From Clostridia bacterium (lineage in GTDB: Bacteria; Bacillota; Clostridia; Oscillospirales; Butyricicoccaceae), in the NCBI GenBank assembly GCA_021205365.1, contig JAJPXP010000032.1, positions 1 through 64,000 on the forward strand: a stretch of 64,000 nt of DNA. The letters run 5' to 3'. The position numbers and the translations under genes were made by a program. Below the pieces are notes generated by a model. That model was given only the letters and a program-made list of their open reading frames with translations, was not told where the DNA came from and ran no database searches. Shown here piece by piece: positions 1 to 64,000 of the stretch; within the stretch, counting starts at the first letter, position 1; the number at the start of each line of letters is the position of its first letter.

Positions 1-131
1 TTTGTACAACACTTATCATTTTTCATACAAATCTCTACCATTTAACCGTGTTTTTGCAATATTTTCCAACTTTTATCATGAGATACAATCATTTTAACGT
101 TTATTGTCTGCAAAAAGATGTACAAAAAAAT

Positions 132-160
132 TAGACAAGTCCGTATTTCTATGTTACAAT
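132..160 (+). promoter_or_regulatory. Orphan sigma-A-type promoter
   Basis: TAGACA and TACAAT are separated by 17 bases. No protein gene starts downstream on this strand; the next element is the terminator at 205-245. The only downstream gene lies on the opposite strand. Confidence 0.4.
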
Positions 161-166
161 AGTAAA

Positions 167-245
167 CATAGATTAGATATTCTCGTATTTTCCTACCTGA
201 AAGCACCGGTGCAGCGCTCTCTTTTTGCTGTACCGGTATTTTTTT
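167..245 (+). ncRNA. Candidate small RNA
   Basis: A promoter-like sequence about 7 bases upstream and a strong intrinsic terminator at the end frame a transcript of roughly 79 bases without a convincing ORF. It converges on the 3' end of the membrane-protein gene at 245-709, so it could act on that mRNA or simply insulate it. This is inferred from layout only and matches no RNA family that I recognise. Confidence 0.3.
205..245 (+). terminator. Intrinsic terminator
   Basis: An 11-bp stem (ACCGGTGCAGC against GCTGTACCGGT, one G-T pair) is followed by a run of seven T on the plus strand. There is no matching T-run for the minus strand, so it does not serve the 245-709 gene. Confidence 0.7.
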
Positions 246-709
246 CACACTTCCGGAATCAAATTACAAATGAGAATGGCAATTATAATACCAACGGCAC
301 AGCCTGCTATAATTTCCGGCAAGGTATGCCCCATTTTTTCCTTCAAATCATCCTCCATGATAGGCTCTCTGTTCTCAGCAAGATCTCGACAGCGCAGCTT
401 ATTGAGCGCTTTTGCTTGCTGACCAGTCTCAAACCGGACACCCATAGCATCATAAATGACGATAATCGCCAAAAACAATGCCATTGGAAATTCAAAGCCA
501 TCTCCGCCATAAACAATAGCTGTGGAGGCTGCCAAGCCAGTGACTGTTGCGGAATGCGCACTTGGCATTCCGCCGCCGCCAGCCAAACGCTCTGCTGTAA
601 ATTCTCCTTTTGCAGCATCAAGTACCATTTTGAATGCTTGTGCCACAAACCATGCCGCTGCCGCCGAAACCAGTACCTTGTTCGTAATAAATCCCAACAA
701 AATTTCCAT
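245..709 (-). CDS. Divergent PAP2-family (DUF212) membrane protein
   Basis: A 154-residue integral membrane protein of the divergent PAP2/DUF212 group (YuiD-like). The motif GGGMPSAHSA near residues 44-53, YDAMGVR near 86-92 and KEKMGHTLPE near 123 are typical of the group. The fold is related to acid phosphatases, but the full PAP2 catalytic triad is not obvious and the substrate is unknown. The ORF track starts 17 codons earlier. I chose the ATG at 709 because GAGGAG sits six bases upstream and the family begins with this hydrophobic segment. It appears to be monocistronic. Confidence 0.85.
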   Translation of the reverse strand: MEILLGFITNKVLVSAAAAWFVAQAFKMVLDAAKGEFTAERLAGGGGMPSAHSATVTGLAASTAIVYGGDGFEFPMALFLAIIVIYDAMGVRFETGQQAKALNKLRCRDLAENREPIMEDDLKEKMGHTLPEIIAGCAVGIIIAILICNLIPEV

Positions 710-893
710 TCTGTGCTCCTCTGCAAATTTTCTCGCATTTTCCGAGCAAAAGTATACCATAATTCATGCGTATTTTCTACTCATTTTTCGCCAATTTTGT
801 ACAATATTCGTCAGTCAAAACACCATACAAACATTGCGTTCTCCTGTAAAGTATGATATGCTTTGACATATCCATGGAAAAGGAGCTCACACC

Positions 894-1649
894 ATGCCAC
901 ACCGTTATTTTACAACCGAGGTTTGCAACGGAACTGCCATTTTACGCGGCAAGGATGCACATCATCTATCACATGTAATGCGCGCGAAAATCGGAGAAAC
1001 GGTCATCCTCTGTGACGGAAAAGCAATTGAATACACTGCTACCATTACCGGTTTTGTCGAAGATACCGTGGAATTTACCGTAGAGGAAGGCTATCCAAGC
1101 ACAGCAGAACCAGATATCGAAGTGACCCTATATACCGGTTATCCGAAACAGAACAAACTGGAAGATATTATCCGCCATGGCGTAGAGCTTGGCTGCACCC
1201 ATTTTATTCCTTTTTTCAGCCGCTATTGTGTCGCTGCACCGAAAAAAGAAGAACAGAAAAATGCACGTTACAATAAAATTGCCGTGGAGGCTGCCAAGCA
1301 GTGTGGACGCGGTATATTGCCAGAAGTAAAAATGCCGCTGAAAAATTTTCATGAAGTCTGCAAAGAATTTGACCAATATGATCTCGTACTCTTCTTCTAT
1401 GAATGTGGAGGCAGTTCCCTGCGGATGCTTTTGGAAGAAGCTCAGGCCCCTTTGCCCTGCTGCAACGCAAAACAGCTGAAAATTGCTGTCATTACCGGTT
1501 CTGAGGGCGGCTTTGCCGCAGAAGAAGCGGAAGCTGCAGCAAATGCAGGAGCGAAAACGGTCGGACTTGGCCCGCGCATTCTACGCTGTGAAACCGCACC
1601 TCTTGCGGTTTTGGCTTCCGTGATGACATTGACGGGAAATCTGGAATAA
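894..1649 (+). CDS. rsmE: 16S rRNA (uracil-1498-N3)-methyltransferase RsmE
   Basis: A 251-residue cytoplasmic SPOUT-class methyltransferase that methylates U1498 of 16S rRNA in assembled 30S subunits, using S-adenosylmethionine. The N-terminal PUA-like RNA-binding part (RYF..., HHLSHVMR) is followed by the SPOUT knot, with GSEGGF near residue 200 and LGPRILRCETAPL near 226-238, the cofactor loops of the family. Length is normal. AAAGGAG lies nine bases before the ATG. It stands alone between a divergent membrane-protein gene and the patatin gene. Confidence 0.95.
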   Translation: MPHRYFTTEVCNGTAILRGKDAHHLSHVMRAKIGETVILCDGKAIEYTATITGFVEDTVEFTVEEGYPSTAEPDIEVTLYTGYPKQNKLEDIIRHGVELGCTHFIPFFSRYCVAAPKKEEQKNARYNKIAVEAAKQCGRGILPEVKMPLKNFHEVCKEFDQYDLVLFFYECGGSSLRMLLEEAQAPLPCCNAKQLKIAVITGSEGGFAAEEAEAAANAGAKTVGLGPRILRCETAPLAVLASVMTLTGNLE

Positions 1650-1765
1650 CACAAGGACAGGTATTTTTGTACCTGTCTTTCTATTTTTCCAGCTTGTACT
1701 TCTTCAAAATTGATGTATAATATTATATTGAAATCAAAATTCTCTATATTTTGCAGGTGTTTAAC

Positions 1766-2614
1766 ATGAAAAAAGGTCTGATTTTGGAAGGCGGCGCAAT
1801 GCGCGGCTTATTTACTGCCGGTGTTATTGATGTAATGATGGAAAATAACATTGCATTTGACGGTGCAATCGGTGTATCTGCGGGCGCGGTCTTCGGCTGT
1901 AATTATAAATCCCATCAGATTGGAAGAACCTTCCGATATAATACAAAATTCTGTAAAGATCCCAGATACGCCAGCTTCCGTTCCCTGCTGAAAACCGGTG
2001 ATTTGTACGGAGTTGATTTCTGTTATCATCAGATCCCAAAGACACTTGATGTTTTTGATACCGATACATATAAAAAATCCCCAATGGAATTTTATGTTGT
2101 GTGCACGGATGTGGAAACCGGCAAGCCAGTTTATAAAAACTGTATGACGGGTGATGACACAGATATCCTCTGGATGCGTGCTTCAGCATCTATGCCTATG
2201 GTTTCCAGAATCGTAGAAATTGATGGTTATAAGCTTCTGGATGGTGGTATATCCGATTCCATTCCGATCCGTAAATTTCAAAAGCTGGGCTATGAGAAAA
2301 ATATCATTGTCCTGACGCAGCCGCTGAATTATGTAAAAAAGAAAAATAAGATGCTGCCCCTGCTGCGAATTTTCCTGCGCAGGTATCCCAATATCATTCG
2401 TACCATGAAATACCGGCATGAGATGTACAATGCGACAACAGCCTACATCCGTAAACTGGAAAAACAGGGCAAGGTTCTGGTCATCCGTCCCAAGCAAGCT
2501 CTAAATATTGCACAGGTAGAGCATGACCCAGAGGAATTAAAGCGTGTTTATGAGCTTGGCCGTGCAGAGGCTGTGGAACATCTGGAAAACATCAAAAAAT
2601 TCCTCACAGATTAG
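1766..2614 (+). CDS. Patatin-like phospholipase
   Basis: A 282-residue bacterial patatin-family serine hydrolase, expected to release fatty acids from glycerolipids. Visible motifs are the oxyanion-hole loop EGGAMRG (residues 8-14), the nucleophile elbow GVSAG (Ser38) and the catalytic Asp in LDGGISD near residue 160. No signal peptide or membrane segment is seen, so it is likely cytosolic. The ORF track begins at a TTG five codons upstream; I prefer the ATG at 1766, eight bases after AGGTG. It is close to the YjjU/DUF6363-type patatins, but the physiological lipid is not predictable. Confidence 0.88.
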   Translation: MKKGLILEGGAMRGLFTAGVIDVMMENNIAFDGAIGVSAGAVFGCNYKSHQIGRTFRYNTKFCKDPRYASFRSLLKTGDLYGVDFCYHQIPKTLDVFDTDTYKKSPMEFYVVCTDVETGKPVYKNCMTGDDTDILWMRASASMPMVSRIVEIDGYKLLDGGISDSIPIRKFQKLGYEKNIIVLTQPLNYVKKKNKMLPLLRIFLRRYPNIIRTMKYRHEMYNATTAYIRKLEKQGKVLVIRPKQALNIAQVEHDPEELKRVYELGRAEAVEHLENIKKFLTD

Positions 2615-2646
2615 ACACTATCCACAACCCCATATTCTTCCAATAT

Positions 2647-2690
2647 AAAACCGTACCGTGAAAGCCAGTGCCTTCACAGTACGGTTTTCT
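2647..2690 (+). terminator. Intrinsic terminator of the patatin gene
   Basis: AAAACCGTACCGTGAA pairs with TTCACAGTACGGTTTT (one G-T pair) and the second arm runs into TTTTCTTC. It lies 32 bases past the stop codon. Confidence 0.85.
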
Positions 2691-2954
2691 TCATTTCAGC
2701 AATCCGTTTTTGTTGTTCCAGAGAAAATTGGTTTATATTTTTGATTGATGAAATGTTGTTTGTGTTTCCAGTCTGCCTGAATGGGAACAGCAGACCGGAT
2801 TTGGAATTGATAAATAAAGAGTGGGCTAAATAATTAAGGATTGTCCGCCCTCCTTTCAGGAGGAGGATAGCCAGCATAGAGAGATTGGAGACGGTATCCT
2901 GCGATATGCATGCAGGATACCTATCTCATATATAAATAGGAGATTGGATCAATC
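2691..2954. other. Intergenic region without a supported gene
   Basis: The 67-aa ORF here (2674-2877, minus) overlaps the terminator and is not credible. Two perfect palindromes are present: CCTCCT/AGGAGG around 2849-2864 and a 10-bp arm pair starting GGTATCCTGC at 2893-2922. The second could be a weak terminator for scrK on the minus strand but has no T-run. Confidence 0.5.
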
Positions 2955-3917
2955 TTATTTTGCGCAATAACGTTCAAATTCCTCCATAGACGCCATAACA
3001 GCACCCTTGTGTGAAACAGTCATTGCTGCATACTTTGCAGAGAAATCTAAATACTGTTCCAGTTTTTCTGCGGTGATGTCTGCGATCGAATCCAGTTCGA
3101 CTTTATCACGAACCAGCTGAAACAGGAAAGAGCCTGCAAAAGAATCGCCTGCGCCAGTTGTATCCACAACCTTTGCGTCAATTGCCGCATGATGCGCTTC
3201 CGCCTTCGGTGTATATACAGAGGAACCGTCACCGCCCTTGGTAATCAACAACAGACGGCAGTTGCCTGCAAAAAGCTTCTCCGCAGCTTCCCGCTCATCG
3301 CGGCAGCCGGTAACAAACTCCAGCTCATCATCTGACAGCTTTACAATATTCGCAGACGGGAGAAATTCACGAATCGCTTCCCGGCATTCTGCCGGAGAAT
3401 CCCATAGCGGCAGACGAACGTTGGGATCAAAGCTGATGATCATACCTGCCTGCTGTGCCAGCTCGATCGCACGTTTGTGTGCCTGTCTTACCGGCCAGTC
3501 AACCAGATCTACCGAACAATAATGCAGCACAGCACAGTCTGTCATCATTTCCGGTGTAATCTGCTCTGGAGAAAGGAACAAATCAGCACTCGGATTGCGG
3601 AAGAAAGAAAATTCACGATTGCCAGTGGCATCCAGAGAAACAAATGCCAGTCCAGTATTGGCGCGCGCGGTCTTGAAAACAAAATGCGTATCCACACCAT
3701 TGGTCTGCAGTACATCAATAATGTGCTCACCAAAAGCATCTTCTCCAACCTGCGAAATCATTACGCCGGTGCCGCCCAGGCGGCTGACTGCTGTTACAAC
3801 ATTTGCCGGGGCACCACCTGCAACACGTTCAAAATGTGTTACTTCACGCAGGGCACAGCCCTTTTGCTGCGGTACAAAATCAATCAACAATTCACCAATT
3901 GCTGCCACTCGTCTCAT
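2955..3917 (-). CDS. scrK: Fructokinase, PfkB family
   Basis: A 320-residue PfkB-type sugar kinase that phosphorylates the fructose released by sucrose-6-phosphate hydrolysis, feeding glycolysis. It has the N-terminal GELLIDF and the glycine-rich AGGAPANV substrate region, and near the C terminus DTTGAGDSF with the catalytic Asp and anion hole. GGAGAGATTGAC precedes the ATG. It is the last gene of the scrA-scrB-scrK unit, 12 bases after scrB, which argues for fructose rather than another sugar as substrate. Confidence 0.92.
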   Translation of the reverse strand: MRRVAAIGELLIDFVPQQKGCALREVTHFERVAGGAPANVVTAVSRLGGTGVMISQVGEDAFGEHIIDVLQTNGVDTHFVFKTARANTGLAFVSLDATGNREFSFFRNPSADLFLSPEQITPEMMTDCAVLHYCSVDLVDWPVRQAHKRAIELAQQAGMIISFDPNVRLPLWDSPAECREAIREFLPSANIVKLSDDELEFVTGCRDEREAAEKLFAGNCRLLLITKGGDGSSVYTPKAEAHHAAIDAKVVDTTGAGDSFAGSFLFQLVRDKVELDSIADITAEKLEQYLDFSAKYAAMTVSHKGAVMASMEEFERYCAK

Positions 3918-3929
3918 GTCAATCTCTCC

Positions 3930-5366
3930 TTACACCAAATATGCCAGCTCCATGGCATTCATATCATATATTTCCGCCTGACAAGTCCCCTCGATGGTGA
4001 CTCTGTCAGCCTTAGTAGGATAAAAACGCGTTGTCATTACCTGTTCACCGTGATTGATGAAAATTTCCAGCGAAGATGTGTCTGCGAGAATACGCAGTTC
4101 CGTGAGGTTTTCGATTTCTGCCACACGGGAATCCCGCCCATAGCCGCTGCTTTCGCTGAGAGACAATGTCAGCAGCCCTGCTGCATAGGACAGTTCTGCA
4201 TCATTGCCAAACATGACGCGCAGCTGTTTGCCATGGTTGGAAATCCGAATATCAGCGCCCTTCTTCAGTTCACATTTTACAGCCGTGCCGTCAACAGAAA
4301 ATGTACGGTGATTGCAGTGCAGCGCATCCAGCTCACTGACCGGATTTGCGGTAAGGCATCTGCCATTCCAGTGCAGTTCCCGTGGAACACTCATACCATG
4401 CTGCCAGCCATTTTCTGCCGCTGTCGGATTGGTATAATCTGCATCCGGCATACCCATCCAGCCAATGGCAATACGTCTGCCATCCGGTGCTTCAAAGGTC
4501 TGCGGCGCATAATAATCAAAACCAATATCGGATTCCGTATACTCGCCAAGCGTATATGCGCCACGGAAATCGCCATACAGTGGGAAATATCCGCAGGAGT
4601 AAATATTTTGATATTTGTTGCCCTGACGGGTGACGCCCTGCGGTGACATAGACACAATATATTGCCCGTCAACACAGAACAGGTCAGGACATTCCCACAT
4701 ATAGCCGAAAATCTCCGGTGTAGTAATGGTGTTGATATGCTTCCAGTTCAGCTTGTCCTCTGATTCATACACAAGGATTTCGCCGCGGTCCTCCTTCGTG
4801 CGTGCACCGAGAAGCATATAATATTTTCCATCCAGCTTCCAGACCTTTGGGTCACGCACATGACAGGTCAACCCGTCCGGATAATCCTTATTTTCCATCA
4901 AAAGCTGGTTTTTGTCAACGTGAATGCCATCCGCACTGATTGCAAGCGCAAGATTATGCCCACGTCCGGTGTTGATATAATCAAAGCCTTCCCCCAGATG
5001 CTTCACATTGCCTGTGTAATAAAGGTACAGCGCATCATCCTCAACTAATGCAGAACCGGAATACACACCATGGATATCCCATGTCTGATCCGGGCATAGG
5101 AATACCGGCTGCTGCTTCCAGTGCAGCATATCCGGGCTTGTCCAGTGTCCCCAGAATTTTACGCCGCCATTTGGATCAAACGGTCCGTACTGATAGAACA
5201 CATGATAGTTGCCTTTATACCAGCATAAGCCATTCGGATCATTCATCCAACCGACAGGCGGCATCAGATGAAAGCGCAGGCGGCGCGGGTCCGCATCCAC
5301 CTTCGCCCGGTCCCCCGCTTCAATGCGGGGAACCAGACGGAACATATCTCTTTGCAGTGCATTCAT
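3930..5366 (-). CDS. scrB: Sucrose-6-phosphate hydrolase, GH32
   Basis: A 478-residue glycoside hydrolase family 32 enzyme that cleaves sucrose-6-phosphate, made by the PTS, into glucose-6-phosphate and fructose. The five-bladed propeller carries WMNDPNG near residue 40 (nucleophile Asp), RDPK near 170 (transition-state stabiliser) and WECPDLF near 223 (acid/base Glu). The C-terminal third is the beta-sandwich domain. No signal peptide is seen, consistent with a cytosolic enzyme rather than a secreted invertase. It lies 12 bases after scrA and 12 before scrK, so all three are likely cotranscribed. Confidence 0.94.
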   Translation of the reverse strand: MNALQRDMFRLVPRIEAGDRAKVDADPRRLRFHLMPPVGWMNDPNGLCWYKGNYHVFYQYGPFDPNGGVKFWGHWTSPDMLHWKQQPVFLCPDQTWDIHGVYSGSALVEDDALYLYYTGNVKHLGEGFDYINTGRGHNLALAISADGIHVDKNQLLMENKDYPDGLTCHVRDPKVWKLDGKYYMLLGARTKEDRGEILVYESEDKLNWKHINTITTPEIFGYMWECPDLFCVDGQYIVSMSPQGVTRQGNKYQNIYSCGYFPLYGDFRGAYTLGEYTESDIGFDYYAPQTFEAPDGRRIAIGWMGMPDADYTNPTAAENGWQHGMSVPRELHWNGRCLTANPVSELDALHCNHRTFSVDGTAVKCELKKGADIRISNHGKQLRVMFGNDAELSYAAGLLTLSLSESSGYGRDSRVAEIENLTELRILADTSSLEIFINHGEQVMTTRFYPTKADRVTIEGTCQAEIYDMNAMELAYLV

Positions 5367-5378
5367 GATCGCTTTTCC

Positions 5379-7280
5379 TTATCTTTTCACTGTCATCAGG
5401 GCAGCATTTGCCTTGATTGGACCGAGATTGCCGATTACATCAGCATAATCGTCAGAATTGGTTACAATGACCGGTGTAATCGTCTTATAGCCTTCCTTTT
5501 GGATTGCCGGAATGTCAAATTCCATCAGCAGATCGCCTGCGTTGACATGCTGGCCTTCCTTGACATGCGGTGTGTAGTGCTTACCATCCAGCTGCACTGT
5601 GTCAATGCCGATGTGAATCAGCAGCTCTAGACCGTTGTCACACTCCAGGCCAACGGCATGACCCATCAGCGTGGATATGATACCGGCACACGGAGCAACA
5701 GCCTTGCCTTCAGCCGGGTCAACTGCAAAGCCCTTGCCCAGGACCTCTGCAGCAAACGTCTCATCACCGGTTTCTGCCAGTGTGGTTGCCTTGCCAGTCA
5801 TTGGGGATGCAACTACCAGATCTCCGGCAGCAGATGCTGCCTGCACCGTAACCTCCTGTGCCGGCTCAGCCTGCGGTGCCGGTACGCCATTTGCAGTTTC
5901 CGGCTTCGGATCCTTGTAGCCGAAGATCCAGGTCAGAACAAAGGCTACACCAGCTGCAATCACGAACATCAGGATGTACTTGATCGGATCATTCAGGCAC
6001 AGCAGCAGGCCAAAGATGCCGGTTACGCCAGTGCCGCTTGCACCCAGATCGGTAATGGAAGAGAACATTGCGCCAACACCACCGCCGATGCAGGCACAAA
6101 TAAACGGACGGAAGAAACGAACGTTAACACCGAAAATAGCCGGTTCGGTGATGCCCATGAAAGCAGACAGAGAGGACGGCAGAGCCATGGATTTCAGCTT
6201 CTTATCACGGGTCTTCAGTGCAACAGCCAGAGCAGCTGCCCCCTGTGCAATGTTTGCAGAGGATGCCAGCGGGAGCCAGTGTGTCACACCGTACTGCTGA
6301 ATCTGGCCAAGGTCGATGATGGAATACATGTGGTGGATACCAGTAATAACGGTCGGCGCATACAGAGCACCCATAACCAGAGAACCAATACCAAACGGAA
6401 TGGAAATTAATGCCTGAACACCGCCAATAATGTTGGTTTCAACCACATTGAAAACTGGTCCAATGATGGTCATCGTCAGGAATCCGGTCAGGAATACGGA
6501 TACCAGTGGGGTAATGAACAGGTCAAACATTGCCGGAACCTTTTTGTGCAGGAACTTTTCAATCTGTGACATCAGGAATACTGCAATGATAACAGAAATA
6601 ACATGTCCCTGATAGCCGACCATCGGAACCTGCCATAGGCCGAATACATCAAGGTACGTATCGACACCTCCGGTCATCGTCCATGCATTCTGCAGGTTCG
6701 GATGAACCATAATCATACCAATAATTGCGCCTAGGAACGGATTGCCGCCGAATACCTTTGCGCCAGAGAAGCCGATCAATACTGGCAGGAATACATATGC
6801 GGTGTTGGAGAACATGCTTGCCATAACAAACAGTGCACTCTCTGTAGAAATGTTGATATACCCGTTATTAATCATGAAGCTCAGGGAATCCATGATACCC
6901 ATCAGGAAACCGGAAGCAACAATTGCCGGAATGATTGGTACAAAGATATCACCCAGTGTCTTAACAAAACGCTGCAGCGGATTGCCCTTCTTTGCAGCTG
7001 CTGCCTTGACATCCTCCTTAGATGCTGCAGCAACGCCAGCCATGGCAATGAATTCATCATATACCTTATTTACTGTACCAGTTCCAAAAATAATCTGCAG
7101 CTGGCCGGACGCCTCAAATACACCCTTGACACCTTCTACATCTTCCAGTGCTGTTTTATTGCACTTGTTGTTGTCCGCAATGACCAGGCGCAAACGCGTT
7201 GCACAGTGGGCTGCGGATACCAGATTTTCTTTGCCGCCAATCTGTTCGAGAACACCTGCAGCGGATTTTCTGTAATCCAT
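5379..7280 (-). CDS. scrA: Sucrose-specific PTS transporter EIIBCA
   Basis: A 633-residue membrane permease that imports and phosphorylates sucrose with phosphate from HPr. The order is EIIB (residues 1-85; phospho-Cys26 in AAHCATRLR), EIIC with about ten membrane segments (110-450), and a fused Crr-type EIIA (about 480-633; active His in LLIHIGIDTV). An Ala/Pro/Glu-rich linker joins EIIC and EIIA. AAAGGAG lies nine bases before the ATG. It is the first gene of the operon, behind its own promoter and operator. Having its own EIIA makes the system independent of a separate EIIA-Glc. Confidence 0.93.
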   Translation of the reverse strand: MDYRKSAAGVLEQIGGKENLVSAAHCATRLRLVIADNNKCNKTALEDVEGVKGVFEASGQLQIIFGTGTVNKVYDEFIAMAGVAAASKEDVKAAAAKKGNPLQRFVKTLGDIFVPIIPAIVASGFLMGIMDSLSFMINNGYINISTESALFVMASMFSNTAYVFLPVLIGFSGAKVFGGNPFLGAIIGMIMVHPNLQNAWTMTGGVDTYLDVFGLWQVPMVGYQGHVISVIIAVFLMSQIEKFLHKKVPAMFDLFITPLVSVFLTGFLTMTIIGPVFNVVETNIIGGVQALISIPFGIGSLVMGALYAPTVITGIHHMYSIIDLGQIQQYGVTHWLPLASSANIAQGAAALAVALKTRDKKLKSMALPSSLSAFMGITEPAIFGVNVRFFRPFICACIGGGVGAMFSSITDLGASGTGVTGIFGLLLCLNDPIKYILMFVIAAGVAFVLTWIFGYKDPKPETANGVPAPQAEPAQEVTVQAASAAGDLVVASPMTGKATTLAETGDETFAAEVLGKGFAVDPAEGKAVAPCAGIISTLMGHAVGLECDNGLELLIHIGIDTVQLDGKHYTPHVKEGQHVNAGDLLMEFDIPAIQKEGYKTITPVIVTNSDDYADVIGNLGPIKANAALMTVKR

Positions 7281-7332
7281 ATAAAACTCCTTTCCCTTTT
7301 ACACATTTGTTTCATATGTTTCTGAGCATTTT

Positions 7333-7365
7333 GTGAAACCGATTTCTTTTATGTTTCATATTATA
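7333..7365 (-). promoter_or_regulatory. scrA promoter and ScrR operator
   Basis: On the minus strand TATAAT (7360-7365) is followed directly by a LacI-type operator, GTGAAACCGATTTC on the plus strand at 7333-7346. A repressor bound there would cover the transcription start. The -35 region is weak, which often goes with activator- or repressor-controlled sugar operons. Confidence 0.65.
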
Positions 7366-7389
7366 CCATGGATTTCTCAAAAATAAAGA

Positions 7390-7432
7390 GCAATATGTTA
7401 CAAATATCACCGCATTTTTTGTAACATATTGC
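7390..7432 (-). terminator. 15-bp perfect inverted repeat between scrR and scrA
   Basis: GCAATATGTTACAAA and its exact complement flank a 13-base loop. Read on the minus strand the stem ends in CTCTTTATTTTT, so it may terminate scrR transcription just upstream of the scrA promoter. The stem is AT-rich, so a protein-binding role remains possible. Confidence 0.5.
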
Positions 7433-7475
7433 CCAAATATATCGTATCTGCGTTCCCTATACTATAACTTCTTAT

Positions 7476-7491
7476 ATGAAACTAATTTCAT
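7476..7491. promoter_or_regulatory. ScrR-type operator
   Basis: A perfect palindrome, ATGAAACTAATTTCAT, sits 15 bases past the scrR stop. It matches the operators at 7333 and 8523 (GAAAC..ATTTC), so one repressor could bridge the three sites. Confidence 0.6.
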
Positions 7492-7505
7492 CGATAATTC
7501 ATTTG

Positions 7506-8486
7506 TTATGTGGATTCCTGCCGCACAATTTCAAATCCAAGTTTCACCTGCATTTTCATATCAATACCGCTATCCAGAATCTGCAGCAGCATCTTTGCTG
7601 CCTCTGCACCACCTGTTTCATAAAATAGGTGTGCAGTTGTCAGCCGTGGCGAAACAATTTCCGTCATGCGGGAATGGCCTATACCGACGATACTGACGTC
7701 CTCCGGAATACGCTTTCCCAATCCTTTAATAAACTGCATAGCGCCGATTGCAAGCGTATCTGTTGCACAAAATACCGCATTCGTTTCCGGTGCACGTGTA
7801 AACAGCTGCTGCGCTGCCGCATTGCCATCCTCCAACATAAAACCTGTCGTCAGCATATGCTCCTCCGGAATATCCAATCCGGCTTCCTGCATGGCCTCCA
7901 AAAATCCGGCACGACGTGCAAACCCTACTGCCCGATCTTTCTGTGTAACGCCGATATATCCCACATTTTTGTGCTCTGTTTCCAGTAACAGACGCGCAAT
8001 TTCCTTTGCTGCCCCAAAATCATTGTTATAAACACAGGACAGATATTCCGATTTCTGACTGAGAACAACCATAGGAACAGGATAATTCTGCAGCAAAGAC
8101 CGGTGCTGCGGTGTTTGCATGGTTGCAAAAAAGATCACACCTTCTACCTGCCCCTTTTGGAACAGCTCGAGATATTCAAATTCCTTTTCAATATTATTTT
8201 CCGTGTTGGCAAGCAGAATAGAAAATCCATTGTTATTTAATACAGAAGAAATGCCCGCTACCATGCAGCCGATGCTCTCGGAATTGATTTTCGGCAAAAT
8301 AACGCCTATCTGACGGCTCTTTCCAGTACGAAGAATCTGTGCTTGATGTGACGGCACGTATCCGGTTTCATCAATCACCTTCTGAATAAGCTTCTTTTTC
8401 TCCTCACTAACATATCCATGATTTAAATATCTGGAAACACAGGCTTTCGAAACGCCTGCAAGCTTTGCAATTTCTGAAATAGTCAT
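7506..8486 (-). CDS. scrR: LacI-family sucrose operon repressor
   Basis: A 326-residue LacI/GalR regulator. The N-terminal helix-turn-helix (TISEIAKLAGVSKACVSRYL) occupies residues 2-21 and is followed by the hinge helix and a periplasmic-binding-type effector domain from about residue 60. Its position immediately upstream of scrABK and the shared palindromes upstream of itself and of scrA indicate that it represses the operon and itself. The inducer is probably sucrose-6-phosphate or fructose by family precedent, but this is not visible in the sequence. AAGGATAAGAT precedes the ATG. Confidence 0.9.
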   Translation of the reverse strand: MTISEIAKLAGVSKACVSRYLNHGYVSEEKKKLIQKVIDETGYVPSHQAQILRTGKSRQIGVILPKINSESIGCMVAGISSVLNNNGFSILLANTENNIEKEFEYLELFQKGQVEGVIFFATMQTPQHRSLLQNYPVPMVVLSQKSEYLSCVYNNDFGAAKEIARLLLETEHKNVGYIGVTQKDRAVGFARRAGFLEAMQEAGLDIPEEHMLTTGFMLEDGNAAAQQLFTRAPETNAVFCATDTLAIGAMQFIKGLGKRIPEDVSIVGIGHSRMTEIVSPRLTTAHLFYETGGAEAAKMLLQILDSGIDMKMQVKLGFEIVRQEST

Positions 8487-8522
8487 ATCTTATCCTTTTT
8501 TGCCTGATTTTCTAATTATATT

Positions 8523-8538
8523 GTGAAACTGATTTCAG
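8523..8538. promoter_or_regulatory. Operator upstream of scrR (autoregulation)
   Basis: GTGAAACTGATTTCAG is near-palindromic and matches the scrA operator. It lies 37 bases before the scrR start, fitting autorepression. Confidence 0.6.
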
Positions 8539-8630
8539 TTATATTATATCATATTTTTCTCTTTGTTACAAATAGAATTGTACTGTGGCTTCCATTGCCT
8601 TGATCCAGTTAAAAAAAGCCGCCCTTCGGA

Positions 8631-8659
8631 TTTACAATTGAACCAACTTAACGTATAAT
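8631..8659 (+). promoter_or_regulatory. Promoter of the sodium-dependent transporter
   Basis: TTTACA and TATAAT have an optimal 17-base spacing. The predicted transcript starts about 60 bases before the ATG at 8726. Confidence 0.65.
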
Positions 8660-8725
8660 ATATTTATTGTAACCGTTGCTCATTTTCATGACACGGCAAG
8701 AAAAAATACAGGAGTGTTTTGTATT

Positions 8726-10120
8726 ATGGGAAAAGAGAAAAAACGAGGCAGTTTTTCCGGACAGCTGGGATTTATTATGGCTGCAGCTGGAAGCGCTGTC
8801 GGGCTTGGAAACATATGGAGATTTCCATATCTAGCCGCTAAGGATGGCGGCGGTGTATTCATTGTCTGTTATTTGATTTTGGCCTTAACCTTTGGCTTTG
8901 CCCTGCTGACAACAGAGATTGCAATCGGCAGAAAAACCAAACAAAGCCCTCTGACGGCTTATAAGAAAATTCATCCAAAGTGGGGCGGTATTGGTGTGCT
9001 TGCATGCCTCGTACCGACTATTATTCTGCCGTATTACTGCTCGATCGGCGGCTGGGTATTTAAATACCTTTCCGTTTATGTGACCGGACAGGGTGCTGCC
9101 GCTGCGCAGGATGGATATTTCACATCCTATATCACCAGCACGCCGAAACCAATGATCTGGATGCTGATATACTTTGCTGTCACTGCATTTGTTGTTATCT
9201 GTGGCGTTGAAAAGGGCATTGAAAAATACAGTAAAATTCTGATGCCGATTCTGGTTGTCCTTGTCATCGGTATTTCACTGTTCTCCCTTACCCTGAATCA
9301 CACCGATGCAGATGGCGTGACCAGAACCGGATTGCAGGGCCTGAAGGTTTATCTTATTCCCGATTTTACGGGAATGACACTGAAGCAGCTTATGATTGTC
9401 ATCATGGATGCTATGGGTCAGTTGTTCTTCTCCATCAGTGTAGCAATGGGTATCATGGTAACATATGGTTCCTATGCACGCAAAGAAACCAATCTGATGA
9501 CCTCTATCAACCAGATCGAAATTTTTGATACGGGCATTGCCCTGCTGGCTGGCCTGATGATTATTCCTGCTGTTTTTACGTTTGCAGGTATTGACGGTAT
9601 GTCTGCCGGCCCGGGTCTGATTTTTGTAGCCCTTCCCAAGGTGTTTTCCGCAATGGGCGGGATCGGCTCCATTGTTGGCCTGGTATTTTTCCTGATCGTT
9701 TCCTTTGCGGCAGTCACCTCTTCGGTTTCTGTCATGGAAGCTATCGTTTCCAGTATCATAGATGCTTTCCATCTGACCAGAAAAAAAGCTTCTGTCATTG
9801 TAGCAATTTATACGTTCATTGCTGGCATCATTGTATGCCTTGGCTATAATGCACTCTATTTCGAGTTTGCACTGCCAAACGGTACAATAGGGCAGATTTT
9901 GGATATCATGGACTACCTCAGCAATAATATCTTTATGCCGCTGGTTGCTTTCCTGACCTGTATCCTGATCGGCTGGGTAGTCAAGCCAAAGGTGATTATT
10001 GACGAAGTAACACAGGGAAAATATAAATTCCAGAGAAAAACACTATATACCATCATGATCAAATTTGTAGCTCCAATTCTGCTGCTGATCCTGTTGTTGC
10101 AGTCCATCGGTCTGTTCTAA
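8726..10120 (+). CDS. Sodium-dependent transporter, NSS/SNF family
   Basis: A 464-residue neurotransmitter:sodium-symporter family protein with about eleven membrane segments. The first helix carries the family signature AGSAVGLGNIWRFPYLAAKDGGG (shortened: GSAVGLGNIWRFPY), which forms the sodium and substrate site. Members import amino acids or related amines with sodium; the substrate cannot be read from sequence. The ORF track uses a GTG at 8714, but that overlaps the AGGAG ribosome site, so the ATG at 8726 is preferred. It is monocistronic, with its own promoter and terminator. Confidence 0.92.
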   Translation: MGKEKKRGSFSGQLGFIMAAAGSAVGLGNIWRFPYLAAKDGGGVFIVCYLILALTFGFALLTTEIAIGRKTKQSPLTAYKKIHPKWGGIGVLACLVPTIILPYYCSIGGWVFKYLSVYVTGQGAAAAQDGYFTSYITSTPKPMIWMLIYFAVTAFVVICGVEKGIEKYSKILMPILVVLVIGISLFSLTLNHTDADGVTRTGLQGLKVYLIPDFTGMTLKQLMIVIMDAMGQLFFSISVAMGIMVTYGSYARKETNLMTSINQIEIFDTGIALLAGLMIIPAVFTFAGIDGMSAGPGLIFVALPKVFSAMGGIGSIVGLVFFLIVSFAAVTSSVSVMEAIVSSIIDAFHLTRKKASVIVAIYTFIAGIIVCLGYNALYFEFALPNGTIGQILDIMDYLSNNIFMPLVAFLTCILIGWVVKPKVIIDEVTQGKYKFQRKTLYTIMIKFVAPILLLILLLQSIGLF

Positions 10121-10133
10121 AAAAGAAAAAACA

Positions 10134-10180
10134 ATGGCTCCAATTGTCTTTCTGAAATGAAGGACATGGAGCCATATTTT
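10134..10180 (+). terminator. Intrinsic terminator
   Basis: A long stem with outer arms ATGGCTCCA and TGGAGCCAT and inner arms GTCTTTC and GAAGGAC ends in ATTTTT, 13 bases after the transporter stop. Confidence 0.85.
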
Positions 10181-10340
10181 TATGTCGATCACATAATCTT
10201 TCTGATCTTTGCACGATCAACAACAATGTTCCAGCAATATCCGAAGAGAACGCTGCGAAGGCATTTTAACGTGAATTTGGAAAAATCCAGGTAAAATTGT
10301 GGAAAAAAATGATACTTCTTCCTTCTATGTGTCTGCATCC

Positions 10341-10369
10341 TTGTTTTTCTTGTACATACGAAATATAAT
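10341..10369 (+). promoter_or_regulatory. Promoter of the two-component/ABC operon
   Basis: TTGTTT, 17 bases, TATAAT; 38 bases before the response-regulator ATG. The stretch from 10181 to 10340 otherwise holds nothing recognisable. Confidence 0.55.
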
Positions 10370-10407
10370 ATAGAAAGCTATCTATCCCTATCAGATGAGG
10401 TTTTTCC

Positions 10408-11082
10408 ATGAAACATATATTAATTGTTGAAGATGATGCTGTACTTGCCGCAGGGCTGTGCCGGGCACTCACATCTCCTGAAATCAAAACAACCAGCTGT
10501 GAAACACTGCACGATGCACAGAAGATGCTGCTGCGTCAAAACTGGTCGCTTATTTTGCTTGATGTAAACCTGCCGGATGGAAATGGTTTCGATTTTCTTA
10601 CAGAATTGCGTCAGACAACGCAGCTTCCGGTTATCCTGCTGACCGCGAATGATTTGGAAACTGATATTGTATCCGGTCTGGAGCTGGGCGCGGATGATTA
10701 CATCACAAAACCATTCAGCCTTGCAGTTCTGCGGGCCAGGGTAAATACACAGCTGCGCAGAATTGAACAAGCCACTGTATCGAACGTTATTACACTTGGA
10801 CGTTTTTCTTTTGACTTTGACCGTATGGTTTTCACGGCTGACGGTGTACCGGTTGAACTGAGCAAAACAGAACAAAAGCTGCTTCGCATTTTGGTTGAAA
10901 ACCGTGGCATGAAATTGAGCCGTTCGGATCTGGTTGACCGGATCTGGACGGACGGTGCAGAATATGTAGATGAAAATGCACTGTCCGTGACCGTCAAACG
11001 CCTGCGCGACAAGCTGGGCGCACAGGATACCATAAAAACGGTATATGGTATTGGTTACATGTGGGTGAAGACTGATGTATAA
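10408..11082 (+). CDS. OmpR-family response regulator
   Basis: A 224-residue regulator with an N-terminal receiver domain (acidic pocket VEDD at 7-10, phospho-acceptor Asp52 in LLDVNLPDG, conserved Lys in ITKPF near 102) and a C-terminal winged helix of the OmpR/PhoB type (ELSKTEQKLLRIL, ending YVWTVKRLRDKLG-like). It overlaps the kinase gene by eight bases, so translation is coupled. The downstream ABC transporter is its most likely target by comparison with the many Firmicutes modules of this gene order. Confidence 0.93.
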   Translation: MKHILIVEDDAVLAAGLCRALTSPEIKTTSCETLHDAQKMLLRQNWSLILLDVNLPDGNGFDFLTELRQTTQLPVILLTANDLETDIVSGLELGADDYITKPFSLAVLRARVNTQLRRIEQATVSNVITLGRFSFDFDRMVFTADGVPVELSKTEQKLLRILVENRGMKLSRSDLVDRIWTDGAEYVDENALSVTVKRLRDKLGAQDTIKTVYGIGYMWVKTDV

Positions 11083-11983
11083 TATCTTCTTTCTTATGAT
11101 ACCCGTACTGTCAGCAGCTATAGCCCTCATTGTCATCCTGTCTGACCGAAGGAAAATGCATCGTATTATGGACGGGCTTTCTGAACTGATCGACGAAGCA
11201 ATGGACGGGAACTTTATAGAAGATACCTTCGACGAAAGCAAACGTTCATCTCTGGAAAGCCAACTAGCACAATATTTGGCTGCTTCTTCGCTCTCTTCCC
11301 GCAATATTGCTGCGGAAAAGGAGAAAATAAAAACACTGATCGCTGATATTTCACATCAGACCAAAACTCCGATCGCAAATCTGCTTCTGTATTCCGAGCT
11401 GCTGCAGGAACTGAAACCAGACGGAGAAGCGGCAAATTATACGGATGCCCTGCACAGCCAGGCAGAAAAATTGCAATTTCTGATTGATGCATTGGTCAAG
11501 CTGTCCCGCCTGGAAACCGGTATTCTCACACTGCGTCCCAAACAGGGTGACATACTTCCCACAATCAGCGAGGCCGCCGAACAATTCAGGGCAAAAGCAG
11601 ATGCAAAAGGCTTATTCCTCACTGTGGAGCAAACCAATGCCTGCGCGGTATTCGATGCAAAATGGACGAATGAAGCATTGTGTAATCTGCTGGACAACGC
11701 CATAAAATATACCGAACAGGGCGGTATTACTGTCCGTGTCAAGCCCTATGCGATGTTTGTGTGCATTGAACTGACAGATACTGGCATCGGTATTGCCGAA
11801 GCAGAACAGGCAAAGATTTTCTCGCGGTTTTATCGCTCACACAGAACAGACCATAGCGAAGGTGTCGGCATCGGATTGTATCTGGCGCGGCAGATCATCT
11901 CCGGCGAGGGGGGATACATGAAAGTATCTTCCAGCCCCGGAAAGGGTTCTACATTTTCCGTCTATTTGCCCCGCCGGGTATAA
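11075..11983 (+). CDS. Sensor histidine kinase lacking an external sensor domain
   Basis: A 302-residue membrane-anchored kinase. It has a single N-terminal membrane segment (residues 3-23), a coiled linker, a HisKA domain with His94 in DISHQTKTPIANL and a HATPase domain (LLDNAIKYT near 208, TDTGIGI near 245, GVGIGLYLARQI near 270). There is no room for an extracellular input domain. In Firmicutes such short kinases often take their signal from the partner ABC transporter, which fits the two genes that follow. The ATG overlaps the regulator gene. Confidence 0.92.
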   Translation: MYNIFFLMIPVLSAAIALIVILSDRRKMHRIMDGLSELIDEAMDGNFIEDTFDESKRSSLESQLAQYLAASSLSSRNIAAEKEKIKTLIADISHQTKTPIANLLLYSELLQELKPDGEAANYTDALHSQAEKLQFLIDALVKLSRLETGILTLRPKQGDILPTISEAAEQFRAKADAKGLFLTVEQTNACAVFDAKWTNEALCNLLDNAIKYTEQGGITVRVKPYAMFVCIELTDTGIGIAEAEQAKIFSRFYRSHRTDHSEGVGIGLYLARQIISGEGGYMKVSSSPGKGSTFSVYLPRRV

Positions 11984-12008
11984 TTCTTTCAAAATTGTTA
12001 GAATTCCC

Positions 12009-12100
12009 TTCCACACGGAAAGAATGTGGAAAGATTGTTATGCGATAATCTGTATGAAAGGAAGAGAGAACCTTCCTTCTCATACAGATTTTATTATATG
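12009..12100 (+). promoter_or_regulatory. Hairpins between kinase and ABC genes
   Basis: TTCCACA/TGTGGAA (12009-12031) is followed by a 17-18 bp bulged stem (AATCTGTATG... against ...CATACAGATT, 12047-12090) that runs into TTTTATTATAT. It has the look of an intrinsic terminator or attenuator placed nine bases before the ABC gene's ribosome site, so it may lower or regulate ABC expression relative to the kinase genes. Confidence 0.55.
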
Positions 12101-12108
12101 GAGGTTCC

Positions 12109-12783
12109 ATGATGGAAATATTGACAACAAACGCACTGAAAAAGATTTATGGCAGTGACGAAAGCGAAGTACATGCCCTTGATGGTGTGGATTTTTCCGT
12201 AAAAAATGGCGAATTTGTTTCCATTGTCGGTACATCCGGCAGTGGCAAATCTACACTCCTGCATATGCTGGGTGGCCTCGACCGTCCAACATCGGGTAAA
12301 GTAACGGTAGACGGAAAAGATATCTTTTCGCTGAAGGATGAAGAACTGACCATTTTCCGCCGCAGAAAAATCGGCTTTGTTTTCCAGGCATATAACCTCG
12401 TTCCAGTGCTCAATGTATATGAAAACATCGTTCTGCCTATCGAGCTGGATGGCAAAACAATCGATAAAGCTTTTGTCAGCAGCATTATCGAAACGCTTGG
12501 TTTGGAATCCAAGCTGAACAACCTGCCCAGCCAGCTTTCCGGCGGACAGCAGCAGCGTGTGGCGATTGCCCGTGCACTTGCCGCCAAGCCTGCGATTATC
12601 CTTGCCGACGAACCGACCGGAAATCTGGACAGCAAGACCTCTCAGGATGTTCTGGGATTGCTGAAAATCACCAGCCAGAAGTTTTCTCAGACAATTGTCA
12701 TGATTACACACAATGAGGAAATCGCCCAGCTTGCCGACCGCATTATCCGCATTGAAGACGGCCGCATTGTTGTTCGGGGGTGA
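12109..12783 (+). CDS. ABC transporter ATPase, MacB/LolD type
   Basis: A 224-residue nucleotide-binding subunit with Walker [10 protein letters not shown] (41-49), Q-loop FQAYNL near 90, signature LSGGQQQR near 140, Walker B IILADEP near 163 and the switch His in ITHN near 198. The sequence belongs to the group that partners FtsX-type permeases in peptide export, peptide resistance or mechanotransmission. Two ATGs lie in tandem; GAGG fits the second slightly better. The stop overlaps the next gene region by a few bases, so the pair is cotranslated. Confidence 0.93.
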
Positions 12784-12788
12784 GCAGT

Positions 12789-15446
12789 ATGATTCAGGTA
12801 AAAAATAAAAAGTGCATCCGGCACTTGGGATTCCAGTCAATGAAAGCTGCTAAAACACGTAACTGGATTGCCATTGTTGCCATTGCATTGACCGCTGTCT
12901 TGTTTACTTCTCTGTTTACCATTGCCATGTCGATCAACGATGCGTTCCAACAGGCGAACTTCCGGCAGGTTGGCGGCTATTCCCATGGCGGATTTAAATA
13001 TCTCACCGAGGAACAGTTTGAAGAGATCAAAGATGATCCCATGATCAAGGAATGGGGCCTGCGCCGTTTTATCGGCATGCCGACCGATGTTCCGTTCAAT
13101 AAAAACCATGTGGAAATCGGCTATTCGGATGCAAACCAGGCGCATTGGATGTACTGTGATCCAGTAGAAGGCCGCCTTCCGCAGGAAAATACCGATGAAG
13201 CTGCAACTGACACAAAAGTTTTGGAGCTACTCGGTGTTGAGCCGAAGATTGGTGCAAAATTTACCGTCACTTTTGATGTTGACGGAAAGCAAACCACACA
13301 GACCTTTACGCTATGCGGCTGGTGGGAAGCAGACGAAATTACGGTTGCCAATCATATCCTCATTCCAGAGAGCCGTGTCAATTCCATTTTAAACGAGCTG
13401 AATATCACACCCCCAGGCAGCGATGGCATGACCGGCAGCTGGAATCTTGACGTTATGCTTTCCAGTGCGATGCACATTGAGGATGACCTGCATACGATTC
13501 TGCAAAACCACGGTTATCAAAATGAAAGCCGTTCAGAGGGCGGCAACTATATTCCCATCGGTGTCAACTGGGGCTATACCGGCACACAGATTTTTGAAAA
13601 TATCGATCCGCAGATGGTTATTGCAATCGTAGTGCTTCTTCTGCTCATCATCTTTACTGGATATCTGATCATCTACAACGTATTCCAAATTTCTGTTGCC
13701 AATGATATCCGGTTTTATGGCCTGCTGAAGACCATCGGCACAACTGGCAGACAGATCAAGCGGATTGTCCGCCAGCAGGCACTGCTGCTCAGTCTCATCG
13801 GCATCCCTCTCGGCTTGGTGATCGGCTGGTTTGTCGGCGGAAAGCTGACGCCAGTCGTTCTAAACCGGCTCGATGGCGTCATGCCTGACTTTGTATCTGT
13901 AAATCCCATCATTTTTATTGTATCTGCAGTTTTCGCACTGCTGACGGTATTGATTTCCTGCTACAAACCGGGACATATGGCAGCAAAGGTTTCTCCAATT
14001 GAAGCGCTGCGGTATACCGAAGGTACCGGCGGAAAAAAGAAATTCAAGCGTTCCGGAAAGGGTATTTCCCTGTTTTCCATGGCGAAAGCAAATCTGGGGC
14101 GCAATCGCGGAAAAACCGTTATTACCATCCTCTCCCTTTCGCTGGCAGTCGTACTGCTGAATATGACGGTTTCCCTTGCAAACAGCTTTGACATGGACAA
14201 ATATCTGCGCAATGTCGTTTCAGATTTCATTGTAGCCGATGCATCCTATTTCCAGACCAGCAATCCTGGATTCTCTACAGATGCAGAACTTCCCAAAGAT
14301 GTTATCGATCAGATAACTGCACAGAGCGGCGTGGAACAGGGCGGACGCATTTACGGCATTACTTCCCCAGTACAGGAATTTATCACAGAAGACTATTACC
14401 GCTCTCTGCGGGCAGCGTGGTACGATGAAGAAAGCCTTGATTCCATGATAGAAGGAATAGAGCATACGTCTGATGGTCTTTTGGCAGACGACGCACAGCT
14501 CTATGGTATGGAACGGTATGCACTGGATAAGATGACCGTTTTGGACGGCGATATTTCCAAACTGTATGAGCCGGGCAGCCGGTATATTGCGGCTGTATAT
14601 GCGCAGGATGACAACGGAAACGTATACCCGGATTCCCATTGGGCAAAGCTCGGTGACACGATCACATTGCGATATGTCGAAGAATTCGAGTATTACAATC
14701 CCAATACTGGAGAAATCTATGAAAATGGAATGCCCGAAGATGATCCATACGTATTCCGCGCTGTCAAATACCGCGATGAGCAGTATACGGTTGCAGCACT
14801 CATCGCTGTCCCAACTTCACTCTGCTATCGATATTATGGGGCAGATGAGTTTGTTATGAACGATCAGACCTTTATCCAGGACACTGGGACAGACAGCGTT
14901 ATGCTGTATGCCTGCGACACAACCGATCAAGGCACCTCGGCTATGGAATCCTTTTTGTTGGATTACACAGAAAATGAGAATCCGCAGATCGACTACGAGA
15001 GCAAGCAGACCTATGCAGAAGAATTTGAAAGCACACGTTCGATGTTCATGCTGCTGGGTGGTGCACTGAGTTCCATCGTCGCGCTGGTCGGCATTCTGAA
15101 CTTCTTCAATGCAATCCTCACCGGCATCATCACACGCAAACGCGAATTTGCTGTGCTGCAGTCCATCGGCATGACGGGCAAACAGCTCAAAGGTATGCTG
15201 ATGTGGGAAGGTGTATTCTATGCACTGAGTGCAATCCTGCTGGCACTGCTGCTGATTTTGGCATGTGGTCCGGTCATGGCTTCGGCAATCGGCGGTATGT
15301 TCTGGTTCTTTACCTATCATTTCACGATTACTCCAGTCCTGATTCTCACACCGCTGTTCGTATTGCTCGGTTGTATCGTTCCATTGTGTGTTTACCGATC
15401 AGCAGCCAAAGCAACGATCGTAGAACTCCTGCGGGAAACAGAATAA
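12789..15446 (+). CDS. FtsX-type ABC transporter permease
   Basis: An 885-residue permease. An N-terminal membrane helix (about 25-45) is followed by a large external region, a three-helix FtsX block around 275-400, a second large external region rich in acidic residues (about 460-710) and a final three-helix block (about 755-870). Two FtsX domains in one chain imply a monomeric or self-sufficient permease partner of the ATPase upstream. The ORF track uses a GTG at 12780; the ATG at 12789 follows GGGGGTGA at a proper distance. Likely substrates are antimicrobial or signalling peptides, by analogy only. Confidence 0.9.
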   Translation: MIQVKNKKCIRHLGFQSMKAAKTRNWIAIVAIALTAVLFTSLFTIAMSINDAFQQANFRQVGGYSHGGFKYLTEEQFEEIKDDPMIKEWGLRRFIGMPTDVPFNKNHVEIGYSDANQAHWMYCDPVEGRLPQENTDEAATDTKVLELLGVEPKIGAKFTVTFDVDGKQTTQTFTLCGWWEADEITVANHILIPESRVNSILNELNITPPGSDGMTGSWNLDVMLSSAMHIEDDLHTILQNHGYQNESRSEGGNYIPIGVNWGYTGTQIFENIDPQMVIAIVVLLLLIIFTGYLIIYNVFQISVANDIRFYGLLKTIGTTGRQIKRIVRQQALLLSLIGIPLGLVIGWFVGGKLTPVVLNRLDGVMPDFVSVNPIIFIVSAVFALLTVLISCYKPGHMAAKVSPIEALRYTEGTGGKKKFKRSGKGISLFSMAKANLGRNRGKTVITILSLSLAVVLLNMTVSLANSFDMDKYLRNVVSDFIVADASYFQTSNPGFSTDAELPKDVIDQITAQSGVEQGGRIYGITSPVQEFITEDYYRSLRAAWYDEESLDSMIEGIEHTSDGLLADDAQLYGMERYALDKMTVLDGDISKLYEPGSRYIAAVYAQDDNGNVYPDSHWAKLGDTITLRYVEEFEYYNPNTGEIYENGMPEDDPYVFRAVKYRDEQYTVAALIAVPTSLCYRYYGADEFVMNDQTFIQDTGTDSVMLYACDTTDQGTSAMESFLLDYTENENPQIDYESKQTYAEEFESTRSMFMLLGGALSSIVALVGILNFFNAILTGIITRKREFAVLQSIGMTGKQLKGMLMWEGVFYALSAILLALLLILACGPVMASAIGGMFWFFTYHFTITPVLILTPLFVLLGCIVPLCVYRSAAKATIVELLRETE

Positions 15447-15477
15447 AAAAACTGTTTTTGCGTTTTATGTATGCAGA

Positions 15478-15503
15478 AGCCCCTGTCCATTCCGGACAGG
15501 GGC
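15478..15503. terminator. GC-rich hairpin between convergent operons
   Basis: AGCCCCTGTCC and its exact complement flank a four-base loop. It lies between convergent stops and probably stops both transcripts, although neither side has a strong T-run. Confidence 0.6.
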
Positions 15504-15522
15504 TATCTCTATATTGAGTACA

Positions 15523-16683
15523 TTATCTTCCGCTGATCTGATATCTTTGATAGAGCTTCGCACCCAGCCATGCCATCAGAACAACCGCAACAGCATATAC
15601 GATAAGCATCATCTGCCAACCAGTCAGATAATATCCCGGAATGTGGTACAGACAGTCATTTGTCAGCATCCGATCCACCAATACATTTACGGGAAGCAAT
15701 GCGTACAGTCTAAAAATCAACTGCATGGAATACGGCGGCCATACAAACAGGCACAGCATGAATCCTCCTATCAAAATACCCAAAACAGCAATGCTGTTTT
15801 TCAGCAGCTTCACAAGGAACATGGCGAGCACACTGTACAGCACAGATAATACCAATGCCATTCCAAGAGCCAGCAGGGCTGCCTGCCCAACGGTCATCGT
15901 CCAAGAGCATTCCGCTACGACCATCTGCATACATGCATCAAATCCATCTGCGCCGTATAACCACAAGTTCAATACGCACGTAATGATTTCCAATAGTACA
16001 GCGGACAACACGCCAAAGCTTACGCCTGCCAACAGCTTAGCACCATATAGCTTCTGCTTTCCAAACCTGCTGCATAAAATCAGCTGGTCTGTTTTTCTGG
16101 TATGTTCTTCTGCAAATACCCCCGGCAGACAAATCGCAAGCAAAAACAGCAGCAGGATATTCAGCAAGTTTTCACTTACGAGGATACTTTGAAAACCTTC
16201 CGCATACTGCCATTTAAACGGGGAAATTTCTGCTTCTTTCTGCTCCCAGTAATCCTTCTCTCCGTCTGTAAGATATTGGAGATTCCACAATCTGTGGACG
16301 CCTTCAAGCCGCGTGCGGTACATTGTATCCGCATCCGAATGGTATACCTTTTCATCATCTCCATACAGTCCCCAGAGATATTCATATATCCCTTCGTATT
16401 GCTTTGCCGCCTGTTCGGATGTATCAATTGCCGCCCGCATATCGTCCAGCATTGTGTCATCTATCATCCTGCCGGAAATAGAACGGGATGCTTCTGCTCT
16501 GCGCTGTATCTGTGTATATCCATTGATATTCTCATTGTCACCATCGCTGTAATTGTAAAACAGCGCATCTCCGATTACGGAAAGCACCGCTAAAAATACC
16601 ATGACGCCAAGGGCAATTTTGGTAATGCGCCGCCGCCAGATTTTTTTCAGTTCCCAGAAATATAAATCGGAAAATTTACTCAT
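15523..16683 (-). CDS. ABC-2 type transporter permease
   Basis: A 386-residue membrane protein. One helix near the N terminus (about 21-42) precedes an external region of about 120 residues, and at least five helices lie in the C-terminal half (from about 165 on). This is the usual ABC-2 permease plan. The start overlaps the ATPase stop by four bases (ATGA), so it is the membrane partner of that ATPase. No substrate can be inferred. Confidence 0.82.
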   Translation of the reverse strand: MSKFSDLYFWELKKIWRRRITKIALGVMVFLAVLSVIGDALFYNYSDGDNENINGYTQIQRRAEASRSISGRMIDDTMLDDMRAAIDTSEQAAKQYEGIYEYLWGLYGDDEKVYHSDADTMYRTRLEGVHRLWNLQYLTDGEKDYWEQKEAEISPFKWQYAEGFQSILVSENLLNILLLFLLAICLPGVFAEEHTRKTDQLILCSRFGKQKLYGAKLLAGVSFGVLSAVLLEIITCVLNLWLYGADGFDACMQMVVAECSWTMTVGQAALLALGMALVLSVLYSVLAMFLVKLLKNSIAVLGILIGGFMLCLFVWPPYSMQLIFRLYALLPVNVLVDRMLTNDCLYHIPGYYLTGWQMMLIVYAVAVVLMAWLGAKLYQRYQISGR

Positions 16684-17384
16684 TCCAGCCCCTCCTCATC
16701 AAATTCCCGCAGATAAAATTCCTCCAGATCACCATGGGCTTCATCCCATGCCCCGTTATAGATCACCTGTCCATCCTTCATCATGATGACAATATCCGCA
16801 ATATGCTCAATATCTGAAACAATATGTGTTGACAGCAATACAATACTGTCCTTTCCCAATTCGGCAATCAGATTGCGGAACCGGACACGCTCCTTCGGAT
16901 CAAGCCCTGCTGTGGGTTCGTCCAAAATCAGCAGCTTTGGATGGTTCAGCAATGCCTGTGCAATGCCAAGCCGCTGCTTCATGCCGCCAGAATAGGTCTT
17001 GATTTTCTGCTTTGCGTTATGTTCGAGTGAAACCAGCTTTAACAGCTCCTGCGCCCGGCGTTTTGCCTGCGGCTTGGGCAGTCCCTTGAGTGCTGCCAGA
17101 TATAACAGGAAATCCATTCCCGTAAAGTCGGGATAATATCCAAAATCCTGCGGCAAATATCCCAATATCGCACGGTATTCCTCTGTGGAAACATCCATTC
17201 CTTCCAGCGTTACTGTCCCACCGGTCGGCCTTAAGATACCGCACAGCATGCGCATCAATGTTGTCTTACCTGCGCCGTTTGCTCCCAGCAGGCCGGTTAC
17301 ACCCGGTGTCAGATTCAGGCTGACACGGTCTACCGCAATTTTATTTCCGTACTGTTTTGTCAGCCGGTCGATTTTTAATTCCAT
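16680..17384 (-). CDS. ABC transporter ATPase, ABC-2/CcmA type
   Basis: A 234-residue ATPase: Walker A GANGAGKTT near residue 38, Q-loop YLPQDFGYY near 80, signature YSGGMKQRLGIA near 132, Walker B LLILDEPTAGLD near 152 and the His-switch LLSTHI near 190. The YLPQDFG form is typical of the single-cassette bacitracin/antibiotic-export-like group. The ORF track runs 96 codons too far upstream; GGAGGAATATAT before the ATG at 17384 decides the start. It overlaps the upstream membrane-protein gene by ten bases. Confidence 0.92.
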   Translation of the reverse strand: MELKIDRLTKQYGNKIAVDRVSLNLTPGVTGLLGANGAGKTTLMRMLCGILRPTGGTVTLEGMDVSTEEYRAILGYLPQDFGYYPDFTGMDFLLYLAALKGLPKPQAKRRAQELLKLVSLEHNAKQKIKTYSGGMKQRLGIAQALLNHPKLLILDEPTAGLDPKERVRFRNLIAELGKDSIVLLSTHIVSDIEHIADIVIMMKDGQVIYNGAWDEAHGDLEEFYLREFDEEGLE

Positions 17385-18088
17385 ATATATTCCTCCATAT
17401 GTGAGAGATAGTTTTTGCATTCCCGAAGCATCAGCGCCAGAAGCAGCGGTGTGATAACAGCGCAGCTCTGCCAGCTGGATATCCAGCTCAGCCAGTCGGT
17501 CATGAAATTTACTACGATGCACAGCAGGCTGACCAGCATTGTCACTGCCGCGCAGGGATACAGGTTTTCCTTGCTGTGCCATTTGCGGATAATATGAAGA
17601 TTGCAGAACGCAGTCAGGCAGTATGGGCAAAGGATATAAAATCCAGTTTCCAGAATGGTCAACTGCCCCCATACACCAATCACAGGAGAAAGTGCTGCCA
17701 TGAGAATCAAATTTGCAGCCCCCAAAATGCCCAGGCGCGCCAGTGTTACCGCTTTTAGGGAAAAGCGGGATGCCTGCTCCAGTTCATCCATTCCACAGCG
17801 CACAGAACGGTTCATCTCCATAAAGGTGGAGAGCGCTGCAAATGGGATCAGCGCAGATACCATCCAGACACACTGTTCGTCTGTATTCCACATCAGCAGC
17901 AGTGCTGCCACGAAAACACCTATCGACATCAGCCATCCCCATGGACGGATATAGCCGAACTGGGAAAGGACAAATTCTGGCATCGTCAGCGTTGATACCT
18001 CAATGCTATCCAGAAAAGCGTTTTTTTTCTGTGATTTGGGAGGTTGATATACCGATTTTAGTGCCTGCTTCAGCTGTTTATCAGTCAT
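17375..18088 (-). CDS. Membrane protein coupled to sigma factor and ABC genes
   Basis: A 237-residue protein I cannot assign to a named family. A basic cytosolic N terminus of about 45 residues precedes six hydrophobic segments, and the C terminus is cytosolic. It lies between an ECF-like sigma factor (eight-base overlap) and an ABC pair (ten-base overlap). That position suggests either an anti-sigma role for the N-terminal region or a second permease subunit; the sequence does not decide between them. Confidence 0.75.
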   Translation of the reverse strand: MTDKQLKQALKSVYQPPKSQKKNAFLDSIEVSTLTMPEFVLSQFGYIRPWGWLMSIGVFVAALLLMWNTDEQCVWMVSALIPFAALSTFMEMNRSVRCGMDELEQASRFSLKAVTLARLGILGAANLILMAALSPVIGVWGQLTILETGFYILCPYCLTAFCNLHIIRKWHSKENLYPCAAVTMLVSLLCIVVNFMTDWLSWISSWQSCAVITPLLLALMLRECKNYLSHMEEYIWN

Positions 18089-18548
18089 AGAAATCCCTCC
18101 TGTTCAATATTTTTTGTAATTGCTTCAATACATGTTTTTCCCGCCGATACACTGCAAACCGGGACAGATGTAAGATTTTCGCCGTCTGTACAGCAGAAAC
18201 TCCATTTGTATAACGCAGGAACAGCAGCTCCCGTTCCTCATCAGATAACTGCTGCAGCGCCTGTTCCAACACAATATTGGTTATCTGCTCCTCTGTATTG
18301 TCTTCTATGCGTGAATCTTCTGCCGTTTCCATAAAAATATCCGGCTGTTTTCGAAAATGGTCATTACACAGGTTTCGTGCAATGGTATAAAGATATGCTG
18401 TCTGTTTTCCAATTTCCTTATAGCTGTGCGATTCCAGAAACCGAAGGAAAGTCTCCTGCGTAATATCTTCGGCAGTCTGTTGATGTCTGATTTTCATATA
18501 GCAATACCGGTATAGTCTATCATATAATTCTTCTGTGTCCATGAACAC
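18081..18548 (-). CDS. ECF-like sigma-70 family factor
   Basis: A 155-residue short sigma factor with region 2 (YDRLYRYCYMKIRHQQTAEDITQETF... seen as QQTAEDITQETFLRFLE near 30-46) and region 4 (LSDEERELLFLRYTNGVS near 105-122, then the HTH). AAAGGAGGT lies eight bases before a GTG at 18548; the ATG six bases further in is the alternative, while the track's start 22 codons upstream ignores this ribosome site. It heads a four-gene unit with a membrane protein and an ABC transporter and probably controls it in response to an envelope signal. Confidence 0.88.
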   Translation of the reverse strand: MFMDTEELYDRLYRYCYMKIRHQQTAEDITQETFLRFLESHSYKEIGKQTAYLYTIARNLCNDHFRKQPDIFMETAEDSRIEDNTEEQITNIVLEQALQQLSDEERELLFLRYTNGVSAVQTAKILHLSRFAVYRREKHVLKQLQKILNRRDFYD

Positions 18549-18676
18549 GCTGTTTGACCTCCTTTCACTATGTATAACGGTTGAGGAACCGATTTTGTGC
18601 GGGTATTTTTTCATGATATCAAAATTTTTTTGCAGAACTGGAATGATGAGCCAATAAACAGTAAGGATATCACACC

Positions 18677-18705
18677 GTTATAGTAAAATAGTTTTATACT
18701 GCCAA
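18677..18705 (-). promoter_or_regulatory. Promoter of the sigma/ABC operon
   Basis: On the minus strand TTGGCA, 17 bases, TATAAC. It resembles a housekeeping promoter; an additional self-recognised promoter could lie between it and the gene but I cannot define one. Confidence 0.45.
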
Positions 18706-18724
18706 CTCTCTCCAAAATAAACCA

Positions 18725-18754
18725 TTGGCATGTTCCGTTTCTTCATGCTATATT
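18725..18754 (+). promoter_or_regulatory. thrS promoter
   Basis: TTGGCA, 18 bases, TATATT, placing the transcript start just before the T-box leader. Confidence 0.6.
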
Positions 18755-18764
18755 AAACAGTAAT

Positions 18765-19022
18765 AAAGCTTCGACGAGGACAAAATCCAGGTCAAGTGCA
18801 TTTCAGAGAGGAACCGTAATCTGCTGTGAACTGTTCTATGCACCCCCGGTATAAACCACCTTTGAGCTGCCGGTGAACAGCGTTCGCCCATTAAACCGGA
18901 CGGGTAAGCCCGTTACAGCGAACACAAGCGGTCGTTTTTTAACGGCAAGCAGGGTGGAACCGTGGAATAAGTATTGTATATTTATCTCATCCCTGACACA
19001 CCATCAGGGGTGAGATTTTTTT
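18765..19022 (+). promoter_or_regulatory. T-box riboswitch leader (threonine)
   Basis: The leader holds the T-box bulge sequence AGGGTGGAACCGTG (18951-18964), which pairs with the tRNA acceptor end, and upstream stem I elements such as GAGGACAAAAT and CAGAGAGG. The terminator TCTCATCCCTGA/TCAGGGGTGAGA plus T-run (18985-19022) ends it. A candidate specifier codon is ACC at 18855-18857, preceding ACCTTTGAG, which fits tRNA-Thr and the thrS gene downstream. Uncharged tRNA-Thr is expected to prevent termination. Confidence 0.92.
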
Positions 19023-19056
19023 GCCCCTTTTGAAGCATGGAAAAGGAGGCTTACAC

Positions 19057-20802
19057 ATGAGCAACGAATTCACATTTGAAAACGAGCAGTCCCGCAAAAC
19101 TTACTGGCATACCTGCTCCCATATTCTGGCACAGGCTGTCAAACGCCTTTATCCAAAAGTAAAACTGGCAATCGGCCCATCGATTGACAATGGCTTCTAT
19201 TATGATCTGGATTCTCCATTTGCATTTACACCGGAAATGATGGAAAAAATAGAAGCTGAAATGCGTAAAATCTGTAAGGAAAAGCTCAAACTGGAACGCT
19301 TTGAATTACCTCGGACAGAAGCGCTGGAATTTATGCAGGATGAACCATATAAGACAGAGTTGATCCATGATCTGCCGGAAGATGCAGTTATTTCTTTCTA
19401 TCGTCAGGGGGAATTTACTGATCTGTGTGCAGGTCCGCATCTGGATTCTACCGGACGGGTAAAAGGCAATGCAATTAAGCTAACTGCTTGCAATGCAGCA
19501 TACTGGCGCGGTGATTCCAGCCGTCAGACATTGCAGCGTATTTATGGCATTGCATTCCCAAAGAAAGCAGAATTGGACGAATATCTTGAAAAAATCGAGG
19601 AAGCAAAACGCCGTGACCATCGTAAGCTCGGCAAAGAACTTGGCTTATTTACCATCATGGAGGAAGGCCCCGGATTTCCGTTCTTCCTGCCAAAAGGCAT
19701 GGTGCTGCGCAATACGCTGATCGACTACTGGCGTGAAGTCCACAAGCGCTATGGCTATGTTGAAATTTCTACCCCGATGATGCTGAACCGCGGTCTTTGG
19801 GAGCGTTCCGGTCATTGGGATCATTATAAGGAAAATATGTATACCACTGTCATTGACGATACCGACTTTGCCATCAAGCCGATGAACTGTCCCGGTGGTA
19901 TGCTGGTATACAAATCCGAACCCCACTCTTATCGTGATCTGCCGCTGCGAGTTGGTGAGCTTGGTCTGGTACATCGTCATGAGCTTTCCGGTGCACTGCA
20001 TGGTTTATTCCGCGTTCGCTGCTTTACGCAGGATGATGCCCATATTTTTATGACATGGGATCAGATGAAAGATGAAATCAAAAATGTAGTTAAGCTGTTC
20101 GATGAAGTTTATTCTGTCTTTGGTCTGGAATATCAGATTGAAGTTTCCACCATGCCGGAAGATCATATGGGTGATGAAAAGGATTGGGATTTTGCAACGG
20201 AAACTCTAAAAGCAGCTGTCTCAGAAATGGGCAAGGAATATATCATCAACGAGGGCGATGGCGCATTCTATGGCCCGAAGCTGGATTTCCACTTGGCAGA
20301 TTCTCTGGGACGCACATGGCAGTGCGGTACGATTCAGCTGGATATGCAGCTTCCAGAACGTTTTGAACTGGAATATATCGGCGCAGATGGTGAAAAGCAT
20401 CGTCCGGTCATGATCCATCGCGTTGTCCTGGGTTCCATTGAACGCTTTATCGGCGTAATCACAGAACACTTTGCAGGCTCCTTCTCCACCTGGCTTTCCC
20501 CAGTGCAGGTAAAGGTACTGCCAGTTACAGACCGTGCATATGATTATGCCGATGAAATTGCAGATAAACTGGCCAAGGCCGGTTACCGCGTTGAAGTGGA
20601 TCACCGTTCTGAAAAGCTTGGCTATAAAATTCGTGAAGCCCGTAACGAACGTATTCCTTATATGCTCATTGTCGGTGATCAGGACATGGAAAACCAGACT
20701 GTATCTCCACGCCATCGTACAGACGGCGATTTGGGGGCAATGCAATATGATGCATTTGAAGCCTTATTGAAACAGGCTGTAGAAACCAAATCTCCAAAAT
20801 AA
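19057..20802 (+). CDS. thrS: Threonyl-tRNA synthetase without TGS domain
   Basis: A 581-residue class II synthetase that charges tRNA-Thr. It begins directly with the editing domain (HTCSHILAQAV, with the paired His residues, and CAGPHL near 130), then has the catalytic core (MNCPGGM near 280, GLVHRHELSGALHGLFRVR motif 2, HRVVLGSIERFIG motif 3) and a C-terminal anticodon-binding domain. The roughly 60-residue N-terminal TGS/N1 domain of the 640-residue form is absent. AAAAGGAGG before the ATG at 19057 shows that this is not an annotation error; the sequence before it is the T-box terminator. Confidence 0.95.
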   Translation: MSNEFTFENEQSRKTYWHTCSHILAQAVKRLYPKVKLAIGPSIDNGFYYDLDSPFAFTPEMMEKIEAEMRKICKEKLKLERFELPRTEALEFMQDEPYKTELIHDLPEDAVISFYRQGEFTDLCAGPHLDSTGRVKGNAIKLTACNAAYWRGDSSRQTLQRIYGIAFPKKAELDEYLEKIEEAKRRDHRKLGKELGLFTIMEEGPGFPFFLPKGMVLRNTLIDYWREVHKRYGYVEISTPMMLNRGLWERSGHWDHYKENMYTTVIDDTDFAIKPMNCPGGMLVYKSEPHSYRDLPLRVGELGLVHRHELSGALHGLFRVRCFTQDDAHIFMTWDQMKDEIKNVVKLFDEVYSVFGLEYQIEVSTMPEDHMGDEKDWDFATETLKAAVSEMGKEYIINEGDGAFYGPKLDFHLADSLGRTWQCGTIQLDMQLPERFELEYIGADGEKHRPVMIHRVVLGSIERFIGVITEHFAGSFSTWLSPVQVKVLPVTDRAYDYADEIADKLAKAGYRVEVDHRSEKLGYKIREARNERIPYMLIVGDQDMENQTVSPRHRTDGDLGAMQYDAFEALLKQAVETKSPK

Positions 20803-20821
20803 TATCGCAAAATATACAAAA

Positions 20822-20856
20822 AAGCCAGAGGCAAACCACCTCTGGCTTTCTCTTTA
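20822..20856 (+). terminator. thrS terminator
   Basis: AAGCCAGAGG and CCTCTGGCTT with a seven-base loop, followed by TCTCTTT. Confidence 0.85.
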
Positions 20857-20916
20857 TCGCAAAACAGCTTTTTATCATTTTTGTTTTCTTTATGATATTA
20901 ACAGATATCTTTCTTA

Positions 20917-21447
20917 TCACACCAGGTTATTGTCACGGCGGAAACTCCCATAGGTCTTTCGGCAGTCAAACAGATAACAAATCCAGCTGGGATAGTATGG
21001 GACAAATTCTCCTTTTGCAATCATATCCAATATTTCTTCCCTGCTAGCCCAGCGTGCATCTTGTACTTCATCCTTCTGCAATGTCAGGTCTGTCACATCA
21101 ATATCTTTCTCTACCAAATATACATCCGTAAAACCTTCCATAAACGTTGAACTTATATGGGGACGGATACCGGAAAAGTCGATAGCAATCCCCAGTTCCT
21201 CCTGTAATTCCCGTCCTGCAGCCTGCTGGCTGTTTTCCCCAGCCTGTACGCTTCCTCCTGCGGAAACGTCCCATTTATTTGGCCATCCGAGTTTATCAGA
21301 CTGTCTTTGTTGAATTAACATTTGTCCTTGTGTATTAAATATAATGGCCTGTACAACCAGATAATAGCCATTTTCCGGCTTTTCTCCTCTGACAAATGTT
21401 TTCCCTGTCCTCATACGGTTTATATCATAAATGTCCAAATATTCCAT
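20917..21447 (-). CDS. Nudix hydrolase
   Basis: A 176-residue hydrolase of the Nudix superfamily, cleaving nucleoside-diphosphate-linked substrates with divalent metal. The Nudix box is clear: GGSVQAGENSQQAAGRELQEELGI around residues 67-90 (G-5x-E-7x-REL-x-EE-x-G). The extended N-terminal strand (EYLDIYDINR) resembles the isopentenyl-diphosphate-isomerase-like branch. GGAGG lies 11 bases before the ATG at 21447; the track's start 29 codons earlier would read through a perfect hairpin. Substrate unknown. Confidence 0.88.
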   Translation of the reverse strand: MEYLDIYDINRMRTGKTFVRGEKPENGYYLVVQAIIFNTQGQMLIQQRQSDKLGWPNKWDVSAGGSVQAGENSQQAAGRELQEELGIAIDFSGIRPHISSTFMEGFTDVYLVEKDIDVTDLTLQKDEVQDARWASREEILDMIAKGEFVPYYPSWICYLFDCRKTYGSFRRDNNLV

Positions 21448-21468
21448 GCTGTTTTCTCCTCCATCTTG

Positions 21469-21503
21469 CTTTCTGCCTGTGCGCAGAACACACAGGCAGA
21501 AAG
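21469..21503 (-). promoter_or_regulatory. 13-bp perfect hairpin in the Nudix gene leader
   Basis: CTTTCTGCCTGTG and its exact complement flank a loop of about nine bases and end about 10 bases before the ribosome site on the minus strand. No T-run follows, so an mRNA-stability or protein-binding role is more likely than termination. Confidence 0.45.
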
Positions 21504-21636
21504 TTCTCTCATAGCATATCACAAAGCACTTCATTCTGCCATACTACATTTTGAAAAACCGACAAATAATATGAAGAAATTTTTCGAAATTAGTCCATAT
21601 TGATGCACATAAATGGTAGCAACCTGCACCTTATCG

Positions 21637-21645
21637 TGTTATAAT
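21637..21645 (+). promoter_or_regulatory. Extended -10 promoter for the L,D-transpeptidase gene
   Basis: TGTTATAAT gives an extended -10 (TGN plus TATAAT) with no clear -35, 58 bases before the start. Confidence 0.4.
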
Positions 21646-21702
21646 GTTGTTGAAATGTACAAGCTTCATTATAATAAGAGATTATAGAAAGGGGATACTC
21701 TA

Positions 21703-23067
21703 TTGGATAAAAAAATAATTGCAGGTATTAGTGCAGTGGTTGTAGCCGGTGTCGTATGTGCAGCAGAATTGGGCGGGGCATACTATTTCCAGAACCACTA
21801 CGCACCTCATACCTCAATAAACGGTGTAGATGTCAGTTACAAATCTATAGATTCCGCCAAAACAGCTTTGGATGAATCTCTGAAAAATTATACCCTGACC
21901 ATTCAGGGAGATAGCACCGAAGACCAGCTCTCCGCTTCTGATATTGATTTCACATACTGTTATGATACTGGAAAAATCATGGAAACTGCACTTTCCGATC
22001 AGCATCCATATGAATGGATAGCAGATTTATTCGGCAGTGGCCGGGAATATACGCTGGAAACAACATATGATACCGAAAAATTAAACAATGCAATTTCCAC
22101 TATGAACTGTATAAATCCTGAAGAAAAAATCCAGTCTCAGAATGCCAGCGTAAAATATGCAGACGGTGCCTTTGAAACTGTACCAGAAGTATACGGAAAT
22201 GAGCTGGATGCAACTGAATTCTCAGAAGTTCTGATAAACCAAATGAATGAAGGCAATACGGAATATCAGATTGACTGCTATATCCAGCCAAAGCTGAAGG
22301 AGGATTCTGATACATTCCGGGAGGCCAAATCTCATCTTGATACAGCTCTACAGTCTGCGGTCACCCTCAAGCGTGATGATATCTCTGTGACTCTGTCTGC
22401 TGACGACATTGCTTCCGTCCTCACCATTGGCGACGACCTGACTGCTACTGTCGATACAGAAAAATTGTCAGAGTACGTAAAGGAAAACATCAAGGACCCA
22501 TTCAATACAGTTGGCAAAGAAAGAACTGTTACAACTGTTGGCTGCGGTGAATTTACTATTTCCGGTGGTATTTATGGATATATTGTCGATGTCGACGGCG
22601 AAACAGAACAGCTTGCAAAGGATATCCTATCTGGTCAAACTGTAGAACGTGAGCCGGTTTATTCACAGGAGGAAACCTATAAAACCAATGGCGGACTCGG
22701 AGATACCTATATCGATGTCAGTATCAGCCAGCAGCGTGTCTGGCTGGTCTATGGTGGAAATCTCATCATTGAAACTCCATGTGTAACTGGCAATGTAAAC
22801 AATGGAACCATAACACCAAAAGGTACATACTGGATTGAATTCAAGCGCCGCAATTACGATATGCCCAAGTATGGTGTATCTGTTAGCTACTGGATGCCGA
22901 TTGATACATCTACCGGTGTAGGTCTGCATGATGCTTCATGGCGCAGTACCTTTGGCGGAAACTACTACATCTCAACGGGTTCTCATGGCTGCATTAACCT
23001 TCCTGTATCTGCAGCACGCACCATTTATAACAATTGCTTCGGAACCATGCCGGTTGTTGTACACTAA
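21703..23067 (+). CDS. L,D-transpeptidase (YkuD) with PG-binding domain
   Basis: A 454-residue envelope enzyme. An N-terminal membrane anchor (about residues 5-28) is followed by two putative peptidoglycan-binding repeats (about 40-320) and a C-terminal YkuD catalytic domain (about 335-454) with the HxxxxxxxxSHGCxN signature; His428 and Cys430 lie in SHGCINLP. It would form 3-3 peptide crosslinks or attach proteins outside the membrane. The start is a TTG eight bases after AAAGGGG; no ATG in frame fits. It is monocistronic. Confidence 0.92.
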   Translation: MDKKIIAGISAVVVAGVVCAAELGGAYYFQNHYAPHTSINGVDVSYKSIDSAKTALDESLKNYTLTIQGDSTEDQLSASDIDFTYCYDTGKIMETALSDQHPYEWIADLFGSGREYTLETTYDTEKLNNAISTMNCINPEEKIQSQNASVKYADGAFETVPEVYGNELDATEFSEVLINQMNEGNTEYQIDCYIQPKLKEDSDTFREAKSHLDTALQSAVTLKRDDISVTLSADDIASVLTIGDDLTATVDTEKLSEYVKENIKDPFNTVGKERTVTTVGCGEFTISGGIYGYIVDVDGETEQLAKDILSGQTVEREPVYSQEETYKTNGGLGDTYIDVSISQQRVWLVYGGNLIIETPCVTGNVNNGTITPKGTYWIEFKRRNYDMPKYGVSVSYWMPIDTSTGVGLHDASWRSTFGGNYYISTGSHGCINLPVSAARTIYNNCFGTMPVVVH

Positions 23068-23120
23068 GCAACCTATTCGGTGGAAACATGTAAAATGGTC
23101 TGAATTTGAAATAACGTAAT

Positions 23121-23178
23121 AAATAAGCTCCCTTATGCACCGTCAAAGATTTATGCGGCTGCATTGGGGAGCTTATTT
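23121..23178 (+). terminator. Probable terminator of the L,D-transpeptidase gene
   Basis: AAATAAGCTCCC and GGGAGCTTATTT are exact complements with a 34-base loop, 53 bases after the stop. The T-run is short, so efficiency is uncertain. Confidence 0.5.
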
Positions 23179-23205
23179 CATCGTTCATATAAAAATGGTC
23201 TTATT

Positions 23206-23400
23206 GTTACGTGGCAAAGGCTTTTATCGTCTTTTGGGGCAAAGCTTTTATTCTCTGCCTAAATATACATGTCAATAAAATCGTCATTTTATTTATCAAA
23301 AATGACCGTTTTTTCAGGTTTTTCACTAAATTTTAAGTAAAAAACAGACCTCGAAGAATTTCTTCTTCAAGGTCTGAGGATATTTACTTTTGCCCTTTAC
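23206..23400. repeat. Repeat unit A, copy 1
   Basis: A non-coding unit of 195 bp that recurs at 25666. Its ends carry related inverted termini (GTTACGKGGCAAA at the left, TTTTGCCCTTTAC at the right) and its right half has a hairpin with stem CAGACCT-AAGAA / TTCTT-AGGTCTG interrupted by a two-base mismatch. It looks like a small non-autonomous mobile repeat. It abuts unit B. Confidence 0.75.
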
Positions 23401-23424
23401 AGGCTATGCCCAAAAACAAATGTT

Positions 23425-23682
23425 GTCACGGGGCAAACCCGGTTATTCTCTCCGGGGCAAAGTCAACTATTCTCTGTTTCCCGGTCAGGTTGTGCTTTTT
23501 CGCCCGTTTCTGGCAATACAAAACCGCAGTTTTATACACATAAAATGCTTGATTTTCAAGGTTTTGCTGCTATGTTAGACAACAAAAAAGACCTCAAGGA
23601 ATTTTCTTCCTCAAGGTCTGATTTTTTTTTTGGAGAATAGTCATTTTTTCCCTTTGCAGGATAATGACTTTTGCCCCTTAAC
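23425..23682. repeat. Repeat unit B, copy 1
   Basis: A 258-bp unit, recurring with the same length at 25402. Left terminus GTCACGGGGCAAA, right terminus TTTGCCCCTTAAC (inverted match 11 of 13). It has two GGGGCAAA plus TATTCTC words at the left and a hairpin AGACCT-CA-AGGAA / TTCCT-CA-AGGTCT followed by ten T. It is clearly related to unit A by its ends, hairpin and word order. Confidence 0.75.
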
Positions 23683-23702
23683 AATTGTAATCATTCCCAC
23701 TC
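23683..23702. repeat. guaA-end direct repeat, distal copy
   Basis: Matches 17 of 20 bases of the sequence at 25887-25906, which spans the guaA stop codon. Read on the minus strand it ends GAGTGGGAATGA, still encoding EWE-stop like the true guaA end. This is what a duplicated attachment site would look like. Confidence 0.6.
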
Positions 23703-23776
23703 GCTCCTGGCAGAAGTATTCTAAACAGTTTTGCTTATGAGATTTGGCTCAGATTATTTGGATTGTTTTTATTATC

Positions 23777-23805
23777 CAGATAGTTTAGGCTATCTGATTT
23801 TTTGT
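23777..23805 (+). terminator. Terminator-like hairpin
   Basis: CAGATAG and CTATCTG with a six-base loop, then ATTTTTTG. No plus-strand gene precedes it, which supports the view that a gene has been lost here. Confidence 0.4.
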
Positions 23806-23847
23806 TGCCATAGTGTTGCCAGTAGATAACAACTTCCCATTTGCTGT

Positions 23848-24231
23848 TTATTCTACGCGGTCAACAAAATTCTCTAATTCATGGACAAGACCTTCTTTGA
23901 ATAGGACATCAAACATAATGCCATAACGGTCTTGATTTAAATTACTTATTATTGGGTCAGCTGCGGCCGGCGAATCATTCTTTATTGCGCTTTGGATTCT
24001 CGGCGAAGGCAGTTGATTAATTCTCTCAATCACAGGATACGCTTGACGAATTCGCTTATCTAACAAGTCAGCAGCTATGGGATCATATCTGTATCCATTA
24101 TAATAGCGCGTCAGTATAGCGTCTATCTGATCAATATCATCTTTTGCTTTCAATTTATCAACTGCACCCTTAAACTTTATAGTGTTCAATGCAGTATCTA
24201 CTAAAGTTTTTTTGAAATAGACTGTTGGCAA
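23848..24231 (-). CDS. Hypothetical protein in the guaA-linked segment
   Basis: A 127-residue, soluble, mostly helical protein that I cannot assign. A TTG start is supported by GGAGGG six bases upstream. The sequence is Asp- and Lys-rich with no Cys cluster, membrane segment or signal peptide. It lies alone in the AT-rich accessory stretch. An inverted repeat (GGGTATCAT/ATGATACCC, 24285-24328) lies upstream of it. It could be an intact cargo gene or a fragment of a larger one. Confidence 0.5.
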   Translation of the reverse strand: MPTVYFKKTLVDTALNTIKFKGAVDKLKAKDDIDQIDAILTRYYNGYRYDPIAADLLDKRIRQAYPVIERINQLPSPRIQSAIKNDSPAAADPIISNLNQDRYGIMFDVLFKEGLVHELENFVDRVE

Positions 24232-24564
24232 TTGTTTCCCTCCAAAATTGAAACACTGATATGAAATCTTTCCCGCTCGTTGCTGGGTATCATGTTTTAA
24301 CGGATTTTGCTTTAGAAATATGATACCCTGTTCTTTTGATTATTTGATATATCCATATTATCCAGCCTATACGATGGGCTGTTATCAAATTGTTATCAGC
24401 GATGATAACGGGAGGCAGAACAGATTGTTCTTTCTCTGCTGGTTTGCAACTTTGATGATAACACAAAAGGTGGAAAAACACAACTGCATTCCACCCTCTT
24501 TGGTGTATTGGACCTCAAAATTAAGCGCCAATATTGGCCACTGATATGACCGCACAAGAGTATT
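24232..24564. other. AT-rich gap with inverted repeats
   Basis: No gene is supported. GGGTATCAT/ATGATACCC (24285-24328) and GTTATC/GATAAC around 24391-24408 are visible; the first could terminate the DUF3795 transcript. Confidence 0.4.
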
Positions 24565-25113
24565 TCAAATTCCTGTACCCCTTTTCTTTTTTAGCTTTAA
24601 CTCAATACCCTTATTTGCTGCACGCAGTTGAAGCAAAGACGATATAAAAGCGGCCTTTTCTTTGATAGGCATTCCCTGGGTCTCTGTATCAGCCTGTGTG
24701 ACGATTTCCTCTAATTCATCAAGTTCCAAAAGGTTGACAGCTACACAAAACAGAGTTTTCTTTCGGCCATCGTTGTAGCAATCCAGCAGATTGTTCAGTA
24801 TTTTTATTTTCTTTACTTGCTCAGCAGTATAATTTTCTATGCCAATCTGCTGCGCTTTTTGCAAATCGGATTTTTGCCTTTGATGTGTTATAAATGAATC
24901 ATACGCATCAATACGGTCATATTTTTCACACGGATATTCACCACATTGGAAACAATATTCTATGGCTCCATGTTCTGTGGAACATTTTATCAAAGGACAG
25001 GTCTGATTTCCAAATCCACAGCCTCCACAATGTCCGCCGAGGTGCATGGAGCATAAACCGCAATTTAACCCGCACAGCGAAAACAACGGATTGCCTCTTG
25101 TAAATTGTTTCAT
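24565..25113 (-). CDS. DUF3795-type cysteine-rich protein
   Basis: A protein of about 182 residues with a Cys-rich N-terminal region (SLCGLNCGLCSM, GGHCGGCGFGNQTCPLIKC, then YCFQCGEYPC), as in DUF3795 proteins, which probably bind zinc or an iron-sulfur cluster. The C-terminal half is helical with a basic tail. GAGGTG lies about seven bases before the ATG at M9 of the ORF-track protein. Function unknown. It is more AT-rich than the core genes around it, consistent with transfer. Confidence 0.75.
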   Translation of the reverse strand: MKQFTRGNPLFSLCGLNCGLCSMHLGGHCGGCGFGNQTCPLIKCSTEHGAIEYCFQCGEYPCEKYDRIDAYDSFITHQRQKSDLQKAQQIGIENYTAEQVKKIKILNNLLDCYNDGRKKTLFCVAVNLLELDELEEIVTQADTETQGMPIKEKAAFISSLLQLRAANKGIELKLKKKRGTGI

Positions 25114-25209
25114 GTTCATGCACCTCAAAATTCTCAATCTGCTATCCTCATTGTAACAGCAAAAGCACCTGCTGACAAGTATAAATCAGGAGGGCATTCC
25201 CGCTGTCCG

Positions 25210-25413
25210 TTACCTTGCCCCTCGGCTGAACTTCCGCTTTGCTTTCTTCTGCTCCCGCTCTTGTGTCTCCCGGCGTTTCGCCTCCTCCACAGCCCACTCC
25301 AATTCATCCGGGCCGAAAGCCCGCTTTACCCGCTCATGGTCGGCGGAGGTTCCCGCAAAACCCCAGAGTCCTTGAACATCAAGAACTCCGGGGTGAATGT
25401 TGTCACGGGGCAA
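25210..25413 (-). pseudogene. Truncated GC-rich ORF, element remnant
   Basis: Sixty-seven codons open from within repeat B2, ending in a highly charged tail (DELEWAVEEAKRRETQEREQ, then Lys/Arg). The stretch is visibly more GC-rich than its flanks and its 5' end is replaced by the repeat, so it looks like the C terminus of a larger gene cut by repeat insertion. I do not recognise the family; a conjugative-element origin is a guess. Confidence 0.4.
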
Positions 25414-25659
25414 ACCCGATTATTCTCTCCGGGGCAAAATCAATGATTCTCTGTCTCCCGGTCGGACTGTGCTTTTGCGCCGTATTTGGCAATATAAAAT
25501 CGCAGTTTTATACATATAAAATGCTTGATTTTCAAGGTTTTGCGGCTATGTTAGACGACAAAAAAGACCTCAAGGAATTTTCTTCCTCAAGGTCTGATTT
25601 TTTATTTTGGAGAATAGTCATTTTTGCCCTTTGCAGAATAATGACTTTTGCCCCTTAAC
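25402..25659. repeat. Repeat unit B, copy 2
   Basis: Same 258-bp length and orientation as copy 1, with the same termini and the AGACCT-CA-AGGAA hairpin followed by a T-run. Here B precedes A, the reverse of the order at 23.2-23.7 kb. Confidence 0.75.
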
Positions 25660-25665
25660 ACTGAT

Positions 25666-25861
25666 GTTACGGGGCAAAGGCTTTTATCGTCTTTTGGGGC
25701 AAAGTCTTTATTCTCTTCCCAAATATACATGTCAATAAAACTGCGGTTTTATTTATCGAAAATCACCGTTTTTCAAGGTTTTTCACTAATTTTTAGATAA
25801 AAAAACAGACCTCAAAGAATTTCTTCTTCAAGGTCTGAGGATATTTAGTTTTGCCCTTTAC
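25666..25861. repeat. Repeat unit A, copy 2
   Basis: A 196-bp copy with left terminus GTTACGGGGCAAAGG and hairpin CAGACCT-CA-AAGAA / TTCTT-CA-AGGTCTG. The flanking GCCCAAAAACAA is shared with copy 1. It ends 34 bases before the guaA stop codon. Confidence 0.75.
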
Positions 25862-25886
25862 AGGCTAAATGGGATTGCCCAAAAAC

Positions 25887-25906
25887 AACTGAAATTATTC
25901 CCACTC
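25887..25906. repeat. guaA-end direct repeat, gene copy
   Basis: Spans the guaA stop and last codons; pairs with 23683-23702 (17/20). Confidence 0.6.
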
Positions 25907-27454
25907 TACAGTTCCCGGCGGCTTAGATGTGATGTCATACACGACGCGGTTAATATGTTCTACCTCGTTGGTAATGCGATTTGACACCTTTGCAAGAATA
26001 TCATACGGAATCTTTGCCCAGTCAGCGGTCATGAAATCGTCCGTAGTAACCGCACGGATTGCTACAAGATTATCATACGTTCTGTGATCCCCCATGACAC
26101 CTACCGTGTTAACACCCGGAAGTACACAGAAAAACTGGGAAAGCTCCTTCTCATAGCCATTTTTAGCCATTTCATCCCGGAGAACCCAATCTGCTTCCTG
26201 CAGAATCTTTACCTTTTCGGCAGTAATTTCTCCAATAATTCTAACGCCAAGTCCCGGGCCTGGGAATGGCTGACGCCATACCAGCTCATGCGGAATACCG
26301 AGCTTTTCACCGACAGCGCGAACTTCGTCCTTAAACAGATCACCAAGCGGTTCAATTGTGCCAAGGAATTGGATATCCTCCGGCATTTTCGCCATATTAT
26401 GATGCGTCTTAATGACAGCAGTATTGGCCTTACCGTCACTCTTGCCCTTGCCCGATTCAATTCTGTCAGGGTAAATTGTACCCTGTGCAAAGAATCCATC
26501 CTCTGCCTGACTACGGATTTCATCCCAGAAAACCTTATAAAATTCTGTGCCAATAATCTTACGCTTTTCCTCTGGGTCAGTAACACCCTTCAGTTTGGCC
26601 ATGAAATGATCGCCGCAGTTGACACGAACAAAATTCATATCAAACATGGTGGTAAAGGTTTCTTCAACAAAATCACCTTCGTCTTTACGCATCAGACCTT
26701 GATCGACAAATACACAGGTAAGCTGCTTACCAACGGCACGCGACAGCAATCCTGCTGCAACAGAACTATCTACGCCGCCAGACAAGCCGAGAATAACCTT
26801 TTTGTCACCAATTTGCTCACGAAGAGCCGCAACGGTATTTTCAATAAAGTTGTCCATAACCCAGTCACCGTTACACTGGCAAATCTCATACAGGAAGTTA
26901 TGCAGTACCTGCTTGCCATACTCAGAATGTGTGACCTCCGGATGGAACTGAACTGCATAAATATTCTTTTCTGTATTCTGCATAGCAGCACACGGACAGT
27001 CATTGGTCCTGCCAATAATCTCATAACCTTCCGGTGGAGCAGCAATATAATCGGTATGGCTCATCCATACAACAGATTTTTCTGCAACATTCTGAAACAG
27101 CTTGCATTCCTTATCCGTAATATCTAGCTCAATTTTACCATACTCGGATACCGGAGAAGGTTTTACCTCGCCATCAGCCATCCATGCAATCAGCTGGCAG
27201 CCATAGCAAATGCCGAGGATAGGTACACCAATTTCAAGAATCTCATTCGTATAATGCGGTGAATTCATGTCAAAAACAGAGTTCGGGCCGCCGGTAAAGA
27301 TAATACCACTCGGATTCATCGCCTTAATTTCATCTAATGGAGTTGTATACGGCTTAATTTCACAGTATACATTACATTCACGTACCCGACGGGCAATCAA
27401 CTGATTATATTGTCCGCCAAAGTCAAGAATCAGAACAACCTGTTGTTTCTGCAT
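25895..27454 (-). CDS. guaA: GMP synthase (glutamine-hydrolysing)
   Basis: A 519-residue enzyme converting XMP to GMP with ATP and glutamine. The class I glutamine amidotransferase domain (residues 1-190) has Cys83 in GICYGCQL and the His-x-Glu pair in QFHPEVTHSE. The ATP pyrophosphatase domain follows with the P-loop GLSGGVDSSV near 230, then the C-terminal dimerisation domain ending PPGTVEWE. AAGGAG lies eight bases before the ATG at 27454; the track adds 15 codons upstream. Its 3' end appears to serve as an attachment site. Confidence 0.96.
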   Translation of the reverse strand: MQKQQVVLILDFGGQYNQLIARRVRECNVYCEIKPYTTPLDEIKAMNPSGIIFTGGPNSVFDMNSPHYTNEILEIGVPILGICYGCQLIAWMADGEVKPSPVSEYGKIELDITDKECKLFQNVAEKSVVWMSHTDYIAAPPEGYEIIGRTNDCPCAAMQNTEKNIYAVQFHPEVTHSEYGKQVLHNFLYEICQCNGDWVMDNFIENTVAALREQIGDKKVILGLSGGVDSSVAAGLLSRAVGKQLTCVFVDQGLMRKDEGDFVEETFTTMFDMNFVRVNCGDHFMAKLKGVTDPEEKRKIIGTEFYKVFWDEIRSQAEDGFFAQGTIYPDRIESGKGKSDGKANTAVIKTHHNMAKMPEDIQFLGTIEPLGDLFKDEVRAVGEKLGIPHELVWRQPFPGPGLGVRIIGEITAEKVKILQEADWVLRDEMAKNGYEKELSQFFCVLPGVNTVGVMGDHRTYDNLVAIRAVTTDDFMTADWAKIPYDILAKVSNRITNEVEHINRVVYDITSKPPGTVEWE

Positions 27455-27524
27455 ACGAGTTACTCCTTTTCCTCTGTAAAACGGTATCTCCATACACATC
27501 TTACAAAATATAATTTATCTATCC

Positions 27525-27553
27525 ATTATGCCATAATTTGGTTTCATCGACAA
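27525..27553 (-). promoter_or_regulatory. guaA promoter
   Basis: On the minus strand TTGTCG, 17 bases, CATAAT, 71 bases before the start. I see no purine riboswitch in the leader. Confidence 0.5.
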
Positions 27554-27562
27554 GAGTTTTTC

Positions 27563-29338
27563 TTATTCTACACGTAGTTTTTCGATTTTCTTTTCATCTG
27601 GAGTCACAAATGCAGTCTGATAAACATGATAAATGACCATACCCGGCTTGGCGCCATTCGGCTTTTTTATATTACGAACCTGAGAATAATCTACCGGAAT
27701 CTGCGAAGAACCACGTGCCTGAGAATGCCATGCTGCAATTTGAGCTGCTTCTGTCATTGCTTCATTGGTAGGTTCGCGCCCATCACATACCAGAATCACA
27801 TGGGAACCATGAATCTTCTGGGTATGAAACCACATATCACTCTTGAACGCTGTCTTGAGCGTCAACAGATCATTCTGCGTATTGTTTTTGCCCGCAAAAA
27901 CGTCAAATCCATCTGTGGTCCTGTAATGAAACGGTTTCCCCTGCACCGGCTTGGCATGACGGCGTTTTTTCTTATCCTGCTTTGCCGACAAATAACCGGT
28001 TGCTACCAGTTCTTCATGAATCTGTGCCAAATCCGTCAGGTTTTCAGCTTCTGTAATCGCTTCCAATACACTATCCAGATACAACAATTCCTGTTCACCC
28101 TGTGCAATCTGTTTTGTCAGCTGTTCTTCGGCATTTTTTGCCTTGGTATACAGCTTAAACTGCTTCTGTGCATTCTGCTGGGGAGATAAACGGATATCCA
28201 GATTAATTTCAATCTCCGGACAAGCTGGATCATAATAATCGATCACTTTCACCTTGCGGGAACCCGGTTCAATCTGGTACAGATTCGCAGTAATCAAATC
28301 GCCACGACGTTTATATTTCTCCCGGTTCTGGGAACTGCTCAGCTCCTTTCGCTGTGCTGCAAGCTTGCGCCGTACACGATCACGTGCATTCTGAATCGTA
28401 TGATTCATATTCGCTGCATGATGGCGAATCCGTTCAATATTGCTCTTTTTCTCATAGAAATCAGACAGCAGCTGCGAAAAGCTTTCTGCCTGTGTATTCT
28501 GCATCAGCTCACCATACTGTGTAACCGGCATAACCGTATAATCAAAGACCGTGCCATCTCCGGTATTGCTCACCAGATATGGTTTCATCCGATTATCTTC
28601 TATCATCTGTACAAAATCCGCCAATACATCTGACAAGCTACTGCGTTCTCCATCCGTTAAATCACACATGGCCTTTCCTGTTTCCCCACAGGCACGGCAG
28701 GCAAGCTCACGACAGAGCAACGGGGAAAGCCCTTTGAAATGGCTGAGGAGCCACCGATCTATAGCCGTATCGTCATCCGCTGCACGAATCGCTGCCGCAA
28801 GGCCAGCCTGAGAAATTTCCATCAAATTCAGCTTGTCCTGCGGAGGCGGCATACGGTAAAACAGTCCCGGTAGTACCTGACGTTTGCCCGATATATCCCC
28901 ATCAATACGCTTGACCGCATCCAGAATCCGGCCTTCTGCATCATATAAGATAATATTGGAATATTTACCCATCAATTCGACAGCCAAATATTTTTTGCTG
29001 GGAACACCCATTTCATCTACCGTATCACATGTAATGATTGCCATACGCTCCATATCCGGTGAAGCCACGGAAACAATTTTTGCTCCCTGCAAATGCTTCC
29101 GCATCAACATACAGAACATCGGCGGAGCTGCCGGATTTTCACGTCCTGTTTCAATAAAGTGCATACGCGGTGTACCCGCTCCAACAGACAGCAACAGCTT
29201 TACACTGCCGCGCATGAGCCGGACAGACAGTACAATTTCATCCCGTTCCGGCTGGTATATTTTGTCAATGCGTCCTCCAGCCATACGTGCATCAATTTCA
29301 CGTACCGTTGCCAGCAGGCACACAGCATCCAATGGCAT
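27563..29338 (-). CDS. rqcH: Rqc2 homologue RqcH (NFACT family)
   Basis: A 591-residue ribosome quality-control factor that binds stalled 50S-peptidyl-tRNA complexes and recruits tRNA-Ala for C-terminal alanine tailing. It shows the NFACT-N domain (MPLDAVCLLATVREIDARM..., residues 1-200), helix-hairpin-helix region, a long charged coiled coil (about 280-430) and the NFACT-R domain (PFHYRTTDGFDVFAGKNNTQND, then MWFHTQKIHGSHVIL). Older annotations call it fibronectin-binding protein. Length is normal for the family. Confidence 0.93.
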   Translation of the reverse strand: MPLDAVCLLATVREIDARMAGGRIDKIYQPERDEIVLSVRLMRGSVKLLLSVGAGTPRMHFIETGRENPAAPPMFCMLMRKHLQGAKIVSVASPDMERMAIITCDTVDEMGVPSKKYLAVELMGKYSNIILYDAEGRILDAVKRIDGDISGKRQVLPGLFYRMPPPQDKLNLMEISQAGLAAAIRAADDDTAIDRWLLSHFKGLSPLLCRELACRACGETGKAMCDLTDGERSSLSDVLADFVQMIEDNRMKPYLVSNTGDGTVFDYTVMPVTQYGELMQNTQAESFSQLLSDFYEKKSNIERIRHHAANMNHTIQNARDRVRRKLAAQRKELSSSQNREKYKRRGDLITANLYQIEPGSRKVKVIDYYDPACPEIEINLDIRLSPQQNAQKQFKLYTKAKNAEEQLTKQIAQGEQELLYLDSVLEAITEAENLTDLAQIHEELVATGYLSAKQDKKKRRHAKPVQGKPFHYRTTDGFDVFAGKNNTQNDLLTLKTAFKSDMWFHTQKIHGSHVILVCDGREPTNEAMTEAAQIAAWHSQARGSSQIPVDYSQVRNIKKPNGAKPGMVIYHVYQTAFVTPDEKKIEKLRVE

Positions 29339-29375
29339 AAAAATACTCCTTTTTTTGATTCATTTTCTGAACAAA

Positions 29376-29405
29376 ATTATAATCGACCTGCCGATAGAAA
29401 GTCAA
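29376..29405 (-). promoter_or_regulatory. rqcH promoter
   Basis: On the minus strand TTGACT, 18 bases, TATAAT, 38 bases before the ATG. Confidence 0.6.
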
Positions 29406-29493
29406 GGTATGTTGCGGATTCCGCATCATGTTATTCGGTGAATCATTTCATCACGCATGAAAATCATCATTGTATTATTAACATGTTTATAAT

Positions 29494-29522
29494 TTGACGA
29501 ATTGGTATTCCTGTGCTAAGAT
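29494..29522 (+). promoter_or_regulatory. Alcohol/aldehyde dehydrogenase operon promoter
   Basis: TTGACG, 17 bases, TAAGAT, 41 bases before the first ATG. Confidence 0.6.
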
Positions 29523-29563
29523 CAGACTGAATAAAAATATTATGATGATTTGGAGATCATTTC

Positions 29564-30772
29564 ATGAATATCCCTGAAAAAGTTTACTGTCGTACCTTTC
29601 AGACAGCACTGCATACCGCACTTCCATTCCTCCCTTACCGCAAGCCAAAGCTGCTGGACAGCATCAATGAAGTACCTCATTTACTCCGTCAAAAGCATAT
29701 CGACTGCGTACTGCTGATTACTGACCCCAGTATCCGGAAATTGGGCATTACCAGGCCACTGGAAGATACTCTGGACAAATCCGGTATCCACTGTATTGTC
29801 TATGACAAAACGGTTGCCAATCCGACGAGTAAAAATGTAGAAACCGCACGTGTTCTATTTCTAAAGAACCATTGTCAGGCAATCATTGGCTTTGGCGGCG
29901 GCTCTTCTATTGACTGTGCCAAGGCAACCGGTGCACGTATTGCAAAGCCACGTCAGAATCTATCCAGCATGGAGGGAATCTTAAAGGTACATAAAAGGCT
30001 TCCCTTGCTGGTTGCTATTCCAACAACCGCCGGAACAGGCAGTGAAGCCACGCTTGCTGCTGTTATTGTAGACAGTAAAACCCGCCATAAGTATCCAATC
30101 AATGATTTCCCATTAATTCCGCATTATGCTGTACTCGATCCGGAAGTAACCCGTTCCCTGCCGCGTCATGTAACCGCTACTACCGGTATGGATGCATTGA
30201 CCCATGCAATTGAGGCATATATAGGGCGTTCTACTACAGCCGAAACCAGAGCAGATGCTACGGAAGCAGTCCGTTTAATTTTTGCCAATCTTGACCGTGT
30301 CTGCCGGGATGGCAACGACATGAAAGCCCGCCGGAACATGCTTCATGCAGCATATCTCGCCGGTTCTGCTTTTTCAAAATCTTATGTAGGTTATGTTCAT
30401 GCAGTTGCACATTCTCTCGGCGGAAGATATAATGTACCACATGGACTTGCAAATGCAGTTTTACTCCCCCATGTACTGGAAGCATATGGCCCTGCAGCTC
30501 ATGAGAAGCTGGCAGAACTTGCTATTTCAGCCGGGCTGGCATCCCGTGCTGACAGCGCAAAGGATGGCGCAGAAGCGATGATTCAGGCAATCAAGGAAAT
30601 GAAGCTTCGTTTGGATATTCCCGATACGATTCCCGAAATCAAAGCGGAGGATATCCCATCTCTTTCGCGCATTGCTGCCAGAGAAGCAAATCCACTGTAT
30701 CCGGTGCCCGTCCTGATGGATGCAAAGCAGCTGGAGCAGTTTTATTATGATGTAATGGAGGTATCTTCATGA
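29564..30772 (+). CDS. Iron-containing alcohol dehydrogenase
   Basis: A 402-residue group III metal-dependent dehydrogenase. NAD-binding GFGGGSSIDCAKA near residues 107-119, TTAGTGSEAT near 155-164, and the metal ligands in GMDALTHAIEAYIG near 205 and HAVAHSLGGRYNVPHGLANA near 280-299 are intact. It interconverts an aldehyde and an alcohol. GGAGATCATTTC precedes the ATG. Its stop overlaps the aldehyde dehydrogenase start (ATGA), so the two enzymes likely act in sequence on one substrate in fermentation. Confidence 0.93.
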   Translation: MNIPEKVYCRTFQTALHTALPFLPYRKPKLLDSINEVPHLLRQKHIDCVLLITDPSIRKLGITRPLEDTLDKSGIHCIVYDKTVANPTSKNVETARVLFLKNHCQAIIGFGGGSSIDCAKATGARIAKPRQNLSSMEGILKVHKRLPLLVAIPTTAGTGSEATLAAVIVDSKTRHKYPINDFPLIPHYAVLDPEVTRSLPRHVTATTGMDALTHAIEAYIGRSTTAETRADATEAVRLIFANLDRVCRDGNDMKARRNMLHAAYLAGSAFSKSYVGYVHAVAHSLGGRYNVPHGLANAVLLPHVLEAYGPAAHEKLAELAISAGLASRADSAKDGAEAMIQAIKEMKLRLDIPDTIPEIKAEDIPSLSRIAAREANPLYPVPVLMDAKQLEQFYYDVMEVSS

Positions 30773-32148
30773 CCCCGGAAGAAATCCATAAGATTGTCAC
30801 CAGACAGCGGGAATACTTTACAAGCGGTGCAACCCTGCCGGTAGACAACCGTGTTGATGCACTGCGCCGGTTAAAAGCAGCAATCCAAAAGCATGAAAAT
30901 GATATTGCAATCGCATTAAAAAAAGATCTTGGAAAAAGCAGATCGGAAGGCTATATGTGTGAAATCGGCATGGTGCTCAGTGAGCTTTCCTTCATGATAA
31001 AGCATGTACGTTCCTATGCAAGAGAAAAACGTGCTATTACACCGCTGGCACAATATGTTTCCCGCAGTTATGTCAAACCATCTCCTCGCGGTGTCATATT
31101 AATCATGAGCCCATGGAATTATCCATTTATGCTGACACTTGATCCGTTGGTAGATGCGATTGCAGCCGGAAATACCGCAGTTGTAAAGCCAAGTGCCTAT
31201 TCCCCCTATACAAGTGAAATCGTACAGACAATTCTTTCGGAATGCTTTGCACCAGATTATGTTGCAGTCATTACGGGCGGACGCGCAGAAAACAGCTGTC
31301 TGCTGAACGAATGCTTCGATTATATTTTCTTCACTGGCAGTCAGGCAGTTGGCAAGGAAGTCATGCGCCATGCTGCAGAAAACCTGACACCGGTTACGCT
31401 GGAGCTGGGCGGCAAAAGCCCGGTTATCGTAGACAAAACTGCGAAGCTGAATATCACTGCCCGCCGCATCGTTTTTGGCAAATTCCTGAACTGTGGTCAA
31501 ACCTGTGTTGCACCGGATTATATTTACTGTGACGAGAGTATCCGAGACGATCTGATTAAGGCTCTGATCCGCGAAACCAAGCGCCAGTTTGGTGCAGATG
31601 CACTGGCAAACAATGATTATGGCAAAATTATAAACCAGAAACATTTTGACCGCATTTCCCGCCTCATTGACCCGGAAAAGAAGGTTTATGGTGGAAAAAT
31701 GGACCCGGAGAACCTGCGTATCGGTCCGACCATTCTGTCCGATGTCACATGGGACGATCCGGTGATGCAGGAAGAAATCTTTGGCCCGATTGTTCCGGTT
31801 CTGACCTTTTCGGATATCGAGGATGCTTTACAGGAAATCAACGCACATCCGCACCCGCTTGCGTTCTATCTGTTTACACAGGACAAGAAAACGGTAAAGC
31901 ATGTGACGGAAACCTGTGCCTTTGGCGGCGGCTGTATCAACGATACCATCATTCACTTGGCAACCACCAACATGGGCTTTGGCGGTACCGGCGCCAGCGG
32001 CATGGGTGCATACCATGGAAAGGTTGGCTTTGATACTTTCTCCCATCACAAAAGTATCGTTGATAAAAAAACGTGGCTTGATCTGCCCATGCGGTATCAG
32101 CCATATACCAAACTGTATGACAATCTCGTACGCATGTTTTTGAAATAA
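30769..32148 (+). CDS. Aldehyde dehydrogenase family protein
   Basis: A 459-residue NAD(P)-dependent, short-form class 3-like aldehyde dehydrogenase. PWNYPF near residue 116, TLELGGKSPVIVD near 207 (general-base Glu) and GQTCVAPDY near 245 (catalytic Cys) are conserved, as is the EEIFGPIVPV motif near 330. It oxidises an aldehyde to an acid and, with the overlapping alcohol dehydrogenase, forms a two-step alcohol/aldehyde module. No CoA-acylating domain is present. Confidence 0.93.
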   Translation: MTPEEIHKIVTRQREYFTSGATLPVDNRVDALRRLKAAIQKHENDIAIALKKDLGKSRSEGYMCEIGMVLSELSFMIKHVRSYAREKRAITPLAQYVSRSYVKPSPRGVILIMSPWNYPFMLTLDPLVDAIAAGNTAVVKPSAYSPYTSEIVQTILSECFAPDYVAVITGGRAENSCLLNECFDYIFFTGSQAVGKEVMRHAAENLTPVTLELGGKSPVIVDKTAKLNITARRIVFGKFLNCGQTCVAPDYIYCDESIRDDLIKALIRETKRQFGADALANNDYGKIINQKHFDRISRLIDPEKKVYGGKMDPENLRIGPTILSDVTWDDPVMQEEIFGPIVPVLTFSDIEDALQEINAHPHPLAFYLFTQDKKTVKHVTETCAFGGGCINDTIIHLATTNMGFGGTGASGMGAYHGKVGFDTFSHHKSIVDKKTWLDLPMRYQPYTKLYDNLVRMFLK

Positions 32149-32149
32149 A

Positions 32150-32203
32150 CAAAACCCCATCAGACCGTTCTTTGTATTCTGAATGTCTGGTGGGGTTTTG
32201 TTC
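32150..32203 (+). terminator. Operon terminator
   Basis: CAAAACCCCATCAGAC pairs with GTCTGGTGGGGTTTTG (one G-T) around an 18-base loop. Confidence 0.8.
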
Positions 32204-32313
32204 AGCTGCCTTTGTATCAGCAGACGTGCTATCCGCCCAGTACCTAAAATAAGAGGAAAGATGTGATTACATCTGATAGAATGATCATACTACATAACGA
32301 AAGGAAGCATCAT

Positions 32314-33177
32314 ATGGAGTGGAATGAAAAACTGCAAAAAATACTTGATTATATAGAAAATCATTTACAGCGCACAGAAGAACCAATTGACAAAGAAGAG
32401 ATTTCAAAAATCGCCGGATGTTCCTTTGGCTTTTTCCAAAAAATATTTTCATATATGAATGGTATCAGTTTTGCTGAATATGTACGCTCGCGAAAACTCA
32501 CCTTGGCAGGATATGATTTGAAGAGTACGGATAGGAAAGTCGTGGATATCAGCTATAAATATGGATATGATTCTCCCACATCATTTACAAAAGCATTTCA
32601 ACAGTTTCACGGCGTATCCCCCGCAGAAGCAAGAGCACATGATATAACGCTTAGGGTTTATCCAAAAATGCAATTATATACAAAACAGCAATATAGTTGG
32701 AAACTCGAAAAGAAAAGCAGTTTTCGATTGATAGGAAAAAGCATCAAAGTGTCCTGTAAGGATAACGCTCATTACATAAAAATACCTGAATTTTGGAATG
32801 AATGCCAACGAAATGGTGTGTATTCTCAGCTAATATCAATGGATGATGGAAATCCAAAAGGATTATTTGGCTTGTTTGGGGCCTATGATGAACAAGCCAA
32901 AACAATAGAATACGCTATTATGGCTGTATCGGAACGAGAACTTCCTCGGGGATTTGATGAAATCGTAATTCCTGATGTTACATGGGTGATTTTTGACTGC
33001 AACGGTCCCGTACCGCAGGCAATACATCATGGCTGGAAATATTTGAATGAAGAATGGCTCATAAAGTATCCATTCCAACATGCAAAATGTCCGGAATTAG
33101 AATGGTATAGCGCTGGAAATTCTTTTGATAAAAATTACTTCAGTCAGATTTGGATTCCGATTGTAGAGGAGGAATAG
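32314..33177 (+). CDS. AraC-family regulator with GyrI-like effector domain
   Basis: A 287-residue regulator with its two AraC-type helix-turn-helix units at the N terminus (about 10-110; SKIAGCSFGFFQKIFS and ISYKYGYDSPTSFTKAFQQFHG) and a GyrI-like small-molecule-binding domain from about 125 to the end. This order is that of multidrug/organic-compound sensors of the Rob/SoxS-like class in Firmicutes. AAAGGAAG six bases before the ATG at 32314 sets the start. It is AT-rich compared with its neighbours and pairs with the next gene, three bases away, so it was probably acquired. Confidence 0.88.
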   Translation: MEWNEKLQKILDYIENHLQRTEEPIDKEEISKIAGCSFGFFQKIFSYMNGISFAEYVRSRKLTLAGYDLKSTDRKVVDISYKYGYDSPTSFTKAFQQFHGVSPAEARAHDITLRVYPKMQLYTKQQYSWKLEKKSSFRLIGKSIKVSCKDNAHYIKIPEFWNECQRNGVYSQLISMDDGNPKGLFGLFGAYDEQAKTIEYAIMAVSERELPRGFDEIVIPDVTWVIFDCNGPVPQAIHHGWKYLNEEWLIKYPFQHAKCPELEWYSAGNSFDKNYFSQIWIPIVEEE

Positions 33178-33180
33178 AAT

Positions 33181-33648
33181 ATGGTTCATTTAGTTTATTG
33201 TGACAAAACCGGAAAAAAGGGTGAACGAGTTCTGGATAAGATTTTGGCAGGAACAAAAACCATGATTGTACGAGGAGCTGCAGGCAGGAAAATTCCCCAT
33301 AGCAGAGTTTTTCAAGACGATACACTTTATTTTATGGAAAAAGGAAGTTTCAAGATCTCAGCAAAAGCCACCGTAAAACAGGTGACAAACCATGTAAAAT
33401 TAACCGATAAACAAATTACAGCTGTACTTTCTGATAATCAAAATAAATTAGATTTAACCGAAAAGCAAAAAATACGCTGGCACAAAAAATGCCTGTGTCT
33501 TGTAGAATTTTTTGATGTTAAGGAAATCGCTCCCCCTCTTGCATTCGAGCATCAAGGGAATATGGATGATTGGCTTATTCTTGAAAAAATTGCAGACGTT
33601 GTGGCGGGAACAAGTATTCCATATAACTATGACAAAGCAAGATTTTAG
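33181..33648 (+). CDS. PUA/ASCH-like domain protein
   Basis: A 155-residue protein whose first half (VLDKILAGTKTMIVRGAAGRK, then VFQDDTLYFMEKGS) has the pattern of ASCH/PUA-like nucleic-acid-binding folds. This assignment rests on motif resemblance only. It follows the AraC gene by three bases and has the same low GC, so the two form one unit. Function unknown. Confidence 0.6.
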   Translation: MVHLVYCDKTGKKGERVLDKILAGTKTMIVRGAAGRKIPHSRVFQDDTLYFMEKGSFKISAKATVKQVTNHVKLTDKQITAVLSDNQNKLDLTEKQKIRWHKKCLCLVEFFDVKEIAPPLAFEHQGNMDDWLILEKIADVVAGTSIPYNYDKARF

Positions 33649-33684
33649 AGAAATGTAATGCAAACCATCTTCCCAAAATAAACC

Positions 33685-33727
33685 AAAGACCCTGATCTGC
33701 AGTATGATCTGCCATTCAGGGTCTTTT
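33685..33727 (+). terminator. Terminator after the AraC/PUA-like pair
   Basis: AAGACCCTGA and TCAGGGTCTT with a long loop, then TTC. It may also stop the convergent minus-strand transcript. Confidence 0.7.
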
Positions 33728-33746
33728 CATATACTTCTCTTAAAAT

Positions 33747-34523
33747 TTAATAAAAGCTGATACAGTCACAATGCAGCTTGGAAACATGAATTACCAGTTC
33801 CGGGAACTGTGCTGCAATCAGGTCACGGAAACCATGTGCAACTGGATTTTCTGTCGGAAAATGTCCGGCATCCAGCAGATTCAAGCCAATATCATGTGCT
33901 TTCATCATAATATCATAGCTGCAATCACCAATCACAAAGGTGTCTGCACCCTTTGCTACAGCATAATCCATCAGTTTGCCGCAGGCTCCGCCGCCAACAG
34001 CAACACGCTGTACTATTTTACCGCCATCTGCAACACGTACACCACCGGCGCCCAGGGACAGCTTCACATGCTGTGCAAATTCTGCCAATGCCATTGGCTT
34101 CGGCAGATTGCCAACACGTCCAAGATTACCACCTTCGCCTGCTTCCATGTTGACGACATCCGTTAAACCAAGAGAAGCTGCCAGCAAATCATTGACGCCA
34201 GCAGAGGCACAATCCATATTCGTATGCATGCAGATACCAGAAATTCCCTTCTGAATCATGGAAATCAAAATACGACCAGTAACTGTATCTGCAGTGACAC
34301 GGCTGATGGAGGTAAAAATGACCGGATGGTGTGCCACAATCAGATTACATCCACGTTCTGCCGCTTCTTCTACAACAGTTTCTGTGATATCCAGTGCACA
34401 CAATACACCTTCTACTTTCGCTTCCGGATCTCCGACCAGTAGTCCAACATTGTCCCAATGCTCAGCCAATTCATATGGAGCAGCCTGCTCCAAACAATGT
34501 AAAACATCCTTTATCTGAACCAT
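33747..34523 (-). CDS. Nif3-like dinuclear metal centre protein
   Basis: A 258-residue member of the NIF3/YqfO family, ring-forming proteins with a two-metal site of unclear function. Ligand motifs HHPVIF near residue 64, HTNMD near 95 and the C-terminal GHFPTEN near 220 are present. It lacks the PII-like insert found in the longer YqfO form. AAGGAAGG five bases before the ATG at 34523 sets the start, one base after trmK, a conserved pairing in Firmicutes. Confidence 0.92.
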   Translation of the reverse strand: MVQIKDVLHCLEQAAPYELAEHWDNVGLLVGDPEAKVEGVLCALDITETVVEEAAERGCNLIVAHHPVIFTSISRVTADTVTGRILISMIQKGISGICMHTNMDCASAGVNDLLAASLGLTDVVNMEAGEGGNLGRVGNLPKPMALAEFAQHVKLSLGAGGVRVADGGKIVQRVAVGGGACGKLMDYAVAKGADTFVIGDCSYDIMMKAHDIGLNLLDAGHFPTENPVAHGFRDLIAAQFPELVIHVSKLHCDCISFY

Positions 34524-34524
34524 G

Positions 34525-35235
34525 TTATCCTTCCTTTCCAATCTGGCTCATCGCATCGCGCAGCACCTGTACATTTCCTCTGTGTAAAGCCAGTTCCTCC
34601 GGCTTCTGGTTTGATGCTTTTTCCAACGAGGCTGTAATGTTCTCCTCCCGTTCCAGCAGCCTTTTCAGGTATACTTCTGCCATTGGGTCACTCAATAGTG
34701 CCTTGGAAATGCAGCATTCCGGCAGAGATTTTTCCTGCAATTGGCTGCCGCCCCGCACTGTCATTACTGTATACATGCGTTTGCCTTCGCGGCAAAGGGA
34801 TTCCTTTTCAATCGCACCGCCATGAGCTGCAAGATACTGCCGCAGAAATGGCTGGGCTGTCATCGGCTGCAGCAAAAGCAAATGGTTCCCATCCAATGCC
34901 CATGAGTCATCCTCCAGAATCTGTGCGATGGTTTCACCGCCCATTCCGGCAATCACAATGGTATCGGCTTCCTCCGGCTGTATGGTGCACATGCCAGCTC
35001 CGAGCCGGAGAGAAATCTGATTTTCCAAGCCAAACTGCCGTGCTGTCCGTGCCGCGCTGTCCAGCGGTCCCTGCCGGATATCAGAAGCAATTGCAGTTTT
35101 AATTTTTCCTCTTCGCAGCAGTGCTGCCGGGATCAGGGCATGATCCGTACCGATATCTGCCAGCCTTGCACCATCTGGTACCTGTGCCATGATCGTGCGC
35201 AGGCGCGGTGTCAAATGCATCCGGTTCTCGAGCAT
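34525..35235 (-). CDS. trmK: tRNA (adenine-22-N1)-methyltransferase TrmK
   Basis: A 236-residue class I methyltransferase that makes m1A22 in certain tRNAs. The SAM-binding motif LADIGTDHALIP lies near residues 24-35, the catalytic-loop motif IAGMGGETI near 93, and a helical coiled C-terminal domain follows. GGAAGGAG before the ATG at 35235 sets the start; the track adds 21 codons through the DUF1858 terminator. It is translationally adjacent to the nif3-like gene. Confidence 0.92.
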   Translation of the reverse strand: MLENRMHLTPRLRTIMAQVPDGARLADIGTDHALIPAALLRRGKIKTAIASDIRQGPLDSAARTARQFGLENQISLRLGAGMCTIQPEEADTIVIAGMGGETIAQILEDDSWALDGNHLLLLQPMTAQPFLRQYLAAHGGAIEKESLCREGKRMYTVMTVRGGSQLQEKSLPECCISKALLSDPMAEVYLKRLLEREENITASLEKASNQKPEELALHRGNVQVLRDAMSQIGKEG

Positions 35236-35252
35236 ACTTCTCCTTCCTATAC

Positions 35253-35282
35253 AAAAAGGGCCGACACGTGAAGCATCGGCCC
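35253..35282 (-). terminator. Terminator of the DUF1858 gene
   Basis: AGGGCCGA and TCGGCCCT; on the minus strand the stem ends in a run of five T. It separates this gene from trmK. Confidence 0.75.
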
Positions 35283-35310
35283 TCCGGCGTTCATACAATA
35301 TTACAATAAC

Positions 35311-35517
35311 TTAGCCAATGCTCTGGAAGTAGTTGTTGATCTCTTCTACCAGCTCATCCGCATCGGTACCATGAACCATGCAAGCCTCTTCGATGCTCTC
35401 ACCCTGGGAATGCGGGCAGCCCAGGCAATGCATGCCGATGTTGATAAAGAACTGGGCGGTATTGATATCACGTGCGAGAACCTCGCCGATCGTGCTCTGT
35501 TTGGTAATAGCAGCCAT
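35311..35517 (-). CDS. DUF1858 domain protein
   Basis: A 68-residue protein matching the DUF1858 pattern: ITKQSTIGEVL at the start, then GMHCLGCPHSQGESIEEACMVHG with a CxxC that could be redox-active or metal-binding, as in proteins linked to hybrid-cluster or hydroxylamine-reductase proteins. AGGAGG lies eight bases before the ATG at 35517. The mobile element inserted about 100 bases upstream of it, so its promoter region may now be partly element-derived. Confidence 0.88.
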   Translation of the reverse strand: MAAITKQSTIGEVLARDINTAQFFINIGMHCLGCPHSQGESIEEACMVHGTDADELVEEINNYFQSIG

Positions 35518-35617
35518 GAGAATGACCTCCTGTTTTTTATAAAAATTTATGATAGTTGTATTATACTGTCTCTTTTCCGTTTTTTCAATACATAAGAAAA
35601 CATTTTGCAGAAAACGC

Positions 35618-35645
35618 ACAAAAGAACACCCATCAAGTCGATGGG
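35618..35645. repeat. attL core, 28-bp direct repeat
   Basis: Identical over 28 bases to 48138-48165. It contains AACACCCATCAAGTCGATGG. Here the right arm of the terminator palindrome is lost after GATGGG, whereas the right-hand copy keeps the whole hairpin, so the junction lies in this core. Confidence 0.85.
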
Positions 35646-35745
35646 ATTTTGTTATATTGCTGCCTATAATAAGTTATAGAACAACGGTGTTTTCCCTTCT
35701 ATCCCATGATTTTATCCCCGCTATTTGTCGTCGCAGTTCTTTCAC

Positions 35746-35775
35746 TTCACCCTAATTTCACCCCAAATTCACCCC
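35746..35775. repeat. Left arm-type integrase sites
   Basis: Three direct copies of TTCACCCyAAA-like words at exact 11-bp steps (35746, 35757, 35768), about 100 bp inside attL. The same words recur near attR. Confidence 0.6.
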
Positions 35776-35821
35776 TGCCAGAATTACAAATAATTATCAC
35801 TGAAATAACACACCGTGTGGC

Positions 35822-35953
35822 TTTCAACGATAAAATGAGCATGTTTTTAACATCGTAGATCGCCCGTGCAAGAGACAGGATGTAGCGAGTAATCGCCGGA
35901 TCTGTTTTCTTATGGTCCAACTTCACATGATTGGTTGTCCAGTAAAACTCCCG
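35822..35953 (-). pseudogene. Gene fragment without start codon
   Basis: A frame open on the minus strand reads as plausible protein (WTTNHVKLDHKKTDPAITRY, then ILSLARAIYDVKN) but is preceded directly by a TAG and has no start. It looks like a decayed element gene. Family not recognised. Confidence 0.35.
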
Positions 35954-35984
35954 CTAAATATATAATCTTCTCTAAGTATTTGAT

Positions 35985-36941
35985 TTAATATCCTTCATAT
36001 ATATCGAACGTTCCTTTAAATCCGTACCTGCGCAGTTTGATTTTTTTGATTCGCAACGCCTCGGAATTTTCAGCCTCAAATGCAGTAAAATACCATGTAG
36101 TATCTGAAGATATGCGACTGATTATTTTCTTAATGTAAACACTATCTACTTTTCCATAACTAAATCCATAAGAATAGACCTTATCAACATTACAATCGAG
36201 TTTTTTGAAAAAGTCACTGTATTTCTTTAACGGTGAAGCCGTATCTTTCTTAAACGACATCACCATATCATCTAAAAAAGAGGATCTAATGCCCGGGCCC
36301 GTTGAGAGATCATTGTTAAACTGATTGTACGTTACATCGTCTTTTTCGTGTCCAAAAATAAGCTTTTGCCCAACACGATTATGAATATGAATAACTTTTT
36401 TGATTCCGTATAGTTTCTGTAATGTTTTGGTGTAATTAAACGTAAGGAACTGTGTATCAGGTTGATAGAAAAGAGCCTTTAATGTGTCTTTACCTTTGAA
36501 TTCCCCATCGTCTATTTGTGCTTGAATACTTTTTATCCATAACCTAAAAAAATCTTGCCATATTTTAGCACAATTTATAAAACCGCTTGTAAGCACATCC
36601 ATATAAAGCAGATAGTGCATCATCAATTCTTGATCTTCTTTATCTGTTTCATTTTCTTTGTGATTCGCCATAGGTAGCTTGCTGTTAAAATTTATATACG
36701 CTAATGCTTCTTCAAAATTACACCAGTTTTTCCCGGCAATCTTATCCATTGTGTTCAATAAGATTTCGGCTGCAAATTCATTCTGATCAATATTTTCAAA
36801 GTCTTCTAAATATACAACTTCATCACGAAACTCAAGTGCTTCCGGATACAAGTCAATCACAAATGATCTGAAATCGCTATATTTTGTAAAAATTCCATGT
36901 GCGATATCGAAACCATTTCCTATTATAAATAAAGAACCCAT
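35985..36941 (-). CDS. AbiH-family abortive infection protein
   Basis: A 318-residue protein matching the bacteriophage abortive-infection AbiH family. It starts with the nucleotide-binding-like FIIGNGFDIAHGIFTKYSDF and has the conserved TQFLTFNYTKTLQKLYG near 165, VIHIHNRVG near 186 and IFGHEKDD near 197. Family members block phage growth at a late step by an unknown mechanism. It is AT-rich, alone on its transcript and sits at the left end of the element, the usual cargo position. I found no strong ribosome site (weak AAGGGGG about five bases before the ATG). Confidence 0.82.
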   Translation of the reverse strand: MGSLFIIGNGFDIAHGIFTKYSDFRSFVIDLYPEALEFRDEVVYLEDFENIDQNEFAAEILLNTMDKIAGKNWCNFEEALAYINFNSKLPMANHKENETDKEDQELMMHYLLYMDVLTSGFINCAKIWQDFFRLWIKSIQAQIDDGEFKGKDTLKALFYQPDTQFLTFNYTKTLQKLYGIKKVIHIHNRVGQKLIFGHEKDDVTYNQFNNDLSTGPGIRSSFLDDMVMSFKKDTASPLKKYSDFFKKLDCNVDKVYSYGFSYGKVDSVYIKKIISRISSDTTWYFTAFEAENSEALRIKKIKLRRYGFKGTFDIYEGY

Positions 36942-37726
36942 TATTTCCCCCTTAAAAAGTCTACATTATTCAAGCGTAAAGGCTCCAACCTCGTTGTCAT
37001 CAATAACAAAATGCAAAAAAACACGGCCTTGCTCATAGCAACAAAGTATGCAGTAAACGGTAAAATAGAGTCCACGCAGTCTAACCGTACAACTGCATCA
37101 TCAGCGCAAAGTCCTGTAATTAATTGTAGTACACAAACAACAGAAATACAAGATCATGCCTTTGCAGGTAGAGGTACAGTGTGTCGAGATGGGACCCGAA
37201 CTCCTAGCCTGATGGATCCATCCCTGCGGCCAATTGCGCTAATCTCAGATATTCAGTAGAGTTCTGAGGGGATCCCAATTCCACAGCAAGCATGTCTGGA
37301 ATGCTGGAATGTGGTACCAATCCTTGTCCTCTGGCAGCACAGGTGATCTTTTACTAATTTGTACATGAAATTATTACACTCTGTTAAAATAGGTGCGCTT
37401 AGAATAGTTTCAGGCAACAAGAAAAAGCAGATGCAGAATGTGCCTGCTTTTGTTATTTTGCTCTCAGATGCCCTGTATTGCGTTTTACCTGCTCAACATG
37501 AAATTACACCATGAGCAGAAGAAACGCGCAGGAAGGGGCGCTGACGCTTGAAAGAACGCATGTTCTGGTTGGATGTATAGCAGGCGGGAGTATTTACCGA
37601 TTTTACAGGCCCTAAAAAGGGGTTGTCGTCCGGATTTCGGACAAAAAGAAAAGAGCAGGCCGCTGCGGGTCTGCTCTGTGTGGTTTTGCGCCGACAATTT
37701 TCGTTGTCAATTGCCGAAATGTAATA
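36942..37726. other. Non-coding stretch in the element
   Basis: No credible ORF in about 780 bases; the 82-aa plus-strand ORF at 37011 has no ribosome site and low complexity. It contains a T-terminated hairpin AAAAGCAG/CTGCTTTT (37423-37451) and a stretch at 37170-37240 that on the minus strand resembles a degenerate tRNA. Confidence 0.5.
37641..37677 (-). terminator. Terminator of the XRE/DUF2971 pair
   Basis: AGAGCAG and CTGCTCT; on the minus strand the stem is followed by CTTTTCTTTTTG. Confidence 0.65.
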
Positions 37727-38488
37727 TTAAAAAGTGATCTTTTCTGCAAAAATCTCATATGTGCATGGCTTGATACGCATGTGGTAAAGATCAATAGTTT
37801 TTTTCTTGCATATTTCGACCATCTTTTGACAGTCCTCATCACTGGTCTTGACTCCTAAATAAATTGCTCGTATTCTGGGAGCCTTTTGCAAACCGAACTT
37901 GCGTGAAGAAAAAAGTACTCGCCACTCATTTTCATAAGACCAATCAGCCGATTTTGTTATTATAACCGGAAGATAACAATTCCGATTATCGGAGTTTTCC
38001 ACTGTATAAACTGAATTACGATAACAAACAGGATAAACGAAATCGTAAAATTCAGACTCAGAAAAATCATATTCAATACAGAACCCTTTGTGACCGTCTG
38101 CATAATGGCTCCACATCAGTTTTGATTTATTATCCTCCATAAAACAACAAAGAGTAAATCGTTGTAACGTTTGTTGGCGAAAATTCTCATTCTTGCGGTT
38201 ACATATCTCGGCTATCTCGTCTGCAAAGCCCGGGATATTTACAATTTTCACTGCAGAGTCAACTATATTAGATTTTAACTTAAAAGAAAATTCAAAAGGA
38301 TCATTGAAGTCTTTTGGATAGCTCATCCACATTTTTTCATTTTCAATCGCTTTTAAGTTATTCTCATTAAAACTTCTATATCTGTACAATGAGTAACCAA
38401 GATCAGCAAGCGACTGATTCTTAATTCGCTTTGCTTTGTTAATATCCAATCCCCAAATCGCTCGGCTGTATTCATCTCTCCAGATCAT
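37727..38488 (-). CDS. DUF2971 protein
   Basis: A 253-residue soluble protein of the DUF2971 type. Recognisable pieces are SLYRYRSFNENNLKAIEN near residue 33, MWMSYPKDFNDPFEF near 54, MWSHYADGHKGFCIEY near 123 and WSYENEWRV near 188. The function is unknown; members are often found in phage and island cargo. GGAGGAATAAA before the ATG at 38488 sets the start. It overlaps the stop of a small XRE regulator upstream, so the two form one regulated unit. Confidence 0.82.
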   Translation of the reverse strand: MIWRDEYSRAIWGLDINKAKRIKNQSLADLGYSLYRYRSFNENNLKAIENEKMWMSYPKDFNDPFEFSFKLKSNIVDSAVKIVNIPGFADEIAEICNRKNENFRQQTLQRFTLCCFMEDNKSKLMWSHYADGHKGFCIEYDFSESEFYDFVYPVCYRNSVYTVENSDNRNCYLPVIITKSADWSYENEWRVLFSSRKFGLQKAPRIRAIYLGVKTSDEDCQKMVEICKKKTIDLYHMRIKPCTYEIFAEKITF

Positions 38489-38489
38489 T

Positions 38490-38705
38490 TTATTCCTCCG
38501 GTTCTTCAACGTATTCCATGATATCCCCCGGCTGACAGTCAAGAGCTTTACACAGCCTTGCAATAGAACGATGATCGAGACCACCAGTCCCGTTTTTGAT
38601 TGCTGTCAGTGTGGCTTGTCCCAATATTTTTTCTTTCCTAATGCGATATGATGTGTATCCCTTTTCTTCCAGCAGTTTCAACAACTTATCATATTTAATC
38701 GGCAT
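38490..38705 (-). CDS. Small XRE-family regulator
   Basis: A 71-residue protein consisting of one Cro/C1-type helix-turn-helix (YRIRKEKILGQATLTAIKNG, then SIARLCKALDCQPGDIMEY). It is the short form typical of self-regulated cargo or toxin-antitoxin-like operons. It is cotranscribed with DUF2971. Inverted repeats in the upstream region are likely its operators. Confidence 0.88.
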   Translation of the reverse strand: MPIKYDKLLKLLEEKGYTSYRIRKEKILGQATLTAIKNGTGGLDHRSIARLCKALDCQPGDIMEYVEEPEE

Positions 38706-38762
38706 ATATTACATCTTCCTTTCCCGGTAGGGAGCTCAAATGATGAACATCCTTTTCCACCA

Positions 38763-38822
38763 TACACATTATAGCGCAATGTGTACACTAACTCAAGTGA
38801 CAAAACAGATAAAATATGTCAC
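38763..38822. promoter_or_regulatory. Two inverted repeats upstream of the XRE gene
   Basis: TACACATT/AATGTGTA with a seven-base centre (38763-38785) and AGTGACA/TGTCACT (38796-38822). They lie between divergent genes and are candidate operators. Confidence 0.5.
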
Positions 38823-38844
38823 TAAAAATTGTGCATATCGCTGG

Positions 38845-38873
38845 TAGACATACACTAAAGATAGTGATATACT
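38845..38873 (+). promoter_or_regulatory. Promoter of the small-protein cassette
   Basis: TAGACA, 17 bases, TATACT, followed by an untranslated leader of about 115 bases before the ATG at 38996. Confidence 0.55.
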
Positions 38874-38995
38874 ATAATCACAGCAAGGGAAAAGGACAAA
38901 GGCCGGATGGACACAGCTTCTTCGGTGTGGATATCCAAGACGGAAACAAGCTCCGGTGCTCTTCCAGCTGAATAAACCATAGGAGGGTACATATT

Positions 38996-39271
38996 ATGAG
39001 CATTATTGAATTGGACAGCAAGGTAGCTGAACTGAGAGAACTGCAAAGCATGATTGCAGAGCTTCAGGCAGAAGCAGAAGCAATCAAGGACACTATCAAG
39101 GGGGTCATGGTTAAACGTGGAGAGGAAACCATCTGCGGCAACGGCTGGAAAGCAAGCTGGAAGAATGTCAACAGCAGCCGTTTTGACAGCAAGCGTTTCA
39201 AGGCCGAATGCCCTGACCTGTATGCTGAGTACACCAAGCAGACAACGACCTGCCGGTTTGTACTGGCATGA
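38996..39271 (+). CDS. Phage-type small protein, YqaJ-associated type
   Basis: A 91-residue protein with an N-terminal coiled coil (about 5-40) and a C-terminal SSRFDSKRFKAECPDLYAEY..TCRF segment that recalls small proteins found beside YqaJ-type recombinases in phages and conjugative elements. This resemblance is from memory of the motif. AGGAGGG lies nine bases before the ATG. It opens a plus-strand cassette of four small genes. Confidence 0.65.
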   Translation: MSIIELDSKVAELRELQSMIAELQAEAEAIKDTIKGVMVKRGEETICGNGWKASWKNVNSSRFDSKRFKAECPDLYAEYTKQTTTCRFVLA

Positions 39272-39392
39272 CAAAAGCCCATTCTCTGAGCCGTAGGAAA
39301 GCAAATAGAGAATGAGCCTGTAAACCTACCCACAAAGGGAGATTGTACTTTCATTTTAGCATTACCTCCCGCCGGAATCAAGGAGACTTTTC

Positions 39393-39668
39393 ATGAACAC
39401 TTACAAAACCATCCGCCTGCGTCAGTATATTGTACAGGCGGTTGACCGCCGAACCGGTGAGCGCATTACAGACACTGTAGCTTATGAGCGCGGCGCGTCC
39501 CTGCTGCTGGGGACCTATGATACCGATCTGACAGACGCGATCAACCGTCAGTATTCTCGCAAGGGCTTTCAGGTCACGAACATCACCAAGGGCAAGTGCT
39601 GTACCTGTCGTGTGGAGCTGGGCGGTTTGTTTCATGCCGCGATGGAGGAAGAACAGCATGAAGGATAA
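39393..39668 (+). CDS. Hypothetical element protein
   Basis: A 91-residue protein, not recognised. AAGGAGACTTTTC precedes the ATG. It has a CCTC motif and an acidic tail; no membrane segment. Its stop overlaps the next small gene by 11 bases, showing translational coupling. Confidence 0.6.
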   Translation: MNTYKTIRLRQYIVQAVDRRTGERITDTVAYERGASLLLGTYDTDLTDAINRQYSRKGFQVTNITKGKCCTCRVELGGLFHAAMEEEQHEG

Positions 39669-39795
39669 AGCATATTACATGCACGGACTGTTCGATCTTA
39701 TTGGAGCGGCAAATCTCCGACATATCAAAGTCATTTGCGCGTTTGCCAGCGCATTCATGCGTGAGCAGATCGGCGCTGAGGAATCGGAGGGCTAA
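39658..39795 (+). CDS. Small element protein (45 aa)
   Basis: Too short for the ORF track's own start. GGAGGAAGAACAGC before an ATG at 39658 supports it. The segment LFDLIGAANLRHIKVICAFA resembles the short helical proteins that occur in phage and conjugative cassettes. It overlaps the preceding gene and precedes the next by three bases. Confidence 0.6.
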   Translation: MKDKAYYMHGLFDLIGAANLRHIKVICAFASAFMREQIGAEESEG

Positions 39796-39798
39796 ACC

Positions 39799-40206
39799 GT
39801 GCATTACTACCAGACCAAAGCTGAATGTTTCGCCAGCCCATATGAGCGGGAGGACGAGAACCCTGAACTTGTAAAATATGTGGATCAGCTGCCGGAGGGC
39901 GCAGTCTTCCAGATATTCGGACGTACATACCGCCGACAGAGCGATTTCAAACAGGGAGATACCGTTCTGTATATCTTGGATTCAATACGTACATATCTTG
40001 GGGAGAGCGGTTCACTGTTGATAGAAGGGCAAATAGTGTCACGGCGTTTTCGCGGCCTGCGCTTCGCCCGTGTAAGATCAGCAGACGGTTTCATAGAATC
40101 GGAATTCTACGCGGCGGGCGGCATCAGCTGCCTTATGATGCAGAACTTGCCGCGTTCGGATAAATATATTAAACGCACACCAGTTGGTGTGATGCTGGAT
40201 TCGTGA
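39799..40206 (+). CDS. Hypothetical element protein
   Basis: A 135-residue soluble protein starting at GTG, eight bases after GGAGG. Not recognised. The middle (RTYRRQSDFKQGDTVLYILD) looks like a beta-rich barrel. It ends the small-protein cassette. Confidence 0.6.
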   Translation: MHYYQTKAECFASPYEREDENPELVKYVDQLPEGAVFQIFGRTYRRQSDFKQGDTVLYILDSIRTYLGESGSLLIEGQIVSRRFRGLRFARVRSADGFIESEFYAAGGISCLMMQNLPRSDKYIKRTPVGVMLDS

Positions 40207-40258
40207 TTGAATAAAAATCCCTTGGCCATAAATCGACATTATATCGAACTGAACGCAA

Positions 40259-40293
40259 AACAGCCCGACGACCACATAGGCCTCCGGGCTGTT
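40259..40293. terminator. Hairpin between convergent genes
   Basis: AACAGCCCG and CGGGCTGTT. It could end the plus-strand cassette; the T-run is weak on both sides. Confidence 0.5.
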
Positions 40294-40314
40294 GTTCATC
40301 TACTGCTATGTTAT

Positions 40315-41091
40315 TTAAAAATACAACTTTTTTTCTGCTTTCTCCCAAATCTGCATGTTAATTTTTCCAAATGTCTCTTTCTTATGTAAAAGCAATTGGC
40401 AGTATTCCATTTTATAAACTTTGGCTAATTTTGCTTGGATTTCATTTTCTCTTTCCATGAGATCACGGCATACGCTGATTGCGCAAACACTTGTTAAGGC
40501 ATTATCCGCATTTTCGTTCTTCACAGCTTGAACACAAAGTGAATCTGCCATGGTCTCTTGCATAAGCTCAAAATAATTTGCTTTTATTTCACAAAATTTT
40601 TTCACCGCATCTTCGATTTCGTCAATAAATGCCCCAATTTCTTCATACTCTTCGGCCTGCACAGATAATTTTACCTTGTCTACAGAACTTCTTGCCGTTG
40701 CCTCGTACATTTGAAGTCTTATAATGAATATTTCAGGTTTAGAATTTTCTGCCGCATCAGCCATTATCTGTTGCATTTTTAAGGGATGCATATCTTCAAG
40801 CGCTCGGTTGATTATTTTTTCGATGTTGTTCCATTTCTCTTGCCGTTGGTGTAAATCCGCTTCATAAATTATTTGTTTTCTACTGAAAATTATTGTAACT
40901 GCCAACGTAAAAATTGCAACTGCTGCTCCGAGTAAAGTCCCGTAATAACTTAAAACATCTGCGGCCCCCCACAAAGTAATATAACCGATGTTTGCTTTAT
41001 AGCACTCGTTAATTAGAATTGGCACTCCAAAAATCAAGAAAACAAAAATTAAAACCAACAAAACACCTTTTGAATACTTCAGCCTATTCAT
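40315..41091 (-). CDS. Two-TM membrane protein, candidate cargo
   Basis: A 258-residue protein with two membrane helices near the N terminus (about 9-28 and 48-69, the second in LSYYGTLLGAAVAIFTLAVT) and a long helical cytosolic domain. Its low GC and isolated position in the left half of the element mark it as cargo. Two-helix proteins of this plan occur as membrane effectors in several phage-defence systems, but no catalytic domain is visible, so function is only a suggestion. Confidence 0.6.
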   Translation of the reverse strand: MNRLKYSKGVLLVLIFVFLIFGVPILINECYKANIGYITLWGAADVLSYYGTLLGAAVAIFTLAVTIIFSRKQIIYEADLHQRQEKWNNIEKIINRALEDMHPLKMQQIMADAAENSKPEIFIIRLQMYEATARSSVDKVKLSVQAEEYEEIGAFIDEIEDAVKKFCEIKANYFELMQETMADSLCVQAVKNENADNALTSVCAISVCRDLMERENEIQAKLAKVYKMEYCQLLLHKKETFGKINMQIWEKAEKKLYF

Positions 41092-41243
41092 ACTTACCGT
41101 CCTCTATCTCATCTGAAATCAAGTTTATAGTTCTCTGATGCTTGCGTTAAACACCGTACATATTTTTCAATAACTGTTTTGTCCACTTGTTTATAAATTA
41201 TAACCTATGCAAGAGCCAAAAGGAAGAGAAAGCAACTATCTTT

Positions 41244-41411
41244 CTACATAATACAGCAAGCGGCATGAATTGCATGCTTATTCGTCTTTGTGCACTCCGT
41301 GGCCTCATTATTACTGTGTTGGCGTTGTCTATACAGATCTCGATTGACTACACGCACATATAGCGGACCGATGAACATCAGCGCAATTTCCTTGATTCTT
41401 TGCATCAACAT
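41244..41411 (-). CDS. Doubtful small ORF (55 aa)
   Basis: An ATG at 41411 follows GGAAAGG at nine bases. The product is basic with a Cys pair at the end. Nothing else supports it. Confidence 0.2.
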   Translation of the reverse strand: MLMQRIKEIALMFIGPLYVRVVNRDLYRQRQHSNNEATECTKTNKHAIHAACCIM

Positions 41412-41492
41412 TGTGACGCGCCTTTCCAAAACCTTACCTACCTAAAATCTCACTATGTCGTTTTCAAGAGCAGAGTTCGCGGACAAAATCGA

Positions 41493-41522
41493 ACTGAGCA
41501 CTGAGCACTGAGCACTGAGCAC
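41493..41522. repeat. 7-bp tandem repeat
   Basis: Four perfect copies of ACTGAGC. Confidence 0.9.
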
Positions 41523-41635
41523 AAGATTCTCTGTTTCTTGTACCATGTCTGCGCTCACTTTGTGCTCATGCTCTTTACGGAGGCAAGGGCAACTTCTTTC
41601 GCCTGCTGGCTTGCTTTTGCTTCAGTTTTGCTCTC

Positions 41636-41765
41636 TTTTTAGGGACTCCGAAATCTCCGGATACTTCTTTTTTAGGGCCTCTAAAATCTCTAAACACTCG
41701 CCTTTTTAAGGGCTGAAAAATCTGAAAATACCGGTCTGTTTTAGGGTGTTAGAAATGTTACCACC
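41636..41765. repeat. Iteron-like array with doubled words
   Basis: Four degenerate units start with AGGG at 41641, 41674, 41709 and 41743 (steps 33-35). Each has a short word repeated on both sides of an AT-rich core: CTCCG-AAAT-CTCCG, CTCTA-AAAT-CTCTA, CTGA-AAAAT-CTGA, GTTA-GAAAT-GTTA. Placed in the non-coding gap downstream of the replication genes, it is a candidate origin. Confidence 0.6.
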
Positions 41766-41787
41766 ATCCCGCTGCACACGGCAATTT

Positions 41788-41884
41788 CTCTCTGTTCGCT
41801 CTCGGTTCAAGTCCCGATTTCTCGGCGTTCGCTCGGAGTTCAACCTCTAGTTTTCTCTAGCTTCGCTCGGGCTTCGTTCGAGCC
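41788..41884. repeat. Second repeat array with the same period
   Basis: Three units TTTCTC-N3/4-TTCGCTC at 33-34 base steps (TTCGCT at 41795, 41828, 41862). Doubled words recur here too: CTCGG-CGTTCG-CTCGG, CTCTAG-TTTT-CTCTAG and GCTTCG-CTCGG-GCTTCG. Confidence 0.6.
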
Positions 41885-41993
41885 TGATTGCTTTCCGCGA
41901 GATATTTGTGCAGTACGCCGTGTGAAGGTCAGTGTTGCACCGGGGAGGGTGGTACGCCCCTATGTCTTTAGTCCGAGATGCAATGCCCTCTGC

Positions 41994-42542
41994 TTACCAA
42001 GTATAAAGGCTATCCCTCAAATCCTTTAGAGTAATGTATTCGTTCAGCAATAGCGGGTGTCGGCCGGCCAACACATTGCGTATGGTTCTGGTGTCATATC
42101 TGGAGCGAAACATAATGCACTGAAACCGCATGTTTTCCAATGCCTGCAAGATTCTCAATTTGTCACGAAATCCCTGACGGCAAATTCTTTCATCCAAAAG
42201 AAAGTTCATGTAATCAAACGGATAATTAAACGCTATGCCATGTTTTGTGGCAAAGCGTTTCATCCGGTATTGAATCTCTGTGTATCCGCCCTTGGTACTG
42301 TTCTGGATCCCTCTGTATAGGTGGACATTCCCACACGTCCGGCAAAGCAGCCTATGACCGCAGAGGTACAGCCGTTGAAACCTTCGGCCGCACACAGGGC
42401 ATACAAGAAAGTACCGTGTGCCAAAACCAGTTTGTTGTGGTGAAAGCGTCAGCGCATGTGCCGTATCCGTCTTGTACGCCACCTGTTCGCAGCACTCCGG
42501 CAGATACTTTTTGACATCAGATGCATTAATAGGTAGAATCAT
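41994..42542 (-). CDS. Zinc-ribbon element protein
   Basis: A 182-residue protein with a central zinc ribbon (CPVCGRRFQRLYLCGHRLLCRTCG, two CxxC pairs, near residues 48-71) followed by a basic helical region. It is the last gene of the leftward early operon and resembles nucleic-acid-binding accessory proteins of phages and plasmids. GAGGAG lies seven bases before the ATG. Function not known. Confidence 0.65.
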   Translation of the reverse strand: MILPINASDVKKYLPECCEQVAYKTDTAHALTLSPQQTGFGTRYFLVCPVCGRRFQRLYLCGHRLLCRTCGNVHLYRGIQNSTKGGYTEIQYRMKRFATKHGIAFNYPFDYMNFLLDERICRQGFRDKLRILQALENMRFQCIMFRSRYDTRTIRNVLAGRHPLLLNEYITLKDLRDSLYTW

Positions 42543-42571
42543 ATCTTTTCTCCTCGCTGAATTATAAAACC

Positions 42572-43405
42572 CTAAATACTAAGCTGTGCAGCCTCCCACA
42601 AGACCAGCTCCCGCCGGTACTCGGCCACATCCGGCTGTATGCTGTTGTCAGAACACCATGCCAGATACAGGGATATACCGTCATCTATGCGGCGCTCAAT
42701 CTCTTCATGGCCATCATTCCAGAGTATCCGGTTTTCTGCGTCCCACAGCTGCCTACGCCTGTCAATCTCGCTGCCCTCACGGATGTAGTACAGCTCAAAG
42801 GCTTGTATCGCTGGATCCCGTTTCAGCTTGCGGAATATCTTGTGCTGAAGCTGGTTACTCCTGGAGCTGCTGATGCCCTCGGCGCGTCCCCATGCTGTTA
42901 CGGTTTTGCCCTGCACATACACAGCGTTGATAAGTTCCTGCTCCCGATCAGTCAGGCGGGCGACTGCCCCACGTACGACGCGCTGAAGGTCTGTGATTTC
43001 TGCGCCGCCGGTCACGTCTATGCTTTCGTCTGCGATCATGTCAGCAATCGTAATATCCTCACCGCCCTGTACAGGTGTATCAACGGACACCGTAGGGATA
43101 ACGCGCATGACACCGTCACGGATATTAAGGGCCCGCATACAGGCTGATTTGATATGAAATCCCAGGTATGTACTAAACATGCCTTTGCCGGTCTGGTAGC
43201 CCATCACAGCATTGTGGAAGCCAATCCAGCACTCTTGCATCAGGTCATCTTCATCAATGCCAGCACGTCCACATAGGGATATGCACCGCTGAGAGAGCTT
43301 GTAGATTAGGCGGGACACATTCGCATACAGGACATTTTCAGCGTCCATGTCGCCCTCCTGTGCACGTACTGCAAGTTCCTCATTTGCCATTACTTCATAG
43401 TCCAT
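42572..43405 (-). CDS. Element-encoded sigma-70 family factor
   Basis: A 277-residue sigma-like protein. Region 2 is seen in ANVSRLIYKLSQRC and IDEDDLMQECWIGFHNAVMG (about 25-72), a short region 3-like segment follows, and region 4 in LTDREQELINAVYVQGKTV, then the HTH, lies near 150-190. A charged C-terminal extension of about 80 residues is unusual. It lies in the replication operon and may redirect host polymerase to element genes. AAGGATGG six bases before the ATG supports the start. Confidence 0.82.
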   Translation of the reverse strand: MDYEVMANEELAVRAQEGDMDAENVLYANVSRLIYKLSQRCISLCGRAGIDEDDLMQECWIGFHNAVMGYQTGKGMFSTYLGFHIKSACMRALNIRDGVMRVIPTVSVDTPVQGGEDITIADMIADESIDVTGGAEITDLQRVVRGAVARLTDREQELINAVYVQGKTVTAWGRAEGISSSRSNQLQHKIFRKLKRDPAIQAFELYYIREGSEIDRRRQLWDAENRILWNDGHEEIERRIDDGISLYLAWCSDNSIQPDVAEYRRELVLWEAAQLSI

Positions 43406-43465
43406 TGCAAGCCATCCTTTCCGGTGATATAATCAAATAACACAAGATCATCCGGAAAAGACGGA

Positions 43466-43527
43466 AGCCGCCCGGCGGGAGCATGTGCCCCTGTCGGACG
43501 GTTTTTCTTTGCATCCGGCGGGCGGCT
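43466..43527. promoter_or_regulatory. Inverted repeat upstream of the sigma gene
   Basis: AGCCGCCCG and CGGGCGGCT are exact complements 44 bases apart. A second stem (CTCTTTCCC/GGGAAAGGG, 43575-43609) ends in TTTTTT on the plus strand. The 266-base gap between the sigma and loader genes therefore carries structure that could attenuate or promote sigma expression. Confidence 0.4.
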
Positions 43528-43675
43528 CTGGTACAATAAAACCAGATAACCGCCCTGTGTGGTTGTGTTTATAGGCTCTTTCCCTGCTTGGTAGGCTGAC
43601 GGGAAAGGGTCTTTTTTATTGTCCGGCGTCGCCAACCGTCGGACATGAAATATATACAAGTTTTCTGCCCCTTAT

Positions 43676-44488
43676 TTAGAATTTTGTCCGATAGTTTTTA
43701 TTCGGATCAGCGTCAACATGTATCCAACATCCGCCGTCATTGCACCGTTTATAAATGCGTCCGCCTGTTGCTTCATCAAACTTTGATACAACATTCTGGA
43801 TATGTATTTCAGCAGAAAAAAGCGTAATTTTACTCGGGTCGTTGTACCGTTCATTAACGATTTCAAAAGAGAAATCAAATTCATCATCTGTCGGCATACG
43901 TCCCGCCCGTTTTTTGAAAAAATCATCCCAGTATAACAGAGGTGCATTTACCAGTCGGTTATATATGGACTCATATACATCACCTTTAAATTTCGCCTGT
44001 GACAGCTTTCGCATGGTTTTGCCCCAGCTGGCATATTCTCCACGCTTCCCCTGCTTCATCAGTTCAAGAAAGATTCCGCTGCAGGTATGTGTTTTGCCAC
44101 ACCCGGACTGTCCGGACAGATACCACCATCCGGAAGAACCTTGCCGGATACGCTCGACATAATCAAAGGCTTTCTTTTTCATGGATACAACCCATGGTGC
44201 ATACTCTTCCAGCCTGTCAAGTGTTTGCTCTTTCAGCCCGGGATTACCGGATAGTTCCGCCCAGCGTTCAGCCCGTGGACCCTTGATGCAATCACACCAT
44301 ACAGGAACTCTTGTCAACGTGTCCAAATCATCTTTGAATATAAAACCCTTGCCGTGGCATATAGGGCAATCTGGCCGCCCTTGTGTACCATGTTGTTTAT
44401 TTGTGATATCAGTAATAATCCGCTGACTTTTAGCAAAGCCATCAAAGGTTATGCTCTGGGTCTGAGAATATCCTTGCGTAATAGTCAC
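43676..44488 (-). CDS. DnaC/IstB-like helicase loader
   Basis: A 270-residue AAA+ ATPase. An N-terminal zinc motif (CPICHGKG...WCDC, near 42-67) precedes the P-loop GQSGCGKTH near residue 126 and Walker B APLLYWDDFFK near 185. The architecture is that of phage and conjugative-element helicase loaders that place host DnaB at the element's origin. The start is a GTG inside the initiator gene (47-base overlap), which is a weak point. Confidence 0.85.
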   Translation of the reverse strand: MTITQGYSQTQSITFDGFAKSQRIITDITNKQHGTQGRPDCPICHGKGFIFKDDLDTLTRVPVWCDCIKGPRAERWAELSGNPGLKEQTLDRLEEYAPWVVSMKKKAFDYVERIRQGSSGWWYLSGQSGCGKTHTCSGIFLELMKQGKRGEYASWGKTMRKLSQAKFKGDVYESIYNRLVNAPLLYWDDFFKKRAGRMPTDDEFDFSFEIVNERYNDPSKITLFSAEIHIQNVVSKFDEATGGRIYKRCNDGGCWIHVDADPNKNYRTKF

Positions 44489-45218
44489 TCTTTCCGTTGT
44501 CCTCTACCTCTTTTCTCTGATTACGTCCGCTGTTTTGATCTCTGTCCAGCCAGCCTGTAATGAACCGGACAATACCACGCGCAGTCTTACGCTTTGTCGG
44601 ATTTCCTTCCAGCCAACCAGCCATAGAGCGTAAAGCCTGCTCAATATCAACACCAGGGTAAAGCTGTTTCCAACCGTCTACCTGTTTCTGTGTAACCGGA
44701 TACATTTGACCAGTATTCAAAATTAATTCAATGAAAACAGGCTCCGTTGCTTCCGGTTCCGGCTCTGACTTGTCAGAGGTCGGAGCATTATTATATAACC
44801 TATCCTTACCTAACTCTAACCTATCCTTACCTAACCTATCCTGTGTATCCGGTCTGGATATATCCTGTATACATTCCGTATCCAGAGTGTATACATTGTC
44901 CGTAAGAGAAAGCATTTTCATTTCTTCTTTACATTTTGTAGGTCTATATCGGTCTTTCTGTATGTAATTACTCTGTTTCCAATGGCGTATAACTATAACG
45001 CCAGATTGAAACGGAATCAAAAAGCCTTTTGAAATCAGCATCTTCAAATCATCCTGTGCGCTGCCAAAATACCGGACCAGCCCTTTTGGATTATTCAAAA
45101 AACCATCGTCATCAGCTTCCATTCCCAAATGAAAATACAGTGCGCGTGTTGTCGCCGGCATATCCAGAAATGTATCACTGTTTACAACTGACCTTGCAAA
45201 CATTCTTCTTTCAGCCAA
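44442..45218 (-). CDS. Replication initiator / replisome organiser
   Basis: A 258-residue protein. Its N-terminal AERRMFARSVVNSDTFLDMP, then TRALYFHLGMEADDDGF is the hallmark of Lin1244/Lin1753-like phage replisome organisers with a winged helix that binds the origin. A variable middle has a tandem DRLGKDRLELGKDRLY repeat, and the C-terminal domain (about 165-230) probably contacts the loader. The start is a TTG at 45218, six bases after GAGGTG; the track's earlier start lies in the upstream HTH gene. Confidence 0.82.
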   Translation of the reverse strand: MAERRMFARSVVNSDTFLDMPATTRALYFHLGMEADDDGFLNNPKGLVRYFGSAQDDLKMLISKGFLIPFQSGVIVIRHWKQSNYIQKDRYRPTKCKEEMKMLSLTDNVYTLDTECIQDISRPDTQDRLGKDRLELGKDRLYNNAPTSDKSEPEPEATEPVFIELILNTGQMYPVTQKQVDGWKQLYPGVDIEQALRSMAGWLEGNPTKRKTARGIVRFITGWLDRDQNSGRNQRKEVEDNGKSDYYARIFSDPEHNL

Positions 45219-45222
45219 ATAT

Positions 45223-45561
45223 TCACACCTCAATTCGTCTGATTCCGCTGTTACCGGTAATATCTGGAGGGATATTATCTTGCCCATCTACACACATCAG
45301 CCAGCGTTCTACATTCGGCCAGTACAGCAGGTACTTTCTACCTACCTTTCGGCACGGAATAGCTCCGGAACGGATTGCCCGCCGCAGAGTATATTCTGAA
45401 ACGCCCATACCAGAGAGTTTGGCACGGTTCACAGTTTCAGCTACAGTCAGCATCTGCCTCTCCTCCGCAGGTCTGCCGGTCATCCGGTGCCGCTGTAGCA
45501 TATCCGGTTTCCTGTCAGTACCTTTTGGTAGTCTCATAAGACTTGTATTACTCATATCCAT
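45223..45561 (-). CDS. HTH protein, excisionase-like
   Basis: A 112-residue protein with a C-terminal MerR/excisionase-type winged helix (LTVAETVNRAKLSGMGVSEY, then AIRSGAIPCRKVGRKYLLYWPNVERWL). The N-terminal 35 residues are basic and unstructured. AGGAGGTGGAA sets the ATG at 45561. It could act as recombination directionality factor or as a regulator of the early operon. Confidence 0.75.
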   Translation of the reverse strand: MDMSNTSLMRLPKGTDRKPDMLQRHRMTGRPAEERQMLTVAETVNRAKLSGMGVSEYTLRRAIRSGAIPCRKVGRKYLLYWPNVERWLMCVDGQDNIPPDITGNSGIRRIEV

Positions 45562-45609
45562 TTCCACCTCCTAAATAGTGTCCTATCTCACGATTTTTCA
45601 TCATGACAA

Positions 45610-45768
45610 TCAGGGGTATAACTTTCCCTCTGCCTTAGGTCTATGACCCAAACGGTACTCGTAGAGCGGGCATTAAGCAATAGAACACCGTCTTACTTCG
45701 TGTGAGCTTCCACAGCGACAGTCAAGACACTTTGCCCGAATCGCCTTGATCGGTGTTCTTTTTGCCAT
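45610..45768 (-). pseudogene. Small Cys-rich phage protein with in-frame stop
   Basis: From an ATG at 45768 (GAGG seven bases upstream) the frame reads KRTPIKAIRAKCLDCRCG then EVRRCSIA, a TAA at 45673-45675, then CPLYEYRLGHRPKAEG to a TGA. The intact family has CLDC...EVR.CP...CPLYPYR.G in one chain, so the TAA splits a conserved zinc-binding domain. It is absent from the ORF track because each half is short. Either a recent nonsense mutation or readthrough. Confidence 0.75.
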
Positions 45769-45770
45769 TG

Positions 45771-45968
45771 CTATTCCTCTGTTTCAATGATGTCCAGCAC
45801 GTCAACACCAAGAGCTTTTGCAATCTTGCCAATAGTAGCGGGATTGACACCCCTGTTCAAAGCTGTTGACATGGTTCCATTGTTAAGTGCTGCAGCCTGT
45901 CCAACATCTTTTCTTGTCATGCAGGCGCGAGCACAAGCAATTTTGAATTTCCACTTATCGAGTTTCAT
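45771..45968 (-). CDS. Cro-like XRE regulator
   Basis: A 65-residue helix-turn-helix protein (KIACARACMTRKDVGQAAAL, then IGKIAKALGVDVLDIIE). It is the first gene of the leftward operon, directly under the strong promoter at 46013-46041 and opposite the repressor gene, the position of Cro in lambdoid switches. The Cys-rich small gene follows within three bases. Confidence 0.88.
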   Translation of the reverse strand: MKLDKWKFKIACARACMTRKDVGQAAALNNGTMSTALNRGVNPATIGKIAKALGVDVLDIIETEE

Positions 45969-45986
45969 GTGTTGTCACCTCTTTTT

Positions 45987-46041
45987 TGTTCCGTATGGAA
46001 CATTTTTTATTCATAATATCACCATTCGGAACGAATGTCAA
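45987..46041 (-). promoter_or_regulatory. Early leftward promoter with operators
   Basis: On the minus strand TTGACA (46036-46041), 17 bases, TATTAT (46013-46018). Operator-like sites share TGTTCC-N4-GGAACA: TGTTCCGTATGGAACA at 45987-46002 just downstream of the start, and a half-conserved site with GGAAC at 46022-46034 inside the promoter. Confidence 0.75.
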
Positions 46042-46069
46042 TAACACTTTAAGCATTCTTACAAAAAAA

Positions 46070-46100
46070 TGTTCCATTTGGTTCTATTCTGTGATATACT
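46070..46100 (+). promoter_or_regulatory. Repressor promoter with third operator
   Basis: TGTTCCATTTGGTTCT (46070-46085) resembles the other operators and lies where the -35 of a promoter with TATACT (46095-46100) would be; the -35 itself is poor. Confidence 0.5.
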
Positions 46101-46119
46101 CCGTTTAAGGAGTGATTTT

Positions 46120-46527
46120 ATGGAAGTTGGAAAAAAAATTCATGATATCCGAAAAAGCAAAAAAATGTCTCAAGCCGAATTAGCCGAAAAAGCCGGAATT
46201 TCGCTTATGAGTATTCGCAGATATGAAAAGGGAGATCGTGCTCCAAATACGGAACAACTTGCAAAAATAGCTGCTGCCCTTGGTGTATTTGTGGTTGATA
46301 TTGTAGATAACGCCTATTTTGACAATCTTCCAATGAAAGAAATTGATTTTATAAATCCTAATGCCAATCCTGAAACCTTACGTGCACGAAAGCTTCGCAA
46401 CCGTATGAACGCCGCTTTTGATCGGATGAATGAAACAGGGCAACAGGCTGCAGCTGAACGCGTGGAAGAACTCAGCCAGATACCGGCATACCAGAAAGCA
46501 AATCACGGAACTACTGAAAGCGAATAA
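46120..46527 (+). CDS. XRE-family repressor of the element
   Basis: A 135-residue protein with an N-terminal Cro/C1 helix-turn-helix (IHDIRKSKKMSQAELAEKAG, residues 7-26, ending with RRYEKGDRAP) and a C-terminal helical region that may mediate oligomerisation. It has no LexA-type or ImmA-type protease partner nearby, so induction is not by the classical self-cleavage route. AAGGAG precedes the ATG at 46120. It is divergent to the Cro-like gene and followed by the integrase gene. Confidence 0.9.
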   Translation: MEVGKKIHDIRKSKKMSQAELAEKAGISLMSIRRYEKGDRAPNTEQLAKIAAALGVFVVDIVDNAYFDNLPMKEIDFINPNANPETLRARKLRNRMNAAFDRMNETGQQAAAERVEELSQIPAYQKANHGTTESE

Positions 46528-46566
46528 CCGCACTGCTGCCGGCAACCAGGAAAGGAAGGTGCAGCC

Positions 46567-47961
46567 ATGGCAACAATAGAAAAGCGTCGGAACAAAGCTG
46601 GTAAAGTCATCTCGTATAGAATCACTGTTGCAGGCGGGATTGATACCACTGGTAAACAAATCAGACACCGCATGACCTGGAAGCCGGATGCAAAGATGAC
46701 CGCACGGCAGATTGACAAGGCTCTGGCTCGCGCTGCAGCTGACTTCGAGCGTCAGATTGAACAAGGGTACCAGTTGGATAACCGGCAGACTTTTGCTGAA
46801 TATACAGACTATGTCATTGCCCTGAAAGAACGCACCGGATTAAAGAAGCGTACCATTGACCGGTACCGTGAGCTTAAGGTTCGTGTTGATCTGGCAATAG
46901 GACACATGAAACTGATAGACATTCGTCCGCAACACCTTAACAGCTTCTATGAAAATCTCAGTGAACAGGGGATCCGGATGAACACCAACAGTGCAAAGGC
47001 TCGTATTGATCTAAATGCACTGCTGAAAGAAAATCATTTGTCTTATGCTGCATGTGCAAAGTTGTCTGCTGTTTCAGCTCCTACGGTTTCCGCAGCCGCA
47101 AATGGTAAATCAATCCGTTTATCTTCAGCTGACAAAATCGCTGCTACCCTTGGTATTTCTACCACTTCCCTGTTTACTCTGGAACAAGACAGCAAGCCCC
47201 TTGAACCAAGAACAATCCTTGAATATCATTGTTTTATCTCTGGTGTTCTGTCTCAGGCAGAAAAAGAACTGTTAATACCGTATAATCCCGCCAGCAAGGC
47301 AACCCCTCCCAAGGTTGAAAAGAAAGAGGTTGTATACTACCAACCGGATCAGCTGGCAAGGATCCTCAATGCTCTGGAAGATGCACCTTTGAAATGGAAG
47401 ACCTTTACCTATCTGCTGATAGACACCGGCTGCCGTCGTGGCGAAATTGCCGGCCTGAAATGGAAAAGCATTGATCTGCATTCCGGTATTATCACGATTG
47501 AACGTGCGCTGCTGTATAGCACAGCCCGCGGCACCTATGAGGACACTACAAAGAACCGTAAGAGCCGCACGCTGCATCTTGCTCCGGAGACAATCACACT
47601 GTTAAAGCAGCACAAGGCTTCACAGCTTGAAATGCAGCTTGCCAATGGTGATAGATGGAATGATACTGGTTTTGTGTTCACGCAGGACAACGGCTTGCCT
47701 ATCTGCCCTACTAGCGCAACACATTGGCTGGATGACTTTGCAAAGGCTCATGATCTGCCACATATCCACCCACATGCATTCCGGCACACTGCTGCATCTT
47801 TGATGATCGCCCAGGGCGTTGACCTGGTTACCACAGCAAATGAACTCGGTCATTCCAGTGCAATGGTCACAGCGAATGTATACGCCCATCAAATTGAAGA
47901 AGCCAAAGCCAAGGCAAGTAATGCACGTGCAAGTGTGTTTTCCCGCCAGCTGCAGGCATAA
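46567..47961 (+). CDS. Tyrosine integrase with inserted HTH domain
   Basis: A 464-residue site-specific recombinase. The arm-binding N terminus (about 1-65) and core-binding domain (75-140) are followed by an insertion of about 65 residues (142-208) that reads as an XRE-like helix-turn-helix (LSYAACAKLSAVSAPTVSAA, then LSSADKIAATLGIS). The core domain resumes and leads to the catalytic domain with Arg in GCRRGEI near 290, HAFRHTA near 399 and the Tyr in VYAHQ near 430. GGAAAGGAAGG precedes the ATG. It adjoins attR, as expected. Confidence 0.92.
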   Translation: MATIEKRRNKAGKVISYRITVAGGIDTTGKQIRHRMTWKPDAKMTARQIDKALARAAADFERQIEQGYQLDNRQTFAEYTDYVIALKERTGLKKRTIDRYRELKVRVDLAIGHMKLIDIRPQHLNSFYENLSEQGIRMNTNSAKARIDLNALLKENHLSYAACAKLSAVSAPTVSAAANGKSIRLSSADKIAATLGISTTSLFTLEQDSKPLEPRTILEYHCFISGVLSQAEKELLIPYNPASKATPPKVEKKEVVYYQPDQLARILNALEDAPLKWKTFTYLLIDTGCRRGEIAGLKWKSIDLHSGIITIERALLYSTARGTYEDTTKNRKSRTLHLAPETITLLKQHKASQLEMQLANGDRWNDTGFVFTQDNGLPICPTSATHWLDDFAKAHDLPHIHPHAFRHTAASLMIAQGVDLVTTANELGHSSAMVTANVYAHQIEEAKAKASNARASVFSRQLQA

Positions 47962-47965
47962 GAAA

Positions 47966-48000
47966 AAGCCGCCAGTTTTTACACTGACGGCTTAATTTTT
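47966..48000 (+). terminator. Integrase terminator
   Basis: AAGCCGCCAG and CTGACGGCTT (one mismatch), then AATTTTT. Confidence 0.75.
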
Positions 48001-48017
48001 GCTCGTTTTTTAAGGCA

Positions 48018-48036
48018 TTCACCCCAAATTCACCCC
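48018..48036. repeat. Right arm-type integrase sites
   Basis: TTCACCCCAAATTCACCCC holds two TTCACCCC words at an 11-bp step; the identical 19 bases occur at 35757-35775. Confidence 0.6.
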
Positions 48037-48137
48037 GCAGAAAAAACAGGATGAATTTTTCTCACAAAAAAGTTTTAATTTTTCAATATTTATTATTATT
48101 TTTTCTCACTTGCAGTATGCATTTAGTGTACCTATAT

Positions 48138-48165
48138 ACAAAAGAACACCCATCAAGTCGATGGG
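48138..48165. repeat. attR core, 28-bp direct repeat
   Basis: Identical to 35618-35645. It overlaps a perfect terminator hairpin, AGAACACCCATC/GATGGGTGTTCT (48143-48171), that serves the zinc-ribbon gene on the minus strand. Confidence 0.85.
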
Positions 48166-48185
48166 TGTTCTAACATATTGCCGGA

Positions 48186-48464
48186 TTAATTGTGTGCTTT
48201 CATCTTTGCAAAGCATTCGCTGCAGTAAACCGGACGGTCATTACTCGGCTGAAATGGAACCTTTGCCTCACCGCCGCAAGCAGCACACGTTGCTGTAAAA
48301 TATTCACGCGGAGTACGGTTTGCATTTTTTCTCTTGTCGCGGCAGTTCTTACAGCGCTGCGGCTCATTCTCAAAGCCGTGCTCAGCATAGAATTCCTGTT
48401 CACCTGCAGAAAAAACAAACTCTTCTCCACATTCCTTGCATACTAATGTCTTGTCCTGATACAT
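48186..48464 (-). CDS. Zinc-ribbon domain protein
   Basis: A 92-residue protein with two zinc modules: CKECGEEF...CKNCRDKR near residues 9-43 and CAACGGEA...YCSECFAKM near 60-87, as in the zf-trcl zinc-ribbon family. The function is unknown; nucleic-acid or ribosome association is plausible. AAGGAGAGG lies six bases before the ATG. Its terminator is the element's integration site. Confidence 0.88.
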   Translation of the reverse strand: MYQDKTLVCKECGEEFVFSAGEQEFYAEHGFENEPQRCKNCRDKRKNANRTPREYFTATCAACGGEAKVPFQPSNDRPVYCSECFAKMKAHN

Positions 48465-48532
48465 TTTTTCCTCTCCTTGACACGACCTTCACTTTGTGAA
48501 GGCAGGCTAATTTATTACGCACAGGGATCATA

Positions 48533-49150
48533 TTACCTGTATTCGTCTGGGAATAGAGCCGCAGCTTTACGCCGAATCCGCTGTATCGCGTTGTCAACCG
48601 ATTTCACGGGTTTTCCGACTTCGGCAGCCATCTCCTCATAGGAACAGCCGTCCAAATACAATGCGAGCACCCTGGATTCAAACGCCGACAAAGAAGCCTC
48701 CAGCTTCTGATGCCTTTCACGGTACTCCTCCATATCAATCACCAGATTGACCGGATCAGAAACAACGTGCACCGCTTTGGAATTCTCGTCAAAAAGAGGG
48801 GTTTTTGCAATGCTTTCCGAATGGTTCAGCGGCTCATGCTTTGCCGCAGATGCTGCACTGACAGCGCTGTAAACACGTCTTGTAATACACATGCGTGCAA
48901 AAGCTTCAAATGGGACGTTCCGCCCCACTTCATACGCACGCACAGCCTTCAACAATCCCAGCATGCCTTCCTGAATCAGGTCTTCCCCATCGCCGCCCGC
49001 AAGAAAATACGGACGGCTGCAGGCTTTTACCACGCTGAAATAACGGACAGCCAGCAGCTCTTCTGCTGCACGGTCACCCTGCTGTGCCATTGTACAAAGC
49101 TGCTCATCAGAACATGCCTCTAAATTCGGATTTACATTGTCATACATCAT
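48533..49150 (-). CDS. sigH: RNA polymerase sigma factor, SigH type
   Basis: A 205-residue sigma factor of the sigma-H branch. Region 2 shows GDGEDLIQEGMLGLLKAVRAYE near 53-74 and FEAFARMCITRRVYSAV; region 4 shows LSAFESRVLALYLDGCSYEEMA near 153-175. In spore formers sigma-H directs transition-phase and early sporulation genes. Two tandem ATGs open the gene with no ribosome site; the -10 box ends ten bases upstream, so the mRNA may be leaderless. Upstream sequence excludes a longer protein. Confidence 0.88.
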   Translation of the reverse strand: MMYDNVNPNLEACSDEQLCTMAQQGDRAAEELLAVRYFSVVKACSRPYFLAGGDGEDLIQEGMLGLLKAVRAYEVGRNVPFEAFARMCITRRVYSAVSAASAAKHEPLNHSESIAKTPLFDENSKAVHVVSDPVNLVIDMEEYRERHQKLEASLSAFESRVLALYLDGCSYEEMAAEVGKPVKSVDNAIQRIRRKAAALFPDEYR

Positions 49151-49160
49151 ATTGTTATAT

Positions 49161-49189
49161 ATTATATCCTATTATTTACCATCTGTCAA
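49161..49189 (-). promoter_or_regulatory. Consensus promoter of sigH
   Basis: On the minus strand TTGACA, 17 bases, TATAAT, a perfect consensus. Only ten bases separate the -10 box from the first ATG. Confidence 0.85.
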
Positions 49190-49318
49190 TATTTTTGTTC
49201 ACTATATCGCGTTATCCCATCATTTTCCGATTCCTTTTTGTACATTTTTTCGACTTTTATTGTCTTTTCCCAAAGAATCGGGCAGTGTTGCAAAGGAATA
49301 TCCACATCTGGTTCATTG

Positions 49319-49367
49319 CAAAAAGGGTCTGACTCCCCTGCTTCTCTGCAAGCAAATCAGACCCTTC
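49319..49367 (-). terminator. glmM terminator
   Basis: AAGGGTCTGA and TCAGACCCTT; on the minus strand the stem ends in TTTTTGC. Confidence 0.8.
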
Positions 49368-49378
49368 CTGATTTCCAG

Positions 49379-50722
49379 TTAAACGATGGATTCGATTACC
49401 TTTGCAACTGCCTCAGCTGCTGCATAAACGCGGTTCTTATCCACGCCCTCTACCATAACACGAACCAGCGGCTCCGTGCCGGACGGACGGACAAGAATAC
49501 GGCCTTCCCCCAGCGTTTCCTTTTCCTTGGCGATAGAATCCTGTACTTCCTGACGCTCCGACAAGGAATACTTCAGTGCAGTCGGAACCGAGACATTAAT
49601 CATAATCTGTGGCCACGGAACAACTTCTGCCGCAATTTCAGAGGCACGCTTACCGCTGTCCTTCAGCATCTTCAGGAACTGAATTGCAGTCAGTTCACCA
49701 TCACCAGTGGTTGCATACTCCAGAAAAATAACATGGCCAGACTGCTCACCGCCGAGAATATAGCCATTTTCCAGCATTTTTTCCAGCACATAACGGTCGC
49801 CGACATTTGCACAAATAATTTCCATGCCGCGTTCCTTTGCATATGCATGCAGACCCATATTGGACAGGATCGTTGCAACAAATGCATTGCCACGCAGTTT
49901 GTGCTGCTTTTTCAGTTCAGCAGCGCAGACTGCCATAATACGGTCACCGTCCAGCACTTCACCCTTGTCATCTACAACGAGACAGCGGTCGGCATCGCCG
50001 TCAAATGCAATACCCACATCATAGCCGCCTTCCTTCACCAGCCGCTGTAATGCTTCCAGATGGGTGGAACCACAGTGCGCATTGATATTACAGCCATCCG
50101 GCTCATAATAGCGGACAGTGGCATCCATATTCAGCTTACGGAACAAGGTGGACGCAGTGGCAGACGCTGCGCCATTTGCACAGTCTACCGCAACACGCAG
50201 ACCGGACAGATCTCCAGAAACAGTGTCTGCCAGATATGCTGTGTACTCCTCTATCGGGTCCATTTCCAACGGCAACACGCGTCCGATCTTGTCGTGTGTT
50301 GCACGCGGCAGGTCATCCACATGTTCGATGTATTCTTCAATCCGTGCTTCCAGTTCATCTGAAAGCTTATACCCGCTTCCAGCAAAAACTTTAATGCCAT
50401 TGTGTTCATACGGATTATGCGATGCAGAAATAACAATGCCTGCATCCGCCATATGCTTAATCGTCAGATATGCCACAGCCGGGGTCGGAATGACACCCAG
50501 AGATTCTACATCTGCGCCGGAAGAGCAGATACCTGCAATCAATGCAGCCTCCAGCATGTCAGAAGAAATGCGAGTATCCTTACCAATCAGAATCTTAGTA
50601 CGATGATTCGACTGCTGCGACAACGCATAGGCTACCGAACGGCCAACCTTAAATGCCAGATGTGCATCCAGCTCAACATTGACAACACCACGGATACCAT
50701 CTGTTCCAAAATACTTGCCCAT
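49379..50722 (-). CDS. glmM: Phosphoglucosamine mutase
   Basis: A 447-residue alpha-D-phosphohexomutase converting glucosamine-6-phosphate to the 1-phosphate for UDP-GlcNAc and thus peptidoglycan. GKYFGTDGIRG opens the protein, the phosphoserine loop is SASHNPYEHNG near 100, the magnesium loop FDGDADRCL near 242 and the phosphate loop RPSGTEPLVRVM near 405. GAGGAG nine bases before the ATG at 50722 sets the start; the track adds 19 codons. Confidence 0.95.
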   Translation of the reverse strand: MGKYFGTDGIRGVVNVELDAHLAFKVGRSVAYALSQQSNHRTKILIGKDTRISSDMLEAALIAGICSSGADVESLGVIPTPAVAYLTIKHMADAGIVISASHNPYEHNGIKVFAGSGYKLSDELEARIEEYIEHVDDLPRATHDKIGRVLPLEMDPIEEYTAYLADTVSGDLSGLRVAVDCANGAASATASTLFRKLNMDATVRYYEPDGCNINAHCGSTHLEALQRLVKEGGYDVGIAFDGDADRCLVVDDKGEVLDGDRIMAVCAAELKKQHKLRGNAFVATILSNMGLHAYAKERGMEIICANVGDRYVLEKMLENGYILGGEQSGHVIFLEYATTGDGELTAIQFLKMLKDSGKRASEIAAEVVPWPQIMINVSVPTALKYSLSERQEVQDSIAKEKETLGEGRILVRPSGTEPLVRVMVEGVDKNRVYAAAEAVAKVIESIV

Positions 50723-50799
50723 ATCATTATACTCCTCTTCTATCAGATAAAATACTGTGCACATCATACATTCATGCACACAATGTGAATATTTCTCAA

Positions 50800-51855
50800 T
50801 TAAATGCCATCCAACCGGAACTGTTCCGGCATCTTGGATATATCGGGATTGATATCCAAATGCTCATATGCCAAAGCGGTCACACAGCGTCCGCGCGGCG
50901 TACGATTCAGGAAGCCAATCTGCATCAGATATGGCTCATAAACATCCTCCAAGGTAACTGCTTCCTCACCGATGGTTGCAGCCAGCGTATCCAAGCCAAC
51001 CGGTCCGCCGTCAAACGCTGTCATGATACTGCGTAGCATACGGCGGTCAACAGAATCCAGCCCCAGTTCATCTATCTCCAGCGCACGCAGAGCGATGTCG
51101 GCAGCTTCCCTTGTAATCACACCATCAAACCGGACCTCTGCAAAATCACGCACCCGGCGCAGCATACGGTTGGCGATACGAGGCGTGCCACGAGAACGGC
51201 GTGCAATTTCATACGTGCCTTCCGGCTCTGCTTTCACCTGCAGGATTTCCGCAGAACGTGCAACAATCTGCTGCAGTTCTTCCGGTGAATACAATTCCAG
51301 GCGGAGCATGACGCCGAAGCGGTCACGCAACGGAGAGGTCATCTGTCCGGCACGGGTTGTCGCCCCGATCAGTGTAAATTTCGGCAGATCCAGGCGGATC
51401 GAACGGGCAGACGGGCCTTTGCCAATGATAATGTCAAGGGCATAATCCTCCATCGCCGGATACAGAATTTCTTCTACACTGCGATCCAGCCGGTGGATTT
51501 CATCGATAAATAAGATATCATTTTCACTCAAATTCGTCAACAGTGCAGCCAAATCTCCTGCTTTTTCAATCGCAGGTCCACTGGTGACGCGGATATTCAC
51601 ACCCATTTCATTGGCAATGATACCTGCCAGTGTCGTTTTTCCAAGTCCCGGAGGGCCATACAGCAAAACATGATCCAACGGCTCTCCGCGGCGTCTGGCA
51701 GCTTCAATAAAAACAGCAAGATTTTCCTTTGCCTTTGCCTGTCCAATATATTCCGTCATCGTTTTGGGACGCAGGGACGGTTCCCCGCTGTCCTCTGATG
51801 TCTGCGATGTTGTCACAATGCGTTCGGAAAAATCATCATCAAATTCGATACTCAT
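50800..51855 (-). CDS. ruvB: Holliday junction helicase RuvB
   Basis: A 351-residue AAA+ motor that drives branch migration with RuvA. Walker [12 protein letters not shown] near residue 67, Walker [10 protein letters not shown] near 118, sensor [18 protein letters not shown] near 164 and the C-terminal winged helix ending LGLPNRTPRGR-like (FLNRTPRGR) are intact. The ATG at 51855 follows GAGGA; ruvA ends 15 bases upstream. Confidence 0.96.
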
Positions 51856-51870
51856 AGATATATTCCTCAA

Positions 51871-52485
51871 TTACTGTGCTGCCAGCTTTTTCAGGCATGC
51901 ACGGATGAGTTCCTCTGCGGTTAGGTTTGGATCGGCTTCCAAGCCCTCCATTGCCTTCATTGCTTCCGTCTGGGAATATCCCAGCACCATCAATGCAGAA
52001 ACCGCTTCACTGACTGCATTTACAGCGCTGTCCTGTATCGGCGTGACCATAACCAGGCCGCCGCCCGATTGCAGGGTTTCCTGTTCCTTTGCCAGCTTGT
52101 CTTTCAATTCGAGACAGATACGCTGTGCAATTTTTTTGCCAATACCGGGGGCCTGTGTCAGAAATTTTGCGTCCCCGGTGATAATACACAGCGCCAGTTG
52201 GCTCGGTGGTGCAATGCTGAGAATCGCAAGCGCGGCCTTCGGGCCGACACCCGAGACACCCAGCAGCAGCTTGAAGAGATTCAACTCCTCCTGCTCTGCA
52301 AAGCCATATAAATCACAGGCATTTTCCCGAATGCTCATATATGTATATAGCCGCGTCATCTTACCCTTCTGAATGGAAGCACAGGTATTCTGCGACGTAC
52401 GGCATGCATAGCCGACACCACCGCAGTCAATCACCGCAAGCTCCTTTTCAATCAGCGCAACTATTCCTTCCAGATAATAAAACAA
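51871..52485 (-). CDS. ruvA: Holliday junction DNA-binding protein RuvA
   Basis: A 204-residue protein of the tetrameric RuvA family. It has the OB-fold N terminus (FYYLEGIVALIEKELAVID), two helix-hairpin-helix motifs (LLGVSGVGPKAALAIL near 72 and LTQAPGIGKKIAQRI near 108) and a C-terminal UBA-like domain that binds RuvB. The start is a TTG six bases after AAGGAG; no ATG fits. Middle gene of ruvCAB. Confidence 0.95.
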   Translation of the reverse strand: MFYYLEGIVALIEKELAVIDCGGVGYACRTSQNTCASIQKGKMTRLYTYMSIRENACDLYGFAEQEELNLFKLLLGVSGVGPKAALAILSIAPPSQLALCIITGDAKFLTQAPGIGKKIAQRICLELKDKLAKEQETLQSGGGLVMVTPIQDSAVNAVSEAVSALMVLGYSQTEAMKAMEGLEADPNLTAEELIRACLKKLAAQ

Positions 52486-52515
52486 AACATGCTCCTTTTC
52501 CGCATGAAAGCTTTG

Positions 52516-53040
52516 TTATTTGCCGCCTGCATTGATTTCAAACTGCTGCAGCTTTTTCTTTACCAGCTGGGAGTCTTCTGCATGTGCGTGACAAACAGCC
52601 AATGCAAGGGCATCTGCAGCGTCATCTGGCCGCGGCATGCGATTGAGCTTTAGCATAATCCGGGTCATTTCCATAACCTGCCGCTTTTCCGCCTTACCGT
52701 AACCTACAACAGACTGCTTGACCTGCGACGGCGTATATTCCGCCGGGGTAATTCCCCTTTGGGCACACGCGAGCAAAATCACGCCACGGGCATGTCCAAC
52801 CTGAATGCCAGTCGTAATATTGGTATTAAAAAACAGCTCCTCCACTGCGACAGCATCCGGTTTGAATGTGTCCAGCAGCGTTAGCATGTCATTATAAATT
52901 TCCTTCAGGCGCAGATGCAGTGCCACACCAGCGGGTGTTGTAATCGCACCATGGCGGATATGGGTAAACTGATTGCGTTCAAATTGTACCACACCATATC
53001 CGACAGTCGCATACCCCGGGTCAATACCAAGAATAATCAT
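52516..53040 (-). CDS. ruvC: Holliday junction resolvase RuvC
   Basis: A 174-residue endonuclease that cuts Holliday junctions. The catalytic acidic residues lie in GIDPG near residue 7, AVEELFFNTN near 66 and the D-x-x-D pair DDAADALALAVCH near 139. GGAGGTTCGC before the ATG at 53040 sets the start. It leads the ruvCAB run, with glmM downstream. Confidence 0.95.
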   Translation of the reverse strand: MIILGIDPGYATVGYGVVQFERNQFTHIRHGAITTPAGVALHLRLKEIYNDMLTLLDTFKPDAVAVEELFFNTNITTGIQVGHARGVILLACAQRGITPAEYTPSQVKQSVVGYGKAEKRQVMEMTRIMLKLNRMPRPDDAADALALAVCHAHAEDSQLVKKKLQQFEINAGGK

Positions 53041-53071
53041 GCGAACCTCCACTACGTCAACATACATCTTT

Positions 53072-53100
53072 AGTGTACCACAATAAAGGTAATATCACAA
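53072..53100 (-). promoter_or_regulatory. ruvC promoter
   Basis: On the minus strand TTGTGA, 17 bases, TACACT. No LexA box was seen. Confidence 0.5.
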
Positions 53101-53141
53101 GAAAATCCTCTATTTTTGATCAAAAAGGCCTTTTATTTGCA

Positions 53142-54398
53142 TTATTTTCCATATCCTGCCTGACGGATTTTTTCCGCCGCCAGCAAAATACCAGCTTTGC
53201 CGGATGGATATGTTAAGCCACCCTGCATATAGCAGACATATGGTTCGCGCATCGGTGCATCAGCAGACAACTCAATGGAAGCACCTTGAACAAATGCACC
53301 AGCCGCCATGATTACCTCATCGTCGTATCCCGGCATCGCCCACGGTACAGGTGTCACAAAGGAATCCACCGGTGCCCCCGCCTGGATGCCCTCACAGAAT
53401 CTGCACAGCGGTTCCGGTGCGCCAAATGCAATCGTCTGGATAATATCATGACGGGTATCTTCAGGAAGCGGATGCACTTCAAAACCCATCATCTGCATCA
53501 CCTTTGCACCGAAAATTGCAGTTTTTAACGCCTGTGCCGTGGTATGCGGCGCTAAAAACAGGCCCTGATACAGCAGTCGGTTCTGTCCCATGGTGCAGCC
53601 GCATTCGCCGCCGATTCCCGGTGCAGTCAGCCGATAAGAAGCATTTTCCACAAGATCCTTCCTTCCGGCAATATAGCCGCCCGTCGGTGCAAGCCCGCCG
53701 CCCGGATTCTTGATAAGAGAGCCCGCAATGATATCTGCGCCAACCTGCGTCGGCTCCCGTTCTTCTACAAATTCACCATAGCAGTTATCCACCATGATGA
53801 CTGCATCCGGATTTGCTGCATGTACTGCTGTGCAGACCTCTCCAATCTGTTCACAGGATAATGTTTCACGGACTGCATAGCCCTTACTGCGCTGGATAAA
53901 TACCAGCTTGACATCTGGTGCCTTAGCGGCTTCTACAATTGCTGGAATATCTGGCAAGCCGTCCTTCATCTCTACCTGACGGTAACCAATACCATACTGC
54001 TTCATACTGCCTGCCATATCACCATTGATGGTATTCATCAGGGTGTCATATGCCGGACCAGTTGCCGATAATACCACATCCCCAGTTTTGACTGCGGAAA
54101 ACATCGCACAGCAGAGCGCATGTGTGCCATTGACAAAGCCAATACGCACGAGTGCAGCTTCTGCACCAAAAATATCAGCATAAATCTCATCCAGGGTATC
54201 ACGACCCTTGTCATCGTAGCCATAACCAGTGGTTCCGGCGAACATAGCTTCTGCGACACGGTTCTTGGCAAATGCAGCCAGAACCTTTTCGGTATTGTGT
54301 TCGCTGATTCCATCAATCTCATTAAAATACGGACGAACTGCCAGCTCAGCATCCCTGCCAAGCTGGCGGATCTCCGGTGAAATATCCAAATAAGTCAT
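53142..54398 (-). CDS. PLP-dependent methionine gamma-lyase-like protein
   Basis: A 418-residue fold-type I PLP enzyme of the family once called aluminium-resistance protein and now methionine gamma-lyase family (PF06838). The Schiff-base Lys lies in GSLIKNPGGGLAPTGGY near residue 232, with VDNCYGEF (Asp) near 201 and the substrate-side GGECGCTMGQNR near 264. Reaction on sulfur amino acids is likely but not proven. Its ATG overlaps the GNAT gene stop (ATGA). Confidence 0.9.
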   Translation of the reverse strand: MTYLDISPEIRQLGRDAELAVRPYFNEIDGISEHNTEKVLAAFAKNRVAEAMFAGTTGYGYDDKGRDTLDEIYADIFGAEAALVRIGFVNGTHALCCAMFSAVKTGDVVLSATGPAYDTLMNTINGDMAGSMKQYGIGYRQVEMKDGLPDIPAIVEAAKAPDVKLVFIQRSKGYAVRETLSCEQIGEVCTAVHAANPDAVIMVDNCYGEFVEEREPTQVGADIIAGSLIKNPGGGLAPTGGYIAGRKDLVENASYRLTAPGIGGECGCTMGQNRLLYQGLFLAPHTTAQALKTAIFGAKVMQMMGFEVHPLPEDTRHDIIQTIAFGAPEPLCRFCEGIQAGAPVDSFVTPVPWAMPGYDDEVIMAAGAFVQGASIELSADAPMREPYVCYMQGGLTYPSGKAGILLAAEKIRQAGYGK

Positions 54399-54817
54399 AT
54401 TTTCTTCTCCATCATCTGATGCGGGCAGCCTTCGTCATCATAGATATCTCCAAAAGGCTGAAACCCGTTTTTTTCATAAAATTTCATTGCTCTACATTGT
54501 GCGCCGAGAATAATCTTTTGCACGCCAAGCTGTGCCGCTTTTTCACAGCAGGCGGTCAGCAGCATCGAACCGCTTCCACCGCCGCGTTCCTTCTTCAATA
54601 CCGCAACACGTCCAACATGCATGGAATGATTTCCATCCTCTGAAAACATCCGGGCTGTACCGATCACAGCACCATTCCGGCGAAGCAAAACATGCCAGCT
54701 CTTTGCATCCACATCATCAAATTCCTGGCAGAAGCCCTGCTCTTGCATAAAAACTGCTTCGCGAATCCGGCGTGCTTCCTTTGGCAGACAGCCAAAATCG
54801 CTCCAAATCCAATCCAT
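54395..54817 (-). CDS. GNAT-family N-acetyltransferase
   Basis: A 140-residue acetyl-CoA-dependent transferase of the ElaA-like short form. It has VGRVAVLKKERGGGSGSMLL near residues 68-88 (acetyl-CoA loop) and KFYEKNGFQPFGDIYDDEGCPHQMM at the end. Substrate unknown. It overlaps the lyase gene downstream, so both are cotranscribed. Confidence 0.9.
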   Translation of the reverse strand: MDWIWSDFGCLPKEARRIREAVFMQEQGFCQEFDDVDAKSWHVLLRRNGAVIGTARMFSEDGNHSMHVGRVAVLKKERGGGSGSMLLTACCEKAAQLGVQKIILGAQCRAMKFYEKNGFQPFGDIYDDEGCPHQMMEKKI

Positions 54818-54835
54818 TGTTTTCTCCTCATTCCG

Positions 54836-54870
54836 TCAAAAAGGACGGCGCATTGCTGCAATCCGTCCTT
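54836..54870 (-). terminator. Terminator of the wall-sugar operon
   Basis: AAGGACGG and CCGTCCTT; on the minus strand a run of five T follows. Confidence 0.75.
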
Positions 54871-54875
54871 TTCTA

Positions 54876-55652
54876 TTATTCAGCCTCATTTGCCAGCAGG
54901 GAACTTCCATCCGGTAGCAGAAACAATGCCTCCATCGGTTCCTCCTGTTGGATATTGTCAATCACAACACTGCGAACCAGCTCACTGCCGCGGTTATAAT
55001 CCGCCTGAACCAGCAAACCGCTCACAGCAGATACCCAATAGGTCAGGCTATATCCCGTGTCGGTATCATTTACAGTGACATAAATACACGCTTCTCCGTT
55101 CACTGTGCGTTCACCAGCAGCAAGAATATCCGTCTTTTCCTCCTGCACCACAGTTTCATATGTCGGAATCATACTCATATCATCCGCAGAAACCGTCCCG
55201 GCAGAGCCGCTGTACTGTGTTGCGCCGCCATTACGCCATGCATAATATATATCATCTTTGACTGCTTCATAGCGCTCCATATTGCCTTCTGAATTAAAGT
55301 AACCAGTCAGGCAGACACCATCGCGGACATACTGCATGGCATAGATGGTTTCCCAGCTTCCGCTCCAATACAGGGTATTGGTTACTGATGCCGTATAGGC
55401 ATCAGGCCGACGCATGCTTGCAATTACCTGCTGCACATTATCAACGGTGATATTGGCATCCGTACGCTGGTATCCGGTCTGTTCCGTTACATCGTAGAGT
55501 TCTGCACTCCCCGCCGGAAGTGCAATTCCTGAGCCTTTTCCACCGAGGCACAGCGCCAAAACAACAGCAAGTAAAACAGCACAGGCAAATACAATCAGCC
55601 CGGTATGCCGCAGCCTTTTACCACGCGCAGCAATATCAGTCTTATCTTCCAT
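54876..55652 (-). CDS. Membrane-anchored extracytoplasmic protein
   Basis: A 258-residue protein with one N-terminal membrane helix (about 18-37, HTGLIVFACAVLLAVVLALC) and an external domain of about 215 residues. The domain is beta-rich with Tyr/Trp-rich strands, resembling the fold of LolA/MucB-like lipid-binding or germination-type proteins, but I cannot assign it. It follows wecB by 13 bases; GAGG precedes the ATG at 55652. A role at the envelope is likely from position and topology. Confidence 0.7.
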   Translation of the reverse strand: MEDKTDIAARGKRLRHTGLIVFACAVLLAVVLALCLGGKGSGIALPAGSAELYDVTEQTGYQRTDANITVDNVQQVIASMRRPDAYTASVTNTLYWSGSWETIYAMQYVRDGVCLTGYFNSEGNMERYEAVKDDIYYAWRNGGATQYSGSAGTVSADDMSMIPTYETVVQEEKTDILAAGERTVNGEACIYVTVNDTDTGYSLTYWVSAVSGLLVQADYNRGSELVRSVVIDNIQQEEPMEALFLLPDGSSLLANEAE

Positions 55653-55665
55653 CAAAGAACCTCTT

Positions 55666-56814
55666 TTACGGACAGAATTCATCCGGCTTCTCGGAAATCT
55701 GACCGAAATGGCAGCGAATCATCTGCACAATACGCCGGGAAGTCTGCCCATCGCCATACGGATTGACCGCATGTGCCATCTTTTGATATTCTTCCTCATG
55801 ATCCAGCAATGTGCATGCCATAGAATAGATGGTTTCCTCATCCACTCCTGCCAGACGTACCGTACCGGCTTCAATTGCCTCTGGTCGTTCTGTCTCACGG
55901 CGCAAAACGAGAACCGGCTTGCCAAGGCTCGGCGCTTCCTCCTGCAGTCCGCCGGAATCTGTCAGAACCATAAAGCTGCGTCCCATCAGGTTGTGCATTT
56001 CATCCACAGCCAACGGCTCAATCAGATGAATGCGGTCATGACCGGACAAATACGTTGCGGCGGTCTCACGCACATACGGACTGAGATGTACCGGATACAC
56101 AATGTCAATATCCTCATATGCATCTGCCAGGCGGCGGAGAGCACGCATAATGTTTTCCATCGGCTCTCCATAATTTTCACGGCGATGTGCCGTTACCAGA
56201 ATCACACGCCGTCCCATATAATCCAGCGTATTCAGCACTTCATCCCGGAAGATGAAATTCGAACAAACTGTGGAATGAATTGCATCGACAACAGTATTGC
56301 CGCATACAATGACACCATCTGTAATACCCTCAGCTGCCAGATTCCTGCGGTTTCGCTCTGTTGGAGCAAAATGCAGTTCTGCAATCTGTCCCGTCAGCTT
56401 CCGGTTCATTTCCTCCGGGAATGGGGAATACTTGTCAAATGTGCGCAGGCCAGCTTCCACATGGCCCACCGGAATCTTGTGATAAAAGGCCGCCAGCGCC
56501 CCAGCAAAGGTTGTCGATGTATCGCCATGTACCAGGACAATATCCGGCTTTGCCTGCTCCAGCACTTCATCCAAACCAGTCAGAGACTTGGTTGTAATCG
56601 TCGCCAGTGTCTGGCGCGGCTGCATGATATCCAGATCATAGTCAGCCTTCAGTTTGAAAATATCCATAACCTGGTCCAGCATCTGACGATGCTGTGCGGT
56701 AACGCAGACAATGGACTCCACACCTTCTGTGCGCTCCAGCTCATGTACCAGCGGAGCCATTTTTATTGCCTCCGGCCGTGTACCGAAGACAGTCATTACT
56801 TTGATTGTTTTCAT
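55666..56814 (-). CDS. wecB: UDP-GlcNAc 2-epimerase (non-hydrolysing)
   Basis: A 382-residue epimerase (WecB/MnaA) that interconverts UDP-GlcNAc and UDP-ManNAc for wall teichoic acid or related polymers. FGTRPEAIKMAPL lies near residue 9, HGDTSTT near 93, GHVEAGLRT near 114, the catalytic-region TAHRRENYG near 208 and TDSGGLQEEAPSLGKPVL near 285. GGAGG sets the ATG at 56814. It follows tagO by 17 bases. Confidence 0.95.
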   Translation of the reverse strand: MKTIKVMTVFGTRPEAIKMAPLVHELERTEGVESIVCVTAQHRQMLDQVMDIFKLKADYDLDIMQPRQTLATITTKSLTGLDEVLEQAKPDIVLVHGDTSTTFAGALAAFYHKIPVGHVEAGLRTFDKYSPFPEEMNRKLTGQIAELHFAPTERNRRNLAAEGITDGVIVCGNTVVDAIHSTVCSNFIFRDEVLNTLDYMGRRVILVTAHRRENYGEPMENIMRALRRLADAYEDIDIVYPVHLSPYVRETAATYLSGHDRIHLIEPLAVDEMHNLMGRSFMVLTDSGGLQEEAPSLGKPVLVLRRETERPEAIEAGTVRLAGVDEETIYSMACTLLDHEEEYQKMAHAVNPYGDGQTSRRIVQMIRCHFGQISEKPDEFCP

Positions 56815-56831
56815 TCTCAAATCCTCCGCAA

Positions 56832-57968
56832 TTACGGCTTCTGTTCAGAATGTTTTTCTTCTGCAGCTTTTTCACGCTTGCGCAGTTCATCCCGCAGCTG
56901 CTGTTCATGGAACTTCATTTTCCGTTTCTCGGTGGAGAGGTAAACGATACCGCCAATGACAATGGCAATCAGCACAACTGCTACCATAACGATCGCACGG
57001 AACTCACCGGAGGTTGTCAGCACAACTGCCAGAAGCCCGAGGATTGTTGAAATGATATAGAGAATCGCTACCGTCTGCTTCTGGTTAAAGCCCATGTCAA
57101 TCAATCTGTGATGGACATGACCACGATCCGGCGAAAACGGACTTCTGCCCGACAGGATGCGGCGCGTAAATGCAAACGCCGTATCAAAAATCGGCAGTCC
57201 AAGAATCAGGAACGGGACAGCAAAGGAAATAATTGCATATACCTTGAACATGCCCTGAATCGACAGCGTAGCCAGCATAAAGCCCAGAAACGTAGAACCA
57301 GTATCTCCCATGAAAATGCTTGCCGGATTCAGATTAAACGGCATAAATCCAACACACGCGCCTGCCAGTACAGCCAGAAGAATAGCAATCGGAATTTCAC
57401 CGATCAAAAGAGATACCGCCAGCATAGTCATGCACGCAATTGCGGAAACACCGACCGCCAGTCCGTCCAGGCCGTCAATCAGGTTTACCGCGTTTGTAAT
57501 AGCGACAATCCAGATGATGGTAATCGGAATAGACAGCACGCCAAAATGCAGATACAATTCGTTACTCAGTATGTTCGGGTTGGTAATCAGCTCAATACGC
57601 AGATTTCCGAAAATAACCGGAACTGCTGCAGCGACCAATTGGATGCCGAACTTGAACTTTGCTCCCAGCGCATTGCGGTCATCAAAAATGCCAAGAACAA
57701 CGATCATCGCCGAACCAATCAAAATGGTAAAACTCTGCATCGTCCACTGCCCCATCAGCAGGCTAACGATAACAAAGCTCAAATAAATCGCAAGGCCACC
57801 CAGACGCGGAATCGGTTTTTTATGCATCCGGCGCGAATCCTTTGGGATATCAATCGCGCCAATACGGTGTGCAAGCTTCTTAACGGGTGGTGTAAAAAGG
57901 AAAGACAAAATGCCTGCCGCAAAAAACGCCACCAGAACCTTGATCACAACCAGATAAATTTCATCCAT
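56832..57968 (-). CDS. tagO: Undecaprenyl-phosphate GlcNAc-1-phosphate transferase
   Basis: A 378-residue polytopic transferase of the WecA/TagO branch of the MraY family, with about eleven membrane helices. It starts wall-polymer synthesis by loading GlcNAc-1-phosphate on undecaprenyl phosphate. Diagnostic motifs are GIFDDRNALGAKFKFGIQ near 94, NAVNLIDGLDGLA near 152, FMGDTGSTFLG near 209 and the HVHHRLIDMG near 283. A long charged tail (about 335-378) is cytosolic. It pairs with wecB downstream. Confidence 0.94.
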   Translation of the reverse strand: MDEIYLVVIKVLVAFFAAGILSFLFTPPVKKLAHRIGAIDIPKDSRRMHKKPIPRLGGLAIYLSFVIVSLLMGQWTMQSFTILIGSAMIVVLGIFDDRNALGAKFKFGIQLVAAAVPVIFGNLRIELITNPNILSNELYLHFGVLSIPITIIWIVAITNAVNLIDGLDGLAVGVSAIACMTMLAVSLLIGEIPIAILLAVLAGACVGFMPFNLNPASIFMGDTGSTFLGFMLATLSIQGMFKVYAIISFAVPFLILGLPIFDTAFAFTRRILSGRSPFSPDRGHVHHRLIDMGFNQKQTVAILYIISTILGLLAVVLTTSGEFRAIVMVAVVLIAIVIGGIVYLSTEKRKMKFHEQQLRDELRKREKAAEEKHSEQKP

Positions 57969-57995
57969 ATAGCACCTCAGATCAGGCGGCGCAGA

Positions 57996-59186
57996 TTACT
58001 TCAGGAATTCTGCAACCGTTTCGCCAATGCGCTGGCATGCGATTTCAATATTTTCCAGACTCGGCATAGAGAAGTTCATACGGAAGCCATTGCAAATTGC
58101 GTCCTCATCGGTAGCAAATGCATTGCCCGGTACGCATGCAACCTTCTTTTTGGTGATCTCCTTACACAGCAGGAAGCTGTCATAGCCTTCCGGCAGCTCG
58201 CCCCAGATAAACAGGCCGCCATTCGGATGTGTAAAGGTAACGCGTTTGTCAACATACTTTTCAAGGCCTGCCAGCATAGCGTCGCGCTTTATCTTGTGCA
58301 GCGCGCAGATATCCTGAATATGTGCATCCAGATCATAAGTAGCAAGATACTGGGAAACCAGCATCTGGAAGTACATGTTCGTATGTACATCGCTTACCTG
58401 CTTGCAAACTACCATACGGTTGATAACGTCCTTGTTTGCCAGGCAGAAGCCGATACGCATACCAGGAGACAAAACCTTGGAATAGGAGCCTGCATAAACA
58501 ACACGGCCTTCGGTATCCATAGACTTGACGGTTGCAACCGGCTCTCCCTCGTAACGCAGCTCGAAATACGGGTTGTCCTCCAAAATCAGAACATCATACT
58601 TTTTTGCAATCTCCAGCAGCTCCTTGCGGCGTTCCAGCGTCATGGTACGTCCCGACGGATTCTGGAATGTTGGGATAACGTAAATAAACTTAACATTTTC
58701 CGTGGTAGACAGCACTTCCTCCAGCTTGTCCATACGCATACCGTCTTCATCCATCGGTACGCCCTTCAATTCGGCGCCAAAGCTGCGGAATGCATTCAGT
58801 GCGCCGATAAAGCTCGGCTCTTCACAAACAATCACATCACCGCGGTTAATCATGGTCTGGGTGAACAGGCTGATGGTCTGCTGACCGCCAGTGGTGATGA
58901 GAACGTCATCATCCTCTGTTCCGGTCTGATACTTTTCCTTTAGGCGCTTTTTGGTCTGTTCGCGCAACGGGGTATAGCCCTCCGTCGTGCCATACTGCAG
59001 GGTTGTAACCAGATTGTTTGCAAAAATGTCATTGCCGATTGCTGCCATTTCCTTGACCGGATAAGAACCCGGGTCTGGAGATCCGGCAGACAGTGCAATT
59101 ACCTCCGGATCAACAAGAACCTTGAAAATTTCTCGAATAGCAGACGGCTTCATAGCCGCAATATGATCAGCGATTTTATATTCCAT
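57996..59186 (-). CDS. PLP-dependent aminotransferase, class I/II
   Basis: A 396-residue aminotransferase of the LysN/2-aminoadipate or branched-chain-like group. SAGSPDPGSYPV near residue 33, GGQQTISLF near 97, the cofactor Asp in ILEDNPYFEL near 199 and the Schiff-base Lys in AGSYSKVLSPGMRIGF near 231 are conserved. No HTH is present, so it is not a MocR regulator. CAGGAGAG sets the ATG at 59186. Substrate is unassigned. Confidence 0.9.
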   Translation of the reverse strand: MEYKIADHIAAMKPSAIREIFKVLVDPEVIALSAGSPDPGSYPVKEMAAIGNDIFANNLVTTLQYGTTEGYTPLREQTKKRLKEKYQTGTEDDDVLITTGGQQTISLFTQTMINRGDVIVCEEPSFIGALNAFRSFGAELKGVPMDEDGMRMDKLEEVLSTTENVKFIYVIPTFQNPSGRTMTLERRKELLEIAKKYDVLILEDNPYFELRYEGEPVATVKSMDTEGRVVYAGSYSKVLSPGMRIGFCLANKDVINRMVVCKQVSDVHTNMYFQMLVSQYLATYDLDAHIQDICALHKIKRDAMLAGLEKYVDKRVTFTHPNGGLFIWGELPEGYDSFLLCKEITKKKVACVPGNAFATDEDAICNGFRMNFSMPSLENIEIACQRIGETVAEFLK

Positions 59187-59410
59187 GACAAATCTCTCCT
59201 GTCGATTCATTTTTTAATATAAACTTTTGATGTAAAAGAATACGCTTATAGTTGATTTTATCACATTGAATGCCTTCTTGCAACTGTGCCAATGCTTTCT
59301 ACATGAAATTTTCCTGTTCTTTTCATGATTTTGCACACATTTTCCTTCTGGATATACCTTCAGAATTTCCAGAATTTTTACAGTTTTACGCATCCCCTTA
59401 GCGGCATTTG

Positions 59411-59419
59411 TGGTATACT
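59411..59419 (+). promoter_or_regulatory. Extended -10 promoter
   Basis: TGGTATACT (TG-N-TATACT) about 57 bases before the export-protein ATG; no clear -35. The gap 59187-59475 is otherwise featureless and AT-rich. Confidence 0.45.
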
Positions 59420-59475
59420 ATACCCACATATTTCAAAAAGTCCCCATACTTTTTCATCCGAGGAGTTTTTAACCA

Positions 59476-59973
59476 ATGATAAGTACAATTTTTAATTTTC
59501 TTGCTGCACATATCAGTGCTTATGGTGCCGTTTTCATTGTATCCATGATTCCGCTCATTGAACTGCGTGGCTCCGTCATTGTGGGCACAGCCTTTGGCCT
59601 GCCATGGCTGAACGTCCTGCTGCTGAGTATTGTCGGCAATCTGATTCCCATCCCATTTATTTTGATTTTTGGCAAAAAACTGATAGCATGGCTGAAAACG
59701 CTGCCGTTCCTTTCCAAATTCACAAGCTGGTATGAACGCCACCTGATGAACAAATCAGATACTATCCAGAAATTTGCATTTTATGGCTTATGGCTGTTCG
59801 TCGGCATTCCACTGCCGGGTACCGGTGCCTGGTCCGGTTCTGTCATTGCATCCCTGCTGGAGGTTCCGCCGAAAAAGTCCTTTCCAGCTGTCATTTGTGG
59901 CGTCCTGACCGCAGGAATTATTATGACACTGGCATCCCGCGGCGTTGTTGGACTGTTCCAGTTCCTGTCCTAA
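59476..59973 (+). CDS. Putative small multidrug export protein
   Basis: A 165-residue membrane protein of the COG2426/Sm_multidrug_ex family with four or five helices and a conserved MIPLIELRGSVIVGTAFGLPW near residues 24-44 and PLPGTGAWSGS near 112. The family name is historical; it is related to the DedA/SNARE-associated fold, and export has not been shown. GAGGAG precedes the ATG by ten bases. It is 12 bases from the PAP2 gene. Confidence 0.88.
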   Translation: MISTIFNFLAAHISAYGAVFIVSMIPLIELRGSVIVGTAFGLPWLNVLLLSIVGNLIPIPFILIFGKKLIAWLKTLPFLSKFTSWYERHLMNKSDTIQKFAFYGLWLFVGIPLPGTGAWSGSVIASLLEVPPKKSFPAVICGVLTAGIIMTLASRGVVGLFQFLS

Positions 59974-59985
59974 GAGGTACGCACT

Positions 59986-60534
59986 ATGCTTGCTTCCATT
60001 ACATCCCTTGATTTTTCCATTTTATTCTGGATTCAAGAGCATGTGCGCTGCGCATTTCTCGATACGGTTCTTCCCTTTATCACCCATTTAGGCGATAAGG
60101 GCTGGTTCTGGATTGTACTCGGTGTCATTCTGCTCATTCCACGCAAAACACGTATTTGGGGTATCTGCATGCTGGTCTGCCTGGCTGTCGACTGCCTGCT
60201 TGGAGAAGGCCTGATTAAGCATCTGTTCCCGCGGCAGCGTCCCTGCGTCGTTCAGCCGATGAAAAATATGCTGATTTCTATTCCGCACTCCGTATCTTTC
60301 CCCTCCGGACACTCAGCTTCCTCGTTTACTGCATCCACTGCATTGTTCCAAAACAATAAACGTGCCGGTATCGCAGCATACGTTCTGGCAGCACTGATCG
60401 CCTTTTCCCGCCTGTATTGTTATGTACATTTTCCAAGTGATGTCCTGGGCGGCATTTTGCTGGGAATCTGCGTTGCCTGCATCTTGACACCGATGCTGAA
60501 AAAACGTTTTCACAATCTTTCTGATATGCCTTGA
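59986..60534 (+). CDS. PAP2-family phosphatase
   Basis: A 182-residue membrane phosphatase with all three PAP2 motifs: KHLFPRQRP near residue 78, FPSGHSAS near 105 and SRLYCYVHFPSD near 144. Such enzymes dephosphorylate undecaprenyl pyrophosphate or phosphatidic/phosphatidylglycerol phosphate on the outer face. AGAGG precedes the ATG. It is likely cotranscribed with the export-protein gene. Confidence 0.93.
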   Translation: MLASITSLDFSILFWIQEHVRCAFLDTVLPFITHLGDKGWFWIVLGVILLIPRKTRIWGICMLVCLAVDCLLGEGLIKHLFPRQRPCVVQPMKNMLISIPHSVSFPSGHSASSFTASTALFQNNKRAGIAAYVLAALIAFSRLYCYVHFPSDVLGGILLGICVACILTPMLKKRFHNLSDMP

Positions 60535-60540
60535 TTTTCC

Positions 60541-60570
60541 AATGCACTGCCAGTGGCAGTGCATTTTTTA
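60541..60570 (+). terminator. Intrinsic terminator
   Basis: AATGCACTGCC and GGCAGTGCATT with a three-base loop, then six T. Confidence 0.85.
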
Positions 60571-60578
60571 ACATCATC

Positions 60579-60607
60579 TTGACTTTTTCACTTTCATTTG
60601 TTAAACT
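60579..60607 (+). promoter_or_regulatory. MATE gene promoter
   Basis: TTGACT, 17 bases, TAAACT, starting the leader that contains the hairpin at 60624. Confidence 0.5.
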
Positions 60608-60623
60608 GACAAAATAATAGACC

Positions 60624-60657
60624 GCGTAAACCCTTTCGGGCTTTACGCATTTTTTAC
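60624..60657 (+). terminator. Terminator-like hairpin in the MATE leader
   Basis: GCGTAAACCC and GGGCTTTACGC (one bulge) with a TTTC loop, followed by ATTTTTTA. It lies between the promoter and the ribosome site, so it would act as an attenuator. Confidence 0.6.
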
Positions 60658-60689
60658 GTCTTCCCCATTCTGAAAGGAGTTTGCATCAA

Positions 60690-62063
60690 TTGGAAGAATT
60701 TCGAGAAAATCCACTAAAAGTGGAAAAAATCAGCCGCCTGCTGCGCAATTTTGCCATTCCAAGCATCATTGCCATGCTGGTCAGTGCATTATATAACATT
60801 GTCGATCAGATCTTTATCGGACAGAGCATCGGTGAACTCGGAAACGCTGCCACCAACGTTTCTTTTCCACTTACCACCATCTGCGTTGCCGTTTCTCTGC
60901 TGTTCGGCATCGGTGGTGCCTCAGCATTCAACCTGACAATGGGCCGCGGCGACCCGAAGCGGGCTGTTTACTACATCGGCAATGCTGCCACTATGCTTGC
61001 TTCCTGTGGCATCATCCTGTGCATTATTGCACATCTTTTCCTGACACCTATGCTGCAGTTCTTTGGTTCCCCGGATAATGTGCTCGGCTATGCCAAAACC
61101 TATACAGGCATTACGTCCATTGGCTTTCCATTTCTGATTCTGGCAACTGGCGGCGGGCATCTGATTCGTGCTGACGGCAGCCCCCGTTTTACAATGGCAT
61201 GCAATCTGACTGGTGCCGTCATCAATACAATTCTTGACCCGTTATTCATCTTCGGCTTTGGCTGGGGTATGGCTGGCGCCGGACTTGCTACAATTATCGG
61301 TCAGTTTATCTCAGGATGTATGGCAATCTATTATCTTTGCCACTATAAAACCGTAAAGCTGGAACGCAAGCATCTGCGTCCGCGTTGGGAAAACATCAGC
61401 TGGGTTATGTCCCTGGGTGCAGCATCCTGTTTCAACCAGATTGCCATGACCATCGTGCAGATTGCACTCAACAAGTCTCTGACCTATTATGGTGCACTTT
61501 CGATTTATGGCGAATCGATCCCGCTTGCCTGCGCAGGCATCATCACCAAGGTCAATCAGATCTTCTTTTCTGTCATCATTGGTCTGGCACAGTCCATTCA
61601 GCCGATTGCAAGCTTCAATTATGGTGCAAAACAGTATTCCCGCGTCCGTCAGGTTTATGGTCTGGCAATCCGAACCGGTTTTATCATTTCCATCCTGTCT
61701 TTTGTGGTATTCCAGCTTTTCCCACGGCAGATTATTTCTGTGTTCGGTTCCGGCGATGACTTATATTTCCAGTTTGCAATTTCCTATTTTCGCATTTATT
61801 TCTTCTGTACTTTTGTTAACTGCCTGCAGCCGATTTCGTCTACCTTCTTTACCGCAATCGGCAAACCAAAAAAAGGTATGTTCCTGTCTATGACACGGCA
61901 GATTCTTTTCCTGCTTCCGCTGATTCTGATTCTGCCCTTATTCTTCGGAATGGATGGTATTCTGTTCTCCGGTCCAATTGCGGACGGCGTTGCTGCTATT
62001 GTAGCAGTCATCATGATCCACTTTGAAATGCAGGACATGCGAAACAAAGAACAACGTCTGTGA
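60690..62063 (+). CDS. MATE-family efflux transporter
   Basis: A 457-residue, twelve-helix multidrug/cation antiporter. The N-terminal helix (NFAIPSIIAMLVSALYNIVDQIFIG) and the repeat at about residue 225 show the MATE pattern; it is the NorM/DinF-like branch common in Clostridia. The start is a TTG, either at 60690 (ten bases after GGAG, preferred) or 60681. A terminator-like hairpin upstream suggests that expression is conditional. Confidence 0.92.
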   Translation: MEEFRENPLKVEKISRLLRNFAIPSIIAMLVSALYNIVDQIFIGQSIGELGNAATNVSFPLTTICVAVSLLFGIGGASAFNLTMGRGDPKRAVYYIGNAATMLASCGIILCIIAHLFLTPMLQFFGSPDNVLGYAKTYTGITSIGFPFLILATGGGHLIRADGSPRFTMACNLTGAVINTILDPLFIFGFGWGMAGAGLATIIGQFISGCMAIYYLCHYKTVKLERKHLRPRWENISWVMSLGAASCFNQIAMTIVQIALNKSLTYYGALSIYGESIPLACAGIITKVNQIFFSVIIGLAQSIQPIASFNYGAKQYSRVRQVYGLAIRTGFIISILSFVVFQLFPRQIISVFGSGDDLYFQFAISYFRIYFFCTFVNCLQPISSTFFTAIGKPKKGMFLSMTRQILFLLPLILILPLFFGMDGILFSGPIADGVAAIVAVIMIHFEMQDMRNKEQRL

Positions 62064-62079
62064 TCTCATACATAAAAGC

Positions 62080-62113
62080 AAAGCGAGTGGTTTAAAATCC
62101 CACTCGCTTTTTT
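62080..62113 (+). terminator. MATE gene terminator
   Basis: AAGCGAGTGG and CCACTCGCTT with a nine-base loop, then TTTT. Confidence 0.85.
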
Positions 62114-62123
62114 GTCCGCAAAT

Positions 62124-63371
62124 CTATAGATTATGGTGTTTTTTCTGCTCCAGTTGTGCACGGTACTTCTTTCCAACCTTTTTTGACGAACCATAAACAG
62201 AGCCATGCGTAATGGTATCGACACCATATTTGTTCCGTATGGCATCCACAGCTTTATCCAGCTTCCGTGCTTTTTCCTTCTGTCTGTCCGGGAACAACGT
62301 CAGCTGCTCCATATCCTCCCTGGTGATTTCAGAAAGGGACAATCCCAGCAGGCGCAGCGGTGTTTTTTTATCCCACAGCTCCGCGAATAAATCTCTTGCA
62401 ATCGCATAAATTTCCGAAGTAATATCTGTTGGAATTTCCAGCTTATGCTGGTGCGAACGGTTTTTGAAATCGTTGGAACGGATGCTCACCGCAACGCAAT
62501 ATGCCTTCGCATGGTCAGCACGCATCCGGGATGCCACACTGTCCGCCAACGTCAGAAAAATCCGATTTGCCTGCTCCACAGCTGTCACATTGTTTTCCAG
62601 CGTTGTGGAAACGCTGTAGCCCTTTGCTTCCTGCTGCTGTGTCTGTACCGGTGAATCATCTATGCCGTTGGCATAACAGTGCAGCTGCATGCCCAGCTTA
62701 TTGCCAGTCAAAGCCTGAATCCACCGGACATCCCGCTGCGCTAGATCCCCAATGGTAAAAATACGTGCCTTCTGCAGCTTCTGTACTGTTGTATCGCCCA
62801 CAGTCAGCAGGTCACCGACAGGCAGCGGCCAAAGCTTTGACCTGATTTCGCTGGAAAACAGTGTATGCACCTTATCCGGCTTTTCAAAATCACTCGCCAT
62901 CTTTGCCAGCAGCTTATTTGAGCCGACACCGATATTTACCGTAAATCCCAGTGTGTCCCGGATTTTATCCTTGATTTCACAGGCAACGGCAATCGGGTCC
63001 GGGTAAATCGTCCCGGTTCCTGTCATATCCAAAAAGCATTCATCTATCGAAAATTTCTCCAAAACCGGCGCATAGCTCCGGCAGATATCCATAAAGGCAT
63101 GGGAGCATTTCTCATACAGCCGGAAATCCGGCGCGGCTATTTTTAGGTTTGGGCACTTCCGCAGCGCCATTCCCATTGGCTCACCTGTTCGTATACCGAA
63201 TTTCTTTGCCGGAATAGATTTCGCCAGCACAACACCGGTACGCTTTTCCGGGTTTCCACCAATACAGGACGGAATCAGCCGCAAATCTTCCTCTCCTGCT
63301 TTCACCCGCCTTGCAGCCTCCCAGGAAAGGTATGCGCTGTTGACATCAATATGAAAAATCAGCCGTTCCAT
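62124..63371 (-). CDS. dinB: Y-family DNA polymerase (Pol IV type)
   Basis: A 415-residue translesion polymerase. FHIDVNSAYLSWEA at the start replaces the usual DMDAFFA, with Asp and the steric-gate position occupied by Ala-Tyr. SIDECFLDMTGT near 109 holds the catalytic acidic pair, GVGSNKLLAKMAS near 153 the finger region, and the little-finger domain lies at 235-350. The C terminus is basic and lacks a clear clamp-binding peptide except QLTLFP near 365, which fits one. GGAGG lies 11 bases before the ATG. Confidence 0.93.
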   Translation of the reverse strand: MERLIFHIDVNSAYLSWEAARRVKAGEEDLRLIPSCIGGNPEKRTGVVLAKSIPAKKFGIRTGEPMGMALRKCPNLKIAAPDFRLYEKCSHAFMDICRSYAPVLEKFSIDECFLDMTGTGTIYPDPIAVACEIKDKIRDTLGFTVNIGVGSNKLLAKMASDFEKPDKVHTLFSSEIRSKLWPLPVGDLLTVGDTTVQKLQKARIFTIGDLAQRDVRWIQALTGNKLGMQLHCYANGIDDSPVQTQQQEAKGYSVSTTLENNVTAVEQANRIFLTLADSVASRMRADHAKAYCVAVSIRSNDFKNRSHQHKLEIPTDITSEIYAIARDLFAELWDKKTPLRLLGLSLSEITREDMEQLTLFPDRQKEKARKLDKAVDAIRNKYGVDTITHGSVYGSSKKVGKKYRAQLEQKKHHNL

Positions 63372-63542
63372 GCTATTCCTGCCTCCGTTCTCTGTCTGAC
63401 GGTCAGTTTTTATTTTATCATAACATGCAGCATCCGGAAGATCAAATGTAAACCAGAAAATGTTCCATATATATCCAAAAGTTTACAGTTTTCATTAAAA
63501 TATGCACATACTTTTAGCAGAACAGCGTGCTATAATAATTTA

Positions 63543-63580
63543 AAATCCTCCGACTAAAATCGACAGGATTTCTTTTCATT
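63543..63580 (+). promoter_or_regulatory. Leader hairpin before the activase gene
   Basis: AAATCCT and AGGATTT with a T-rich tail, just after a TATAAT at 63532-63537 with no clear -35. Possibly an attenuator; weak evidence. Confidence 0.3.
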
Positions 63581-63610
63581 CTTTTGATTTGTATATAGAG
63601 GTTTTCTTTT

Positions 63611-64000
63611 ATGTCCAACAAAAACAATTCACTTTGCCTCGGCCTTGATATTGGTTCTACCACCGTCAAGGCTGTTGTTCTCAAACCGGGCAGTACTGAG
63701 ATACTATTTTCCCAGTACCGACGCCATCACGCTGAGCAGGCTCGTGCGATCCGCAAGCTGCTGCAGGAAGTCAATACGGCATTCCCGGACCATAGTTTCC
63801 GCGTTGCTGTCTGCGGCTCCGGCGGCAAGCCTATCGCAGAACGGATTGGTGCACATTATGTGCAGGAAGTTGTGGCAAATGCTTCCGCTGTACGTACATT
63901 ATATCCGCAGGCACGCACTGCGATTGAGCTCGGCGGTCAGGATGCAAAAATTATTTTCTTCTATTATGATGAAGCTGCCGAACGTTTGGTGGCCTCCGAT
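63611..64000 (+). CDS. BadF/BcrA-type 2-hydroxyacyl-CoA dehydratase activase (partial)
   Basis: The first 130 residues of an ASKHA-fold ATPase; the gene runs off the window. LCLGLDIGSTTVKAVVL (residues 8-24) is the phosphate-1 motif, VAVCGSGGKPIAERIGA near 76 and TAIELGGQDAKIIFF near 107 are diagnostic for the BcrA/BadF/HgdC activases. These hydrolyse ATP to inject an electron into a dehydratase in amino-acid fermentation. The LGGQDAK form also occurs in the giant fused activase-dehydratase proteins, so the full length may be very large. GAGG lies ten bases upstream of the ATG. Confidence 0.88.
   Translation, partial: MSNKNNSLCLGLDIGSTTVKAVVLKPGSTEILFSQYRRHHAEQARAIRKLLQEVNTAFPDHSFRVAVCGSGGKPIAERIGAHYVQEVVANASAVRTLYPQARTAIELGGQDAKIIFFYYDEAAERLVASD

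Follow-up and report, generated by a model that had tools for sequence, protein, structure and literature searches.

A 12.5-kb integrated element was found at positions 35618-48165 of the window, a 64,000-nucleotide stretch of DNA from a Clostridia bacterium. This satellite-like element appears to bear, away from its integrase, exchangeable and independently acquired putative anti-phage modules, a reading to which we give a probability of about 0.7. The cargo described in the initial annotation as a possible multi-part phage defence island is the left half of this element. The cargo genes listed there are real, but the annotation stopped at the cargo and missed the satellite-like element as a whole. 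The features are collected in Table 1.

Table 1. Features of the integrated element, in window positions.
Feature	Position	Strand	Remarks
attL	35618..35645	.	28-bp direct repeat ACAAAAGAACACCCATCAAGTCGATGGG, inside host terminator hairpin
19-bp repeat TTCACCCCAAATTCACCCC	35757..35775	+	second copy at 48018-48036; inside each element end
AbiH, 318 aa, abortive infection protein	35985..36941	-	PF14253 8e-47; PADLOC AbiH 3.1e-18
DUF2971 protein, 253 aa, listed defence candidate PDC-S31	37727..38488	-	PF11185 1.1e-9; GC3 0.35
XRE (HTH_26) regulator	38490..38705	-	HTH_26 1.2e-13
Candidate operator TACACATT-7-AATGTGTA	38763..38785	.	inverted repeat overlapping minus-strand promoter-like site 38796-38768
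Small gene 1, 91 aa, phage-like	38996..39271	+	phrog_434, phrog_1956; GC3 0.59
Small gene 2, 91 aa	39393..39668	+	no family
Small gene 3, 45 aa	39658..39795	+	no family
Small gene 4, 135 aa	39799..40206	+	GTG start; no family
Two-TM protein, 258 aa	40315..41091	-	relatives in R-M loci
Zinc-ribbon protein, backbone	41994..42542	-	weakly conserved in sister element L043
Sigma-factor-like protein, backbone	42572..43405	-	PHROG 351 3.4e-31; 54% identical in L043
DnaC/IstB-type helicase loader	43676..44488	-	
Phage replisome organiser / replication initiator (Rep)	44442..45287	-	43% to Ruminococcus phage phiRgIBDN1 replisome organizer
Excisionase-like HTH_17 protein	45223..45567	-	
Small XRE regulator	45771..45968	-	divergent from 46069 gene
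XRE repressor	46069..46527	+	Stl-like position
Tyrosine integrase	46567..47961	+	Phage_integrase 4.2e-27
attR	48138..48165	.	second copy of 28-bp repeat ACAAAAGAACACCCATCAAGTCGATGGG

The ends of the element are known. The two copies of ACAAAAGAACACCCATCAAGTCGATGGG match perfectly over 28 bp, and the genes flanking the element, a DUF1858 gene and a zinc-ribbon gene, lie adjacent to each other without the element at eight loci in eight sister species of the same genus. In the five loci read, the terminator hairpin AAGAACACCCATC...GATGGGTGTTCT is present between these two genes, with a single changed base in one of them. Thus, the element is an insertion into a terminator. Inside its ends are the two copies of TTCACCCCAAATTCACCCC, a pair for which 0 are expected by chance; these copies are probably arm-type sites of the integrase.

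The gene content was compared with a working definition of phage satellites, namely 7-20 kb, att repeats, an integrase, regulation, replication and no structural genes (PMC13376191). The element spans 12.5 kb between its 28-bp repeats and encodes integrase, regulatory and replication modules. No viral structural family was recognised in it by Pfam (all listed genes) or by PHROGs (left half, zinc-ribbon and sigma genes), so that the remaining right-half genes are covered by Pfam only, and three of the small genes match no family. By these features the element fits the published description and can be regarded as phage-satellite-like. With the phage satellites or PICIs of Gram-positive bacteria, such as StCI of Streptococcus thermophilus (PMC13376191), it shares size, att repeats and integrase, and also divergent repressors, an xis-like gene, a phage-type Rep with helicase loader, and defence cargo. 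Unlike PICIs, it has no recognised gene for packaging, capsid interference or helper interference, and its additional features are a gene for a sigma-factor-like protein and an XRE-type HTH embedded in the integrase (HTH_26 2.1e-6, residues 149-208).

A sister element, L043, lies at a different site in a second species of the genus. It carries int, two XREs, Rep, DnaC, sigma and zinc-ribbon genes in the same order, and terminates in an Abi_2 gene, AbiD by PADLOC, at the end that corresponds to the AbiH end in the window. Since the backbone and the end are the same and the Abi gene differs, the cargo end looks like an exchangeable Abi slot, based on these two elements.

The cargo genes differ in composition. 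GC3 is 0.31 for AbiH, 0.35 for DUF2971, 0.34 for the two-TM protein and 0.40 for the XRE regulator, whereas that of the four small plus-strand genes is 0.53-0.62, near the sigma and zinc-ribbon genes; the other backbone genes are in between (0.30-0.48). From this contrast, AbiH, XRE-DUF2971 and the two-TM protein are probably three separately acquired low-GC modules set between genes of backbone-like composition, and the four small genes most likely belong to the element itself. The latter had been annotated as four overlapping genes and included in the proposed defence island. All four are present, but an overlap, of 11 nt, exists only between the second and the third. As a defence module they were rejected, in view of their backbone-like composition and of family matches confined to the first, which resembles PHROGs of phage recombination. 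No relative of small gene 4 was found in the other 86 genomes of the family, nor in viral contigs by single-sequence search.

The separate regulation claimed for each cargo part was seen in part. Divergent promoter-like sites (10/12) are present at 38796-38768 (minus) and 38845-38873 (plus), in the positions that such regulation requires, the plus site facing the small genes, and terminator-like sites are above chance (14 against 5.3 +/- 2.7). However, the total of promoter-like sites does not clearly exceed chance (21 against 14.4 +/- 4.1), and no such site was detected a short distance upstream of the two-TM gene. Long non-coding stretches lie in the left half at 36950-37720 and 41100-41990. 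A degenerate tRNA-like stretch is also present in the left half; no tRNAs or known RNA families were found in the non-coding stretches of the element.

AbiH is a genuine member of its family, as had been annotated. The gene is intact, and the PF14253 match (160.9 bits against a gathering score of 30.9) spans nearly the whole length of the protein, linking it to AbiH of Lactococcus lactis. The GNGFD, FNYT and HxH motifs are conserved among its relatives. It differs in matching the PADLOC AbiH profile moderately (3e-18) and in being carried on a satellite-like element. Membership of AbiH in the Sir2 superfamily is a published prediction (PMC3506569), whereas its mechanism was listed as unknown in 2025 and its activity in S. 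thermophilus is narrow (PMC12322248). When AbiH was compared with SIR2-like neighbours by profile, only FLTFNYT/IITTNYD aligned, not significantly. The structural model of the window protein is of low confidence (pLDDT 57.5), and single-sequence search detected no relatives of it in viral contigs.

Sequence and profile matches bear out the annotated XRE/DUF2971 gene pair. The last codons of XRE contain the GGAGG ribosome site of DUF2971, and a single base separates the XRE stop from the DUF2971 ATG; judged by this arrangement, the two genes are translationally coupled. The candidate operator supports control of DUF2971 by XRE. The pair is, however, no conserved two-gene system, and this possibility was rejected, as an upstream XRE-like gene was present at 0 of 94 other DUF2971 loci. 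The suggestion that DUF2971 is an uncharacterised defence module is supported by its context but is new only in part: PADLOC already includes the family as the candidate PDC-S31. The window protein matches four PDC-S31 profiles (best 3.9e-50) and has the conserved core MWSHYA..HKGFCIEY and a YEKEWR-like motif; its coupling to XRE sets it apart from the other loci. No paper on DUF2971 as defence was found in the literature searched.

The initial annotation had proposed a check for DUF2971 near known defence genes. Immediate neighbours (n=122) were collected at 80 named loci from many phyla, and the commonest Pfam families among them were SIR2_2, ResIII, N6_Mtase, SWI2_SNF2, Methylase_S, HSDR_N, RVT_1 and AAA_21. 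Random genome regions were used as control because distal neighbours (>6.5 kb, PADLOC) already had type I specificity subunits (4 in 102). In this control, 117 proteins from 14 arbitrarily chosen regions in genomes of the window's order only, the commonest families were metabolic. The check is therefore positive against random regions, as a clear contrast between the commonest 25 families listed for each and not as a p-value. In Stutzerimonas (L056), DUF2971 overlaps an AbiC-like/putAbiC gene by four bases, and in Vibrio corticovirus genomes it is near the PfiAT toxin-antitoxin pair.

The AlphaFold (AF2) model of DUF2971 is confident (pLDDT 92.5, pTM 0.88), and Foldseek gave no PDB match with E <= 0.001. 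An ADP-ribosyltransferase-like fold, suggested by motifs, was rejected on this absence of any PDB match; a separate comparison gave a single distant viral model. Across 33 sequences the residues N63, D64, W127, Y130, H134, G136, Y157, K180, W184, E187, E189, W190, R191 and G213 are invariant, which suggests a putative enzyme pocket.

The two-TM protein is the least known part of the cargo. The two annotated hydrophobic segments are present and cover roughly residues 9-27 and 51-69. Comparison with Pfam, NCBIfam, PADLOC and the PDB gave no meaningful match for the protein, which is rare, with few relatives in searches of 87, 391 and 399 genomes; single-sequence searches of viral contigs found no relatives of it or of the sigma protein. 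Of its seven relatives, four adjoin or lie within restriction-modification (R-M) loci of type I, IIG or III. The relatives, six independent cases outside the window, were found by sequence and not by context, so that the repeated R-M setting is informative. Full-length relatives (32%) are directly downstream of a T5orf172-ResIII protein at L163 and L169; at L169 this protein is called type IIG restriction by PADLOC, and an Eco57I methylase is further upstream. T5orf172 is a GIY-YIG-type nuclease domain.

The other five relatives share the TM module only. The one at L165 is in an operon with an SNF2/ResIII helicase, DUF4391, a DNA methylase and a type III endonuclease, and that at L171 follows downstream of PDC-S53 after thirteen bases, in a locus that also has HsdR (type I R-M). 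The remaining ones adjoin a relaxase and MobC (L164), adjoin a serine recombinase (L047) or are near an integrase-like gene (L170). The N-terminal module, INExYKxxxxYxTxWGAxDVLSYYGxxLGA, is joined to at least two kinds of cytoplasmic part. This context, with its R-M loci, supports the earlier proposal of a defence module. We hold tentatively, at a little under even odds, that these are an undescribed family of anti-phage membrane effectors or sensors, attached to type I/IIG/III restriction systems as well as to satellite cargo and forming a second, membrane-level layer.

Two known types of protein resemble the two-TM protein. AbiC / putAbiC two-TM proteins likewise have N-terminal TM segments and a cytoplasmic part; the window protein, in contrast, has no PF16872 match. 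Homology to the AbiC-like Stutzerimonas protein of L056 was rejected, as there was no sequence match. In the membrane-bound nuclease SNIPE (PMC13190303) an anti-phage function is similarly anchored in the membrane, and the closest two-TM relatives adjoin a restriction-type protein, the T5orf172-ResIII protein. The window protein differs from SNIPE in having neither a recognised nuclease or DUF4041 domain nor an adjoining nuclease gene.

Other explanations were considered for the element and its cargo. The phage-type Rep and helicase loader could be remnants of a degraded prophage, and decayed prophages can reach this size. This is distinctly improbable, since L043 keeps the same compact backbone in another species and at another chromosomal site, which makes repeated decay an unlikely source, and no structural family was found among the tested proteins of L043. 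The left half could also be a graveyard of hitch-hiking modules that have ceased to be expressed or of use. The two non-coding stretches and the tRNA-like stretch do suggest past rearrangement, yet every cargo gene is intact and has a good ribosome site, and att repeats still identical over 28 bp fit a fairly recent insertion; we regard a graveyard as very improbable.

For single modules, functions other than defence can be proposed. XRE-DUF2971 might be a toxin-antitoxin addiction module that holds the element in the chromosome and has no anti-phage role. Its tight translational coupling, its likely autoregulatory operator and the PfiAT neighbours in Vibrio corticovirus genomes point this way. 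The regulator-effector pairing expected of an XRE-type toxin-antitoxin system is nevertheless not conserved, and the 94 other loci indicate that DUF2971 is generally tolerated without XRE. The R-M, SIR2 and RT neighbours also fit defence better, so that an addiction module is unlikely; the distinction is not sharp, because a toxin-antitoxin pair can itself be a defence. It is somewhat doubtful that the two-TM protein belongs to ordinary element biology (entry exclusion, immunity to the element's own kind or lysis timing) and is no defence effector. The relatives on mobilisable or recombinase-bearing elements (L164, L047) speak for such a role, and the R-M setting of four of the seven relatives speaks against it.

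The interpretation of the cargo as anti-phage thus appears right for AbiH as a family member, and the context supports DUF2971 and the two-TM protein as candidate defence proteins. Under such a role, each module would act on its own. AbiH would abort infection once a phage is sensed, by enzymatically attacking a molecule that the host needs to live, through NAD+ depletion or ADP-ribosylation, a step built on the Sir2-superfamily enzyme identity predicted in the literature. DUF2971, in which the polar residues Y36/Y38, N63-D64, H129/H134, E140, K180 and E187/E189/R191 are strongly conserved, may be a cytoplasmic enzyme-like effector whose level the coupled XRE repressor would hold down until an infection lifts the repression. 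The two-TM protein, whose cytoplasmic part varies, could serve as a membrane anchor or sensor; acting at the cell membrane, it would either detect entry or disrupt the membrane and so back up other defences.

Satellite-borne defence cargo is already a known phenomenon, P4-like satellites having defence hotspots (PMC9122126). What is new is the apparent Abi slot of this element family, seen at the end of a compact satellite-like element, together with the candidate membrane-protein family. DUF2971, with a confident model and no solved counterpart, is a good structure target. A listed candidate undiscussed in the literature searched and an unlisted membrane family thereby become small, separable and testable modules.

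The tyrosine integrase of the insertion carries a Cro/C1-type HTH (HTH_26, by family match) at residues 149-208, which separates the core-binding from the catalytic part. Such an arrangement is uncommon for integrases. A second integrase of this family is encoded in the same genome and, judged from its sequence, appears to contain a stretch resembling the HTH. An XRE gene adjoins it, in a region close to the contig end.

In a non-coding stretch of the insertion, TTTTAGGGxCTCxxAAAT is found four times and ATTTCTCxxxGTTCGCTCxxxGTTCAA three times, both spaced 33-35 nt, along with tandem ACTGAGC. These repeats are perhaps iterons of a replication origin. Another stretch resembles, by eye, a degenerate tRNA with D-arm-like and T-arm-like parts; neither ARAGORN nor Rfam made a call there. 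A strong terminator-like site has no clear gene preceding it.

HsdR is present in the locus where a two-TM gene related to that of the cargo follows a PDC-S53 candidate, and the AbiC/putAbiC and DUF2971 genes of Stutzerimonas stutzeri likely constitute a two-gene operon.

Features of the insertion and of related loci
Feature	Locus	Position	Strand	Remark
tRNA-like stretch	window	37175-37250	-	
Terminator-like site	window	37652-37677	+	
Non-coding repeats	window	41493-41877		
Tyrosine integrase	window	46567-47961	+	HTH inside
Second integrase	L014 (G000:C34)	15501-16925		62% identity to window integrase
Second integrase region with XRE	L014	15501-17459		
PDC-S53 candidate, then two-TM gene	L171	7725-11259		13-bp gap
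AbiC/putAbiC gene and DUF2971	L056 (S. stutzeri)	8871-10936		4-bp overlap

Follow-up and report, generated by a model that had tools for sequence, protein, structure and literature searches.

Doubled-word units in a clostridial phage satellite as a probable array of packaging sites for several helper phages

A gap between genes in the 64,000-nucleotide stretch of Clostridia bacterium DNA analyzed here (the window) holds a series of short units, each containing one small word that is read twice, and the question raised by this locus is what purpose such a series could serve. The preliminary description of this DNA recorded four AGGG units with doubled words at a 33–34 base period, followed by three TTTCTC..TTCGCTC units with the same step, and all of these parts are indeed present. 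It likened them to protein-recognition sites, their words differing between units yet paired within each, and this resemblance is upheld by the evidence presented below.

The gap lies inside an integrated element of ~12.5 kb that is bounded by 28-bp exact direct repeats, the left and right attachment-site repeats at 35618–35645 and 48138–48165, with two exact copies of a 19-bp arm-type repeat (TTCACCCCAAATTCACCCC) just inside, near the left (35757–35775) and right (48018–48036) ends. The forward strand encodes a CI-like repressor (46069–46527; HTH_3, 7e-16) and a tyrosine integrase (46567–47961; PF00589, 4e-27; phrog_1, 3e-68), the latter with an unusual arrangement in which a Cro/CI-type HTH (HTH_26, residues 149–208) is inserted in the N-terminal half. 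On the reverse strand are genes for an excisionase-like protein (45223–45567; phrog_1840, 9e-6), a DnaD-like helicase loader (44442–45287; phrog_5708, 7e-59), a DnaC-like helicase loader (43676–44488; phrog_50, 2e-26), a sigma-factor-like protein (42572–43405; Sigma70_r2/r4; phrog_351, 3e-31) and a 182-aa protein with cysteine pairs (41994–42542), which adjoins the array in the window, in a sister element of the same genome (C62) and in a Clostridia MAG (L004). The 182-aa protein has no Pfam or PHROG match, and was dropped as a marker for relatives because it has few. An AbiH abortive-infection protein (35985–36941, reverse strand; PF14253, 8e-47) is probably carried as cargo at the left end of the element, as is a DUF2971 protein (37727–38584). 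No structural or terminase genes, terS and terL included, were found among the 15 main open reading frames scanned, and an Rfam search gave no match of note. By its anatomy, with an integrase and attachment-site repeats around an element in the 7–20 kb size range, the element is a phage satellite; the classical PICI gene order with a pri-rep module is not found and there are DnaD- and DnaC-like loaders instead of a primase, so that it is not a classical PICI.

Two forms of unit make up the array, and all seven units have the same orientation. The type-1 form, TTTTTARGGN-word-AAAT-word, occupies 41634–41766 and repeats a five-letter word at period 9; the type-2 form, TTTCTC....TTCGCTC....TTC, occupies 41784–41876 and contains a period-11 direct repeat (CTCGGCGTTCG|CTCGGAGTTCA). 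Unit starts fall at 41636, 41669, 41703 and 41738 for the AGGG units (steps of 33, 34 and 35) and at 41785, 41818 and 41852 for the TTTCTC..TTCGCTC units (steps of 33 and 34). The doubling of words within units stands for type 1, where 19 of 20 letters match in register at period 9 across units 1–4 (alternative pairings of these words give 15 letters at best and 11 on average), and is less perfect for type 2, where 3, 3 and 2 of the 4 variable letters match in the window and 4, 4 and 2 in C62. Doubled 5-mers are too common to be decisive by themselves, since clusters of three, and once four, arose by chance in 40 shuffles. What places the array above chance is its shared framework, together with its relatives: a PSSM with the words masked scores seven of eight sites, a stray unit included, at 27–32 and unit 4 at 9.6, the chance level at a score of 10 being ~0.75 matches (type 1) or 2.75 (type 2) per 64 kb. 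Some units may be decayed, since the words are imperfect in unit 4 and in two of the three type-2 units.

The stray, unit 8 (37590–37620; CTGTA/CGGTA), is a type-1 site scoring 32.0 and lies in the same element on the opposite strand; it is identical at 28 of 31 positions to the site in a terS gene (L036). Comparison with C62 shows an inversion of the cargo segment at ~37.6–41.6 kb, a breakpoint of which falls within the array or beside it, and this inversion has left unit 8 stranded. The perfect 7-bp tandem repeat that had been noted beside the array is present as four copies of ACTGAGC at 41493–41520, close to the inversion breakpoint, and is absent at the equivalent place in C62. A DNA search with 41440–41640, which includes this repeat, gave no convincing phage match; the repeat was for this reason excluded and is probably not part of the site array.

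The type-1 units, all on the forward strand, each match a different terS gene. Unit 1 (41634–41664; CTCCG/CTCCG) is identical at 28 of 31 positions to a site in the terS of TVCOM_ph1 (L006), and shares 96% identity over 28 bp with the terS of Chenonceau (L005); unit 2 (41667–41697; CTCTA/CTCTA) matches the L073 terS site at 30 of 31 positions; unit 3 (41701–41731; CTGAA/CTGAA) matches at 27 of 31 the terS site of a resident prophage of this genome (L003), which carries the word CTGAA; and unit 4 (41736–41766; GTTAG/GTTAC), the weakest in framework score, matches the L034 terS site at 25 of 31, 22 bp of it exactly. Units 2 and 4 are also the two type-1 units present in C62 (L002), which has all three type-2 units as well. 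Searches with blastn placed type-1 units inside the terS of two phages, and 80 terS loci from IMG/VR have the site at the same codons, with a single site in 74 of these 80 full-phage loci. All four array words occur among the terS genes: CTCCG in L005 and L028, CTCTA in L073, CTGAA in L003 and L021, and GTTAG in L034. Local matches between type-1 units and terS span 22–29 bp at 93–100% identity, this recognition stretch (~22–30 bp) being the sole part that the two share, which leaves no common sequence for a separate cutting site, should one be needed. Across arrays, 27 of 47 first words were found in the terS word set against a null of 19.5±2.5, an excess that is only modest because the terS reference set is small.

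The type-1 terS genes belong to one HTH-type family, phrog_309. A PDB sequence search with both TerS families gave no match, and a fold search with a TerS model returned weak matches only, the best being to the Bacillus phage protein phBC6A51 (2ao9, E 0.16). The homologous intergenic gap in L004 holds ~29 terS codons around a site, which suggests that sites may have been captured from terS genes. Elsewhere on L004 (7825–9540), a tape-measure protein gene sits downstream of the satellite-like genes, either as the tail gene of a neighboring prophage or as cargo of the element.

The type-2 units, likewise on the forward strand, lead to a second gene family, which in Streptococcus phages sits just ahead of terL. 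Unit 5 (41784–41809; TCTG/TCGG) matches at 23 of 26 positions a site in the Javan141 gene upstream of terL (L113), and its counterpart in C62 and Javan267 has the word TCTG/TCTG; unit 6 (41817–41842; GGCG/GGAG) has a 27-nt exact match in many Streptococcus satellites and agrees at 24 of 26 positions with a prophage gene of the same genus (L201); unit 7 (41851–41876; TAGC/GGGC) agrees at 24 of 26 with the genes L146 and L165, and a similar unit is found in Javan267. Type-2 sites occupy codons ~12–21 of the gene that immediately precedes terL in EJ-1, MismyG, Javan420 and Javan141, and one is also found in the terL-upstream gene of a genome of the same genus (L201/L232). This gene is taken as a putative terS because of its position, PHROG 2412 carrying no assigned function. 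Type-2 units occur too in non-coding DNA of ~60 Streptococcus satellites, whose records are unannotated at these positions; a matching type-2 prophage was not found in the bacterium's own genome. That the units match different terS or terL-upstream genes, as well as Streptococcus satellite DNA, points to a tandem array of candidate TerS-recognition (pac/cos-type) sites with seven specificities.

Whether the words change in pairs among relatives was the check proposed in the preliminary description, and its outcome is positive. In tests that ignore relatedness, and whose numbers therefore overstate independence, the two words agree at 312 of 365 positions in 73 distinct type-1 terS sites, against 186±7.6 when second words were re-dealt (maximum 220 in 10,000) and 226±7 when synonymous codons were re-drawn with the protein kept (maximum 248). 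As the pairing exceeds the synonymous-codon null, the doubling is maintained in the DNA itself. Type-2 coding sites behave likewise (130 of 164 matches; 72±6.8 re-dealt; synonymous null 65±5.6), and so do the non-coding arrays, at 177 of 235 positions for type 1 (shuffles 111±6.2) and 71 of 100 for type 2 (shuffles 42.5±5.6) in a set that includes the window and C62 units and from which L215 and L231 were not removed. Every data set shows the effect, and it is large.

The identity of the type-1 word follows the protein. Word distance is related to distance in the HTH (residues 19–46) with C-terminal distance removed (partial Mantel r=0.30, p=0.0005), and the reverse test, of word against C-terminal distance with the HTH removed, gave p=0.27. 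Once the residues that the site encodes are set aside, the best predictors of the word are by far residues 40 (z −7.9) and 39 (z −7.7), at the start of a predicted recognition helix (39–48; AlphaFold pLDDT ~95 there). In counts that include near-identical loci, all 27 cases with R or K at residue 39 have GT- words, A, P, T or E is nearly always paired with CT-, and V is paired with CT- or AT-; at residue 40, S accompanies C at base 4 in 33 of 34 cases, K accompanies AC/TA, Q or E accompanies AG, and A accompanies GG/GC. Taking the commonest value for each residue gave the first two bases in six of six further terS genes of family relatives (L233–L237 and L239) and the last two in five of six; in leave-one-out prediction of the 10 word letters, residues 39–40 recover 6.9, the C-terminus 4.8 and random pairs 4.9. 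The word is thus shown by computation to be coupled to TerS HTH residues 39–40, and it is apparently these paired five-letter words that the packaging protein reads. In word–protein coupling for type 2, the columns with the strongest signal are coded by the site or adjoin it, and hence are not independent.

Arrays in non-coding DNA, with two to seven units of differing words, were found in Streptococcus satellites, in two further genomes (G035 and G001) and on contigs from IMG/VR. Javan193 has four type-2 units (steps of 34, 34 and 33), Javan267 has three and Javan54 is mixed; on the IMG/VR contigs, which include some that are not proven satellites, seven units are present in L226, five in L223, and four each in L221, L222 and L230. 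Satellites carry up to seven sites, and many Streptococcus satellites just one or two. Of these contigs, L222 looks plasmid-like, with an integrase and a primase-helicase, and L223 may run into a prophage. Mixed type-1/type-2 arrays were identified by PSSM in the window, C62, L198, L090 and L210; an exact-pattern scan of IMG/VR for such mixtures gave no match. L230 also encodes a TerS of another family (7111–7560; phrog_51) on the contig with its four type-1 sites, where own and borrowed packaging specificities may coexist. Pattern matches in L218, L220, L224, L227 and L231 were set aside as not being arrays of this kind, and L215 is no multi-word array but simply one word repeated at period 11: at 9050–9141 it has about eight head-to-tail 11-bp CTCGTTGTTCA/G units, like an expanded single-word type-2 site. 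The earlier suggestion that the sites lie on one face of the helix is not borne out, given that 33–34 bp corresponds to ~3.2 helical turns and that neighboring units in other elements are 28–68 bp apart.

We asked which function best accommodates these observations, and put a probability of about 0.82 on the array being a packaging-site array of a phage satellite that serves several helpers. Each ~30-bp unit would imitate the site, placed within the terS gene of one helper, where that helper's TerS recognizes its own DNA. The doubled word would be a half-site that sets specificity and is read twice with the same polarity (at a spacing of 9 bp in type 1 and 11 bp in type 2), most likely through a pair of DNA-binding heads belonging to one TerS oligomer. 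Helpers with HTH-type TerS (phrog_309), in four specificities, would be addressed by four units, and helpers with the second type (phrog_2412) by the other three; once a matching helper becomes active, its TerS–TerL complex would start packaging on the replicated satellite DNA, and the satellite could probably ride in several unrelated phages. It is from sequence comparison that we infer TerS binding, the start of packaging, the number of working helpers and the benefit of a wide helper choice.

The main rival, which we consider unlikely, is that the array acts as a decoy, titrating helper TerS and hindering helper packaging, with no start of packaging on the satellite. A sponge would be well served by many tight sites in tandem, interference with helper packaging is known in satellites (for example, SaPI Ppi acts on TerS; PMC5052747), and the TerS-site sequence evidence fits a decoy equally well; however, one unit per specificity is few for titration, many Streptococcus satellites manage with one or two units, and a decoy would leave the element, in which no terS or terL was found, with no other evident packaging route. 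Decoy and packaging roles could coexist in the same array.

The replication origin with initiator-binding iterons put forward in the preliminary description is very improbable. It could draw on the DnaD- and DnaC-like loaders of the element and on the intergenic position and regular step of the array, but iterons are tandem copies of one initiator-binding sequence, whereas the words here vary between units and the units match different terS genes. Moreover, the same sites occur inside terS genes of full phages and their word tracks the TerS helix, and arrays are found also in elements with unrelated replication genes (primase/D5 type; L216, L223). Just as improbable is an operator array, regulatory or for a sigma factor, that controls the element's genes: a sigma-like gene is nearby, yet such a role leaves unexplained both the match of each unit within a different terS and the sharing of units with unrelated Streptococcus satellites. 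Least credible of all is a functionless record of replication slippage or copy-edit events, the second early suggestion; doubled words do resemble local duplications, but these recur at the same codons in terS genes of distant phages, each word pair is the pair of a particular terS gene, and the reading is contradicted by pairing that exceeds the synonymous-codon null and follows the TerS recognition helix. Transposon target duplications, CRISPR-like spacers and tRNA remnants were rejected because the terS match explains the units fully.

Packaging sites borrowed from helpers are known from other satellites. The PICIs SaPIbov4, SaPIbov5 and EcCICFT073 resemble the window element in being satellites without a terminase that imitate helper cos or pac sites; two cos sites work in EcCICFT073, and SaPIbov4 carries a putative pair (PMC6092414). 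These PICIs have one or two sites for one helper type, whereas the window element has seven, and one stray, of seven predicted specificities, with sites for two TerS families packed in tandem. Streptococcus satellites of the Javan set share the same type-1 and type-2 non-coding units, up to four at a 33–34 bp step, and StCI-301 has two putative cos sites of another sequence (PMC13376191); the Javan satellites and StCI islands differ from the window element in gene content and host. SaPIs that encode their own TerS have a TerS–pac pair that sets packaging specificity (PMC12597102), unlike the window element, which has no terS and would imitate the sites of its helpers. The pac region of SPP1/SF6, which goes with a different TerS family, has direct repeats and extends across the start of terS (PMC4737164); the HTH of the related SF6 had only slight sequence preference when it bound DNA (PMC4737164), whereas the type-1 word described here tracks residues of the HTH helix. 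Helper pac or cos sites on satellites are thus known, and the multi-specificity array and the residue–word rule are apparently new: we found no report of either in a literature search that did not extend to most subscription journals and preprints.

A wider generalization, which we hold only tentatively and think more doubtful than likely, is that Firmicutes satellites keep heritable key-rings of helper sites, growing by ~30-bp captures from helper terS genes at a preferred 33–34 bp step, which would form a record of past helpers and whose word could be read from two residues of the recognition helix in TerS. A packaging role for such arrays would account for a broad helper choice in satellites that lack a terminase, through the stacking of their helpers' address tags. 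The rule linking TerS residues 39–40 to a five-letter word is testable, bears on how small terminases recognize viral DNA, and could predict helper–satellite pairs from sequence alone, while the motif itself can be used to locate satellites and terS genes in DNA that lacks annotation.
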